Shown: positions 1 through 64,000 of the stretch, piece after piece
Numbering within the stretch: the first letter of the stretch is position 1
How the letters are laid out: each line of letters starts with the position of its first letter
From: Adineta ricciae
Lineage: Eukaryota > Rotifera > Eurotatoria > Adinetida > Adinetidae
Direction of reading: 5' to 3'
Length of the DNA stretch: 64,000 bases
Assembly: GCA_905250025.1 (NCBI GenBank)
Contig: CAJNOJ010000221.1
Coordinates: 97,022 to 161,021 of the forward strand
Notes under the pieces: model-generated
Told to the model about the DNA's origin: nothing
Databases searched by the model: none
What the model saw: the letters and a program-made list of their open reading frames with translations, nothing else
Position numbers and translations under genes: made by a program

Positions 1-1407
1 TTCAAGTAAACAGATAAATAAATGAGTATTCTTATCATCCGCCCTAATATTGATCAAATGCACAAATAAATAGTAGATATTGTGTGTAAGTAACTAATCA
101 ATTTACTTATCGTAGAACGAATACTTATTGAAAATAATGTTGAAATACCTAAAACAATGGAAATTACTTTTTTGATAAATCCAATGATGAGAAGAGCCTT
201 TTCTTGCGTTAATTGTTTTCATAAAAAGCCCTTCTCACCAATATGGTCGCATAACGAAGGACTATTGCAATTTAACAAATGATTCATAAGGAGGAAAAGT
301 TGCTACATTACTTTCACGTTCTCTTGTCTTTATTCACATCGTTTTGTTTATTTTAATTATAAAGATAAACTACTTTTTTCGTTTGTACTTCAAGACAAAA
401 TGGATCATATAAAATGAATGTTTTTTGAAAACGAAACATTCACGTAACTAGAATAGCAAATGATATGATTACACACTGAATGAAATTGCATTGCAAATGA
501 AAAGTAAACGCTTGTTATATTCTCAAAATACATAAAGAATATAAAATGTACTAGTCAACTTCAAAACGTTAGTACACTCGGCTATATACGAGACACATTC
601 TTTCTTTTATTCCAATTCTTACGTATATGAACTACGGAATCGATGCAAATTTTTATTATGTCACTCATATCATGACATTTTTTTAAAATTTTCTGTCGTC
701 ATTCTTTTCATCTACTTGAAGATAAAAGTATATTCAAATAGAATTCCCGTGTTCCTCTCTCTAGTTCAGTTTTCCTTTCGTGAACATCATTCGAGTTTTA
801 AAAAACTGCTTCCTATTTTAGATCATTATTAGAAATCTCTCGAGTAGCAAAACTATTTGTTTTACTCTCGTACTTTGCTTGAGAAATCTTTTCTACCAGA
901 GTGACGAGGAGACTTCAATGATACCTACAAATACAAAAGGGTAGAATCGATCTATCCTGATCACTTAGTTTAAGAAAGCTTGTCAGCGCAAGAGTTTTTA
1001 GATACAAATGTGGAACTCACACGCACGAATTCATTATTTTGAAATATTAAATACATATAACTGATTGTGTAACATTCATTCATACTAAAATATTCAATGT
1101 ATAGCCGTGTATGTACGTTAGAAACTATAAGAAGAAGTATTTATAATGCCGCGAACGTCTGTAATCAGAGGGAGAAATAAAATACGAAATGAGAATGTTG
1201 TAATAGGTGAACATGAACGAATTTTGTTCCTCTAACATTGCACGAGATTATTTTTGAAAAGAATAATGAAACACCTTCAAGATGGAAAGGAACTTTAATG
1301 TGTTTTTTTTTCTAAAATATAACCTGTGAAATTTCTCTTCATTTTTATGAAATATAAAAGAAAATACTTTTCTGCAATTTTTTAAAAAAGAAAAACTTCT
1401 ATCAAAT
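1..1407. other. 5' flank of block A, no gene seen
   Basis: AT-rich sequence without a convincing coding exon. It aligns by eye with 13481-14726, the flank of block A', with small indels plus one larger difference: roughly 240-405 here is missing from the second copy. It presumably contains the promoter and 5' UTR of the FG-GAP gene that begins at 1408. Confidence 0.6.
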
Positions 1408-3186
1408 ATGTTTTGGTCTCTTTTAAGTTTATTATTGTTATTTTCCATTGGCCAATCAATTCCCATTATTAAAATAAATCATTCTATACTAATCGGTATG
1501 ACAAATCGAACGATATTCAATACAACACAAAATAAATGTATTTGTGAAATGTTGACATCGAATGGACTGATATCCGCAATAAATTATTTTTCAATCAATC
1601 AAACTTGCCAACTATTCACTTCGAATAATACTTCGATTGTTGTGGATTTTTCTTCAATTTCATCGTTGATATTTATTAATAGAACAGAAATATTAATAAC
1701 AAAATATAGTAAGTTCAATGAATGATTCAGTTGTATAAGAACGTATGATCGGTCGATCAAGTTGATTCATGTATTGTAGTTTATAGCATTCAGTTAATTG
1801 TCGTAGACAGTTAAAAATTGAGATGATTTCCTCTATTGACATGCGCATTGTAAATGACAAATATGTGATTTACTCGATATAATATTCATGATTTAAATTT
1901 TGACAGTTCGGTTTTCACTTATAATAACACAGAAGAAATCCTTATTACAATGCTCTAGAAATCAATTCCTTCACTTTCAAAACACTCCTTACAAGAAACG
2001 AAATTTTTGAACAGAATTCTCTTTATACATTTTTTAATAACTAGTGACAACTTCAACAACATCATCAACAACGTCAACTACAACAAGTGGTGAGTGATGC
2101 ATTACACAATATATCTACAGAAGACAAATTTGTATTTAATTCGTAGGATGCAGTCCAATGTTACTCAGTCAGACAATTTATTCAATTGGAAATGGAACAA
2201 ACTATGTGGCAATAGACGATATTAATGACGACATGAAATTAGATATTCTTACAGCCAATACAGTGTCAAATAATATGGGTGTGCTCCAAAATAAAGGAAA
2301 TGGTACATTTTATTCCCCAACACTTTATACAGTAGGTACTCGACCATATGCAGTAGCTACTGGTGACCTTAATAACGATAATAAGTCTGATGTTGCTGTT
2401 ACAAATAATGGGGTAGCTACTATTGGTATTCTTATAAATAAAGGCAATGGCACCTTTTATCCTCAATATACTTTATCAACTTATGGTTCTCCAAATCCAC
2501 TTGTTATAATTGATATTAATAATGATAATCTATCTGATATTCTTTATGCGTCCTGGTATACGGCTACTGTTAATATTTTCTTCAATAAAGGTAATGCGAC
2601 ATTTTCTCCTCAAACTAGTTACACAGTTGGTACTAATCCATTCGTAATTCAAGTCATTGATATTAATAATGATCATTTATTAGACATTCTCGTAGCAAAT
2701 CAAGGTTCAAACAGTATCAGTATTCTTATCAATGGAGGAAATGGTAGTTTTCTTCCTCAAACGATTCTTTCAGTCGGTAGTGGTATCGTTCCACGTGCAT
2801 TCGTAGCTGGTGATCTAAATGGTGACAACATTTCTGATATTACTACAGCTAACGCGGATTCAAACACCGTCAGCGTTTTCATTAATCGTGGCAATGGCAC
2901 GTTTTTCAATCAAATTAGCTATAGCGTTCTTGGTAAACCATTTGCAATACAAATACATGATATGAATTTCGATAACAAACCTGATGTCATTGTTGCTAAT
3001 TATGTTTCTAACAATATTGGTATTCTCATAAATCAAGGTGATGGTACGTTTTTGAATCAAACGACTTTTTCGGTTGGAATTAATCCGTCATCATTGGTCA
3101 TCGTTGATATCAATGAAGATAATAAGCCGGATGTGATTGTTACAAATTCTGGTTCAAATAATGTTGGTATACTCTTGCATTGTTAA
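1408..3186 (+). CDS. Secreted FG-GAP/VCBS repeat beta-propeller protein (block A copy)
   Basis: Three exons joined by GT-AG sites with matching phase: 1408-1708, 2045-2089 and 2147-3186, giving 461 residues. Exon 1 starts with a hydrophobic signal peptide (MFWSLLSLLLLFSIGQS) and a short Asn-glycosylation-rich region. Exon 2 is a 45-nt microexon coding only Thr and Ser after its first codon, a flexible linker. Exon 3 carries about seven units of roughly 48 residues with the calcium-binding pattern DxNxDxxxD (for example DLNNDNKSD), alternating with GNGTF-type turns; this is the FG-GAP/VCBS family, which folds as a seven-bladed propeller in integrin-like extracellular proteins. No catalytic domain is visible, so a secreted or surface binding role is inferred. 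The copy at 14727-16451 has the same structure. Confidence 0.85.
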
Positions 3187-3633
3187 TTTGTTTTGAACTA
3201 TGAAACTTATTTCCTTTTAATCTGCATTTCTTTGCTTATGTTATTACATTCTTCACAAATGTATTTTGATAATTTTCGTTCATACAATGGGAGAGAGGAT
3301 GGATGACGGCGAGAATGATCGCTGATGCCCTCATTCAGTATGTTGATATTATTCTCATACAGGTATACAAAACTGTATTCATTAAAGAAAAGCTTTCTCT
3401 TTCCTTTTATTGATTTGAGAGACATTTACGTTTTATCTTTTTTTCTTTTGAGAAGAGAAATGCATCGTACGATGACGCATTGTATGACCATTACTATTTT
3501 TAATGCTTTTTATTTCTTTTCTTTCTTATCGCTTGAATAAAGATACTTCGTCCGTCGAACACATTATAGTCAATTGTAATTTTCAATCGAAGATACCAAA
3601 TAAAACTTTTCATCTTGATCGTCCAAAGTGAAA
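3187..3633. other. Intergenic, no gene seen
   Basis: Spacer between the FG-GAP gene and the hydrolase gene on the same strand. It corresponds to 16452-16895 in block A'. Short open frames here are not preserved as protein between the copies. Confidence 0.5.
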
Positions 3634-4782
3634 ATGTCTAATCTTTTGCCTCTGGACTCTCAAACACTACCTGCTGGTGTAAAATCTCGTTTCATTGATA
3701 ACGTCAATGGTTTACGTATGCATATTCTCGAAGCTGGAGATGATCACAATCGTCCGTTAGTTATCCTTCTACACGGTTTCCCAGAATTAGCTTATACGTG
3801 GCGAAAAGTGCTAATACCTTTGGCCAACCAAGGTTATCATGTAATAGCACCGGATCAACGTGGATGCGGGCGCACTATTACCATTGACAGAAACAGCGAC
3901 GATGATTTTACCTCGTTCAGTATGTTGAACTCTTGTCAGGACATTATTACACTTCTCCATCGACTGAACATATCTAAAGTGAAGTCAATTATCGGTCGTG
4001 ATCTTGGTGCACCTATTGCGGCAAATTTAGCATTGATAAGACCAGACATTTTCGAATCGTTGATCATGACGTCGGCACCGTACCTAGGACCACCTTCAAT
4101 AGATACCCCTTCGAAAGCACCAGTTATCGAAGCGCTCAAACAGTTAGGAAAGAAACATTATCGATGGTACTTTTCTTCTGTAGAACAGGCCAACTTAGAT
4201 ATGCTCAATGCTGAACAAGGTCTCAAAGAATTCTTTCGTGGTTATTTGTACTTGAAAGGAGCTCAACATCCACAGAACAAGAATATCTTTCAATTAAAAG
4301 AATTGACAGCTGTCGAGTTGTGTAAACTGCCCGAATACTACATTATGCCGCTGGACCGTACAATGCCGCAGATAGTTCTCTCTAACATACCTGATACCGC
4401 CATACTCCAACAAGAAATGTCATCATGGTTAACCGAAGATGAACTTCAGGTATACACAGATGAATACCAGCGGAGTTCATTCAAAGGTGGGCTCCAGTAC
4501 TACAAGTGTTTTGCCAGTGATTATGATCAGAATCAACTGAAAGTTTTCAGTGGGATGAAAATCAAATGTCCTGCTATGTTCATTTCCGGTGCAAACGATT
4601 GGGGTATGCAGCTAGAACCGGATTTTATGAAGAAAATGGGTGCAAAGACTGTTTATGAAGATTGGAGAGGATTTCAGCTGATAGATAATTCAGGACATTG
4701 GCTGTCGGAAGAACAACCGGAGGAACTAACGAAGACAATTTTAAGATTTTTGGACATGCTTCCAATCAAAGAGTTACTCTGA
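3634..4782 (+). CDS. Epoxide hydrolase-like alpha/beta hydrolase (block A copy)
   Basis: Single exon of 382 residues. The ATG at 3634 is chosen; the frame is open one codon further, to a GTG that is not a plausible eukaryotic start. The oxyanion-hole motif HGFPE lies at residues 47-51. The nucleophile elbow is GRDLGA with Asp123, where classical epoxide hydrolases usually read GHDWG, so the Asp is kept but the neighbouring His and Trp are replaced. The likely acid is Asp322 (GANDWG) and the base His355 (NSGHW). A cap region between about 175 and 300 contains Tyr pairs (HYRWYF, LQYYKC) that could supply the epoxide-polarising tyrosines. No signal peptide is seen, so a cytosolic enzyme is inferred. 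Haloalkane dehalogenase-type or ester hydrolysis cannot be excluded. Confidence 0.8.
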   Translation: MSNLLPLDSQTLPAGVKSRFIDNVNGLRMHILEAGDDHNRPLVILLHGFPELAYTWRKVLIPLANQGYHVIAPDQRGCGRTITIDRNSDDDFTSFSMLNSCQDIITLLHRLNISKVKSIIGRDLGAPIAANLALIRPDIFESLIMTSAPYLGPPSIDTPSKAPVIEALKQLGKKHYRWYFSSVEQANLDMLNAEQGLKEFFRGYLYLKGAQHPQNKNIFQLKELTAVELCKLPEYYIMPLDRTMPQIVLSNIPDTAILQQEMSSWLTEDELQVYTDEYQRSSFKGGLQYYKCFASDYDQNQLKVFSGMKIKCPAMFISGANDWGMQLEPDFMKKMGAKTVYEDWRGFQLIDNSGHWLSEEQPEELTKTILRFLDMLPIKELL

Positions 4783-5378
4783 CGTCCTTGATCTATTTTT
4801 CATTTAAACTGATCTTTTTCAAATATCTAAGAAGAATATTGAATGTTGTAACGTAGTAAGGTGAAAGAGCACTTCAAGATCACCGACTTTCATGAATAAA
4901 ACGATTCATATGAGTATTCATTATTGATGAAATACGTATATGACCCTAATGACTTACCTGAATAGAGATCCCATTCGGCAAAAGATATTGTGAACATAAA
5001 TGCTCATTCAAATGTGTGCTGGTTCAACAAGTGCTGTCAACCTTTGTGAAAATATCTATGCCTTATATGTAATGAGACGAGTTTATTGTTAATTAAGAAA
5101 ATTTATACAAAGTAAACACAATAACCTTAAGTTTATTTTAGTGCAAAGTAATTTGAAACGCGACAGATTAGTGAGCGAGATTTCTCCTAGTGAAAATAAG
5201 ATGTCAACAAAGTATACTAAAGATCGGAATATCCCGGTGGGATTAAAAATCAAAATCAGATTTCGTTGTTAATTGAATTTTTCAGCATAAAAATCCGCTT
5301 ATCATCTGAATTTATATAGATGAATAAAAAATAACGGTCACTTGTTTCATTTCTATTCTCGCTGTCAACATTACTTCG
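4783..5378. other. Intergenic, no gene seen
   Basis: Spacer between the hydrolase and the GPCR, alignable with 18045-18576. The region from about 4919 to 5010 is partly missing in the second copy, so it is drifting. No RNA gene recognised. Confidence 0.5.
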
Positions 5379-6124
5379 ATGGAAAAATTAGAACTCGCAA
5401 CATATTGGATCAATCAGATCTATCCCGTTCTTCAAATTTTCTTTGGTACATTCGGAAATCTACTCAACATAATCATATTCACTCGTCGTGATTTACATCA
5501 AAATCCATGTTCGTTATATTTCCTCATTGGTTCGATCAATAATTGTGTCGTAATCGATTTTGGTTTATTGACACGTTATCTTGCAAGTACGTGGAATTGG
5601 GATCCATCTTTAACAAGTAATGTTTATTGTAAAATACGTAATCTTTTGGTTTATGCTTCTTTGACCCTTTCTTTATGGTTTATTGTTCTTGCAAGTGTCG
5701 ATAGGTATCTTTTGAGTTCACCAATCGTACGATTTCGTCGGTTGAGCAACCTGTCTATGGCACGAAAGCTGATTCTAATCGTGACTTTATCCATATTTTT
5801 CAGTTATTTGCATGTTCCAATATATTTTCAATCAACTTTGACTCCAAATGGGATGAACTGTAACTTTTCTCCGTATCAATATGTTTTATTCTTGAGTTTT
5901 TTTGCTCCGATTATATCTTGCGTGTTACCGATACTGTTGATGGGTATTTTTGGTATTTTAATGATTCAAAACATTCGTTACAGTCAGAGACGAACTCAAC
6001 GTTTACGTTCAGACGATCGTCAATTAAGTTTGATGCTTTTATTTCAAATTTTAATAACAACAGTCATTTCCACACCGTACTTTGCCCTTGCTTTATACAA
6101 TGCCATTGCAATTCTTATGCTTCG
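5379..6124 (+). CDS. Rhodopsin-like GPCR, 3' end lost at assembly gap
   Basis: The ATG at 5379 is the start shared with the copy at 18577. The readable part is about 248 residues, covering TM1 to about TM6: GNLLN in TM1, the TM3 cysteine at Cys84, and a DRY motif at 108-110 (SVDRYLL). The frame runs into N at 6125, after which an unrelated minus-strand aldehyde dehydrogenase begins, so the missing C-terminus is an assembly break and not a mutation. The last 221 bp (5904-6124) are identical to 19102-19322 and 19324-19544. Family placement is class A-like from TM pattern only; the ligand cannot be guessed. Confidence 0.8.
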
Positions 6125-6125
6125 N
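5904..6125. repeat. 221-mer contig end plus single N
   Basis: 5904-6124 is an exact 221-bp match to 19102-19322 and 19324-19544. The preceding base is t here and c at 19101, so identity begins exactly at the 221-mer. N at 6125 marks a scaffold join to an unrelated contig. Confidence 0.9.
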
Positions 6126-6577
6126 TATATCTCCAATACTATAATGAACTGGCTTTCCATTGTTAAGCGTTTCTAATTTCTATAATAAAATTCATTATTT
6201 CACCAAGGCAAAAGAGAAGATATTCTCACTGATAGATAATCGATGTCACGTCGAAGTAGATTGGCGAATTTGCGCATCAGATCTCCACGTGCAGCAGGTT
6301 CCATCGTACGCCATGGTGAATTGCTTTGAAAAGCTTTGCGAGCGGCTTCTACGGCTTTTTCTACATCTTCCTAAAACAAATTTCCAAATAAATAAGCATA
6401 AAAGAAGATTTTCCATCAGACCCGAGTGCCTTCTTCAACATCAGCAATCACTTCGCATGTGCTTGGATTGATCACTTGAAACGTTTTACCTTTTGTTGCT
6501 TTGTGCCATCCGTTATTAATAAAAATTTCAGTGTATTTTACTTCGACTTGCTGCGTTTTGCTATCGGAAGAGAGCAT
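6126..6577 (-). CDS. Aldehyde dehydrogenase (ALDH1-like), N-terminal exons only
   Basis: Three minus-strand exons with matching phase: 6422-6577 (52 codons), 6230-6370 (47 codons) and 6126-6179 (18 codons, cut by the N at 6125). The encoded 117 residues follow the start of class 1/2 aldehyde dehydrogenases: KYTEIFINNGW and NPSTCEVIADVEEG, then EDVEKAVEAARKAF with SPWRTM, then LETLNNGKP. The family oxidises aldehydes with NAD(P)+; the Rossmann motif, catalytic Cys and Glu lie in the missing part. The ATG at 6577 is preferred over an upstream TTG. Nothing in the surviving part suggests a pseudogene; truncation is due to the contig end. Confidence 0.85.
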
Positions 6578-7525
6578 TTGAAATCGGGCAATTTTTTGTA
6601 AAAAACACAACTATTCTCAAGTATAGGTAAATCGGTTCACTTCCTTTTTATATATGAATATAAACGAAAAACAATGTTTCGCCTCAATGCACATTTCCTA
6701 TCACGAATAAAGATTGTCAATTCATAACAAGTAAAAAGTAAGATAGATATGTCATGCGTAAATATTTTCATATGTCTTACCTTGATGTCAAATGAATGCA
6801 AAAATGATGAGAAGGATTTTGATGATTTGCCTTCGATTTAATTACGAAAAATTCTTTGATTAACAAAACATTTCATCGATGGTTAGTGAGAGAACACGTC
6901 ATGAAAACAAACAAAATTTGTTACTTCGCAGAATGAAGGGTGAAGGTGATACATATATACGTTGGGATTCAAAGAAAAACGCAATCGAAAGAGAGAACTC
7001 TATTGATGACGTGAGACAATGTAAGCACGGTTCTTTTAAGGTCGTCAAACTCATCTTAGGTAAATAAATCGAAGTGTGTGTGGTAGTCGTACACACCCTT
7101 TCTTTTCCGCTTTTTTTCTCTTGCTCCACATGAAAGCATGGGGGAAGAATTCTATCTCGTGAAGAGAACCAATGGTTAAGTGATAACGGATGACCGATTC
7201 CAAAATAAAATGTCAACTGATTTACTTAACCTAATCTTTTTTCCGCTCGTTATGCATGTTTATCATCGATCTCTACAAGGACTTTCTCTTTTCAATCAAA
7301 TATTTTTACAGAAACATAGTTCTTGTAGTCGAAAGCTATTTAAGGTGTGGGCATGAATGAGGATGATGATAATTCATAGTCTCTACAAATTTATTAAGCA
7401 TTTTTATAAATAGACAACTACTCCGAAGGCAAGATTAACAGGAAGTATTGAAAAAAACGAACATCACTCAAAATAATTTACAAGAAAGTTCTGCAGATAC
7501 AGCTATATATTCATAGTTAATCATC
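6578..7525. other. Intergenic between divergent-tail genes, no gene seen
   Basis: About 950 bp between the 5' end of the aldehyde dehydrogenase and the 3' end of the MACPF gene, both on the minus strand. Open frames here (for example 6879-7067) lack recognisable motifs. It probably holds the aldehyde dehydrogenase promoter. Confidence 0.45.
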
Positions 7526-10500
7526 TTATAGTGTCGGAGATGCAGCTGTTGTATTGACAAGCGGAGGATAAGATGGACATACACATGCGCATTGATTGGC
7601 AAAACTGCTAATCAATTCACATTTGACACAGATATGCACGGATTGAGTTAACATTGCTGGTGTACTAATTGACGAACAACCAATATGTACACGTGGTCCG
7701 TCGAGAGTTGTTTCTGAAAAGACAAGTAAAGATGACACTACTAGTGATTGCGATCATTAAAATACTCACGTGCGTTGATTCGAAGACGTGCACGTACAAA
7801 ACCTGTCTCTGAATCTCGGAAATACTCCAATGGTCGACTTTCCATGACATCTATTGTTGAATTGATTGATATTGGCGTCGAACATCCATTGATACATTTA
7901 GGGACTGATTCCAGCGTTATTGGACCTGAAATAGAACATGTGCCGTCATTCAATAGTCCAATATAGGCCTTCTTTGCCTCCAGATTTTGATTAAGAAGGT
8001 TTTTGTTTAATGTGGCTTCGTCACGCGCACGAGCTAAATCGGCTTCTCTCGTTTGACGTTGAATAATTCGACGAAGATTTCCTTTCACAGCGTCATTAAG
8101 TGTCGCTACTTCGTACCATGGTGTGTAGGATTCGATTTTGAGTAATGCAGGGTTAGCAATGATGCTTTCACGCCAGAGTGTATAATTGCTCAAAGTTACA
8201 TCGCCACCGAGTAGATGGTCCACTTTAACCTGACGTCGATTCGCGTAAAAATCATTCCCGAGGGTTTGACGGAGAATGTCCTGTTTGAGATATTCGGCCA
8301 GATTTGCTGAAGTGATGGCATTATTGAATGAGAAGACGCAGTCTTTGAACAACACGTGTTGCTCATGCATTCCACCTAAAATCAGAATACATTATGTAGA
8401 GAATCAAATGTTTTCGCTGCGTACCAACTAACGACTGCTGAACAATGTGAGTTCCCCACTCGCTACAATATCGAGAAGAAAATTCTGCAACTTTCATACG
8501 AGAAAATGATGACAACTCTACCGAAGAAAGTCTGAATATAACGACTCGTTGTAAGTTGGAGTAAGAGCATCAGTTGCTGCACGTGCTTCATCATTCAATT
8601 GGAAATTTTCGACACGCATTCGGTACAAAACAGTCGGATGCTGAGTGATGGCGACTGATTCGTCAGATGAAAAGTACTTTTTGTATATGTTTAACAAAGA
8701 TTGAGAATGACCAAATTCACCACCTAGCCAGTCGCCCTGTAATCGATCGTAACGCCATCTGTTCGATAGCTCCGTCGCAGTAAGAAAAACATGAGCCACA
8801 GGAACCGAGTCGTTATCAACAGTCAATGGGAAGCTCACTTCTTTGGGTACAAAATACTGACGATTTGTGAACGAGTCTGTCCAGAATGTAATATTTGAAT
8901 ATGTATATTTCAGAGCTGGACGCAAAATGTCGCCGGTTATTATGTCGAAAGTCATGCCAACACCAAGGAAAAGCTATACGGGGCAAATAGTAAGGACATA
9001 TAATTACCGACGAGACATACCTTATTGTATCCAATATCTGTTGCATTGGTCGTCTGTCTGCGTTGAAGACAGAGTTTCCCTTTATATCCCACGTAGTCAC
9101 ATAGTGTCTCTTCTGTTTCCTCGATGGTGCGATCTGCATTTTGGTGAACAGTAGCGCCGCCTCTTGTGTTATTTATTGCGTTTCGACTGCATTTTGTTGG
9201 AGGTAACGGGTCACGATCTGCCTCAAGTTTATTGATGTATGTACGATCTTCTTCCACAGCGGTTTTTAAATAAAATTGGATTGCTTCATTGAGTGCTGTA
9301 CGTTTATTGCCTTCGGGCAATAGTTTATCGAGTGTGACCAATTGATATGAGATCGGTCGCGGATTGAATTTGATCGTGGATTGCCATTCTTTCCATTTTG
9401 TCGGGTCAACCGATTCCGTTCCACCAAGAATTTGAGAAGAAAATATGGAGAATTGTTTAAATTTTTCATCTATCTCAAGCATATGGTCTTGCGAGCTTGA
9501 ATGAGTGCTGAATGCAACGAAACTACGTGACACTTGTTCGTCAATCCAAGTCTCAGTATGTTCGTAAGTTAAACATTGTTCGTACCATGTTTCAGCCCAT
9601 ACAAGACCACCCATGTTCGAAGATTCAACCAAATGTGTACCATACGACGCAAAGAACTGTTCCCAGACATTGGTCTGATTTTCATTGAACACCGAGGGTA
9701 GTTGATCGATCGCACGTTGAGCAAGCGGCGTAAGTCGAGGGTAAGGAAACGTATTAGTTGAGAGTTTATACCAACCAATTTGTATCAAGCGTAATACCAG
9801 ACTGTAATAATCATGATAAAATCGTCGATAGAAGTCGGTGACTGTTGTTTCTGTATGCTTTCGGCCTATGCCAAGAACCCCACCACTACTGCTTGACGTT
9901 GTCGTGGTTGTCAAACGAAAATAGTCTTGGACTGATGTGACTAATACACTTACGTCAAGAAGAAGTTTTTCTGGAGTATTAGTAGCAAAAAAGCCATTTG
10001 GTAGAGAATAGGCGATAGTATCATTGTAAGGATCAAACCAAAGCTCTCCTTCACTTGTATTTGTTTGGTCCAAAACGCATAGTTTGCTTTCAAGCAAGAG
10101 GACGTCAAATCCACAGCCGACAACGTCAAGACCAGCTAGAGGACCAAGTGGTTTGCGATCAGAAGAAGACAGACGAACAACCGCTGCTCTTGACTGGATC
10201 TGGGCCAGAGTAGGCAATTTACCATTGGTAATATAATAATCGATAGTTGTACGAAGATGTGTTTGAACTGCTTTGCTAGAGATAATGAGCTCAGCAAGGT
10301 GGGTCAGAGTTCGGTTCACCACCACCGGATGCTGTCCAGCCTCTAGTAGCCAAGTACTACAAAATACGCAAATAAGAAGAGGCCTTCACATCGATTTTCA
10401 AGCTATTCGTGACTGGTGAGTCGTTCTGTTCGGATAGTGCTCAATATTCATTCAAGTTAATGAGGTTATGAATTAAAAGTAGTATTCCTATCATAACTCA

Positions 10501-11547
10501 CTTCCACTCCGTTTGATTGTCTTCATTGTTGACATTAACAGGTGGATGATATTCTAATATTACACTTGTGCTCGTTTTGAAAGTTTCGGTAATTTTTTGA
10601 AATACCTCTGCACTCTCGATGCTGCCTTGTCCCTGATATTTTTTATATTCAAACATTAGACCAATCTGTTGCGATGTTTCTTCAGTATTTGCGGTGGAAT
10701 AATAGCTTGAATTGATAAACGAGTAGACGTATGCAGTTCCACCCATGATCACTTTCGAAACGTAATGAGTACCATACGATTCCACAAACTGATTATATAA
10801 TCGTTGTTGATCTTCAGTAGTGGGTGGTGATGCTTGTTGGAGAAGTATATTGATGCTTGCATTGAACATTTGATCAACTCTAGAGCGAAATTCATTTCAT
10901 TAGGATAAAGCACGGAAAGATCACGCGATGAAATTCAGAAAATTCGGTTCTGACAAAACAAAAAACATTCTCAATAGATTGTGTGATGATGCTTACTTGA
11001 GTTGAAACGAAGGCGCCAATTGCATTGAATAAAGACCCCACCATAATGTTGACGTGCCGACCGCCTGATTATGTTTTGTAATCGCTTCTTGAGCCCTTTT
11101 TAATGTTTCACTGTACTGAACAGCGAGACCAGCATATCCAGCCACAGAGATACCCCCTTGAAAAGAATTCGAGCGGAAATGACTAAAAAATGGAATATAC
11201 AAATTACATGAAGATATGACAATGAAAAATATTTACCTTTCATAAAATTTTTCGAATGAATATGATATATCTTCACAGCCCACTTCGCGACGAAGACTGA
11301 TGTCAGTTACTTGAGCAAGCAGTGGTGTGGAAAATGTTTGCTTTTGACCGTCAACATCAAGCGTAAAATTAACTCCGGATTGTTCACTTAAGTCCAAAAT
11401 TCGAAACTTTGATTGTTGATCGGAACCTGATACCATCTTGGCCGCGTCAAACCCAGACATAAGTTCATCCAGACCTGGTAGACGATTCGTAATTGCTACA
11501 TTTAATCGAGCAAAAATTAATAACCAATAAAAATAGAAGTGCATCAT
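7526..11547 (-). CDS. Secreted protein with three tandem MACPF domains
   Basis: Eight minus-strand exons join without phase conflict: 11237-11547, 10997-11182, 10502-10879, 9021-10356, 8522-8973, 8425-8462, 7770-8375, 7526-7713, giving 1164 residues. The N-terminus is a signal peptide (MMHFYFYWLLIFARLNVA). Each of three regions carries the MACPF/perforin signature, an aromatic-GTH block followed by a Gly-Gly turn: YGTHYV near residue 201, YGTHLV near 531 and WGTHIV near 890. Domain entrances resemble the family start (LPGLDELMSGFD, LAGLDVVGCGFD, LFLGVGMTFD). The tail is Cys-rich (CVKCELI, CACVCP). MACPF proteins oligomerise and form membrane pores in immunity, attack or development; whether this one does is unknown. 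Single-domain members are the rule, so a triple arrangement is unusual. The 38-nt exon 6 carries the third signature. The assumption of one transcript rests on splice phase and domain continuity. Confidence 0.8.
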
Positions 11548-11560
11548 CTAGAATAATGAA
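11535..11560 (-). promoter_or_regulatory. Splice acceptor abutting MACPF start codon, possible trans-splice site
   Basis: Read on the minus strand, a T-rich stretch ends in TTATTCTAG directly before ATGATG at 11547. The upstream same-strand gene stops only 63 bp away at 11611. Spliced-leader trans-splicing is known in bdelloid rotifers, so this may be the acceptor for a downstream cistron. An ordinary 5'-UTR intron or cis-splicing from the upstream gene would look similar. Confidence 0.4.
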
Positions 11561-11610
11561 GAAGTAAATAAAAGCTATCTAAAAAACAGTGTTAAGCAAA
11601 ACATTCAGTG

Positions 11611-12159
11611 TCATTGTGAAACGCACGCATAGCTCGAGTAAGGTGCTTCTAAATCACATGCTCGTCCGAAAATGGCAAGACTAGTATAATAACAAAACGA
11701 CTTGTTACCAGTGGCCACCATTCTGCCATTCAAAACCGATGTACAGCCTGTTAGATGAATTAGACGGGTCTGAATGCCAACAACGTGCGTTTCATTAATG
11801 TAGCGGCCGATGAATGTGTTAGCTACAGTAGGTGTGTCACTTGTCCAATAAACATCGTAGTCCTTTTGATAAACATGGCGATATTCTGTATTAGCTGTAA
11901 TAGTGTAAGTTCCAGTAAGATCATAAATATAGCTCCACTCCGCTGGACTATCTTGACAGGTTGCATTGCTAGGAGAATAGTATTGCTTTGCAGATGGACA
12001 ATACTGAAGCATATTGATTCCATTGATGCATCGGTAAAACGATCGATAGTCATCTCGGTTGACATAAGTTCCATTCACCTGAGGACAAGTGAAAACCGCG
12101 ACTGAATTTGTGATCAAATTGAGCGAAATGAAAGCAATAATACCAATGAGTTGTAACAT
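11611..12159 (-). CDS. Secreted protein with N-terminal chitin-binding (peritrophin-A-like) module
   Basis: Single exon of 182 residues, starting at the ATG at 12159 (the open frame extends to a GTG that is rejected). A signal peptide (MLQLIGIIAFISLNLITNS) is followed by a six-cysteine-type region with the aromatic/Cys pattern of CBM14 peritrophin-A modules: FTCPQVNGTY, FYRCINGINMLQYCPS, YYSPSNATCQDS. The C-terminal part (about 80-182) has four further cysteines and N-glycosylation sites but no family I recognise. It is 63 bp upstream of the MACPF gene on the same strand, suggesting co-expression; chitin or glycan targeting next to a pore-former is a plausible but unproven pairing. Confidence 0.65.
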   Translation of the reverse strand: MLQLIGIIAFISLNLITNSVAVFTCPQVNGTYVNRDDYRSFYRCINGINMLQYCPSAKQYYSPSNATCQDSPAEWSYIYDLTGTYTITANTEYRHVYQKDYDVYWTSDTPTVANTFIGRYINETHVVGIQTRLIHLTGCTSVLNGRMVATGNKSFCYYTSLAIFGRACDLEAPYSSYACVSQ

Positions 12160-14726
12160 CGTTTGATTCCACACAGTAAACTGATCATAGACTTTTGGCA
12201 CATTCAGCTTTATATACTCACTACCTCGCCTTATTTTTCGTTTACTAATTGATTGTTATCTGATAATAATGTTTGGCATCTATGTGGTTATTGAGTTTAT
12301 TTCGGTATGACAGATAGAAGATAAGTATTGCTAAATATGTTCAAGTATCATCTATTGCGTTTGTCAAACTCGTTTGACAGTGAGATATAAATTGCGTATG
12401 TTACACATCTTTCGGAGAAAAGCGATAAGATGATTAATGTTTTACTTTCTGCACTCTGAAGTACGTCTTAAGCCGTTATCAATATCCAAAATACAATACA
12501 AATATTTATGCATTCAGTTCGAATGGTACGCAAAACGCCTGGAAAATAATACATAAAACAAATCGAACTGTCAAGAATGAAAAAAGAACTTAAAATCGTC
12601 ATTTGATTTGAGAGCATAGGGTTCGTAGCAATAATTTTTCGGAATATTGAAAATATAGGATTTGATTTTCATACATAGGAATAGGGCATATTACGCTGTC
12701 CATCGTATAACGTGCCAACTACGGTCTAATGAAAATTACAAAGAATAAGTCTTTAGTATTAAAATAATATTAGCTTCTAACTGATTAACCGTCTCAAAGC
12801 TTCATTTTACCATAAAATTACTTTTAAAAAAACTCAGAGATTTCGTTCAGACAACTGTCATCTTAATTATTCTTAAATGAGTGTTGATTTTAAATTCTGC
12901 TTACATGAGCAGAGCAACGAATGCGACGTACATGATAAAAACATAATGTGTCACGTTTTCGTGTATAATCAATAGTTCTGATGTTTGGCTTGTCGGAACA
13001 GACTGAAACTTGCAACATAATTTCCGAACATAAAAGTAACATTCCGTATGATACAGATGAACTGAAAGACCAACGATGGCAATTAACACGACTTGCACTA
13101 TATGGTCACTTTATTTATTTGACGCTCAAAATTTTGTTCCATAAGATTTCGCCAAGTCAACAAATAGCCAAATACAATCAAAATAATAGCAGATAGTGTA
13201 CTAATACAAAGAGCAGTCTATAACTGAAAGTATTCAGTAAACACTCCGCTTGTAAATACGCTTATGTTGTAAACAGGTGAAATGTCAAAGTATAAAAATC
13301 ATGGTTTACTGTGCAGCCATGCAAAAAAAGTTACGATGATCTTAATTCGATGAAGCCCTTTCATTGTCATGCAATTAATTTCACATAAGAAAAAAGTTTT
13401 TAAGTCCAAACTGATGTTCAAGTTTATAGTATGTTAGAAAACAAATAATTAATAAATAACTAAAAACTAGCTCAAAACTTGAGTGAACAGATATACAAAT
13501 GAGTTTTCTCATCATCCGCCCTAATATTGATCAAATGCACAAATAAACAGTAGATACTGTATGTAAGTAACCATCAATTTACTTATCGTAGAACGAATAC
13601 GCATTGAAAATGGTGTTAAAATACCTAAAACAATGGAAATTAATTTTGATAAATCCACTGATGGGAAGAGCCTCTTCTTGCGTTAATTGTTTTTATGAAA
13701 AGCCTTTCTCACCATAGATCATCTACAATGAATGTTTTTTTAAGGTGAAACATTCACGTAACCAGAATAGCGAATGATATGATTACATATCGAGTGAAAT
13801 TGCATTGCAAATGAAAAGTAAACATTTGAAATATTCTCAAAATACATAAAGGATAAAATGTACTATTCAACTTCAAAGTATTAGTGCACTCGGCTATATA
13901 CGGGACACAATCTTTCTTTTATTACAATTCTTACATATAAATGTATATGAACTACAGAATCAGTGCAAATTTTTATTATGTTACTCATATCATAATATAT
14001 TTTTTATTTTTTGTCCTCGTTCTTTTCATCCACTTGAAGATAAAAGTATATTCAAATAGAATTCCCGTGTCACTCCATCTAGTTCAGTTTTTCTTTCGTG
14101 AACATCATTCGAGTTTTAAAAAACTGCTTCCTATTTTAGATCATCATTAGAAATCTCTCGAGTAGCAAGACTTTGTTTCACTCTCGTACTTTGCTTGAGA
14201 AATCTTTTCTACCAGAGTGACGAGGAGACTTCAATGATACCTACAAAGACGAAAGGGTAGACTCGATCCATCCTGATCAGTTAGTTTAAGAAAGCTTACC
14301 AGCGCAAGATTTTTTAGACTCAAATGTGGAACTCACACGCACGAACTCATTATTGTGAAATATAAAATACATATAACTGATTGTGTAACATTCATTCATA
14401 CTAAAATATTCAATGTATAGCCGTCTATGTACGTTAGAAACTATAAGAAGAAGTATTTATAATGCCGAGAATGTCTGTAATCAGAGGGGGAAATAATATA
14501 CGGAATGAGAATGTTGTAATAGATGAACATGAACGAATTTTGTTCCTCTAACGTTGCACGAGATTATTTTCTGAAAGAATAATGAAACACCTGCAAGAGA
14601 TGAAAAGGACACTTGAATGTGTTTTTTTTCTAAAATATAACCTGTTAAATTTCTCTTCATTTTTTATGAAATATAAAAGAAAATACTTTTCTGCAATTTT
14701 TTAACAAAGAAAAACTTCTATCAAAT
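12160..14726. other. Long intergenic stretch; right half is the block A' flank
   Basis: 12160-13480 shows no confident gene; a minus-strand hydrophobic frame around 12901-13250 is too weak to call. From about 13481 onward the sequence aligns with 1-1407. The alignment begins near GAGTTTTCTCATCATCCGCC-like sequence at 13501, and the roughly 170-bp segment at 240-405 is absent. No RNA gene or repeat array seen. Confidence 0.5.
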
Positions 14727-16451
14727 ATGTTTCGAGCTCTTTCAAGTTTATTGTTATTATGTTCCATTGGCCAATCAATTCCCATTATTAAAATAGGTCA
14801 TTCTATACTAATTGATATAACAAATCGAACGATATTCAATACAACACAAAGTAAATGTATTTGTGAAATGTTGACATTGAATGGATTAATATCCGCAATA
14901 AATTATTTTTCAATCAATCAAACTTGCCAACTATTCACTTCGAATAATACTTCGATTGTTGTGGATTTTTCTCCAATTTCATCGTTGATATTTATTAATA
15001 GAACAGAAATATTGATAACAAATTATAGTAAGTTCAGTGGATGATTCAGTTGTATAGGAACGTATGATTGATCGATCAAGTTGGTTCATGTATCGTAGTT
15101 TATAGCATTCAGTTAATTGTGGTAGGCAGTTCAAAATTGGGTCGATTTTCTCTATTGATAGGCGCATTTTAAATGACAAATATGTGATTTACTCGATATA
15201 ATATTCATAATCTATATTTTGACAGTTCGGTTTTCACGTATAAAGCGACACAGAAGAAACCCTTATTACGATGTTCTAGAAATGAATTCTTCCGTTTTTA
15301 ATAACTAGTGATAACTTCAACAACGTCATCGACGACGTCAACTACAACAAATGGTGAGTGATGCATTACACAATGTATCTATAGAAAGACAAATTTGTAT
15401 TTAATTCGTAGGATGCAGTTCAATGTTACTCAGTCAGACAATTTATTCAATTGGAAATGGAACAAACTATGTGGCAATAGACGATATTAATGGCGACATG
15501 AAATTAGATATTCTTACAGCCAATACAGGGTCAAATAATATGGGTGTGCTCCAAAATAAAGGAAATGGCACATTTTATCCCGCAACACTTTATACAGTAG
15601 GTACTCGACCATATGCAGTAGTTACTGGTGATCTTAATAACGATAATAAGTCTGATGTTGCTGTTACAAATAATGGGGTAGCTAATATTGGTATTCTTAT
15701 AAATAAAGGCGATGGTACTTTTTATCCTCAATATACTTTATCAACTTATGGTTCTCCAAATCCAATTGTTATAATTGACATTAATAATGACAATCTATCT
15801 GATATTCTTTATGCATCTTGGTATACGACTACCGTCAATATTTTCTTCAATAAAGGTAATGCGACATTTTCTCCTCAAACTAGTTACACAGTTGGTACTA
15901 ATCCATTCGTAATTCAAGTCATTGATATCAATAATGATCATTTATTAGACATTCTTGTAGCAAATCAAGGTTCAAACAGTATCAGTATTCTTATCAGTGG
16001 AGGAAATGGTAGTTTTCTTCCTCAAACGATTCTTTCAGTCGGTAGTGGTATCGTCCCACGTGCATTCGTAGCTGGTGATCTAAATGGTGACAATATTTCT
16101 GATATTATTACAGCTAACGCAGATTCAAACACCGTCAGCGTTTTCATTAATCGTGGCAATGGTACGTTTTTCAATCAAGTTAGCTATAGCGTTCGTGATA
16201 AACCATTTGCAATAAAAATATATGATATGAATTTCGATAACAAACCTGATGTCATTGTTGCTAATTATCTTTCTAACAATATTGGTATTCTTATAAATCA
16301 AGGTGATGGTACGCTTTTCAATCAAACGACTTTTGCAGTTGGAATTAATCCATCATCATTGGCCATCGTTGATATCAATGAAGATAATAAACCGGATGTG
16401 ATTGTTACAAATTATGGCTCGAATAATGTTGGTATACTCTTGCATTGTTAA
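14727..16451 (+). CDS. Secreted FG-GAP/VCBS repeat beta-propeller protein (block A' copy)
   Basis: Same three-exon structure as the gene at 1408: 14727-15027, 15309-15353 and 15412-16451, again 461 residues with signal peptide, Thr/Ser microexon linker and about seven DxNxDxxxD propeller blades. By eye about 20 of the last 342 residues differ from the other copy (for example V to G after TANT, and PFAIQIHDM to PFAIKIYDM), none in the calcium-binding acidic positions. The first intron is shorter (281 versus 336 bp). Both copies are intact, consistent with two functional alleles or very recent duplicates. Confidence 0.85.
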
Positions 16452-16895
16452 TTTGTTTTGAACTATGAAACTTCTTTTCTTTTACGCTGCATTTCTTTGC
16501 TTATATCATGACATGCTTCAGTGTATTTTGCTGGTTTTTGTTCGTACAATGGAAGAGAGGATAGATAACGGCGAGAATGATCGTTGATGCCCTCATCCAA
16601 TTTTTCGATATTATTTTCATACAGATATACAAAGCTGTATTCATTAAAGAAAAGCTTTCTCTTTCCTTTTATTTATTTGAGAGACATTTGCGTTTTATCT
16701 TTTTTGTTTTGAGAAGAGAAATGCACCGCGTACGATGATGCATTGTATGACCATTACTATTTTTTATGCTCTTTGTTTCTTTTCTTATCGCTTGAATGAA
16801 GATACTTCGACCGTCGAACACATATTATAGTCAACTGTAATTTTCAATCGAAGATACGAAATAAAAACTTTTCATCTTGATTGTCCAAAGTGAAA

Positions 16896-18044
16896 ATGTC
16901 TCATCTTTTGCCTCTGGACTCTCAAACACTACCTGCTGGTGTAAAATCTCGTTTCATTGATAACGTCAACGGTTTACGTATGCATATTCTCGAAGCTGGA
17001 AATGATCACAATCGTCCGTTAGTTATCCTTCTACACGGTTTCCCAGAATTAGCTTATACGTGGCGAAAAGTGCTAATACTTTTGGCCAACCAAGGTTATC
17101 ATGTAATAGCACCGGATCAACGTGGATGCGGGCGCACTATTACCATTGACAGAAACAGCGACGATGATTTTACCTCGTTCAGTATGTTGAACTCTTGTCA
17201 GGACATTGTTACACTTCTCCATCGGCTGAACATATCAAAAGTGAAGTCCGTTATCGGTCGTGATCTTGGTGCACCTATTGCGGCAAATTTAGCATTGATA
17301 AGACCAGACATTTTCGAATCGTTGATCATGACGTCGGCACCGTACCTCGGACCACCCTCAATAGATACCCCTTCGAAAGCACCAGTTATCGAAGCGCTCA
17401 AACAGTTAAGAAAGAAACATTATCGATGGTACTTTTCTTCTGTAGAACAGGCCAACTTAGATATGCTCAATGCTGAACAGGGTCTCAAAGAATTCTTTCG
17501 TGGTTATTTGTACTTCAAAGGAGCTCAACATCCACAGAACAAGAATATCTTTCAATTAAAAGAATTGACAGCTGTCGAGTTGTGCAAACTGCCCGAATAC
17601 TACGTTATGCCGCTCGACCGTACAATGCCGCAGATAGTTCTCTCTAACATACCTGATACCGCCACACTCCAACAAGAAATGTCATCATGGTTAACCGAAG
17701 ATGAACTTCAGGTATACACAGATGAATACCAGCGGAGTTCATTCAAAGGTGGGCTCCAGTACTACAAGTGTTTTGCCAGTGATTATGATCAGAATCAACT
17801 GAAAGTTTTCAGTGGGATGAAAATCAAATGTCCTGCTATGTTCATTTCCGGTGCAAACGATTGGGGCATGCAGCTAGAACCGGATTTTATGAAGAAAATG
17901 GGTGCGAAGACAGTTTATGAAGATTGGAGAGGATTTAAGCTGATAGATAATTCAGGGCATTGGCTGTCGGAAGAACAACCGGAGGAACTAACGAAGACGA
18001 TTTTGAGATTTTTGGACATGCTTCCAATCAAAGAGTCACTCTGA
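16896..18044 (+). CDS. Epoxide hydrolase-like alpha/beta hydrolase (block A' copy)
   Basis: Single exon, 382 residues from the ATG at 16896; an upstream in-frame TTG is rejected. It keeps HGFPE, GRDLGA with Asp123, GANDWG with Asp322 and NSGHW with His355. About a dozen residues differ from the copy at 3634 (for example Gly172 to Arg, Leu207 to Phe), none at catalytic positions, so both copies should be equally active or inactive. The non-canonical Arg-Asp-Leu around the nucleophile is shared, so it is not a sequencing error. Confidence 0.8.
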   Translation: MSHLLPLDSQTLPAGVKSRFIDNVNGLRMHILEAGNDHNRPLVILLHGFPELAYTWRKVLILLANQGYHVIAPDQRGCGRTITIDRNSDDDFTSFSMLNSCQDIVTLLHRLNISKVKSVIGRDLGAPIAANLALIRPDIFESLIMTSAPYLGPPSIDTPSKAPVIEALKQLRKKHYRWYFSSVEQANLDMLNAEQGLKEFFRGYLYFKGAQHPQNKNIFQLKELTAVELCKLPEYYVMPLDRTMPQIVLSNIPDTATLQQEMSSWLTEDELQVYTDEYQRSSFKGGLQYYKCFASDYDQNQLKVFSGMKIKCPAMFISGANDWGMQLEPDFMKKMGAKTVYEDWRGFKLIDNSGHWLSEEQPEELTKTILRFLDMLPIKESL

Positions 18045-18576
18045 CGTCCTTGATCTATTTTTCATTTAAACTGGCCTTTTTCTAATATCTAAGAAGAATA
18101 CTGAATGTTGTAAGGTAGTAAGGTGAAAGAGCACTTCAAGATCACCGATTTTCATTAAAAAAAAAAGATTCATATGAGTATTCATTGTTGGTGAAATAAA
18201 TGATAATTCAAGTGTGTGTTGGTTCAACAAGTGCTGTCAACCTTTGTAAAAATATCTATGCCTTATATGTAATGAGACGAGTTTATTGATAATTAAGAAA
18301 ATTTATACAAAGTAAATACAGTAAACTTAAGTTTATTTTAGTGCAAAGTAATTTGAAACGCGACAGATTAGTGAGCGAGATTTCTCCTAGTGAAAATAAG
18401 GTGTCAACAAAGTATATTAAAGATCAGAATATCCAGGCTGGATTAAAAATCAAAGTCAGATTTCGGTGTTAATTGAAATTTTCAGCTTAAAAATCCGCTT
18501 ATCATCTGAAATTATACAGATGAAAAAAGCATCAGTGACTTGTTTCATTTCTGTTCTCGGTGTCAACATTACTTCG
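18045..18576. other. Intergenic, no gene seen
   Basis: Counterpart of 4783-5378, shortened by deletions. The open frame upstream of the GPCR ATG at 18577 is not conserved in the other copy and is treated as 5' UTR. Confidence 0.5.
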
Positions 18577-19776
18577 ATGGAAAAATTAGAACTCGCAACA
18601 TATTGGATCAATCAGATCTATCCCGTTCTTCAAATTTTCTTCGGTACATTCGGAAATCTACTCAACATAATCATATTCACTCGTCGTGATTTACATCAAA
18701 ATCCATGTTCGTTATATTTCCTCATTGGTTCGATCAATAATTGTATCGTAATCGATTTTGGTTTATTGACACGTTATCTTGCAAGTACGTGGAATTGGGA
18801 TCCATCGTTAACAAGTAATGTTTATTGTAAAATACGTAATCTTTTGGTTTATGCTCCTTTGACCCTTTCTTTATGGTTTATTGTTCTTGCAAGTGTCGAT
18901 CGGTATCTTTTGAGTTCACCAATCGTACGATTTCGTCGATTGAGCAACTTGTCTATGGCACGAAAGCTGATTCTAATCGTGACTTTATCCATATTTTTGA
19001 GTTATTTGCATGTTCCGATATATTTTCAATTAGCTTTGACTCAAAATGGGATGAACTGTAACTTTTCTCCGTATCAATATGTTTTATTCTTGAGTTTTTT
19101 CGCTCCGATTATATCTTGCGTGTTACCGATACTGTTGATGGGTATTTTTGGTATTTTAATGATTCAAAACATTCGTTACAGTCAGAGACGAACTCAACGT
19201 TTACGTTCAGACGATCGTCAATTAAGTTTGATGCTTTTATTTCAAATTTTAATAACAACAGTCATTTCCACACCGTACTTTGCCCTTGCTTTATACAATG
19301 CCATTGCAATTCTTATGCTTCGNGCTCCGATTATATCTTGCGTGTTACCGATACTGTTGATGGGTATTTTTGGTATTTTAATGATTCAAAACATTCGTTA
19401 CAGTCAGAGACGAACTCAACGTTTACGTTCAGACGATCGTCAATTAAGTTTGATGCTTTTATTTCAAATTTTAATAACAACAGTCATTTCCACACCGTAC
19501 TTTGCCCTTGCTTTATACAATGCCATTGCAATTCTTATGCTTCGATCGCAATTCTCGCCTATTGGACTGTCTGTTTATAACTTTTCTTATAATCTTTTCC
19601 GATTACTTTACTTCACGAATCCTGTTCTCAGTTTCTATATTTACACAACCACAGGAGCAAAATTTCGTCAAGAGCTCAAACGGTGTTTCCAGTATGGCTT
19701 GAACAACTGTGTACCGCTTACAATTCAACGAAGATTGTTCAATACAAATGGGACTAATGGCATCGTCCCTATCTGA
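18577..19776 (+). CDS. Rhodopsin-like GPCR with artefactual internal 221-bp repeat
   Basis: Read literally, the frame from the ATG at 18577 codes 399 residues with one unknown at the N (19323). 19102-19322 is repeated exactly as 19324-19544; with the N this adds 222 bp, 74 codons, so the frame stays open and TM5-TM6 appear twice. Without the repeat the receptor is 325 residues, a normal size. Features: GNLLN in TM1, Cys84, DRY at 108-110, QRRTQRLRSDD in intracellular loop 3, and NPVLSFYIY as the TM7 NPxxY-like motif, then a short Arg-rich tail. No intron. It is the complete version of the gene cut off at 6125. Confidence 0.85.
   Translation: MEKLELATYWINQIYPVLQIFFGTFGNLLNIIIFTRRDLHQNPCSLYFLIGSINNCIVIDFGLLTRYLASTWNWDPSLTSNVYCKIRNLLVYAPLTLSLWFIVLASVDRYLLSSPIVRFRRLSNLSMARKLILIVTLSIFLSYLHVPIYFQLALTQNGMNCNFSPYQYVLFLSFFAPIISCVLPILLMGIFGILMIQNIRYSQRRTQRLRSDDRQLSLMLLFQILITTVISTPYFALALYNAIAILMLXAPIISCVLPILLMGIFGILMIQNIRYSQRRTQRLRSDDRQLSLMLLFQILITTVISTPYFALALYNAIAILMLRSQFSPIGLSVYNFSYNLFRLLYFTNPVLSFYIYTTTGAKFRQELKRCFQYGLNNCVPLTIQRRLFNTNGTNGIVPI
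19102..19544. repeat. Exact 221-bp direct repeat around single N
   Basis: 19102-19322 equals 19324-19544, separated only by N at 19323. The same 221-mer ends contig 1 at 6124. This is an unmerged contig overlap and not a biological repeat. Confidence 0.9.
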
Positions 19777-20110
19777 CACGAAACAAAGATTAGACCAGAA
19801 AAACAAAGAATGCAAGCTATGGTTTGTTCCTTATGGAAGAAGTTTTTGTTCAATTGAATAAACTTTGACTATGAGATAATGCATTTCATCATTTCGCTTA
19901 AAATGAGGACAACTTTCTCGTTTTACCAAACGATTCCTTATATTTGTTTTTCTTCCCTATCATACAAAGATACATACGTATTATGCCACTCATTCATTAG
20001 TACAGAATAAATATGCACACATGTTTTTTTCTTCCTCCATCTTTGTAATACAATACCGAAGGTTACACACATCGACATATCATTCAGTATTGACACACGA
20101 AGAGAAAAAC
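19777..20110. other. Intergenic, start of the tryparedoxin duplicate
   Basis: 3' flank of the GPCR followed by sequence resembling 24770-25063, the 5' flank of the intact tryparedoxin gene. The duplication therefore includes upstream sequence. Confidence 0.55.
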
Positions 20111-20621
20111 ATGGCTGGTGTAGCTAAACTATTCGATGGTCATATTCTCGATAAATCCAACAGAAATGTCGATCTCAATCATGAGAAATATCAAGGAAAA
20201 GCCATCGGTCTTTACTTCAGTGCTCATTGGTAATTTTTGCATAGCTAAATCCATTCGTCTTTCTTATTTTCCACTATAGGTGTCCACCGTGTCGTGGTTT
20301 CACTCCGATTCTGGTCGATTTCTATAACAAATATGGTTCAGAAAAGAACTTAGAGATTATCTTCATAAGCTCCGATAACGACGAAGAATCATTCAATGAA
20401 TATTATCAAGAAATGCCCTGGTTAACATTGGATTTCAAAGAACGCGAGATTTCAAGTTGATGGAATTCCAACATTGATTTTACTCGATGGAAATAGTGGA
20501 AATATTCTTCGTAAAGATGTAAGACAAGAAATTCAATTCAATGATAAACGAGGTGATCGATTTCCTTGGACAAGCTCATCAGAGACAACAAAAAAATCTT
20601 CTTGGTCGTGTATTTGCTGTT
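20111..20621 (+). pseudogene. Tryparedoxin/nucleoredoxin-like copy broken by a 23-bp deletion
   Basis: Exon 1 is 20111-20229 and exon 2 starts at 20280, as in the intact gene at 25064. The WCPPC redox motif is kept across the intron. After LDFKERE, 23 bp present in the other copy are missing; the frame shifts to ISS and stops at 20458-20460, giving 99 residues against 161. The lost part includes the cis-Pro strand (GIPTLILLD) needed for a thioredoxin fold. Downstream sequence still aligns with the intact copy to about 20621, so the loss is recent. A truncated product is conceivable but unlikely to be active. Confidence 0.8.
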
Positions 20622-21655
20622 AATTTCGTATATTCGACGTGTTTTCAAATATAATCTTGAGCGTCACACTTTCCTCCGTACATGCTGTTTCAAAGCCGGT
20701 TGCAGATAATGTGATAGCTTTTTGTATGAAGAAACTTCTGAAAATAACATCACATTTGAGCAAATTGAACATTTGTTTTCAAGTCGAATTCATTGGAAAG
20801 ATAATCTTACTCTAAAAAAACTGTAGAGTCATTATACTTTAAACATTTTGATTTGACAACTTCAAAGTGACTGCTTGCGTAACTAAAACCAAAATCCACC
20901 ACCATTTTTTTCAACTTTTCGTAAAATAGTTCGTAGTTCCACGATCACCGTTGTTCGCATACAAAAAATGTTCATTATAAGACTCGCGAATTTACGATCT
21001 GCAGGCGAAGGACTCAAGAGATAATCATATTTTCAATGAATAAAATGTATTTGAGAAAATTGAAAATTATAATTCCCTTAATTGTTTGCTTGATAAGCTG
21101 ATTGGTTATTATCTAAGCTGTAATAAATTACCTCACTTTGGACTCCAACACTCTCAGCTATACACTCAAGCTGTTTCTGATTCATCATCGCATCTGAATA
21201 TAATATAAGATTGCTTTCGCAAGGATTTTCCATCCTAGGTCAAACAAACTCTTTCTGAAGATTTGAATATCCTATGAGAACAATGAATCTATGATTTCAA
21301 CGTGAACATTGCCTAATGAATTCATAATCAACAGAGTAAAGTAAAACTTCAAAAAAGACGCCTTGCCATATGAAACAACAAACGTATGGTAAATGCATAA
21401 TAACACCCTCGGTATATACAGGTGAAAAATGAAAGTTAATTATCGGTATCACTTATACAGTCGTTTGAAAAAAATATTCTTCTGTTTCTTCATTTTTCTG
21501 TATAAAAAATAATGACAAGTCAAACAAAGATAATTATCGTAACAACAGATGAAGATCTTATTCACCAACTCTAAGTTTCTCCTTGTTTCTAAGAAGTGCT
21601 TTTTCTCTGTAAAGAATTCTGCCTCGTGAACACGTTTCCAAACGATCCATTAATA
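20622..21655. other. Intergenic, no gene seen
   Basis: About 1 kb with no recognisable coding exon on either strand. A short frame beginning near 21512 ends after about 20 codons and precedes the nuclear receptor remnant; it could be a decayed first exon. Confidence 0.4.
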
Positions 21656-22536
21656 ACATTGAACAAAAGCAAATCGAAACTGTTAAACGAGGAAAGAAAG
21701 TAATAGATCGGATTTGTATTATTTGTGGTGATCAAGCTATTGGATTTAATTATGGTGTTCTTTCGATTTGATTTTGTTAGTTTATTGTTGATTTTGATTA
21801 GAAAGCATTCAAATGTCTTTTCAATGGAGATCAATGTGTCATTGATTATCGAATAAGTCGAAAATGTTATCGATGTCGATTAAAACGATGTTTAAATATG
21901 GGAATGAAAAAAGAATTACTTCTAAGTCAAGAAGAAATCGAACAGCAGCGAACTCCAATATAGAATTAACTCGACCAATGTTCAAGGAAAATAAACTACA
22001 CTGAAACCNTTGATTTTGATTAGAAAGCATTCAAATGTCTTTTCAATGGAGATCAATGTGTCATTGATTATCGAATAAGTCGAAAATGTTATCGATGTCG
22101 ATTAAAACGATGTTTAAATATGGGAATGAAAAAAGAATTACTTCTAAGTCAAGAAGAAATCGAACAGCAGCGAACTCCAATATAGAATTAACTCGACCAA
22201 TGTTCAAGGAAAATAAACTACACTGAAACCTGTATATAGTGGATATCAGCGGGACTTTTCAAAGTGTTCCATTTGCAGAAGTGAAGTCTTCAATAAGGGA
22301 ATGCTTCGGCCACACAGTAAATGTGTTTTCCGGTCGTTCAATTTAATATTTTGAAGATTTTACATTGAATACAATACTCTTTCCTTATTTGGTATTTTAT
22401 CATGTTATAGAAGGAAATGACTAAACACGAATCGTCACTTAATGATCCGTTAGCTGCCTATCGAGCTCAATCATATTTTACAAAACGATTGTGGATTTAT
22501 TTGATGAGTAAACAAATAGAAACAGATATATCTTAG
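21656..22536 (+). pseudogene. Nuclear hormone receptor remnant, exon 2 doubled by assembly
   Basis: The plus strand encodes the first zinc finger of a nuclear receptor DNA-binding domain at about 21700-21769 (CIICGDQAIGFNYGVLS). After a short intron an exon at 21802 gives the second finger: CLFNGDQCVIDYR followed by CYRCRLKRCLNMGM. The segment that normally links the fingers (second Cys pair plus FFRR recognition helix) is reduced to KAF, so the domain cannot fold normally unless a microexon was missed. The exon ends at a stop (21961-21963). A separate frame near 22415-22533 (DPLAAYRAQSYFTKRLW) resembles a ligand-binding-domain helix. The exon is repeated at 22010-22230 because of the unmerged contig overlap at N 22009. 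Confidence 0.6.
21788..22230. repeat. Exact 221-bp direct repeat around single N
   Basis: 21788-22008 equals 22010-22230 with only N at 22009 between them. It is the same length as the repeat around 19323, pointing to a fixed overlap (k-mer length) in the assembler. Confidence 0.88.
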
Positions 22537-23037
22537 TTACACTGATTATGGATCATAAAGTTTTCATTAAAATTAGAATTTATCGTGCATTGAATTGTAT
22601 GAAAATACAAAGCAATAATCGTGGTTGAGGAGCTTGAACATGCTGTTAGTTCTGTGAATAACTAAAAGGTGATTAGAAACAAAATTTCCACGAGAAACAG
22701 CTGAGCAAGTTATCCGATCAGCGAGGCTTATATATCTTGAAATTAGAGTTCGGGCCAAGAACTGATCTCGCGAATTGCACATAAGCGTTGACAACAAATA
22801 GATGTCGAATGCAGTAGACAAAACTGTTTCCATGTATCTCAGGTTTCGAAGTTCAAAATGAGATGATAAAAGTAATTAAAAACCGTTGTGTCAGCAAAAC
22901 TCAGAAAAATGATATCGTGAAATAAACTGGTTGAGAAAATTTATTTTTGACGTGACTTGGATAGACAAGACGACATGAAGAAAATAAAAAGATTTATTAA
23001 AATGTCACTTTCATGCATGAACATTTTGATTTAATTC
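22537..23037. other. Intergenic, no gene seen
   Basis: Spacer between the nuclear receptor remnant and the 3' end of the aldo/keto reductase. A minus-strand open frame at 22573-22833 has no recognisable motif. Confidence 0.45.
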
Positions 23038-24143
23038 TTAATTTTTCTTTGGAGCTGAATCAGCATAGAGATCGACATGCATCATTTCAGGATAACGATC
23101 ACCAGCTACATTGGCTTGTTCACAAGCATCTCGAATTTCTTTGATTTCTTCTTTCGATAGTTTAATTTGAGCAGCCTGAATGTTTTCTTCGAGATTTTTT
23201 ATTTTACTCGTACCTGGTATGACAATGAAATCATCACCTTGAGCAAGAATCCATGCTAATACTAATTGACTTGAAGTGCAACCTTTTTTATGCGCCGTTG
23301 CCATCAATCGATTAACTAGCTGAAGATTCTTTGGAAAATTTTCTTTTGAAAAACGTGGAAGTATTCTTCGAAAGTCGTTGGCACTAAAGTCATCAGGATT
23401 TCTAATTTGACCAGTTAATAATCCACGGCCTAATGGTGAATAGCAAACAATTGCTACACCGAGTTCTCGACATGTTTTCAAAAGACCAAGTGCTTCGCTT
23501 TCGATGTCTAAACTGAATGGTGAATATTCAACTTGTACACAAGCGATTGGATGAACAGCATATGCTCGTCGTAATGTATTACTTGAACATTCCGATAAGC
23601 CAATGTATTTGATTTTTCCAGCTTTAACTAGTTCTTTTAATACATTCATGGTTTCTTCAATTGGCACCTTTTTGTCAATACGATGAACGTAATAGAGATC
23701 AATTGAATCAACACCAAGGCGTTGTAAACTTTTTGCACATGCTTGACGAACATATTGTGCATCACCACGAATTGACGTTGATTTAAAACCAGGACTTATT
23801 ACAACAGCAAATTTTGTTGCAAGGAATACCTACACATTCAAAGTACTCGTAGTTATGTATCTGCGATAGGAATTGGACTTACTTTTTGACGTTGATGTGG
23901 ATATTTTTGAAAATACTTTCCTAATAAATCTTCACTATCTCCATACATATCGGCAGTATCGAAATAGGTACTACCAAGTTCGATAGCACGATCAAAGACT
24001 TTGAATCGTTCTTCATCAGATCCAGGAGGTCCATATCCAAGTGATAAACCCATTGTTCCATAGCCGATTGCTGATATTTTTGGACCATTTTTACCTAATC
24101 GACGTCCGGGCATTGAAGACTTATTACACGATCGACTAAACAT
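23038..24143 (-). CDS. Aldo/keto reductase
   Basis: Two exons, 23883-24143 and 23038-23829, joined in phase 0 by a 53-bp GT-AG intron; 350 residues. The catalytic tetrad of the AKR superfamily is visible: Asp62 and Tyr67 (FDTADMYG), Lys93 (FLATKF) and His136 (YYVHRID). NADPH-binding elements follow (CYSPLGRG, and VIPGTSKIKNLEEN near the C-terminus). The closest type by motif is the AKR group that includes bacterial and yeast YakC/pyridoxal-reductase-like enzymes. It reduces aldehydes or ketones with NADPH in the cytosol; the substrate is unknown. Start is the ATG at 24143. The gene is single-copy here, outside the doubled blocks. Confidence 0.88.
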
Positions 24144-25063
24144 TTTGACTTTCTCTTAGTAGCGTTGATGCTTATGAATTTACTAAATCTTTGTCGAGTA
24201 TATATACTTGTGTAGACTTCACAGGAACATAAGAAAGGTGAACGCGTTTCGTAACCGTTAAGAAAGGAAGAAAAAAAGGTGAACGCGTGCCGTACCCGAT
24301 AGGAAAGAGAAAGAACGACAAATGACTAATATTTTTTTATTATGCTGTATTTTTATACGATCAAATTATTAAATAAACAATTAACACTTTCGCTACTGAT
24401 AGATTATCAATGATTATTGTCATTTTTTAGATCATAGGGTTAAGATTTTGGACTTGAATGTTGATATCTTTAATTAACATTTATGAGACTGTTACTAGCG
24501 AGTGCCTGCACAAACAGCAAGTCGAATTTTCTCAGAAATTATCATTACTCTTCTGTAAGCTTAACCGAATTGAGACAGTTGATATTTTACTGTGTACAAC
24601 GTCTTTTTAGTGATGACTCAAGTAGCTTACTGATTCAATATGAACTCGAATATATTTATCAATAGTTTTCAAAATTTCTTTACGAACGAAAGTCACTTAT
24701 AGAATAGTTTTGAAGGTCAAGTCCGATAAAATAAACATCACGTAGTTACCACGAGATAGTACACTTCATCGTTTCATTTAAAACTAAAAGAAACTTTTTC
24801 GATTTACAAAATGAATCGACATCTCGATATTTTGTTGAATATTTTCAAGGAATCGTTGAGATGAATTGTTATTTGTTTTTCTTTCTTATCATACAAAGAT
24901 ACATACATATTATGCCTCTCATTCATTATGTACAGAATAAATATGCATAGATGTTTTTCTCTTCTTTCCGTTCTTCGTCTTTTCTTCCTCCATCTTTGTA
25001 ATACAATACCGAAGGTTACAAACATCGACATATCATTCAGCATTGACACACGAAGAGAAAAAC
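24144..25063. other. Intergenic with short imperfect repeat
   Basis: Contains an imperfect two-unit repeat around 24230-24310 built on GGTGAACGCGT followed by GGAAGA-type purine stretches. From about 24740 it aligns with 19860-20110, the 5' flank of the tryparedoxin copy. No gene seen. Confidence 0.45.
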
Positions 25064-25599
25064 ATGGCTGGTGTAGCTAAACTATTCGATGGTCATATTC
25101 TCGATAAATCCAACAGAAACGTCGATCTCAATGATGACAGATATAAAGGAAAAGTCATCGGTCTTTACTTCAGTGCTCATTGGTAATTTTTGCAGCACTA
25201 ATTCCATTCGTCTTTCTTATTTTCCACTGTAGGTGTCCACCTTGTCGTGGTTTCACTCCAATTCTGGTCGATTTCTATAACAAATATGGTTCAGAAAAGA
25301 AATTAGAGATTATCTTCATAAGTTCTGATAATGATGAAGGATCATTCAATGAATATTATCAAGAAATGCCCTGGTTAACATTGGATTTCAAAGAACGCGA
25401 GAAGAAAAATGAATTAGACGAGAAATTTCAAGTCGATGGAATTCCAACATTGATTTTACTCGATGGAAATAGTGGAAATATTCTTTGTAAAGATGCAAGA
25501 CAAGAAATTCAATTCAATGATAAACAAGGTGATCGATTTCCTTGGACAAGCTCATCAGAAGCAACAAAAAAATCTTCTCGATCGTGTATTTGTTGTTAA
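25064..25599 (+). CDS. Tryparedoxin/nucleoredoxin-like thiol oxidoreductase
   Basis: Exons 25064-25182 and 25233-25599 with a 50-bp intron splitting the active-site Trp codon; 161 residues. The fold follows the tryparedoxin/nucleoredoxin family: a substrate strand (GLYFSAHW), the redox motif W40-C41-P-P-C44 followed by RGFTP, FISSDND, the MPWL segment typical of tryparedoxins, the cis-Pro region (GIPTLILLD) and a DRFPW tail. The protein ends in Cys-Ile-Cys-Cys, an unusual Cys-rich terminus. No signal peptide, so a cytosolic or nuclear disulfide reductase is inferred. The copy at 20111 is broken. Confidence 0.85.
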
Positions 25600-25710
25600 C
25601 ACTACTTCGTATAATATCAGAATAGATCTTTTAAGAAATAAATGGAGGAAGATTCACTTTTATTCTTGAATTCGATAAAATTACAAATCATATTATAATC
25701 AAATGTCACA

Positions 25711-26313
25711 CTAATTTTCGATAAATCGAACTTCCACATTACTACCCATGAATTGCTGAATTTTTTCTCCCAATGCTTGTAAAACCATCGCTTCAAGACA
25801 TTTCTTACTATCTTCACTGTTTAGCTTGCAAACGATATTCTCTAATTCCTTTTGTTCATTAGTTGGAATACCAAACAATGTTGCAAACAGATTCCACGCT
25901 GCTGACATATGCACTTTTTTTTTCATGGAAGCCATTAGAATCTTATGCTCATCATTACCATTGAGATTTTGTCGACTTACTGCGATAAGTGAAATCGAAA
26001 ATTCGTTTTTGGTACCAACGATAATCGCTTTTGCTACTTGTGTACCCTCCTTGTTTAAATGTAATCGTGAAAGATAATCATGTACTTCTTTATCCGCATT
26101 CTTATATTGTTCACGAAGTAATTCGCAGTATTCTTTCATATCGGCATGATCAATTGTTTCAGTAGAAATAACGAAATGTTCTTCACTCTGCTTTACACGA
26201 CGATTTGCCAGTAAATTGAACGCTTGTTTTACCATATCTTGATTCGCTATTGGTATAGTTACAACCAATGGCAGAACAGTTGATGCCGCAGCTGGAATAA
26301 TCGCATTTGCCAT
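25711..26313 (-). CDS. Unknown-family protein, member 1 of a divergent paralogue pair
   Basis: Single exon, 200 residues, ATG at 26313. I do not recognise the family. It is clearly homologous over its length to the plus-strand neighbour at 26662: shared blocks include VTIPIANQDMV against VTIPVDNNLV, IDHADMKEYCELLREQYKNA against IKHSDMDKYIETLLEQYKNA, and DEHKILMASM against DDHKILIASM, with a shared C-terminus (CLEAM, LGEKIQ, VRFIEN). It is mostly helical-looking and charged, with no signal peptide and no clear membrane segment. The two genes are transcribed away from each other across about 350 bp, so a shared promoter is likely. Its block B' copy is cut at 54784. Confidence 0.75.
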   Translation of the reverse strand: MANAIIPAAASTVLPLVVTIPIANQDMVKQAFNLLANRRVKQSEEHFVISTETIDHADMKEYCELLREQYKNADKEVHDYLSRLHLNKEGTQVAKAIIVGTKNEFSISLIAVSRQNLNGNDEHKILMASMKKKVHMSAAWNLFATLFGIPTNEQKELENIVCKLNSEDSKKCLEAMVLQALGEKIQQFMGSNVEVRFIEN

Positions 26314-26661
26314 CTTTGTTGATTATCGGTTGAAGACAAAATATGAAGAGCAATACGTTTTCTTTTAAATAAAATTCCTTGTGAAAATTCCGACGGTATA
26401 AGTAGTATTCTTTCTTTACTCTATTAGTCACAAGTACACACCCCCATGTTCTTTTTTTCCTTGCGATAAGATTGGTTACACGTAAAAGAAGTTGATAAAG
26501 TTATATTTACAAATACTTTATTCCGTCAGAGAAATGCCCCTGGTAAAGCAAATAAAAATTAATATTAAAATTTCCAACTTATTCTTCATACATAAAAATG
26601 CCGAATTTCATAATCGCGTAAAATTGTTTTTTTTTCTTTTGTGCAAATCGATTTCATCCTC
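26314..26661. promoter_or_regulatory. Shared intergenic region of divergent paralogue pair
   Basis: 348 bp between two start codons facing away from each other. It aligns with 55109-55455, differing by small indels. AT-rich with T runs; no specific operator is recognised, but position makes it the probable bidirectional promoter. Confidence 0.5.
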
Positions 26662-27306
26662 ATGGCATCTCCAATCGGTTGCCCTTTACTAGTGACTATT
26701 CCAGTAGATAATAATTTGGTTGAACAGGCGTATCGTATGCTTGAAAGCAAATACATTCATCGTCAACAAGATGATTTCAATGTTGTTACAAGCACGATCA
26801 AACATTCGGATATGGATAAGTACATTGAAACTTTACTTGAACAATACAAAAACGCTAACGAAGAAGTTAAGAATTACATTCGGCGATTAAAACTTATCTC
26901 AGAAGGGACAAACATGGCGAAAGCTTTGGTCACTGGTACTAAAACTCACATATCTGTTTCTGTTTTTGTTACAAGCCGAAGAAAAACAAATACAAGCGAT
27001 GATCACAAGATTTTGATTGCTTCAATGGAAAAAACATTTGAAGTACGTCCAAATGTTCCATTTGCAGCGTCCCGGGCTCTCATATATGCAATACCATTTA
27101 TTCCTCTCGCAGCAATTCTTTTTCCTTTCGGTGTCTGGTACGACTTGTTCAACATTGGGGACGACAAAAAAACTCAGGAAATTTTAGCAAAATTGAACGA
27201 TGAAGAAAATAAGAAATGTTTGGAAGCAATGGCTTTTCATATTCTCGGCAAAAAGATTCAATCACACATAGGCGAATGTGTTCAAGTGCGTTTTGTTCAA
27301 AGCTGA
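26662..27306 (+). CDS. Unknown-family protein with hydrophobic segment, member 2 of the pair
   Basis: Single exon, 214 residues from the ATG at 26662; the frame is open to an upstream GTG that is not used. It is homologous to the minus-strand neighbour but has an extra hydrophobic stretch at about 135-160 (ALIYAIPFIPLAAILFPFG) absent from member 1, which could be a membrane anchor or hairpin. The shared core has alternating basic and acidic helices around YKNANEEVKNYIRRL. Function unknown. The block B' copy at 55456 has one extra A in a run and is frameshifted. Confidence 0.75.
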   Translation: MASPIGCPLLVTIPVDNNLVEQAYRMLESKYIHRQQDDFNVVTSTIKHSDMDKYIETLLEQYKNANEEVKNYIRRLKLISEGTNMAKALVTGTKTHISVSVFVTSRRKTNTSDDHKILIASMEKTFEVRPNVPFAASRALIYAIPFIPLAAILFPFGVWYDLFNIGDDKKTQEILAKLNDEENKKCLEAMAFHILGKKIQSHIGECVQVRFVQS

Positions 27307-27387
27307 TGTTATTCACGTTTTTTGAGAAAAACCCAATAAATTTGTGAGTTATGGGTATGTCAATGAGAAGATATTTGCAGAACGACC

Positions 27388-28470
27388 GTGACTGGTCTTT
27401 TTTTCTCGCGGAAAGATTTGATTAAAGAAAAAAAAGCGTGCGATTATTTTCTACAAGAACAAATTTTGCATAGTTTGGATGCATTGACAATTCTCCGTTC
27501 GATTCGTCGTGTTTGTCAGCGATATCAAGTAAAATGTCATCAGATTTCTTATTTTTTGATTTGCCCTATCGAAAAGAGCATACACTATACTTGTTCTGAC
27601 CATGACAAAGAAATACGATGTCTCATCAATGAATTATCAAATAATACGGTCGATCAATGGTCACTACTTGTTTCGTTATGGATATCTTCAAACTAAATCG
27701 CAATCAACGTTGTATGCTATTTAAACAAAAGTATATCATTTCTTGGACAATTTCTTCTATAGAGACACTCGAAATGTTGTATTTAAGTGGAAATGGAATT
27801 GAACATCAAGGTGCACAAGAACTTGCTAAAGTATTTGAAAACAATTCAATAAAACATATAAATGACCATTTGATCGATCATTTTCGTTGGTCTCTATAGC
27901 CATTAAAATCATTCAATTTAGGAGTGAATCGAATGACAGATATAGATGCACAACGTTATCATCATACACTTTTAATCAATAAAGTAAATCTTAACAATTT
28001 CTTGTCTTTCCAGACACTTAAGACACTCGACCTTAGTAATAATCAAATAGATAATCAGGGATGCGGACATCTTACTAATGGTCTTGTGAAAAACAAAGTT
28101 TGGTCTTCTTTTGCTCTTTCATTTTCTTTGAATCTTCAGACAAATGACATCTCGAATCAATCAGTATACATCGATTTTTCGCTGTTCTAATGAATAACAA
28201 AGTAAACAATCGTTTCTTTATTTCTAGTTTATCATTAATTTTGATTTAGACATTTCTTACAACAGGATTACTGACAACGGAGTAAAGGATCTTGCTGATG
28301 CTCTTAAAATGAATCGAGTAAATTAATTAGTGAACATTGTCATGAATAGTTGATACTCGTTTCACATATAGACATTGACTATACTCAATCTTTAGGAAAA
28401 AAAGATTATAGAAACAGGAGTAGGTTATCTTGCTGTTCTTCTTTCTGGTCATGCAGTAAAAGAATCCTTT
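27388..28470 (+). pseudogene. Leucine-rich repeat (ribonuclease-inhibitor type) gene, probably decayed
   Basis: Plus-strand pieces, each about one LRR, separated by short intron-like gaps: YLSGNGIEHQGAQELAKVF (about 27780-27840), LDLSNNQIDNQGCGHLTNGL (about 28028-28086), ITDNGVKDLADALKMN (about 28267-28317) and IETGVGYLAVLLSGHA (about 28408-28456). The spacing of LxLxxNxI..GA..LA fits the 28-residue RNI-type repeat seen in NLR-like and other intracellular proteins. An upstream frame at 27388-27696 may be the N-terminal exon. Frames between units are interrupted and I could not build one clean spliced model, so decay is likely though a multi-exon gene with one LRR per exon is possible. The B' counterpart is 56183-57270. 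Confidence 0.5.
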
Positions 28471-28734
28471 TCTTTTAGTTTTATTCTTGTTTATCGAATG
28501 TATTTAGACCTGTGTAACGATTCATCTTCAATTGAGTAGTTTTGGCGAAGAAAAGCAAAATGAATTAACAATGAACGATTCGGACTAACAGACATTTATT
28601 GTTGAAATTAAATCTGCACTGCATGTCTAAAAGTGCTTTTCTAAAAATAACTTCAAATACATAAAATAATTCTCGATTACAAGGATTGTAGGTAGGCGAA
28701 AGCATGACACTAAAAGAAAAAAGTTTGATGTTGA

Positions 28735-29757
28735 TTATTGTCGTTGTTGGCGACGGAATTGCAAAACATGAATAACTTGTTGTTCAGTGTCAATTGTATG
28801 GACACGACTTGCATGTCGGAAGATTTTTTTCGCTTCTTTCCGAAAAATAGTACCGGTTAGTGTATATAAGTAGAAACTACTTGAATGAGCAAAATATGTC
28901 ATAATACCGGTAATTCTTGCAAATAAATTTTCTTGTGCAATTCGAAGTGTATCTTTGACTAAAATGCTCGTAAACGATGCATAAAGTTGATAAATTGAGA
29001 ACGGTAATGTTGCAATAATGATCACTAAAACTTGCGCTGTGAGCATGCGTAACAATTGAGAATTTGTTCGTCGAGTTCGTATATTTTCGGCTGTGATTCG
29101 TCGAACCAAATGATTACATTTCTGAGTATTTCTTATTGTCAAAAAGCCAAAAGTCAGCATAAAAAATGACGGACAGAGTGAATAAACTACCATATGTGAG
29201 AATCCGAAAAAAGTACTATAAAAACCTTTTCGACTACGACATGAAGATACGACATCACCATTGGCATCTGTTACATTATATAATTCATAATAAGCAATCA
29301 TATGACTATATAGAATTGGAACAAGAATGCTTGCAATTGTAATGGCTAACTTGGCTGTTCTCATCGAACTTAGCTGACGTAGATATCTTTGCGGCGAACT
29401 GTGTAGAAAACGATCAATACATGCTAATAAGATTAACCAAATCGATGTTGCACGTGTTGCATAAAAAATAAAATATTCAAACTTACAAATACCGAAGTTA
29501 TAATTTGATGCCGAGATATTATACGCATTGGAAAGGACACGAACAGGCATAACAACGAAGACAACGAATAGATTGTAACATGATGAAATAAGAAAATACA
29601 TTGAACATGGTTCTTGACGGAGAGTCGGTCGAGTGAAAACATAAATGTTGATAAGAAGTCCAAATGCACCCAGTAAAAAGTTTACAATCGATATTGTAAG
29701 AAAACATATTGATGCAGCGTCGTTGATTTGTTCAATGAGAATCGCGAGAGACGACAT
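28735..29757 (-). CDS. Rhodopsin-like GPCR, intronless (block B copy)
   Basis: Single exon, 340 residues, ATG at 29757. Seven hydrophobic segments; TM1 FGLLINIYVF, the TM3 cysteine at Cys91, a DRF in place of DRY at 115-117 (ACIDRFLHS), a basic third loop (RTRRTNSQLLRM), and the TM7/helix-8 region SSFYLYTLTGTIFRKEAKK. Same broad family as the receptors at 18577 and 34318 (shared endings FYIYT or FYLYTLTGT) but clearly a different subgroup. Ligand unknown. The copy at 57560-58609 is intact with a nine-residue C-terminal insertion. Confidence 0.85.
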   Translation of the reverse strand: MSSLAILIEQINDAASICFLTISIVNFLLGAFGLLINIYVFTRPTLRQEPCSMYFLISSCYNLFVVFVVMPVRVLSNAYNISASNYNFGICKFEYFIFYATRATSIWLILLACIDRFLHSSPQRYLRQLSSMRTAKLAITIASILVPILYSHMIAYYELYNVTDANGDVVSSCRSRKGFYSTFFGFSHMVVYSLCPSFFMLTFGFLTIRNTQKCNHLVRRITAENIRTRRTNSQLLRMLTAQVLVIIIATLPFSIYQLYASFTSILVKDTLRIAQENLFARITGIMTYFAHSSSFYLYTLTGTIFRKEAKKIFRHASRVHTIDTEQQVIHVLQFRRQQRQ

Positions 29758-31017
29758 TATGAATTAATGAATTCTTGTTTCCTATCTCGTCTCTCAAATA
29801 AAAATTCTAAAGTTTAATGAAAACTATCTGGGTTCCATAGTACACATTAATGAATATATTTTCATCTGGAAGCAAAGTTACTATAAAGAAAAAATTAATA
29901 TTTGCTCCTTGACGTAAACGATGTTTTCATGCTCTGATTTATGGAAAATAATTAAAGACACTAGGTTTTTGCTCTTTGTTAAAGTACACTGCATTATTTA
30001 TATGAACTATTATAGTCATGTGTGTCGAAGATTTTAATTACTATTTCGAACTTATAGTTGATATACGTTTCAAATACCAACGTGTGCAAAATAACAAAAC
30101 AAATAATGTGATGGAAGACATCGGTGTGAAGCGTAAAACGAATGCAACAAATAGCGTTCATTCTATTCTTCGAAGAAACGATAAAGTCATGACCCGATAG
30201 ATTATGTTGAAACTGAAAGAAAGAGATTTTTTCCCGGAGCATCTCAAGACCGGGATCAGAATTGTCAAAACCAAAATTTAAAAACGAGGTCGGGTTTTGA
30301 TGCGTGTTTCTTCACAGCGAGTATAAACTGGTAGAAGTATTCATGGTATAGAGAATGTCCCAGATATTATCAAGTCATTTTTTTATAATGGATTATCTTT
30401 GAAAATTACATTTTTGTTTGAATTATGAATGAGAAATTAATAAAATGCCTGTCAGAAATTATTAGCGCAAATCTTCCAGATGTTCTTTTGAATGCAGTGA
30501 AATGCTTACAAGAAACTTCTATTTTTTCTATATCTCGATTTCATCAGATGATAAAATCTTAATATTTCGTCCGCGCTGCAAGCCTTTCATTTTCCACTAG
30601 GCAATACGGATGAGAATTGCCTTCGTCGCATCATTTCCACATTGCCCGCATTCAAATGTTACGGTAAGTACGTTTTGCTTATCTAACTTTTGGAAAGCGT
30701 TCGATCTTAATTTGCCCATCGCCTGCACTTCGCCAATGATCGATAACAAGGTTAAATTGCATCAGATTTGACATGCGCAATTGTAAGAGTACATTAGTCA
30801 TACCTTGCGAAACGTGGACAGGCTGATTTTTAACATATGGCTGGTTTTTCCTCTTGAAAACTGATCCTTATCAAATATTTGCATTTTCGAATCATCTTAA
30901 GAGTGAAAACGTGATCCATTTTGCATCTAACATCATAAAACATCCACAAAATATGTGTTTTACTTACACATTTCTCGTCTCGTAATCAAACAGCGAAGAG
31001 TCAATAGTCTATAAGCA
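29758..31017. other. Intergenic, no confident gene
   Basis: About 1.26 kb. A minor frame near 30426-30563 (about 46 codons) is partly kept in block B' but has no recognised motif. The corresponding stretch 58610-59985 differs by several indels, as expected for unconstrained sequence. Confidence 0.45.
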
Positions 31018-31658
31018 ATGCCGACGAATAGATCTGTGAGAAGAAAAACGTTTGAAACTATGACATCATCTACCGACATCGAATTTCTGTCGATTGTTGT
31101 CTTAATTTTGTTCATTTTAATAATCAAATTATTCGTTGGAATTAACTTTTTTCACCAGTGTTCAATTGGATCATTTATTTCTTCTTATGTTCTTCTTAGT
31201 GCTGTATTGGAACTTATTCTCACTATTCTGTTCTGTTTGGTATGAAACTCTTTATGTGACTTAGACAAATGATCGTTTATTTTATTTGATAGATGTTTTC
31301 AACGGACCAAGATCGAGAAGGGGGAACATCATTCTTCGAGCGGCTTTGGAACTCTCTATTTGTATATTTCGTTTATATTTCATTATTTACTATTGGTGTT
31401 GGTATGATCCCTATACTAATGATACTTGTAAGTTTAATTGTAATATTCCTTTTTCAATCAGTTGAAATATTTCACATTTAGGGTGGAATTTTTGTACTAC
31501 CTACAGTGATGAGCGTGCAGTTTTCTGATTCATCTTCGTTGACATACTGCCATCCGATGCTTTACACTTATGCGTTTGGTACTGCTCTAATCTATTTTGG
31601 CATCTTTATTGTTCTTTTAGTTTTTATTTACACGTGCTGGAAAGCAGCTTTTGATTAA
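31018..31658 (+). CDS. Four-helix integral membrane protein, unknown family (block B copy)
   Basis: Three exons, all phase 0: 31018-31239, 31293-31427 and 31482-31658; introns of 53 and 54 bp; 177 residues. Predicted membrane helices by hydrophobicity: about 23-43 (LSIVVLILFILIIKLFVG), 50-73 (FISSYVLLSAVLELILTILF), 93-119 (across FVYISLFTIGVGMIPILMIL) and 150-172 (YFGIFIVLLVFIYTCW). A short cytosolic-type N-terminus is basic. No tetraspanin CCG motif is present. I do not recognise the family. The intron positions and phases are fully conserved in the copy at 59986, supporting a real gene. Confidence 0.75.
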
Positions 31659-31803
31659 ATCTATTTTGTAATAAAGATAACAGTTGACAAAAAAGATTTC
31701 GATCATTTTTCGACTTTCAATGATTTCCCACGTGATCTTCTAGAGATGTGAAGTCGACGTATGCTGGAACATATAAACCCTCAAACGAACATCTTTATTA
31801 GAT

Positions 31804-32172
31804 TTACGCAACACTTTTTTTATATACTGATAAATGGTATTGAAGCTTGTGACTGTGCATTCTTCTTGAATTGATTTTTGCTGTGACTGGACAACAAACA
31901 GCATAAGCATTCGATGATGCAACTTTACAATAATATGTTTCCGGACAAGAATCAAATTGACAACTATAATCTTTGAGGAATGGTGCCCCATCTTCACATG
32001 GACTTGATTTACATTTGCATGTTGCACATCCTTGAGCATCGAGACGATATCCAAAGAGACAATACATACGACATAACGGGCGATCGTCACACGTTGTTCT
32101 ACCAACCATTGATTTTGAGATGATCATTGACATGAACAAACAAATAAGTAAAACTTGAAGATATTTCACCAT
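31804..32172 (-). CDS. Secreted antistasin-like cysteine-rich protein (block B copy)
   Basis: Single exon, 122 residues from the ATG at 32172. The open frame continues upstream, but that part is not conserved in the block B' copy, so this start is chosen. Signal peptide MVKYLQVLLICLFMSMIISKS. The mature protein has C-x5-C-x3-C-x2-G-x3-D-x2-GC-x2-C-x-C spacing (CDDRPLCRMYC, GYRLDAQGC, ATCKC), the antistasin pattern known from leech protease inhibitors, then a second group of six Cys (PCEDGAPF, YSCQFDSC, YYCKV, VCCPV). A secreted serine-protease inhibitor is the likely role; the inhibited enzyme is unknown. The basic tail (RRMHSHK) is conserved. Confidence 0.7.
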   Translation of the reverse strand: MVKYLQVLLICLFMSMIISKSMVGRTTCDDRPLCRMYCLFGYRLDAQGCATCKCKSSPCEDGAPFLKDYSCQFDSCPETYYCKVASSNAYAVCCPVTAKINSRRMHSHKLQYHLSVYKKSVA

Positions 32173-32879
32173 TTTTGTCGTTATTCTTCTATAAACGGAG
32201 AACAGAAGAAAACTTTGTTTAACTGAAACGAAATGACAACGATGTGGCGAATTATTGTGAAAGAGAAAGAAAAATGCAATCACATGCAAAATGACTCCTG
32301 ACATAGAAAAGGAAGAGAAAATGATAGTTTATGACGTCACTACACGAACAAAAAAACAATCATTCTATATAAACATTATAGTGTAGATAAATTTGTCTGT
32401 TTTTTTGTCCAAACGATCACCATATAAAAAGCTCTACAAAATTCGCGACTGAATATGGTTAACATTCCATCGAATTGGAGTAGTTTTGCATTGCAAATTA
32501 TGAAGGAAAAAGAACGATTTACTATCGATTGCGGGAGTAAAAAAAAGTAACAAAAGGAGTAAACCAATATGGTGCTGACGAAAATATTATATATTCATCT
32601 TGAGGGCGAGGGGGGAAATGACATATTATTCGCATTTCATCTTATGAAGTCGAGTACTTTTATTTAAATCAAATATTTGTTGGTTGAAGTATTCGCTGGC
32701 TGAAATGAAAATAAAGCGTTCTGCGTTCTACTGTCGAAACTCGAAAAACAACATATTCAATGAAATATCTCGGATTTGATTATACATGAAAATTCTCAAA
32801 TTCTATAATCATTTTTGTTCTAATAGGATTCAATATACCAAAACTAATCGATGACAACCATCAATGAGATCTCTCCTTA
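32173..32879. other. Intergenic, no gene seen
   Basis: About 700 bp upstream of the antistasin-like gene and of the esterase relic, which point away from each other. Contains a G-rich patch near 32604-32618 that is longer in block B' (61573-61600). Confidence 0.45.
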
Positions 32880-33770
32880 GAAATGTATTCAAATGGTTCA
32901 CTTGATGCCACGTCATTCGGTCGATGTTGTTTACAAAAACCCAGTAATGTTTATAATTCTGCACAAGATGAACAATGGCTTTATCTAAGTATTTTCAATT
33001 CTTCAACATTCAATCATTTTTGTAACGATTAACTATTGAGTAGGCGGGACAGGTGATTTGTATTTAAAGGAATCGAATAAAGAGAATCTGACTGAACGGC
33101 CAACTTCGAGGAACTAACATCTTTTGAATATTTTATCTGGTCTGCGTTGGATTATGTATAACATTCTCAATTTATCGAATGAAACTGTTCGAAACACCAA
33201 CTATTCCAGCCATGATAATCAAATGAAACTTGATTGTTAACGCCAAGTTTCATCGTTTAACAAAATCATTGATCGATGATTACTTTTTCCCATTTTACCC
33301 ACTCCTAGTAAATGAAAATGAATTCCACTGGTTTGAATTCATCACTAACTTATCCAATGAGACAAAAATGGACGGTGACTACGATATCGCCAGTACATAT
33401 CAAACTAGAACTTAACCAGTCGTTGTTGTGATTCAATTGTTTTCATCATCACAGATCAAATGTTTTTGATTGTAATGTACGTCGAATTTACCGAAATCTA
33501 TATACGAAATCGAACAAAAAAAAAACAAATATATTCTAATATCTTTTGAATTGTAATCCAGGAGCTTGTCCTCAACATTCGATTGAACAAAGTGCGAGTG
33601 TTGGCGCTCACGCAGCTGATATTCCATTTGTTTTTGAAACGATTAAAAGTTATTAATCATCAACTTCTCTGAGTTGTACTCGGAATGGTCAATCACGAAT
33701 ATTTTCGAATCAAATTATTCAACATTGGGTTAATACAGCGAAAGCTAAGAAACCATTACCGTCGTGATCA
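32880..33770 (+). pseudogene. Type-B carboxylesterase relic (block B copy)
   Basis: Plus-strand fragments in shifting frames follow carboxylesterase/cholinesterase order: QDEQWLYLSIFNSS (family EDCLYLNI region, about 32965-33005), then after 75 lost bp the strand leading to GDLYLKE and the RNYDLL..LRWI region (about 33055-33165), and finally GAHAADIPFVF near 33600-33640, the catalytic-His region, plus HWVNTAKAKKP (about 33720-33760). The nucleophile elbow GESAG and the oxyanion HGG segment are absent. Frames are interrupted several times. The other copy (61855-62822) keeps the LPVLVWAHGDG strand that is deleted here. Confidence 0.65.
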
Positions 33771-34317
33771 ATATATGATTTATCATCACTGAAAAGTCTT
33801 TATATTACACCTTTTCAAGAATTCTCGCCAGTTTTATGGAATTGAACAAGAAGGGATCTATGACTTATTTGGAAATCAACCGAATCATATGAAAACGTCT
33901 TTAATATTAATTTCTTCATCATTTTTTGTTTCAATGAGATTTTCATCGGACAAATTTGGATGCAGCAGTAATTGTGATAACGAACTTTCTAGATTTTTAA
34001 CTCGATCTACATGACACAACCATTTCATCAGCATTAAGATTAGTTTTTCTGTCAATTAATTTTTCTTTTTTGCATGCGACATTTCTTCTTCTTCTAATGA
34101 TCAATGTGTTTGTCCTCATCATTCTTCTAATCCTATCATACTGTGACGTCTTCAGCTCTGTTTATATTCTACTTCGCGGATATTCTCAATAGAAGCAGAA
34201 TTTATTCACACAATGATAAAAGTACTTTATGAATAGTTGAGAGGTGAAAGAGGAGAAATATTCTCAAGTCTAATCGTATTCTACCGCTCATAACTTACTC
34301 GAAATAAAGGAAGACAA
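33771..34317. other. Intergenic, no gene seen
   Basis: Possible further esterase debris, then the upstream region of the GPCR. The 34100-34317 stretch is highly similar to 63080-63289, suggesting a conserved promoter/5' UTR. Confidence 0.4.
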
Positions 34318-35436
34318 ATGTCAAATAGTAGTGATTTGGTGTCAACCATGAACTACGTTACAATGCAAATCAATCGTCATGGACCTACAGTTTTACTTCT
34401 TTTCGGCACATTCAGTAATGTATTGAACATTTGTATTTTAAGAGAACGTTCTCTCAAAAAGATTCCATGTACAATCTATCTTTGCTGGTCTTCACTATCA
34501 GCTACTGTATTCATCTGGTCGGGATTATTAACACGAGTACTTCAAGGGTAAGTGAAAAAGAAAAGCATTTTGAGAGTGTCAGTAAGACGACGGATCACAA
34601 TTGTAGTTACAACATCAATTGGCCAAATGAAAATCAGCTTCTTTGTAAAACTCGTTTGTATTTGCTGAACATTAGTTGGTCATCGGCGATTTGGATTCTT
34701 GTTGGAGCAAACATTGATCGATTTTTGTGTAGTCATCAATCAGTTGCTTATCGTCGACTGAGTACACATCGACTAGCAAAACGCGTTGTCATGAGTATTT
34801 TCATTTTCTTTATGTTAGTCTACACTGAAGTATTGCATTGTGTGGAAGCAAGAGTTCCCAATGTCCCTGTGTCTTGCTATGGTCGAGATCTTCCCTGTCG
34901 AATTGTTAATGATTGGGTATATTTGGGAGTAGATATTGTTTTCCCAAGCGTCGTTATCACTATCTTTGGGATACTAACTATTCGCAATACTCGATCTAGA
35001 ATCATTCATCCAACAATAAATTCGTTTCCGCACGCTGTTCGAACAACACAACAATCAATATTAGCACGGAAAAGCGGGCGTAATCTCACGCGAATGTTAT
35101 TTATTCAGGTGAGTCAAGGTGTTTCATTGCATTCGAAATAAAAATCATTAAGATATTCTATCGATAGATAGTAATGCGAAATAATTATTTTAGGTGTCGT
35201 GCGTTTTGGTATTGGATTTACCATTTGGACTGTATCGTTCATACGCTAGTGTAACAGTCGATGTATCTAAAAGTCAATATCGTGTGACTATTGAAAATTT
35301 GATATACTCTTTGATCGTTCTCTTAGTACATTTTACTCATTCAACGTCTTTCTACATCTATACATTGACCGGTACGCTTTATCGTGCAACGTTCAATCGT
35401 CTTAAACGTCGTTATTTCAATTTCAATTTCGATTGA
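34318..35436 (+). CDS. Rhodopsin-like GPCR, three exons (block B copy)
   Basis: Exons 34318-34547, 34607-35108 and 35194-35436 with matching phases; 324 residues. TM1 with FGTFSNVLNICIL, TM3 cysteine Cys90, DRF at 114-116 (GANIDRFLCS), TM5-TM6 loop with RNTRSR and ARKSGRNLTRM, and a TM7/helix-8 end TSFYIYTLTGTLYR. The tail is basic and aromatic (RLKRRYFNFNFD). Distinct from the intronless receptor at 28735 but sharing the TM7 ending. The copy starting at 63290 runs off the window end; the last exon and part of exon 2 also occur as a broken fragment at 43038-43409. Confidence 0.85.
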
Positions 35437-36349
35437 ATACAAACAAAATTCTTCGTTTACTTTCTCTGTTCATCTCTATTTTCAGACTTTTCTTAAATTG
35501 ATCAATTCTGAAAATAGCTCACGGCAGCCAATAAATAAACATAGAAAGTTTATTTTTGACGTCCTTGTCGATCTTGTTTACGATTATAATGTGCGCACAA
35601 AACTAGCTGTTCGTCCGCTTTAACATTGGCATGCATAAATAAAATGTGTTTTTCACACAGGAAGACATAACTATCCGACATGTTTATTTTACGCTTCTCT
35701 TTGATTCAGCAGATCTAATCGAAAACATCATCATTCATGGCATACATTGCAATGATTGGATGATTATTGAAACTAACATACATAATCATACTTACACCCA
35801 CACCCTCACCCTCATTGACACCAATGTGTTCAGAGTTCTAATGATTTTTTTCATTCAAGGCCATTTTGTTGAGAGATTCTTTCTCGTCCGTTGAGTTATT
35901 TCCTTCCATCAAAACTGAAGAAAAGAAGAAAAAACCTTGAGAATGTAGTGAGAGTCTGAAAGCTTTAATTTTCTCGTCTCTATACTCGTATTGTCATTTG
36001 CCGTTCGCTTTCTGTAAAGAACATACATGTGAATGTAATAAGAGGGGTGTAGAATGGTGAGCTTCATGTTTGCAACCTTGATAGATTATTATGAATAATT
36101 TCAAAATTATAAAGTTTATGATGAAACGATGTGACGACAGCGGTGAATAAACAAGTTTTTTTAGAACTTCAGATGCAATTCGATTGAAAATTTTACTCTC
36201 TTACATTGGGAAAAAACCCTCTCAATAGCGGCATCAAAACATTCTTGCCAATACCTGTTGTCTTTTGTAATTCCTGTGTGAGTTATTTTGATTGTCGTTG
36301 GAAAAAAGTAGTTTAATACTTCACACGCACTTGGTAAAACAGTGCTCGA
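35437..36349. other. Intergenic; left part duplicated at 43410-43790
   Basis: 35437-35790 aligns closely with 43410-43760. At 35794-35805 there is ACACCCACACCC, two units of the reverse complement of TGTGGG, the telomeric hexamer reported for bdelloids. The rest up to 36349 shows no gene and precedes the ART-TPR region. Confidence 0.5.
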
Positions 36350-36859
36350 ATGTCCTACCGGAATCCTACTACATCAAAGCAATCGACCACTCGTTCGAAT
36401 AGAAATCTTCTTGCAAAACGGCAATATGAAGGCGTATCAACACCAAGAGACCCGAACGCAGGTCATACACCTATTGCAATTATAGAGGCAAACAGGCGTT
36501 TCAAAGATGGCATTAACAAAAAAGAAGTTATTCCCCCTATTCCACCGAGCAGAACAAATTTGGACAATAATTACGATGATATCAATGGGAATACGGCATA
36601 TCTTGACACTGCAGATGAAGATAGTTTGCCACTTAAACTATTTGACGGTAAAAAACAATCACTCAGTGAATTAAGCGAAGAATTCATGTCATATTTATGG
36701 TTCAGGCGGATAAAAGAAATTTTTTTACATATGGATTCCGGCAGAGATGGACAAGATGAAGATCCTTTTATTGAATTTGATATGAATTTGGCTCGAATTG
36801 ATTTGATGAATGCTTGCGATCGATATATAGAGAATGAACGGATCATTGTTACTAAAAAG
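36350..36859 (+). CDS. Probable 5' exon of the ART-TPR gene, or separate small gene
   Basis: ATG at 36350; 170 codons, then a donor GTAAAG at 36860 after a complete codon (phase 0). The product starts Ser/Thr/Arg-rich and disordered (MSYRNPTTSKQSTTRSNR), has a Pro-rich patch (VIPPIPPSR) and a helical acidic C-terminal half (LSELSEEFMSYLWFRRIKEIF). No family recognised. A good acceptor in phase 0 (ACCTAG before 37606) would join it to the exon starting GAT GGA AAT ATG, making it the N-terminus of the ART-TPR protein across a 746-bp intron. That intron is much longer than others in the window, so a separate gene remains possible. Confidence 0.55.
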
Positions 36860-37605
36860 GTAAAGTTTCTTGGGTAATTCTTTTCTGTAAGATAATCGCA
36901 AACAATACTCATGAGAAATACTATCTCGGTGCAATATTTCAATGTCACTATTCATAGAGTAGGATGTGAGAGTGTGGGTGTAAAATTTTAGGTGTTTAAT
37001 ACTCGAATCGTCTTCTCAAGTTGTACATGTATACTCTTAGCCTATCCTTAACTACACGTACAATATTTTCGAGCGGGATTCGACCTTTTCTTGAGCCGAG
37101 TCGTCCCAGTGTATGTTTCAAACGATCTAACAACATTTTCAGGTACAACTTGATGAACCCTATCGGTTCCAAAAATAAAATTTCGGAAAAAATAACTTCT
37201 TCGCCCAAACAAACTCGAAAAACTATTTAAAAAACACCTGAAAACCCTCAAATTTGTAGAAGAACCTGAGCTAACATGCGTCACTTATCGGTTCCATCAA
37301 GGATAGTTGATGCGCTTGCACTATAAATTAGTTCGGATGTGCATCAAACTATATGGGAATACATTCTGTCCCTTAGTGTAGTGCATTGTGGATTCCACAA
37401 TGTGGAATCAGTTCTCTTGGTTCCGATACTTTGTCTAACCACCCTGACATGTTTTGTATTGATGCAAAACTAACAACCGTTTTTAATATTGCCTAAGCGA
37501 AAAATAAGCGGTGGTTAACCTTGGATCAATGCAATACGTTCGAACTGAATTCCGATATTTCTCAGTGAAATCGCAGCCCCCCCCCTCACCTTTGTCTGTA
37601 CCTAG
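36860..37605. other. Probable long intron or intergenic spacer
   Basis: No coding exon seen. Contains GTGTGGGTGT at 36972-36981, resembling the bdelloid telomeric hexamer, and a run of C residues near 37577-37586 just before the polypyrimidine tract that leads to the acceptor at 37605. Confidence 0.45.
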
Positions 37606-40600
37606 GATGGAAATATGACGAAATCCAATAACAACAGTCAACAATCTAATCCGTCACTGAGTATCGATGAATGTATCAACGCGCTCCATAATCTTGTCGC
37701 CAACCCGTCATCAGAAGAGTTATCAGCAATGCTGAACAAATGTATTGGTTCATTACGTGATCTTGATAAACGTACCCAAGACGTCATCGCTAAAATAGAA
37801 AAACAACGGCAAAACAACTCAAAAGTAAATATTCACACTATAGTAGAACTTATTCAGTCCTTAACATCGAAAGAAAGAAAAAGTGATCTTGAGAAAAAAC
37901 AAGAATGGGATATGAAGAAACTCTACGCAGAAGTGTTCAAGATGTCTTACAAAAGAAATCGACTACGAACAGAAAATGAACAGGTAATACTGAAATTAGT
38001 TTTTACTTCAGTACATTAATTCACTCGACTACTATTCAAGGAAGAACTAACACCAGTGAAAAAAGGTGACGATCAACCAAATTTTGGCAATGCCATTTGG
38101 TGGTATTCTTGCGATAAAGCTAGTATATATTATCAAATTAACTCAATACTGCGTCTTGAAAACTTTGAGTTGTTAGTGGCTTATCGTTATTATTTAAGTG
38201 ATCTTTGTAGAATGATTGAGTATATGTACGAAGAACGAAAACGTGAGCAAAGTGATTCTCAAGTATTTTATCGAGCTGGGCATGTTAATGAAGGGCAATT
38301 GGAAAAAATGCGTAAATCACAGAAAGGCCATTTGATTTCGTTGGGTGGTTTTATTTCAGCAACAACTAATATGAATATTGCTAAAGGCTATGCCAAAAAA
38401 CAAAATATATCGAAGAGTAACAAAAGAGTACTGTTTCAAATTACTGTTAAACCTCAGGAGCCATGCACAGCATTTGCATATATTAATGGTATTTCATTTC
38501 ACCCCGAAGAAGAGGAAGTCTTATTTAGTATGGGATCCGCGTTTACTGTCGATAGGATAGTTGATCCAGAAGATGGCGAAAATTATTATACCGTTCAACT
38601 TACAGCATCTGATATCGATAAAACTCTTGCTAATGATATTCGCACTAAAGTAGAAGAATGCTCTCCATCAGGTCGTGCCGCTTTATTAGCACACTATCTT
38701 ATGGAGCTAGGTGAATATCGAGCAGCTCGTAAATATCTTACTTCACTTCTGAACGAAGCACGTGATGGAGGTATCCTGATCAATGATCCAAACTTAGCTA
38801 CGATTTATTCTTGTCTCGGAATGATTTATGCTCGCCAAGCCCTTCACGGTGACGCGCTTAAAGCATTCAAACAAGCGCTTAATACACAAGCACGCCTTGA
38901 ATATTCAAATAATAATGCATTAGCTGAGATTCATAGAAATATTGGATTAGCCTATGTAGGACTAGGTCGTATGAATGAAGCTGAACAGACCTTAGCAAAA
39001 GCATTACGTATTAAATTGCGGGAGGTCAACTCCGATGAACAGCATTTGGCATCGATCTACGGTGATATTGGTTATGTTCAATACAAGAAGAACAATTTCA
39101 AGAATGCATCAGATGCTTTTGAAAAGGCTGAAAAGATCTACAAGACAAGTTCAAACAAGATCGCACACGATGAGCTTGAACAATGTTTAAACAAAGCGGA
39201 ATATCTAACAAACTACGGGCATCTACTAAGTGTTAAAAAATCTTTAACCGAAGCACAAACACGATATAATGAAGCACTTAAACTTTATAAAAGTGTTTTG
39301 CGTAACTATGATCCTAAACTAATGCAAACTCACATTAATATAATGATTGCGTATGCAAAGAATGAAAAGTTTAATGACGCTACAAGATGGTTTGAAGATA
39401 CCACAGTGCAAACGCTAATTAATAATCAAGAAATGAATGTTTTCGAATTAAATAGTTCAGTGACACAGTCAAGTCTTGCTTTTCTTCACGAATTTATTGG
39501 CGCCTGTTATATGGAGCTCGAAGCATATTATAAAGCGATTCGCTTGTGGGCACGAGCCGTGATATTTAAACGTAAGGCACGTCTGGAACAACTACTGTTG
39601 GACACTACCAGTAACATTTCGTCGACATTAAATGATGAGCAAAAACAGTTTATTAATAAAAACTATCGTGCCGCACGCGATTTTCCTAACACAAATAGCA
39701 GGTAAGAGTTTTTTTCATTTCTCGAACGGTTTTAATAGAATTTTACGTTGTAGAGACAAAGACCAGTCAGCAGATGAGAAGAAGATACAAATACCACATG
39801 AATTTTGTGTGGGTCTGCTTTGCATTGAATCCTATGATGATCTGTCTGCGATAGAAAATTTGAGAAAAGTTGCAATAGGGTCAGATGTATCTGACAGTGA
39901 TACGAAGCTTGTTGCGTGTCTTCTTCTAGCCGAGTTGTACAAACAGCAATCCGATTTTAATTTGGCAATTGATAACTGCGATCAAGCTTTGCAATTAGTA
40001 AAACAATCGAAAAATCAGAAAGATCGTGTTTTAGAAATCGAAGTGAGTTTAACCCGTATCGAATGTATTAGCAAAATAAGAACAAATACAAATGCTATTG
40101 ACGAGCTCATAAAACTCGATAGATCTTTACGAACAGATGGTAGTGATACAAAATACGTCACGTTAAAAGTTATCGTTTATGACACTCTCGCCCGTTATTA
40201 TCTGTCAGAACAAAATTACAGTGAATTCGATGTAGTTGCTGAACGATCAGTTACATACAAAATTCGTAACTTCTCACAATATCATCCAAGCTTAGCCATT
40301 AACTCAAAACTATTGGCCGACCGTTATTGTCAACAATCTCGCTACCATGAGGCGTTATATTTCTACGAGCGTGCTCTTGAAGTCCAAAGTTTAAATTTAA
40401 CTGTTGATCATCCACAGAACAGAAAAATCTTCTACGCTATGGGTAATGTATATTGCAAAATCGACAAGTTATCGAATGCAAAGGAAAAGTATGATATAGC
40501 GGAAAATATGAATTCGAACAAAGATGAAGATGATGTATTAATTCAAGATAAAATCAATGCTGAAGAATCAATGGATATTTTAATGGCTCAGATTAGTATG

Positions 40601-42837
40601 CACCAACATTTGGCTAGTTTATATACAAAAAAGAAGGATTATGCACAAGCCATATCCGAAACGAATAAAATTCTCGAATTACTAAAAGAAGAATTACCGT
40701 CCGCAGCGTTTGACACGGACAATGAAAACCCATTAATGAAGAAAAAGATTGATAGCCCTACACTTGTGAAGAATCTACGGTTACTGGCTAAGTGTTATTT
40801 GCGTTCGGGGGATATTCTAGGTATAGCTCAAGATGATGAAATGGGTTATGAAGTAGCTTCAAATATTTACAAGAAACTCAATAATCATGATAAAAAGTTG
40901 GGTAACCATGAAATCGTTTTATTACTTAAGAAGTTGAGCCAATACCACGAAGATACATTTAATCGAGAAAAAGCACTCACATGCCTGAAAGACATCATCA
41001 ATTTTGAAAAGCCATCTAGTACTATTCTATATCGATTAGGTTCGTTAAGTATTGCTTGTGATGGGTATGACGAAGCAGTAAAAACCTTTAAGGATCTATT
41101 AAATGATCCAGTGATCAATGCAAAACCAGAACAGAAACAAATCGTAGAAGAAAACTTGAAAGAAGCACAAAGCAAACTAGAAAATCTAAAATTAACCTCA
41201 AATCAACTTCTGTCGGATGATAGTAGTGATGATGATGACGATACAAGTTCGAATTCTTCAAACGACCTTCCTAGACACGATACGAATATATCAACACCTA
41301 CCAAGCAGCATATTGAGATTGAATCGGAGAAGACTAGCGATGATGAGAGTGATACAATGTCGAATCATAAGGAGATGCTAATTGAGGACGCTACTGCTGT
41401 GCCAAATAGTGACAAAGAAGAAATGAAAAGCGATCCTGAAAAAAATGTAGAAAATACAGGTTAGTGAAAATACCATATTATTATTTGATCAAATACATTC
41501 GCATTTGTATCCATTTAGATAAGTCATCAGATGATAGAGCTAAAGCATTGGCGTATTTCGAACTTGAAGATTTACACAAATCACTGAAATATCATCAGAG
41601 ATATATTAAAAGTCAAAACAAGTCTGTATCAATGTCGGAAGTTTTTCAAACTCAACTGTCAAAAATACAACAAGATATGTTTACATTTGAACAGCGTAGT
41701 CTGTTGTGTTTCTTACCGAAATTACTACATTCTCTAGTAACAAAAATTCGTGAAGAATCTTTAGAAAATTCAGATGTATTGTTAATAGCCGATTCTCATT
41801 TTCAATGTGGAATTCTCAACGATAAACTTTCATCGCATCTCCAAAGTAGTCTCTCTTATATCTCAGCATTCCAACTTTATTTTTCCAAATCAACTGGTGA
41901 AATCAACGAACTGACTAATCTTATGCGCGAAATACTCAATACATTTATTGATGGCAAACTTGTACCGAAGATGATTATTGACTTTGCTCAAAAAATCGCA
42001 GTAGCATCGGACGATATAATTCTCATGCGTCTGAAACTAGCGGCGATGTATCGCGACAATGAAACAGACGATGTTACTGATGAGGATGATGACGGTGATA
42101 TAAGTGTGGAATCGCGAATGATCGCTTTAAAATGGTATAGAGATTGCCTAACTGTTGCCAATGATGTATTGACAAAAGCCACATGTTATTACAACGTTTT
42201 GTGTCTTTATCGAGATTATATTCATGAAGACGATGCTGGAAGGAACGATGTTAAGAATTTAGTCAAATTATTACCTGAATTAAGTATTCTTGATCGACAC
42301 CTATTACTCAATTTGGCACACCGTTTCGTGAGAGAATACGATGACAACAAAGGCGTGTGCGATAAATATCTTAATGCCCAATTACAAAAACTTCTAAAAA
42401 AATCTTTCGATGAAATGTTGGAAGTGAGCGACGAACTCAGTGTCGGAGATAAACTTGTTGAATGTGAAGATTTGGATAGCGCTGAAGAATATTGGAACTC
42501 CGTTGTTGAACAGCTCACATATGATAAGTCTGTTCGAGTTTTATCACTTATTCATGATCCTCATTCAACATTTGATCAGATTCTCAATGCCATTAAACAT
42601 CCAGAAAGCGACATAAGTTTACTCTTCAATAAATTGGCTGAAACTTACGAAAAAATAGCCGATTGTTATGTATTACAAGCTACACACAGTGAATCTAAGG
42701 ATACAAATGGGTTTCAACAAGCTGAAGATATGTTCAAAAAGGCAATCCATCTAATGAAGAGACTTCACGTGCGCATAGACAGTATCAAGAAAGTAGAAGA
42801 AAAGTTGCAAGAAGCAAAAAGCCAAGTCCAGAAATAA
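37606..42837 (+). CDS. Giant ADP-ribosyltransferase with long TPR arrays
   Basis: Exons 37606(ATG 37615)-37983, 38041-39701, 39754-41459 and 41519-42837 join with correct phase and 52-59 bp introns; 1684 residues from the ATG at 37615. Residues 1-125 are a helical coiled-coil-like lead. The ART fold follows: Arg near 201 (FYRAGH), the Ser-Ala-Thr-Thr motif near 229 (GGFISATTN) and the E-x-E-type acidic loop at about 279-282 (HPEEEEVLFSMGSAF), the R-S-E triad of arginine-type mono-ADP-ribosyltransferases. From about 340 there are kinesin-light-chain-like TPR units (LATIYSCLGMIYARQALHGD, IHRNIGLAYVGLGRMNEAEQ, ASIYGDIGYVQYKKNNFKNA), then further divergent TPRs, a very acidic Ser/Asp linker around 1200-1230, and a last helical region. 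ART-TPR fusions are a known bdelloid theme, usually much shorter. Targets unknown; no signal peptide, so intracellular modification is inferred. Confidence 0.85.
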
Positions 42838-43037
42838 AAAAGACTATAATTCGTACAAAACTGACTTGGATGAGGATGAGCGTGTAAATCATAGGACTTA
42901 CAACCTCAGTCTTCACCCGCACTCATATTCTAGAAATTCTGTCATTGAATAAAACGCTTAAGCTGTAACATTTGATGAAAATGTCTAGTTAATCATGCGA
43001 AAGAGAGGGTACACATGAATTAGTTTTAACTTGAAAA

Positions 43038-43409
43038 AATGGCCGTAATCTCACGTGAATGTTATTCATTCAGGTTATAGTCCAGACATTTCACAAAACT
43101 GGACATGAGAATAACTACGGTGCACCATTAGTAAATAGTAAAGGTAATGCAAAACAATTATTTTAGGTATCGAGCGTTTTGGTATTGAATTTACCATTTG
43201 GACTCTATCGTTCATACGCTAGTGTAACAGTCGATGTATCTAAAAGTCAATATCGTGTGGCTATCGAAAATTTGATATACTCTTTGATCGTTCTCTTAGT
43301 ACATTTTACTCATTCAACGTCTTTCTACATCTATACATTGACCGGTACGCTTTATCGTGCAACGTTCAATCGTCTTAAACGTCGTTATTTCAATTTCAAT
43401 TTCGATTGA
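43038..43409 (+). pseudogene. Broken 3' fragment of the GPCR at 34318
   Basis: Carries the end of exon 2 (about 43038-43073), an intron of altered length, and all of exon 3 (43167-43409), the last nearly identical in protein to 35194-35436. In the exon 2 tail the codon CGA of the intact gene is TGA at 43056-43058, a stop. There is no 5' part: upstream is the end of the ART-TPR gene. Flanking 3' sequence to about 43760 is also duplicated. So a segment of about 700 bp covering the GPCR end lies on both sides of the ART-TPR gene. Confidence 0.8.
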
Positions 43410-44017
43410 ATACAAACAAAATTCTTCGTTTACTTTCTCTGTTCATCTCTATTTTCAGACTTTTCTTAAATTGATCAATTCTGAAAATAGCTTACGGCAG
43501 CCAATAAATAAACATAGAAAGTTTATTTTTGACGTCCTTGTCGATCTTGTTTACGATTATAATGTGCGCACAAAATTAGCTGCTTGTTCGCTTAAACATT
43601 GGCATGCATAAATAAAATGTGTTTTTCACACAGGAAGACATAACTATCCGACATGTTCATTTTGCGCTTCTCTTTGATTCAGCAGATCTAATCGAAAACA
43701 TTATCATTCATGACATACATTGCAATGATTAGATGATTATTGAAACTAACATACATAATCACACTTATACCCACATCCACGCCCAAACTCTGATGACAAT
43801 ACTGCAATGTGAGTGTCTACTGGCGTCGAATGAGAAGCGAGTATATTTTGAGCTTTTATATTTCACATGATACATTTGAAACGATATTTATTGATCAAAG
43901 AATAATTTCGATCTATATAAAGCATAGAAGAGAATACATGTCGAGATGATCTTTATGTCACGTTTAGCAACCACGAGCGAAGAATCAATCGTTACATATA
44001 TGCTTTTGCTAAGCATA
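43410..44017. other. 3' flank of the GPCR fragment, no gene seen
   Basis: Aligns with 35437-35790 for about 350 bp, then becomes unique up to the 3' end of the PAN/Cys-rich gene. No motif of interest. Confidence 0.5.
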
Positions 44018-44877
44018 TTAACAACTGCCACAAACAAGAGAATTACCAGGGCAACTAGTGCAAAAATATGGATAGCTAGCGGCGAAACTTCCACAATAAG
44101 TCGTGCTCGGAGCATAACCGCTGTTGCTACAAATAGAATTATCACAACAAGTGCACTGACAAGTAGTACTACCAGAATTACAATAAGCATTCACAGCAAG
44201 ACTACAACAACTAGAACAAGGGGGATAAGATACTGCAGTTGTCGGCGTTGTAGTGGTTGTTGCTGTTGTTGTACTTGTGGTGCTGGTTACCGTTGTTGTT
44301 GTCGTCGTACTTGTTGTAGTAGTTGTTGTTCTTTCTATAGAATAGAATGGTAACAGTTGATGTTTATTTCACTCGCCTCTCGAAAAAATGTTTACTACAT
44401 AATAACGACAAGGCAAAAACATTTTCCTAATCTGCTTGACTAATAACTTGCCCTGTCCTCAAGCGATCTATATCGTTTACCGAAGACTGTTTTCCTCCTG
44501 CATATATTCCTATCTCGACATCTCTTAGGACTTTACTAACCGGGTGGATTTCGCGTGCCGAGAATATTGAGTATGGTAGTAGTATTCGGCTCAGCTAACA
44601 TGTTACTCGTTTGGCCTAATATATCGATGAATAATTCACAGGCAGAAGTGTCTTGATGAAAACTACCAGCTCGACAGTGTTCTTCACTCAGACATGCCAT
44701 TTGACATTTCCGAATATTCGACGTAGCGATAGTTTCGAAAGGTAAACAGGTTGTTGTCGCACATTGAAATCGGTAACCAGTTATTATCTTCATCTGAACT
44801 GATCGCATGTCTTCTTGCTCGCTTGACTGCGCTATCAGCATTGACAGAAGCAAGAGAGATATTCTTTGCCATGGCAT
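44018..44877 (-). CDS. Secreted PAN/apple-like protein with Thr-rich linker and Cys-rich tail
   Basis: Two minus-strand exons: 44541-44877 and 44018-44334, intron 206 bp, phase verified (Gly codon split as G|AA gives Glu); 217 residues. Exon 1 has a signal peptide (MPWQRISLLLLSMLIAQS) and a PAN/apple-like module (CATTTCLPFETIA, CQMACLSEEHCRAGSFH, CELFI), which binds protein or carbohydrate in other families. Exon 2 begins with about 35 residues almost all Thr, then a compact domain with about 16 Cys (PPCSSCCSL, TTCQCTCCDNSICS, YFCTSCPGNSLVCGSC). The Cys-rich domain has no family I know. A lectin-like or matrix-binding secreted protein is inferred. Confidence 0.7.
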
Positions 44878-46199
44878 TGCGAACGACGTTCTGACTTAAT
44901 GAAAGAAACTGCAGTTATACTGGATGAAGAGTGTAGTCGGAATGGTGAAGAAAATTCTTTTCTTCTTTAATTTAGGAAAGGAGTGCAGAGCGTGGGCTTT
45001 TTCTCTTTCTTGTAAAGAAAAGTTTCGGAAACATGAATGGTTTGTTTGTGCGATCACTGCTCACTGGTTGGTTGAATGGTGATACAGTAACGGAAGATCT
45101 TGTGAAAAACTTCAATCTGTGTGTTATTCGCTTAAACCCGTCCAGAGGAGTCATGTGGACCAACAGAAATCGAGTTTTTGAGAAAAAAACATTTTTGAAG
45201 ATATTTATATGTTTGCTTTGGCAGTAAGGAGTGAAGCAGATACTTCTTGTCTTCCTGCTTATATGAGGATCCAGACTTCGCTGTTTAGTCAAAGACGTGG
45301 CTCAGAGAAAACTGTTGTTAGAGCCTAAAAAACGACTCGATGTGTATAATAAGCTGATTTTCCATCAAGTATATTTTGGTAATGATGACAAGGAGAAAAA
45401 ATAAATTTTTTCAGTTGTTTTCTCACTGAATGTGAAAGAGTTGCCCTTCTTCAAGAAAGAGCTCGGCGTGTGCCCAAACGAGCGTTACTTGTTTTTTAAT
45501 AATAAAAAAAACTTAAAAAAAAACAACTGTTGCTCATCCGCTGATTGCATGCTCATGACAAGAACTCACGCATTCGAAAGCATTGTATCATAGACAATTT
45601 CTACAGTGGAGAATTCAAAAGGAACTCAGACCAGTAAGGTACAAAATTTGCTTTGATAGAAGGGTGCGAGGATATCATTCCATCAGGAGTGTGTGGAGGG
45701 AGAAGGTGTGGGTCAATGTAACTCATCCTCACACTTTTAAGATGCTCTTCTAAGCGTCGATCTATCACACACATTCGTATTGACTTTTTTACTTCAAATC
45801 AATGAATCGCTGGAAGTTTATTTCATGCGAAATATTAAACGAAGAACAAATTTGGTCATCACAAAAGTAGCACAGAGTAGTTATTCTTTGTCAAAAGAAA
45901 AATAACAGATAGTCGACTTGTTTCAGCACTATTGAATGAGTATAACTGATGTCATATTAAGCATCATTTCCAATATGATTCTCATTCTCATCGATCAAAG
46001 ATTTTCATGACTTTCTTCATTCATTGAAACTTTCTGTATTCACATTCAAATATTATGAGTTTGTGACCTAAGGGAATATTCATTTACCTCGATCATGCAA
46101 AGAAAGAGTAATATAAATACTGAAGAAAATATGAACGTGAAGTCATTTCTTCTTCGTCTACTGCATCGAATATGTTGATAAATCTTCATTGTCAGAGGA
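44878..46199. other. Intergenic, no gene seen
   Basis: About 1.3 kb. Open frames on both strands (for example 45033-45227) show no motif or signal sequence. GGTGTGGGT near 45702 is a single telomere-like hexamer context. Confidence 0.4.
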
Positions 46200-48300
46200 G
46201 TGTTATTTTTCTTCATACATGTAAAAGTCGAAGAGACGATTCATAGAGACGACTGGTCATTTGTCGTATCTATGTTTGTTTCCCGCATTGATGAAGTTTA
46301 TGTTAGTTTATATGATGGTAGAATTATGAAACGAATGTTTAATACAAATAGTTCTACTTACGTTATGCATATCGGAACACTTTGTTCTTACCTTTTCATT
46401 GAAGTCGGTGATCATCTACATTGTTCGTCCTTTGAGAGGAGTGTAGTGATAAGAACATCACTAGATGATGAGATAGAAATGGTGGTTTTGGTTCGCACTG
46501 ACGATCAAGACTCAGGTCCGAATGAGTTATCTTATTCTATAGGAATCTCTGATGACGGAAATTTCGATTTATATGTGGCAGACTTCGAAAAACATCGAAT
46601 TTAATTCTTTTCATTGCATGACTGGAACGGAAAAACTGTAGCAGAGTAAAGTTTATCCGATATTTCAATTGCACTCACTAACCCACGCTCGCTCGTAATA
46701 GATGCGGAAAAATAGTTTTTTCTTATTTCTGACAGTGTAAATCATCGTATTGTCGGATCAGGACTAAATGGTTATCGATGTTTGGTTGCTTGGATATGAA
46801 GGGAGTGGTGCAAAGCTCATCAATTGAATGCGCCAGCAACATTTGTGAATATTCTTGTTCAAAAATTTAATTTACAGAAAGGTACTTGTAATAAGTAATT
46901 GCTAACAGTCATTATCACAATGACTCTCTTTTATACTTAGAAAACGTTTAATCACAATACAAGCGATCGAAGTAGTTGTCAGTAAAGACGACTTCCACAT
47001 TCTTGTTGATAACAGTAGTATCGATCGATTACATCCTGAAAAGAATCTGATTGTATGGTACGGGAAGTGCTGCGAGAAAGATCAGTTCTAAGTCACACTT
47101 GAACTCCTTGCCAACACGAGATATATCCTGGTTATAACAACGTACAATCTAAATGTGATCGGTCCATTCTCAATCACTACATGCAGCTCAAATAAAGTTC
47201 ATCGTGCATGTGTGAGTGAGTAACATACCCTACACTGAAGAGGATACCAAACATGTCGGTGATATTTTTTGTGCAAAATAGATACCGACGAATCCATCGA
47301 ATCAACATACACATCTGCACTGACAGAAAACCATGGGAAATATTCTTCTACTTCCTATAACAATACATCTGGTCACTATTACGAAATAATAGAAATGCAC
47401 GTTATGGCAAATGGTCTATACATTATTCATGGGGGGCAGCAGTGTGTACACGAGTATTGCAATTTTTATGCACTCACTCCATTGAAAAACTTACTTGTAC
47501 AGCAAGACGTTTCCGATGTCAATGACATACCCCACTTTACTGTTGTACTTCAAAACAACATTCGGTACGTATTAGTTGTGACACTGTGTATACCAAATTT
47601 AACAGGCAAGTTCTCAAATAGATGCTTCACTAACTGTTTGCTCGGAGTATTCATCGTAATTAACAATAAATAATCAAAAGTATGACAAAGAATGTATTGT
47701 GTCATATTATTATTACGAAACTATACGATTGACCTCAATCTATAAAGATAACTGTTTACACGGTAAACAGAAGGTAAAGTATACAGGTTACTTTCGATCT
47801 GAGGTCACACAAATTAATGACAATCCCGTTTTCATTCGACTTACACAGTCCAGCAAATATTACCCTTCAACGGTTCGGTAAGTGATTGGTATTCAATTTC
47901 AATTTGAGTGATGCTTTCAGTTGATAGTTCTACTTACTGTTATGTTGGTGGTTCATGTAACACTCAAGTGAAGAGCATTGGGCTCACACTCGATGACATT
48001 TCGCGTTTGCATGTTAATCGAAATACGACAGCTCATGATCAACCACTCATTTCGTCAAGTTGGATGTGACATATTCCTTCTTGCATCATCAATTACTTCT
48101 CTCCTGATGATTACGATGTTCACGATTAAATTCTGGTTTGTTGTTGTTACTCAGATGGACATCTCTACTTGCCTTTTTGTTCTTCAAGGTGGTTGTAAGT
48201 CGATGGATCGCCTTCATTTTACTGTTTGTGATTATGATTACCCTTATTCATGGGCCAAAAATGCAGTAGAAGAAATTGTGAAAGATCATTATACTTGATG
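46200..48300 (+). pseudogene. Degenerate NHL-repeat / extracellular repeat / 7TM relic
   Basis: Plus-strand pieces in shifting frames with many stops. About 46215-46600: NHL-type propeller strands (VVSMFVSRIDEVYVSLYDG, FDLYVADFEKHRI); about 46735-46800: another (VNHRIVGSGLNGYRC). About 47085-47220 and 47270-47620: two copies of a repeat ending RYILVITTYNLNVIGPFSI or RYVLVVTLCIPNLTGKFS, with YYEIIEMHVMANGLYII in the second, which look like one roughly 110-residue extracellular beta module. Part of a third at 47700-47880. About 47920-48060: GLTLDDISRLHVNRNTTAHD, then VGCDIFLLASSITSLL and FTIKFWFVV, a membrane-type region. This is the wreck of a large secreted or membrane receptor protein. Exact ends are uncertain. 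Confidence 0.55.
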
Positions 48301-49591
48301 TTCGGTTATTTATTCGCAGTCAATTCAAAATTACTACACATCCATTCTGATCATCCATCTCCTCGGATCCATTTGTTGCAAATCTATTTTCTCCACTATT
48401 CATCACAATTGTAAGCAATCGGCGACGAGCAAAAACACAAATTCCAGCAACGCTAAGCGAACATCTCTGTGAACAATGAAAGGAAAACAAACAATTTTTC
48501 ATCAGTCGCGCTATTTTACTCTTTCTGTAAATTTCACACTTGGTCATTTCTTTGTTATCGGCATGTGCGGATGTCTCTGGTTATTTCATTTCATTCATAC
48601 CATCGATGCTCATCTTTGTTATATACGTCTTTCGATCGAATCCCTATAGGAAAACTTTCAAAGAATCGTTTTTCTCGAATTTGTAGAAGACACCAATCTA
48701 TACTTTGATGTATCGACAAACTTCTCTTCGACTGTCATATGTGGTGATATAAAAGAAATATGATCTTCCTTTAGTCAAATACTTTTAGTCAGCTAGAAAG
48801 AGCTGGTTAGTTGTACCAAAATTTATATAATCATGTAAATCACCACTTTTAGGTGTTGAAGTTAAAAACATTTAATTCAGATGGCTTATTCGTGCCACCA
48901 ATGAGCAGTTTGTCACAATATTCAATTGTTTTGACATTTTATAGTTTCGATACCAATTGCATTGTGATTTATTTGCAATGTTTTCCTAGCAAAATTTCTT
49001 ATTCGAAGTCCGAGATTGTTCTTACTTTCTTATTGTTCTGTATCTTTATTAGTTATTTGTATTCAAAGATTTTTTAATATTCCTGATATCGAATTAAATG
49101 TACTTCGAGGATTTAAGTCTAAAGCAAGAAATGCAATTAGAAAGATGTTATTTCTTTGGTGGTACGGGAGGAATAGACGATGTAAAAGTAGTCATTATTT
49201 GAAGGAAATCGTCCGGAACGTTAATATGTTGGAATAGTAAAAAGATTTCTACGACTGTTTGAAAGAATTACTCACACGTTCATCATCGTCCAGAAATAAA
49301 ACTTTTCACGTTTCTCATAATAAATGAATAAACATCAGTTCAAGAACAGATCTAAATCGGTCCTTTTATTAAGGCACAACTATGCTCAATGTTAATATTT
49401 CATCATTATTGTAGAACATTCGTATTGACAACATTTCGATACAAATGTGTTTTGGCAAAAAGAATGAAGTTTCATGTTTTCTTGAGTTAACTTTTGTTCT
49501 TTTTCAAGTCGAATCACTCAGTATGTGACCAGAGAAAGTGTAAGAAAAAGAAGTTTTGTTGAAATAAAAAGGATAGCTTGTCATTTCACTT
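48301..49591. other. Intergenic, no gene seen
   Basis: Possible further remains of the relic to its left; nothing recognisable. A hydrophobic plus-strand frame at 48853-49077 is not supported by anything else. Confidence 0.4.
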
Positions 49592-51442
49592 CTACGAGAA
49601 TGTACAAGATATGAAATCAAACGACATTAACTTGAAGGAATTGGTTTCATGGAATATTTTATCAGGATGCTCTGGAGGAAGTGTTTTGTTCATATAATCT
49701 ATCATTTCATCATAACGACCTAAACCATACGATGACATTGCTAAAAAATAATATGAATGAGAAAGATTTGGATGATTAGCAGGTAAATTCTTCAGATTTA
49801 TATCGAGAGCACGTTGATAATACAAAAATGCTTCCTCAAGTTTGCCTTGGTCGACGTAAATAGCCGCTATATTGCTATAATCAGTTGCAATATACTTTTG
49901 ATTCGTTGTTGGATTCATCAAATGTATTGACAAAGCATGCTGAAAGTAAGCCAGTGCTACGTGATGATTTCCTTTTTCTTGATAAAGAGTACCAATATTG
50001 TTGTAAGTAATAGCTAATTCGGGATCATCTTTACCAAAATGTTTTTCTTTTATTTCAAGTACGTTATCGTAACATTTTTGTGATTCTTCAATATTACCAA
50101 GATTATTATAGATAATACCGAGTTGATTCCATACTGTCGCTAAACGTAGTGGAGCATTTTCCATAGTTAATCTAATTTGGTAGAAAAACTTGGCTTTTTC
50201 ATATTCACCCATACGAATTAATAATCCTCCAAGCATCAGTGTAGGATTTTCATCCAAAATATTCGATTTAATATCTTCTTTCAACTCAGCCAATTGTATG
50301 TCATTATCATCGGCTAAAGTTCTAGAATAAATAATGAAATTTATTCGATCAATGTACTTACAGATGAACTTTTTCTATGCGAAAAACCGCACCCATTGAG
50401 AAAAGATATTCTTTTTCCGCATCATCAAAGTAACTATATTGTGCTATGTCAGCGAAAGGACATGCATTATGATTGATTGGATCGATATAAATTTCAAAAA
50501 GAGCACAACTAATGGTTGGATCATCTATTGAATGCCCAGCAAATACTTCTGCAATATCAAGAAGAGTAGTTGTCGAGAGAAATCTTGAGATCGATAGAAG
50601 ACCACCCAAATTTATTTTGATGTTTTCAAAGTCAGCTGTCGGCATTTGTTGACCACGATAAAGAATTATGCGTTCATTATCAATTGACTTTTGATGTAAA
50701 ACGCTCAATTGTTCATGTAAATGTCGAATATAATTATGAAGAAAAAATAATGGTTTGATATCATTCGTACGTAGTGCTTTATTGAGCATTTTACGTATAT
50801 AAAAATCCTTCACGAGTATACCAAGTGATGGGTGAATATCGAATAAAATCTCGATCAAATTCATCAATCATTCTCAATACATGATGATTACCTACATACT
50901 GTGAACGACAGAATCCGATCACGTTATCATGTAGAGTATCATCTTCCATCGTACATCAAATGTCCTTTGTTATAGATGAATACATCAATATGGCGTCTTG
51001 TTGATTAGGCAATTTCTTTAATTTACTCGAAGTATCCCATGTTTCGTGGATTGGGTTTGGAAGAACATGAAATGATAAGATACTTTTTTCACATTGCCTA
51101 ATATCGCATTCGAGTCGAGAATACAAGGATTCGATATCACAATAATTTTCCTTGATTTTTCGAGACAATTTGAAGTATTTTTCTACTTCTTCATTCGACG
51201 AATTAAATAAGTAAATATTATGGATTTGTTTGAGAGTATCTAATATGATAAATAATTATATCTGATTCGATGATCGGTCTTGAAATAATTAAGAAAACTT
51301 TTTCATTAGAAATGTTAGTAATAAAATCGATCGAGTCATCGTAATTGGTAAATGTATAGATTTTATCAACGAGTTTTTTCAGTAAATCTATTGATCGTTC
51401 GTTTACATCTGAATTCTGCCAAACAATAACACTATTTTCCAT
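49592..51442 (-). pseudogene. Second ADP-ribosyltransferase-TPR gene, damaged
   Basis: Minus strand. The C-terminal half is clean: exon 50362 to about 50870 and exon 49592-50321 join across a 40-bp intron. It holds an ART core with Arg (ILYRGQQ), Ser-Thr-Thr (RFLSTTTLL) and the E-x-E loop (DDAEKEYLFSMG), then about four kinesin-light-chain-like TPRs (WNQLGIIYNNLGNIEESQK, AITYNNIGTLYQEKGNHHVA, IATDYSNIAAIYVDQGKLEEA). The N-terminal region needs a one-base frame change near 51240 to join SDIIIYHI to TLKQIHNIYLF, has an in-frame TGA just after KDI near 50953, and another frame change near 50815 between FLY and KMLNKAL. Three lesions suggest a pseudogene; sequencing errors could explain some of them. 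Total intact length would be about 600 residues, the usual size for bdelloid ART-TPR proteins. Confidence 0.65.
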
Positions 51443-54085
51443 AAAATGCTTATGAATTGGGGCTGAATGAAAAAATATCTGCTACAGACGATGAATTTCT
51501 TTCGCTCTTTGAAGCAATATTTTCTGAAACAGATAAATATACATAGCATTCAATCTATTAAAGAACGAATATACAAGAGCTGAAACGAATAATGACATTA
51601 TGCTTACTAAACTTGGTTTTTTCCAACTTGTGCTGGCAGTGCACAAACAAGAAAAATATGACATTCAAATCGATATTGACGCATAACAGAAGGAAAGAAG
51701 AAACGGTATGCGGGAACTCCAGTTAACACATACGACACAGAATGAATGAATATAATTTCATCCTAGTTTTGTCATTTCCATACGAATGTATTGCGAAGGA
51801 AAATGTGAAGCTTAAAACTAAAAAGGCCTAGCTTTTTGTCGTCTTTGCTTTTAGTTTGTTCATAGAATATCATCCAATAATTGCATCATCCGCTTTTGAA
51901 CTGAAATTGTTGTGAAGGTGATATGGCAAACAGTGACCAGAATACATTCCGTGCATTTGTGTACCTACTGAAGGGCAAAAGTTCAATGTAAATTATATGT
52001 ACTTCTGAAATTCTTCCAATATTGTTGGGTCAAGCTGCTGCACAGAAATAGTACGAAATATAACTGTCAGACAAAAAGTGAAAACCAATGATACAATGTT
52101 GCGGGTATGAATTCTTTTCACTAACAAAACATTTTGTGCTTGAATAGGAACAACAGTTGACTGTTATTTTGGATAAAATATTCTTGAAGAAAGGCAGCGT
52201 CAATAATAAACTTTTGATAGTGACAACAAAATCATTCGTAACTCTTTCGATTCCCACATTATAAAACAAAATAAGAAGAAGATAATCCAATCTATTTTTA
52301 AAGTTCATACTATATTTTATGTGCTATCGATTTGATTTCACCACTGTACTTCAGACTTTCGTCATCAAAAGGAAAGAAAGGGAAAAAAAGAATTACACCA
52401 TCTCAAATTGACACAGAATAAAGAAGAGTTTGATAAGAAATGAAAAACACGAGCCGCGATCGATGGCTAACACAACTCTGAAGTTATGAGACAGAAGCAT
52501 ATCTTTCGGTTCCTCGGAATCACAGTCATCGATCAATTCGACACTCGTTTTTTTTTCTTCTTTTTTTCTCGATCATGAGGGTGTGGGTGAATGATTTCAT
52601 TATTGGAATTGATATATCACATTAAGTTCTATTTGCAACCAGTGGGATCGGAATTGGAACGCATATTTGAACGAATAAATCCTGAAAAAAATCGAATCGG
52701 ACACGACGAGAATTTATGTTATTCTTAAAATAATCCAACTCATCTTGTATGCGACGCACTTAATCGGTTTTTCCGAACCAAGTTCTCTTACATAAATGAA
52801 TAAATTATGCTATTCTGTAGGTACTACAATGAAACAAATATGAGTAAATATTTTCTCCGTCCAGTGTTTTCATGACGTGATACTTATGTCTGGGTTTTCT
52901 ACCGTTCTGTGGTCTATGTACAGAGTAAATAAAGATGGCTGTTTAAACATTATGATATTTTTCCCCAGTGGGAATGATTCACAAGGAAAGTGTACTGGGT
53001 AAAGGTCAGTTAACTTCATTTTGGTATATAAATCTATTGAAATTTGTAGATTAGGGAATGACTTTAAAAGACAATGAAACTTTTAATCTAACATGCCAAG
53101 TAACAGTGAATTTTGATTATGAAACGTGTGTCCTGAAGTTTCTTAAGGATGAAGCACCACCAGCAATACCTTCATTCAATATTCCCTTTACTGGAAGTAG
53201 GGTATACACTGAATTTCAGTTAAAGCTCATTCGTTCGTCCGTTCATATATTTTACACTGATAGAATAACAATCTATACTGTTTACGAAAAAGGTTTGACC
53301 GAAGGATAATCGGGATCGCGGATCTCGAATTTGATGTTACTTTTCATAAAAACTTTCTGTCTCTTTTTTTGCGACAAAGGATCAATTTTTTAGACGATCG
53401 TGTTTTAAGCGGCAATATGTAGAACAAAATTTAATAGCTGGCTAACCTGTGATTGCTGGATCTCCATAGTCATCAGCATATTAATGAGATCAGACACTTA
53501 TATCAACAGCTATATTATACAAATATCATCTGATGCTAGTCACTCAAGATAATGTTTCCTTTGTTAAGTGTTGTCTTCGAGAGTCACAGTAGCACAAAGA
53601 GGGTGACTTTTAAAGGAGGAATAGAAGAAAATGAATGGATTAGTTTCAAAAGTGATTCTAGACTAGACGGAAGAGTGAAAATGTACATGTGACGGCTAGC
53701 TGAATCATATTTCAAAGAACAAATTCTGTGATTTTCATATAGATTTAAGATTTCTTGGATTTAGAACTTAATCGTTGATCTGCAAGAACATATCTGGCAG
53801 CTCTTTAAAGTTCTTCGTGGTGAAGAGAATGATATACCTATGTAAAGTTTCTAAGTTTTCGATTATGAACTGATTTTGCGAAATGAGCTCACTTCTGGAT
53901 CACGTCTTCGTCCGAACGAAGTTAAGATAGTAAAATGAGTATGCATGGGAACGGCTAGCCATTCATTTCAGAAGATTTCAGGAAACGAAATTGTTCTACG
54001 TAAAGCATTCTGACAAATTATCAAATGATCCGATCGTTCAACTGAAATAACTTTTTTCCCCTCTTTGGACGAATATTAGCGCTGT
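51443..54085. other. Gene-poor stretch
   Basis: About 2.6 kb. The only item of note is an open frame at 53058-53309 (84 codons; NETFNLTCQVTVNFDYE) preceded by an AG acceptor-like site, with two Cys and N-glycosylation sites; it might be an extracellular-domain exon but matches nothing I know. GGGTGTGGGTG near 52579 is telomere-like. No RNA gene or array seen. Confidence 0.4.
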
Positions 54086-54782
54086 AATACTAGGTTGAGG
54101 AAAAAGTTCGTGCGCCATGTTAAAATATTAATATTTTGTTTCTTAACGAAATTGATTTTAGCATGGTTCGATCGAGTTTTTCACACTCTACAAAAAAGAT
54201 ATAAAAATATCGACGAAGAACCTCTGACCCGGACACATAATTGGACTAATACTAGTCCTAACCGGCTTTTTGAGATTTTTGTCCAGTTTTTGATAGACTC
54301 TTGCCAGAAAACTCAAGAGTCGAAGAAGAACTAATATAATATTCTGACTCAGCGTCGAAAACTGGGTATACTTATGTGAGTTTTAGCACTGTTTCTCGAA
54401 ATCTGCTTTTTCTCGAAAAATTGATCTGTGGTCTCTCTCAGGCATAGGTCGAACAATGAGTTTCATGAAAAATGTCTTCTGTCTAGTAGACTGAATTTCT
54501 ATAAGTGTAAAACCATTATAGAAATGAAAACGCTCAATTTCTGAACCATAAAAAACAGGGTTTGGAGGAACTTCATTTTTCGACCTATGCCTGAGAGACC
54601 ACAGATCAATTTTTCGAGAAAAAAGCAGATTTCGAGAAACAGTGCTAAAACTCACATAAGTATACCCAGTTTTCGACGCTGAGTCAGAATATTATATTAG
54701 TTCTTCTTCGACTCTTGAGTTTTCTGGCAAGAGTCTATCAAAAACTGGACAAAAATCTCAAAAAGCCGGTTAGGACTAGTAT
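54086..54782. mobile_element. Inverted-repeat (foldback/MITE-like) element with mariner-like end, cut at gap
   Basis: 54249-54453 is the near-perfect reverse complement of 54579-54782 (about 204 bp per arm, two small indels), separated by a 125-bp spacer. The right arm stops exactly at N 54783. Outside the left arm, at 54088, TA is followed by CTAGGTTGAGGAAAAAGTTC, which resembles mariner/Tc1 terminal repeats in its AGGTTG start and in the TA target. If the palindrome originally extended to a matching right end, each arm would be about 365 bp. No transposase is encoded, so it would be non-autonomous. Beyond the gap the sequence resumes inside a gene, so the element marks a true or assembly breakpoint. 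Confidence 0.6.
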
Positions 54783-54783
54783 N

Positions 54784-55108
54784 GTGAAATCGAAAATTCG
54801 TTTTTGGTACCAACGATAATCGCTTTTGCTACTTGTGTACCCTCCTTGTTTAAATGTAATCGTGAAAGATAATCATGTACTTCTTTATCCGCATTCTTAT
54901 ATTGCTCACGAAGTAATTCGCAGTATTCTTTCATATCGGCATGATCAATTGTTTCAGTAGAAATAACAAAATGCTCTTCACTCTGCTTTACACGACGATT
55001 TGTCAGTAAATTGAACGCTTGTTTTACCATATCTTGATTTGCTATTGGTATAGTTACAATCAAAGGCAGAACAGTCGATGCCGTAGCTGGAATAATCGCA
55101 TTTGCCAT
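54784..55108 (-). CDS. Unknown-family protein member 1, C-terminus lost at gap (block B' copy)
   Basis: ATG at 55108; residues 1-108 correspond without indels to 25989-26313. The remaining 92 residues are absent because the contig starts here, next to the inverted-repeat element. Differences from the other copy are few (for example A to T at residue 9, V to I near 17, A to T near 36). Whether the gene is interrupted in the genome by the element or only in the assembly cannot be decided from this window. Confidence 0.7.
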
Positions 55109-55455
55109 CTTTGTTGATTATCGGCTGAAGAAAAAATATGAAGAGCAATACGTTTTCTTTTAAATAAAATTCCTTGTGAAAATTCCGACGGTACAAGTAG
55201 TATTCTTTCTTTACTTTATTAGTCACAAGTACACACTCACATGTTCTTATCTTTTATTGCGATAGGATTGGTTATGCGTAAAAATAGCTGTTAAAGTTAT
55301 TTATAATTACTTTATTCCATCAGGGGAATTTCCATTGTAAAGCAAATAAAAATTAATATTGAAATTTCCAACTTATTCTTCATACATAAAAATGCCGAAT
55401 TTCATAATCGCGTAAAATTGTTTTTTTTTCTTTTGTGCAAATCGATTTCATCATC

Positions 55456-56101
55456 ATGGCATCTTCAATCGATCACCCTTTACTAGTGACTATACCAGTA
55501 AATAATAATTTGATTGAACAAGCGTATCGTATGCTTGAAAGCAAATACATTCATCGTCAACAAGATGATTTTAATGTTGTTACAAGCACGATTAAACATT
55601 CGGATATGGATAAGTACATTGAAACTTTACTTGAACAACACAAAAACGCAAACGAAGAAGTTAAGAATTACATTCAGCGATTAAAATTTATCTCAGAAGG
55701 GACAAACATGGCGAAAGCTTTGGTCACTGGTACGAAAACTCACATATCTGTTTATGTTTTTGTTACAAGCCGAAGAAAAACAAATACAAGCGATGATCAC
55801 AAGATTTTGATTGCTTCAATGGAAAAAAACATTTGAAGTACGTCCAAATATTCCATTTGCAGTGTCCCGGGTTCTCATATATGCAATACCATTTATTCCT
55901 TTCGCAGCAATTCTTTTTCCTCTGGGTGTCTGGTACGACTTGTTCAACATTGGGAACGACAAACAAACTCAGGAAATTTTAGCAAAATTGAACGATGAAG
56001 AAAATAAGAAATGTTTAGAAGCAATGGCTTTTCATATTCTCGGCAAAAAGATTCAATCACACATAGGCGAATGTGTTCAAGTGCGTTTTGTTCAAAGCTG
56101 A
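55456..56101 (+). pseudogene. Unknown-family protein member 2, frameshifted in an A run (block B' copy)
   Basis: ATG at 55456. The product follows 26662-27306 up to IASMEK, where a run of six A in the other copy is seven A here (about 55822-55828). The frame ends after 127 residues, while the rest (hydrophobic segment and conserved C-terminus) is open in the next frame to 56101. No other lesion is seen, so this is either a very recent null allele or a homopolymer error. Confidence 0.7.
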
Positions 56102-56182
56102 TGTTATTCACGTTTTTTGAGAAAAACCCAATAAATTTGTGAGTCATGGTTATGTTAATGAGAAGATATTTGCAGAACGACC

Positions 56183-57270
56183 TTGACTGGTCTTTTTTTC
56201 TCACGGAAAAATCTGATGAAAGAGAAAGAAACGTGCGATTATTCTCTACAGGAACAAATTTTGCCTAGTTTGGACGCATTGACAATTCTGTTCGATTCGT
56301 CATGTTGGTCAGCGATATCAAGTAAAATCTCATCGGATTTCTCATTCTTTGATTTACCATATCGAGAAAAACATGCACTACGCTTGTTCTGACCAGTTAT
56401 AATTTACATGACAAAGAAAAACAATATCTCATCAATGAATTATCAAATAATACCGTCGATCAATGGTCACTACTTGTTTCGTTATGGATATCTTCAAACT
56501 AAATCGTAATCAACGTTGTATGCCATTTAAACAAAAGTATATCATTTCTTGGGCAATTTCTTCTGTAGAGACACTCGAAACGCTGAATTTAAGTGGAAAT
56601 GAAATTGAACATCAAGGTGCACAAGAACTTGATAAGGTATTTGAAAACAATTCAGTAAAACATATAAATGACCATTTGATCGATCATTTTCATTGGCCTC
56701 TATAGCCATTAAAAACATTCAATTTGGCAGCGAATCGAATGACAGATATGGGTACACAACGTTATCATCATACACTTTCAATCAATAAAGTAAATCTTAA
56801 CAATTTCTTGTCTTTTCAGACACTTAAGGTACTCGACCTTAGTAATAATGAAATAGACAATCAGGCATGCGAATATCTTACTAATGGTCTTGTGAAAAGC
56901 AAAATTTGGTCTTCTTTTGTTTTTTCATTTATTTATGTTTGATCGTTCCATTGTATTTAGACTCTTGTTTCTTTGAATCTTCAGACAAATGACATTTCGG
57001 ATCAATCAGTATACATCGATTTTTCGCTGTTCTAACGAATAACAAAGTAAATAGTCCTTTCTTTATTTCTGGTTTATCATTAATTTTGATTTAGACACTT
57101 CTTACAACAGAATTACTGACAACGGAGTAAAGCATTTTGCTGATGCTCTTAAAACGAATCGAGTAAATTAATTAGTGAATATTGTCATGAATAGTTGATC
57201 TTCAGGAAAACGAGATCACAGAAACAGGAGCAGATTATCTTGCTGTTCTTCTTTCTGATCGTGCAGTAAA
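56183..57270 (+). pseudogene. Leucine-rich repeat gene remnant (block B' copy)
   Basis: Counterpart of 27388-28470. LRR units: LNLSGNEIEHQGAQELDKVF, LDLSNNEIDNQACEYLTNGL, ITDNGVKHFADALKTN and an ETGADYLAVLLS piece. The upstream frame differs from block B by indels (the LHSLDALTIL region continues in another frame), and the intron between units 3 and 4 is shorter. Divergence between copies is higher than for neighbouring genes, fitting loss of constraint. Confidence 0.5.
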
Positions 57271-57559
57271 CGAATCCTTTCTTTTACTTCTATTCTTGTT
57301 TATCGAATGTATTTAGACATGTGTAATGGTTCATCTTCATTTGAGTAGTTTTGGCGAAGAAAAGCACAAAGAATTAACAAAACTCGTAAATAACAATGAA
57401 CGATTCGAACTAAAAGACATTCAGTGTTGGAATTAAATCTTCACTGCATCTCTAGAAGTGCTTTTCTAAAAATAACTTCAAATACATAACATAATTCTCG
57501 ATTAAAAGGTTTGTAGATAGGCGAAAGCATGACAACAAAAGAAAAAAGTTTGATGTTGA

Positions 57560-58609
57560 TTATTGTCGTTGTCGGCGACTGAGATGAGGAATCATTTGTT
57601 GATGACGGAATTGCAAAACATGAATACCTTGTTGTTCAGTGTCAACTGTATGGATACGACTTACATGTTGGAAGATTTTTTTCGCTTCTTTCCGAAAAAT
57701 AGTACCGGTTAGTGTATATAAGTAGAAACTACTTGAATGAGCAAAATATGTCATGATACCGGTAATTCTTGCAAATAAGTTTTCTTGTGCAATTCGAAGT
57801 GTATCTTTGACTAAAATGCTCGTAAACGATGTATAAAGTTGATAAATTGAGAACGGTAATGTTGCAATAATGATCACTAAAACTTGCGCTGTAAGCATGC
57901 GTAACAATTGCGAATTTGTTCGTCGAGTTCGCATATTTTCAGCTGTGATTCGTCGAACCAAATGATTACGTTTCTGAGTATTTCTTATTGTCAAAAAGCC
58001 AAAAGTAAGCATAAAAAATGATGGACAGAGTGAATAAACTACCATATGTGAGAATCCGAAAAAAGTACTATAAAAACCTTTTCGACTACGGCATGAAGGT
58101 ACGACATTTCCATTGGCATTTGTTACATTATATAATTCATAATAAGCAATCATATGACTATACAGAATTGGAACAAAAAGACTTGAAGTTGCAATGGCTA
58201 ACTTGGCTGTTTTCATCGAACTTAGCTGACGTAGACATCTTTGCGGCGAACTGTGTAGAAAACGATCAATACATGCTAATAAGATTAACCAAACTGATGT
58301 TGCACGTGTTGCATAAAAAATAAAATATTCAAACTTACAAATACCGAGATTATAATTTGATGCCGAGATATCATACGCATTGGAAAGGACACGAACAGGC
58401 ATAACAACGAAGACAACGAATAGATTGTAACATGATGAAATAAGAAAATACATTGAACATGGTTCTTGACGGAGAGTTGGCCGAGTGAAAACATAAATGT
58501 TGATAAGAAGTCCAAATGCACCCAGTAGAAAGTTCACAATCGATATTGTAAGAAAACATATTGATGCGGCTTGGTTGATTTGTTCAATTAGAATCGCGAG
58601 AGACGACAT
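57560..58609 (-). CDS. Rhodopsin-like GPCR, intronless (block B' copy)
   Basis: Single exon, 349 residues, ATG at 58609. Same receptor as 28735-29757: Cys91, DRF at 115-117, and the TSSFYLYTLTGT-type TM7 end. It differs by a 27-bp in-frame insertion near the C-terminus (MIPHLSRRQ before the final RQ), plus scattered substitutions. Both copies are intact, so the tail-length difference is a natural polymorphism or divergence between copies. Confidence 0.85.
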   Translation of the reverse strand: MSSLAILIEQINQAASICFLTISIVNFLLGAFGLLINIYVFTRPTLRQEPCSMYFLISSCYNLFVVFVVMPVRVLSNAYDISASNYNLGICKFEYFIFYATRATSVWLILLACIDRFLHSSPQRCLRQLSSMKTAKLAIATSSLFVPILYSHMIAYYELYNVTNANGNVVPSCRSRKGFYSTFFGFSHMVVYSLCPSFFMLTFGFLTIRNTQKRNHLVRRITAENMRTRRTNSQLLRMLTAQVLVIIIATLPFSIYQLYTSFTSILVKDTLRIAQENLFARITGIMTYFAHSSSFYLYTLTGTIFRKEAKKIFQHVSRIHTVDTEQQGIHVLQFRHQQMIPHLSRRQRQ

Positions 58610-59985
58610 TATGAATTAATGAATTCTTGTTTCCTATATCGTCTCTCAAATAAAAATTCTAAAGTTTAATGAAAACTATATGGGTTGTATAGTACACATT
58701 AATGAATATATTGTCATCTGGGAGCAAAGTTACTTTAAAGAAAAAATTAGCATTTGCTCCTCAATGTAAACGTTTTTCCATGCTCTATTATATGAAAAAT
58801 AATTAAAGACATTGAACTTTTGCTCTTAGTTAAAGTACAATGCATTATTTATATGAACGATTATAGTCATGTGCGTCAAAGATTTTAATTACTATTTCGA
58901 ACCTATAACTGATATACATTTCAAATACCAAAGTGTGCAAGATAACAAAACAAATAATGTGATGAAAGACATCGGTGTGAAGCAGAAAACGAATGCAACA
59001 AACAGCGTTCATTCTATTCTTCGAAGAAACGATAAAGTTGTGACTCGATAGATTGTGTTGAAACTGAAAAAAAAGAGTTTTTTCGAAGCATCTCAAGACC
59101 TGGATCAGAATTGTCAAAACCAAAATTTGAAAATGAGCTCGGGTTTTGATGCGTGTTTCTTCACAGCGAGTATCAACTGGTAAAAGTATATTCATTATTA
59201 TATAGAGAATGTCCCAGATATTCTCAAGTCATTTTTTTATAATGCATTATCTTTGAAAATTACATTTTAGTTCGAATTATGAATAAGAAATTAATAATAA
59301 GGTTGTCAGATATTATCAGCGCAAATTTTCCAGATGTTCTTTTGAATGCGCTGAAATGCTTGCAAGAAACTTCTATTCTGTCTATATCTCGATTTCATCA
59401 GATGATAAAATCTTAATATTTCTTTCGCTGCAAGCCATTCGTTTTCCACTAGGCAATACGGATGAGAATTGCCCGCATTCAAATATTACAGAAAGTATAT
59501 TTTGCTTATCTAACTTTTGGAAAGCGTTCGAGCTTTTTGACTGGTTTCTTTAGAATGATCTTGTATTTTTCGGTTGCAAAATTGGTTTGGTGGATAGTCA
59601 TCGATCGTAATCAATATCGCTTTCTATAAGTTTCTACTGAGATCTTTTAATCCTGACTCCACCACTATTTCGATCTTGATTTACCCATCGTCTGCACATT
59701 GCCAATGATCAATAACAAAATTGAATTGCATCAGATTTGACATGCGCAATTGTAAGAGTACATTAGTCATACCTTGTGAAACGTCGACAGACTGATTTTT
59801 AACATATGGCTGGTTTTTCCTCTTGAAAACTGATCCTTATCAAATATTTGCATTTTGAATCATTTTAAGAGTGAAAATTTGATTCATTTTGCATCGAACA
59901 TTATAAAACATCCACAGAATATGTGTTTTACTTACACATTTGGCGTCTCGTAATCAAACAGCGAAGAGTCAATACTCTATAAGCA
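58610..59985. other. Intergenic, no confident gene
   Basis: Counterpart of 29758-31017 with several indels, including an extra stretch at about 59535-59660 not seen in block B. No RNA gene recognised. Confidence 0.45.
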
Positions 59986-60626
59986 ATGCTGACAAATAGA
60001 TCTGTGAGAAAACAAACGTTTGAAACTATGACATCATCTATCAACATCGGAGTTCTGTCGATTGCTGTCTTAATTTTGTTCATTTTAATAATTAAATTAT
60101 TCGTTGGAATTAACTTTTTTCACCAGTGTTCAATTGGATCATTTATTTCTTCTTATGTTCTTCTCAGTGCTGTATTGGAACTTATTCTCACTATTCTGCT
60201 TCATTTGGTACGAAACTCTTTATGTGACTTGGACAAATGATCGTTTGTTCTATTTGATAGATGTTGTTATCGGACCAAAATGGAGAAGGGAAAACAACAT
60301 TCTTCGAGTGGTTTTGGAACTCTCTAAATACATATCTCGTTTATATTTCATTATTTATTATTTGTGTTGGTATGATTCCTATATTAATGATACTTGTAAG
60401 TTTAATTGCAATATTCATTTTTCAATCATTCGAAATATTTCACATTTAGGGTGGAATTTTTGTACTACCTACAGTGATGAGCGTGCAGTTTTCTGATCCA
60501 TCTTTGTTGACATACTGCCATCCAATGCTTTACACTTATGCGTTTAGTACTGCTCTAATCTATTTTGGCATCTTTATTGTTCTTTTAGTTTTTATTTACT
60601 CGTGCTGGACAGCAGCTTCTGATTAA
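59986..60626 (+). CDS. Four-helix integral membrane protein, unknown family (block B' copy)
   Basis: Exons 59986-60207, 60261-60395 and 60450-60626, exactly the lengths of the block B gene (222, 135 and 177 nt), 177 residues. Substitutions concentrate in the loop at the start of exon 2 (MLLSDQNGEGKTTFFEWFW against MFSTDQDREGG-type) while membrane segments are nearly unchanged. The preserved exon lengths and splice sites argue for function in both copies. Confidence 0.75.
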
Positions 60627-60771
60627 ATCTATTTGGTAATAAAGATAACAGTTGACAAAAAAGATTTCGAGCATTTTTCGACTTTCAATGATTTCCCACG
60701 TGATATTCTTGAAATGTGAGGTCAATGTATGTTGGAAAGCATACATCCTCAAACGAACATGTTTATTAGAT

Positions 60772-61140
60772 TTACGAAACACTTTTTTTATATACTGATA
60801 AATGGTATTGAAGCTTATGACTGTGCATTCTTCTTGAATTGATTTTTGCTGTGATTGGACAACAAACAGCATAAGCATTCGATGATGCAACTTTACAATA
60901 ATATGTTTCCGGACAAGAATCAAATTGGCAACTATAATCTTTGAGGAATGGTGCTCCATCTTCACATGGACTTGATTTACACTTGCATGTTGCACATCCT
61001 TGAGCATCTAGACGATATCCGAAGAGACAATACATACGACATAACGGACGATCGTCGCACGTTGTTCTACCAACCATTGATTTTGAGATGAGCATTGACA
61101 TGAACGAACAAATAAGCAAAAATTGAAGATATTTCACCAT
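60772..61140 (-). CDS. Secreted antistasin-like cysteine-rich protein (block B' copy)
   Basis: 122 residues from the ATG at 61140, same signal peptide type and all cysteines of the copy at 31804. The mature protein differs at only one or two positions (VCCPI against VCCPV, and the last residue), so it is the most conserved protein of block B. The sequence upstream of the ATG diverges (an insertion of CTTCTT-type repeats), supporting the chosen start. Confidence 0.7.
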   Translation of the reverse strand: MVKYLQFLLICSFMSMLISKSMVGRTTCDDRPLCRMYCLFGYRLDAQGCATCKCKSSPCEDGAPFLKDYSCQFDSCPETYYCKVASSNAYAVCCPITAKINSRRMHSHKLQYHLSVYKKSVS

Positions 61141-61854
61141 TCTTGTCGTTATTCTTCTATAAATTGATACTAGAAGAAGAAGAAGAAATCGCAGAAGAAA
61201 ACTTTGTTTAACTGAAACGAAATGACAACGATGTGTGGCCAATTATTGTGAAAGAGAAAGAAAAATGCAATCACGTGCAAAATGACTCCTGACATAGAAA
61301 AGGAAGAGAAAATGATAGTTTATGACGTCACTACACGAACAAAAAAAAACAATCATTCTATATAAACATCATAGCGTAGATAAATTTGTCTTTTTTTTGT
61401 CCAAACGATCACCATATAAAAATCTCTTCAAAATTTGCGATTGAATATGGTTAACATTCCATCGAATCGGAGTAGTTTTGCATTGCAAATTATGAAGGAA
61501 AAAGAACGATTTACTATCGACTACGGGAGTAAACCAATATGGCGCTGACGAAAATATTATATATTCATCTTGAGGGTGAGGGTGGGCGAGGGGGGGGAAT
61601 GACATATTATTCGTATTTCATCTTATGAAGTCGGGTACTTTCATTTAAATCAAATATTTGTTGGTTGAAGTATTCGCTGGCTGAAATGAAAATAAAGCGT
61701 TCTGCGTTCCACTGTCGAAGCTCGAAAAACAACATATTCAATGGAATATCTCGGATTTGATTAGATGAGAATTTTCAAATTCTAAATCATTTTTGTTCTA
61801 ATTGGATTGAATATACCAAAACTAATCGATGACAACCATGAATGAGATTTCTCC
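61141..61854. other. Intergenic, no gene seen
   Basis: Counterpart of 32173-32879. Has an expanded G-rich patch at 61573-61600 (GAGGGTGAGGGTGGGCGAGG then a G run). Confidence 0.45.
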
Positions 61855-62822
61855 TTAGAAATGTATTCAAATGGTTCATTTGATGCCACGTCATTCAGTC
61901 CCTGTTGTTTACAAAAACCCAGTAATGTTCTATATTCCTGCACAAGATGAACAATGTCTCTATCTAAATATTTTCAATTCTTCATCGATATCTCATTAAT
62001 CTTTATTACCAGTTCTTGTCTGGGCTCATGGGGATGGTTTACGGTCAGGCTATTCTTCAACAGTCGATCATTTCTGTAACGATTAACTATTGGGTAGGCG
62101 TGACAGGTGATTTGTATTTAAAGGAATTGAATGAAGAGAATCCGACTGAATGGCCAACTTCGAGGAATTACGATCTTTTGCATATTTTATCTGGTCTGCG
62201 TTGGATTATATACAACGCTTTCAATTTATCGAGTGAAATTGTTCGAAACACCAACTATTCCAACCATGATAATCAAACGAAACTTGATTGTTAACGCCAA
62301 GTTTCATCGTTTAACAAAATCATTGATCGATAATTACTTTTTCCATTTTACCCACCTCTAGCAATTGAAAACGAAAATTACAATCAAAATTTAAATTTGA
62401 TTTTTGGAAATAAATACGATGAAAATAAATTCTACCGGTTTGAATTCATCACTTGCCGGTACATATCAAACTAAAACTTAACTAGTCGTTGTTGTGATTC
62501 AATTGTTTTCATCATCACAGATCAAATGTTTTTGATTGTAATGTACGTCGAATTTATCGAAATTTATATACGAAATCGAACAAAACAACCAAATATATTC
62601 TAATATCTTTTGAATTGTAATTCAGAAATTTGTCCTCAACATTCGATTGAACAAAGTGCGAGTATTGGCGCCCACGCAGCTGATATTCCATTTGTTTTTG
62701 AAACGATTAAAAGTTATTAATCATCAGCTTCTCTGAGTTGTACTCGGGATGGTCAATCACGAATATTTTCGAATCAAATTATTCAACATTGGGTTAATAC
62801 ACCGAAAGCTAGGAAACCATCA
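61855..62822 (+). pseudogene. Type-B carboxylesterase relic (block B' copy)
   Basis: Less deleted than the block B relic. It retains a LYLNI-equivalent region near 61950, LPVLVWAHGDG with the oxyanion strand near 62010-62043, VTINYWVGVTG with GDLYLKELNEENP near 62075-62140, and RNYDLLHILSGLRWI near 62165-62210. The nucleophile elbow is missing; the catalytic-His region GAHAADIPFVF follows near 62670-62700, and IIQHWVNTPKARKP near 62775-62820. Stops and frame changes separate these pieces. Carboxylesterases are secreted or ER serine hydrolases; this copy cannot be active. Confidence 0.65.
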
Positions 62823-63289
62823 CCGAAATGTTTTTATATCACATCTTTTCAAGAATTCTCATCAGTTTTCCATTGGAACTGTCGATTACGACGATAACTG
62901 ATTTTCATCAGAAAAATTTGGATGCAGCAGTAATTATGATAACGAACTTTCCAACTCGATCTACATGGCACAACTATTTCATCAACACTAAGATTAGTTT
63001 TTCTGTCAATTAATTTTTCTTTTTTTGCATGTGACACTTTTCTTCTCCTTCTTCTTCTTCTTCTTCTAATGATCAATGTGTTCGTCCTCACCAATCTTTT
63101 AATCCTATCATACTGTGACGTCTTCAGCTCTGTTTATATTCTACTTCACAGATATTCTCAATAGAAGCAGAATTTATTCACGCAATGATAAAAGTACTTT
63201 ATGAATAATTGAGAGGTAAAAGAGGAGAAATATTCCCAAGTCTGATCGTATTCTACCGCTCATAACTTACTCGAAATAAAGGAAGACAA
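62823..63289. other. Intergenic with CTT microsatellite
   Basis: Upstream region of the terminal GPCR. A CTT-type simple repeat (about 63043-63068) is longer than in block B (about 34088-34099). No gene seen. Confidence 0.45.
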
Positions 63290-64000
63290 ATGTCAAATAG
63301 TAGTGATTTGGTGTCAACTATGAACTACGTTACAATGCAAATCAATCGTCATGGACCTACAGTTTTACTTCTTTTCGGCACACTCAGTAATGTATTGAAC
63401 ATTTGTATTTTAAGAGAACGTTCTCTCAAAAAGATTCCATGTACAATCTATCTTTGCTGGTCTTCATTATCAGCTACTGTATTCATTTGGTCAGGATTAT
63501 TAACACGAGTACTTCAAGGGTAAGTGAAAAAGAAAAGCATTTTGAGAGTGTCAGTAAGATGACAGATCTCAATTGTAGTTACAGCATCAATTGGCCGAAT
63601 GAAAATCAGCTTCTTTGTAAAACTCGTTTGTACTTGCTGAACATTAGTTGGTCATCAGCTATTTGGATTCTTGTTGGAGCAAACATTGATCGATTTTTGT
63701 GTAGTCATCAATCAGTTGCTTATCGTCGACTGAGTACACATCGACTAGCAAAACGCGTTGTCATGAGTGTTTTCATTTTCTTTATGTTAGTCTACACTGA
63801 GGTATTGCATTGTGTGGAAGCAAGAGTTCCCAATGTCCCTGTGTCTTGTTATGGTCGAGATCTTCCCTGTCGAATTATTAATGATTGGGTATATTTGGGA
63901 GTAGATATTGTTTTCCCAAGCGTCGTTATCACTATCTTTGGGATACTAACTATTCGCAATACTCGATCTCGAATCATTCATCCAACAATAAATTCGTTTC
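63290..64000 (+). CDS. Rhodopsin-like GPCR, three-exon type, cut by window end (block B' copy)
   Basis: Exon 1 is 63290-63519 and exon 2 starts at 63579 and continues past the window end. Same structure and phases as 34318-35436, with the DRF motif and the cysteine before TM3 kept. Differences in the visible 217 residues are few (for example Phe to Leu in the TM1 FGTLSN motif). The end of exon 2 and exon 3 should follow just beyond 64000. Confidence 0.85.

Follow-up and report, generated by a model that had tools for sequence, protein, structure and literature searches.

The apparent tandem duplication on scaffold C221 of Adineta ricciae is very probably not real, because what lies end to end in it is most likely two versions of the same stretch. 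From the sequence, we are highly confident that scaffolding produced a false duplication by placing two haplotypes one after the other in a single scaffold. The window analyzed here is a stretch of 64,000 bases; coordinates without a prefix refer to it, those with the prefix C221: to the scaffold, and C910 is another contig.

Repeated sequence at the contig ends

The same 221 bases occur, letter for letter, at 5904-6124, 19102-19322 and 19324-19544. Exact comparison places them at three positions on the + strand of the window and at none on the - strand. When searched against genome contigs of at least about 10 kb, the 221-mer gave four matches, namely these three copies and a 60-base match of 80% identity on C292, with no further full-length copy. 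The preceding base is T for the first copy (5903) and C for the second (19101), which confirms by letter comparison what the preliminary description had reported, and its assignment of two copies to contig ends and of the third to a contig start is borne out by the single Ns at 6125 and 19323, which the copies abut. Among 3380 interior exact runs in homologous contigs (taken where an alignment spans at least 500 bases at 90% identity or more), 25 are 100 bases or longer and a single one, at 319 bases, exceeds 221. Because such long interior runs are rare, and two of the copies stop exactly at Ns while one begins right after an N, chance is no reasonable explanation for the 221-mers. The contigs and junctions of the window are as follows.

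1..6124, + strand: right end of contig A (c13; whole contig C221:81549-103145), presumably one haplotype, carrying genes for an FG-GAP protein and an alpha/beta hydrolase and a truncated 7TM gene
5904..6024, + strand: first copy of the merge vertex K1, 121 bases, probably the native end of A; identical in A, A' and c15, with the preceding base differing between A and A'
6025..6124, + strand: probable end extension of A into c15 sequence, 100 bases, equal to 19445-19544 (221 = 121 + 100)
6125: single N, the putative false join of A to A', where the 7TM gene of the former and an ALDH gene of the latter are both cut
6126..19322, + strand: whole contig A' (c14), presumably the other haplotype, homolog of C221:88446-103145 and 5.3% different from it
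18421..19776, + strand: open frame of a 7TM receptor, probably an artefact, with a false in-frame duplication of 74 codons (222 bases) across the N
19102..19322, + strand: second copy of the 221-mer, K1 (19102-19222) plus a probable 100-base extension (19223-19322)
19323: single N whose flanks overlap by exactly 221 bases
19324..21908, + strand: native contig c15, 2585 bp, one sequence that A and A' enter and D and D* leave; a homozygous or collapsed segment
21788..21908, + strand: 121-base branch vertex K2, with further copies at 22010-22130 and C910:6416-6536
21909..22008, + strand: probable extension of c15 along arm D, 100 bases, equal to 22131-22230; the C910 arm departs from it at the very first base
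22009: single N whose flanks overlap by exactly 221 bases
22010..54782, + strand: contig D (c16), one arm after c15; the other arm, D*, begins at C910:6416
54783: single N ahead of the other-haplotype contig B'
54784..64000, + strand: contig B' (c17), homolog of 25989-35028, starting with exactly 121 bases common to 25989-26109 and reaching the scaffold end

Suffix-to-prefix overlap is 0 across the Ns at 6125 and 54783, which are the Ns that separate the duplicated pairs A/A' and D/B', respectively. The window contains one pair of inverted repeats of at least 100 bases, located at a contig end, and no Rfam match at gathering scores. A telomere-repeat pattern matched 38 times; these matches are uninformative because the reversed control is the same cyclic repeat.

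Arms around contig c15

Two in-arms, A and A', merge into c15, and two out-arms branch from it. The second of these was predicted and is found right after a single N at C910:6416, where 121 bases are common with c15 and D and the sequence differs at base 122. In C221 and C910 the K1 121-mer occurs three times and continues only as c15 sequence; in A and A' it stops at an N 100 bases later, and it never runs into the sequence at 6126 without an intervening N. These observations support the earlier proposal that two arms enter one node of a de Bruijn-type graph, as A and A' each lead into the 121-mer that starts the contig at 19324-22008.

Across 13.1 kb, A and A' differ by 5.3%, near the published value for homologs of A. 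ricciae (median 4.6%; PMC5916493), and they share an exact interior run of 201 bases without a contig break. Five gene pairs gave Ks of 0.06-0.15 and Ka/Ks of 0.21-0.34, and in four of them Ks lies below the published homolog mean (0.14 +/- 0.036, compared to 1.27 for ohnologs; PMC5916493). In genome contigs of at least about 10 kb, the part of A' at 6126-13480 has its partner in the same scaffold (92-95% in the main pieces); other contigs reach at most 71%, and no third close copy was found. The preliminary description had taken A and A' to be two alternative forms of a single locus and not a tandem duplication, a view that this divergence and the shared entry into the 121-mer of c15 support. 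Its limits were too narrow: A', placed at 13481-19322, is the whole contig 6126-19322, whose partner lies partly upstream of the window, and A, placed at 1-6124, is the right end of a longer contig.

An array copy on C910 is 92% identical to part of c15, so a collapsed allele is not the sole reading of c15. The biological residue is a 2585-bp tract that is apparently identical between homologs otherwise about 5% different, a pattern that would be expected after gene conversion or loss of heterozygosity.

Word length and contig order

The evidence from contig ends spans one scaffold, C221, together with C910. When all ends were compared with both, 8 of 21 contig starts had exactly 121 bases in common with another contig, while none of 21 right ends did, their shared lengths being 127-221 where a match of at least 100 exists. 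A fixed shared length is thus limited to contig starts, and none of the 3380 interior exact runs has a length of 121. Other starts share 65, 104 (and 82) or 132 bases, and the left end of A' at 6126 is not at a shared vertex, having no exact match of at least 60 bases in C221 or C910. The repeat would consist of a 121-base word to which an end extension added 100 bases. Contig ends that overlap by 160, 163 and 193 bases would require extensions of 39, 42 and 72, which a fixed 100-base gap leaves unexplained.

The same artefact could have arisen with k, or k-1, equal to 221, the whole 221-mer being a graph vertex, since the joins at 19323 and 22009 both overlap by exactly 221 bases, the contig start at C910:14909 has exactly 221 in common with a place inside C910, and the 201-base run left A and A' intact. 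We nevertheless consider this highly doubtful: it is at odds with the exact 121-base sharing at contig starts, with the departure of the C910 arm from K2 after 121 bases, within the 221-mer, and with the interior run of 319 bases that left its contigs unbroken. The preliminary description had put k near 221, which the 8 exact starts and this run contradict; the graph word is 121 rather than about 221 if, as we hold very likely, the artefact explanation as a whole is right. The methods of the assembly study give k = 121 for 'maxhap' assemblies only, and their methods section does not mention scaffolding of A. ricciae. The contig starts that share exactly 121 bases speak against an assembly by Platanus with k = 222.

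C221 has 161,021 bases in 18 contigs with 17 single-N joins. Of these bases, 115,499 align with a similar stretch in a different contig of C221 (71.7%; alignments of at least 150 bases and at least 84% identity, with the paralogous c1-c2 and c1-c4 included), and 39 of 40 inter-contig alignments are on the same strand. All 19 contig pairs counted are sorted by start, compared to 11 of 18 sorted by end, and none of 200,000 random contig orders fits start-sorting. This count covers 19 of 21 pairs, with c1-c2 and c1-c4 (84-88% identity) left out as judged paralogous repeats; the order of c15-c16 was taken from the exact end overlap (+2464) and not from the longest alignment (-2243, an 88.6% array copy), and this pair was left out of the end-order count as well. 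Against start order stand c1-c2 and that longest c15-c16 alignment, both taken as paralogs. The colinear interleaving, absent from the preliminary description, covers most of the scaffold, including 25989-35028 versus 54784-64000. Reference-guided scaffolding of the RaGOO type orders contigs by start on a common coordinate and on one strand, and the order and strand of the C221 contigs follow that pattern. The assembly study, in its methods, names RaGOO for other species, and a program of this kind may have been used here.

We propose that a de Bruijn graph with a 121-base word was built from short reads of the heterozygous A. ricciae. The homologs would be identical over the 2585 bp of 19324-21908, too long for read pairs to bridge, and arms A and A' would stop at K1 while D and D* would begin at K2. 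In a later step, contigs of both haplotypes may have been arranged by their start positions along a shared coordinate and then joined, and gap closing would have carried some contig ends as much as 100 bases beyond the vertex and left one N. The product would read A-K1+100, N, A'-K1+100, N, K1 and onward, containing the 221-mer three times.

Alternative readings and known systems

A real direct tandem duplication, or physical linkage of homologs, with the 221-mer as a patch identical in both copies, would agree with the direct order on one strand and the 5.3% divergence, and both of the linked homologous blocks listed in A. ricciae (two in number) are tandem (Nowell et al. 2018, PMC5916493). 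If A ran into A', however, the 121-mer at the end of A should somewhere be followed by the sequence at 6126, whereas in C221 and C910 only c15 sequence comes next, and no contig sequence there was seen to run from the first copy into the second. The copies instead meet at single Ns, the pattern recurs along the scaffold with nested, start-sorted contigs, and a search of genome contigs of at least about 10 kb gave no other close copy of 6126-13480. We judge a real duplication very improbable, and give slightly less credence still to homologs truly linked in direct tandem, on a chromosome not divisible into two haploid sets, with the failure of short reads at the vertices as the sole cause of the contig ends there. 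Equally slight is the chance that the scaffolder falsely set non-allelic arms in tandem, be they recent paralogs or segmental duplicates. The aldo/keto reductase-thioredoxin stretch adjoining c15 is multi-copy, as such a reading would have it, and the genome-wide partner searches cover 6126-13480, 19324-22230 and 22010-42000 of the window. Outside the array, however, wherever these searches reached, the partner in the same scaffold is 89-95% identical in the main pieces and other contigs at most 84%, and divergence and Ks are on the order of published homologs, far under ohnologs. The 'paralog' pairs in C221 are probably alleles.

Such a scaffolding artefact also yields false genes, such as the 7TM receptor with its duplicated in-frame segment. 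The test of 121 bases at contig starts works without reads and is applicable to the whole public assembly.

Where overlapping contigs are left unmerged, the gap between them is flanked by two copies of the overlap. The pairs 19102-19322/19324-19544 and 21788-22008/22010-22230 repeat across one N in this way, but the first copy, 5904-6124, differs in that it would derive from the other haplotype. In false heterotype duplication, as described by Ko et al. (2022, PMC9516828), a haploid assembly contains the two alleles of a heterozygous region, which then look like paralogs, and assembly gaps separate such duplicates within a scaffold. C221 resembles the cases described there in having two diverged copies of one locus with a gap between the pair, and differs from them in its contig-by-contig interleaving over most of the scaffold and in joins that can be identified by exact word geometry without reads.

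In asexual animals, linkage between homologs has been interpreted as a sign of ameiotic evolution. Blocks of this kind in bdelloid assemblies (Flot et al. 2013, as cited in Nowell et al. 2018, PMC5916493) were interpreted as biology in A. vaga, and Nowell et al. warned of scaffolding errors. Like the blocks so described, C221 has homologs on one scaffold, in tandem form and with scaffold gaps close by; unlike those reported for A. vaga, its contig-end geometry points to false joins. Caution is therefore warranted, as the direct tandem arrangement over this 161-kb scaffold is, on sequence evidence, best explained as a joining artefact.

The shared 221-base sequence and the contigs that carry it

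The threefold occurrence of one 221-base sequence is well explained as an assembly artefact. The stretches at 5904-6124, 19102-19322 and 19324-19544 are identical in the window, and a search of the assembly (1033 contigs, 130,461,839 bases) found no further full-length copy among the matches listed. The window, which starts at position 97,022 of its scaffold, C221, and has a GC content of 34.5%, extends to the scaffold end at position 161,021 and contains four single Ns, at 6125, 19323, 22009 and 54783. At 19323 and likewise at 22009 the flanks overlap by exactly 221 bases, and no flank overlap was found at 6125 or 54783.

The preliminary description had taken the repeat for two haplotype arms, A and A', entering a node of a de Bruijn-type graph with k near 221, and had A' begin at 13481. 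Judged from sequence comparison, the extents of both arms are corrected as follows, together with the contig that they enter (c15, in the numbering c1 to c18 of the contigs of C221).

Contigs at the shared sequence
C221:81549-103145, contig A (c13), ending in the window at 6124
6126-19322, contig A' (c14), a whole contig
19324-21908, native part of c15 (2585 bp), a single sequence serving both arms, with flanks that differ by about 5%

Whole-genome searches of A' covered 6126-13480 and the 221-mer. The former matches C221:88446-97021, upstream of the window, in main pieces at 92-95% and, over about 100-120 bases each, in two short pieces at 91% and 83%; the best matches on other contigs reach 71% or less. 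The duplication begins directly after the N at 6125; position 13481 is simply the point from which the partner lies within the window. A and A' align over 13,101 columns with a difference of 5.3% and 1695 gap columns, and the terminal 221 bases are their longest exact run. Homologs in A. ricciae have a published median difference of 4.6% and a mean Ks of 0.14, versus 1.27 for ohnologs (PMC5916493); five gene pairs in C221 gave Ks values of 0.06, 0.06, 0.09, 0.10 and 0.15.

Probable word length of the graph and the tract between its arms

Contig boundaries were compared in C221 and a second contig, C910. Exactly 121 bases are common with another contig at 8/21 starts (c5, c8 [inverted], c10, c13, c16 [with C910], c17, C910:1 and C910:6416) and at none of the 21 right ends, where matches of at least 100 bases measure 127, 160, 163 (twice, one inverted), 176 (inverted), 193 and 221 (three contigs). 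Other starts share 193 (c6), 65 (c9), 104 and 82 (c11), 160 and 132 (c12) or 221 bases (c15), and those of c5 and c16 have, in addition, 163 and 221 bases in common with the contig end that each overlaps. Among 3380 interior exact runs there is none of 121 bases, and a run of 319 bases left its contigs unbroken. We read this as a graph word of 121 bases; contig starts would be native, and right ends would have been lengthened by as much as 100 bases. The start at C910:14909, after the N at C910:14908, has exactly 221 bases repeated inside C910, the length of the 221-mer; on this reading it would be a start extended leftwards.

The 121-base merge vertex K1 occurs three times, in A, A' and c15, and the branch vertex K2 three times, in c15, contig D (c16) and C910, each on one strand across C221 and C910; thus c15 has two incoming and two outgoing arms. 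At K2 the extension is visible: the C910 arm departs from c15 once 121 bases have been shared, and the final 100 bases of c15 (21909-22008) thus run along D. Together with the exact starts and the unbroken run, this departure corrects the value of k to 121. SPAdes is named for single-individual samples, and a final k of 121 for maxhap assemblies (PMC7943196). The A. ricciae ARIC003 assembly (135.6 Mb, N50 283.8 kb, L50 129, GC 35.5%) derives from whole-genome amplified DNA of about 200 animals belonging to a single clone (Nowell et al. 2021, PMC7943196). RaGOO, SSPACE and GapCloser are named there for other species, and the available text states no scaffolding method for ARIC003; any program held responsible for the extension is a candidate only.

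Beyond the artefact, the point of interest is the 2.6-kb identical tract at 19324-21908. At 5.2% divergence, zero differences over 2585 bp have a chance of about 10^-60. It is a candidate for a homozygous tract, through gene conversion or loss of heterozygosity, or for a collapse. Aldo/keto reductase and thioredoxin-like modules form an array at 19941-25670 and C910:1-16132. C910 holds further copies of the modules next to c15, more than are present in that part of the window. The second haplotype may therefore carry more array copies, and copy number may differ between homologs.

Genes and inverted copies at the joins

On its left side, the join at 6125 cuts a 7TM receptor gene (PF00001, profile 1-228 of 260), and the frame of that gene continues in c15. 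To the right, an aldehyde dehydrogenase breaks off beyond its first exons. Of two frames scanned there, one hits PF00171 (profile 29-72 of 461), and similar frames in A continue to about C221:86811, as judged by eye. Open frame 18421-19776 crosses the N at 19323 and encodes a 7TM receptor of 451 aa with a 74-codon in-frame repeat, the frame staying open because 221 + 1 = 222 bases, or 74 codons. This receptor with a repeated segment is a false protein, and it may be present in public databases.

Other genes assigned with Pfam
8955-10385, minus strand, MACPF-domain protein
38020-39702, plus strand, ADP-ribosyltransferase and TPR protein

An exact 163-bp inverted repeat (54249-54411 and 54620-54782, 208 bases between) ends at the N at 54783, and c3 likewise terminates in an inverted copy, exact over 176 bp (C221:28580-28755 against 27481-27656). 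Multiple-displacement amplification could have produced these contig-end copies as chimeric tails.

Contig order in the scaffold

C221 is a zipper of 18 contigs and 17 single-N joins; of its 161,021 bases, 115,499 are matched by a partner in a different contig of the scaffold. Pairs include c2 with c3, c4 and c5; c6 with c7, c8 and c9; c9 with c10, c11 and c12; c12 with c13; c13 with c14; and c16 with c17. Alignments between contigs lie on the same strand in 39/40 cases, the exception being the inverted tail of c3. On a common coordinate, the later contig starts later in 19/19 counted pairs, an order fitted by none of 200,000 random ones; of 21 pairs, c1-c2 and c1-c4 were set aside as probable paralogous repeats. 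It ends later in only 11/18, so nested contigs were placed after the contig containing them. Ordering by alignment start is the behaviour of reference-guided scaffolding, and the contig order of C221 matches what such sorting gives.

Among the partnerless stretches, 35029-54783 has no partner in another C221 contig, and for 35029-42000 no partner of about 94% was found elsewhere among the 39 of 133 candidates scored. Contig D also contains a direct duplication (35046-35811 versus 43011-43784, 90.7% over 774 columns) that includes an exact 227-base run (35293-35519 and 43266-43492). Two same-strand copies 17 kb apart, C436:32116-33661 and C436:49151-50695, match 34060-35696 at 79-80%. C436 is a candidate for another zipped scaffold, on which the ohnologous pair would lie.

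We found no discussion of scaffold C221 in the available text of Nowell et al. 2018 or 2021 (PMC5916493, PMC7943196). The artefact offers a way to test for zipped haplotypes without reads. Linked homologs have been proposed to indicate evolution without meiosis, and scaffolding errors have been suspected in them (Nowell et al. 2018, PMC5916493). Alleles assembled as paralogs are known as heterotype false duplications, and gaps between the duplicates are listed among their marks (Ko et al. 2022, PMC9516828).
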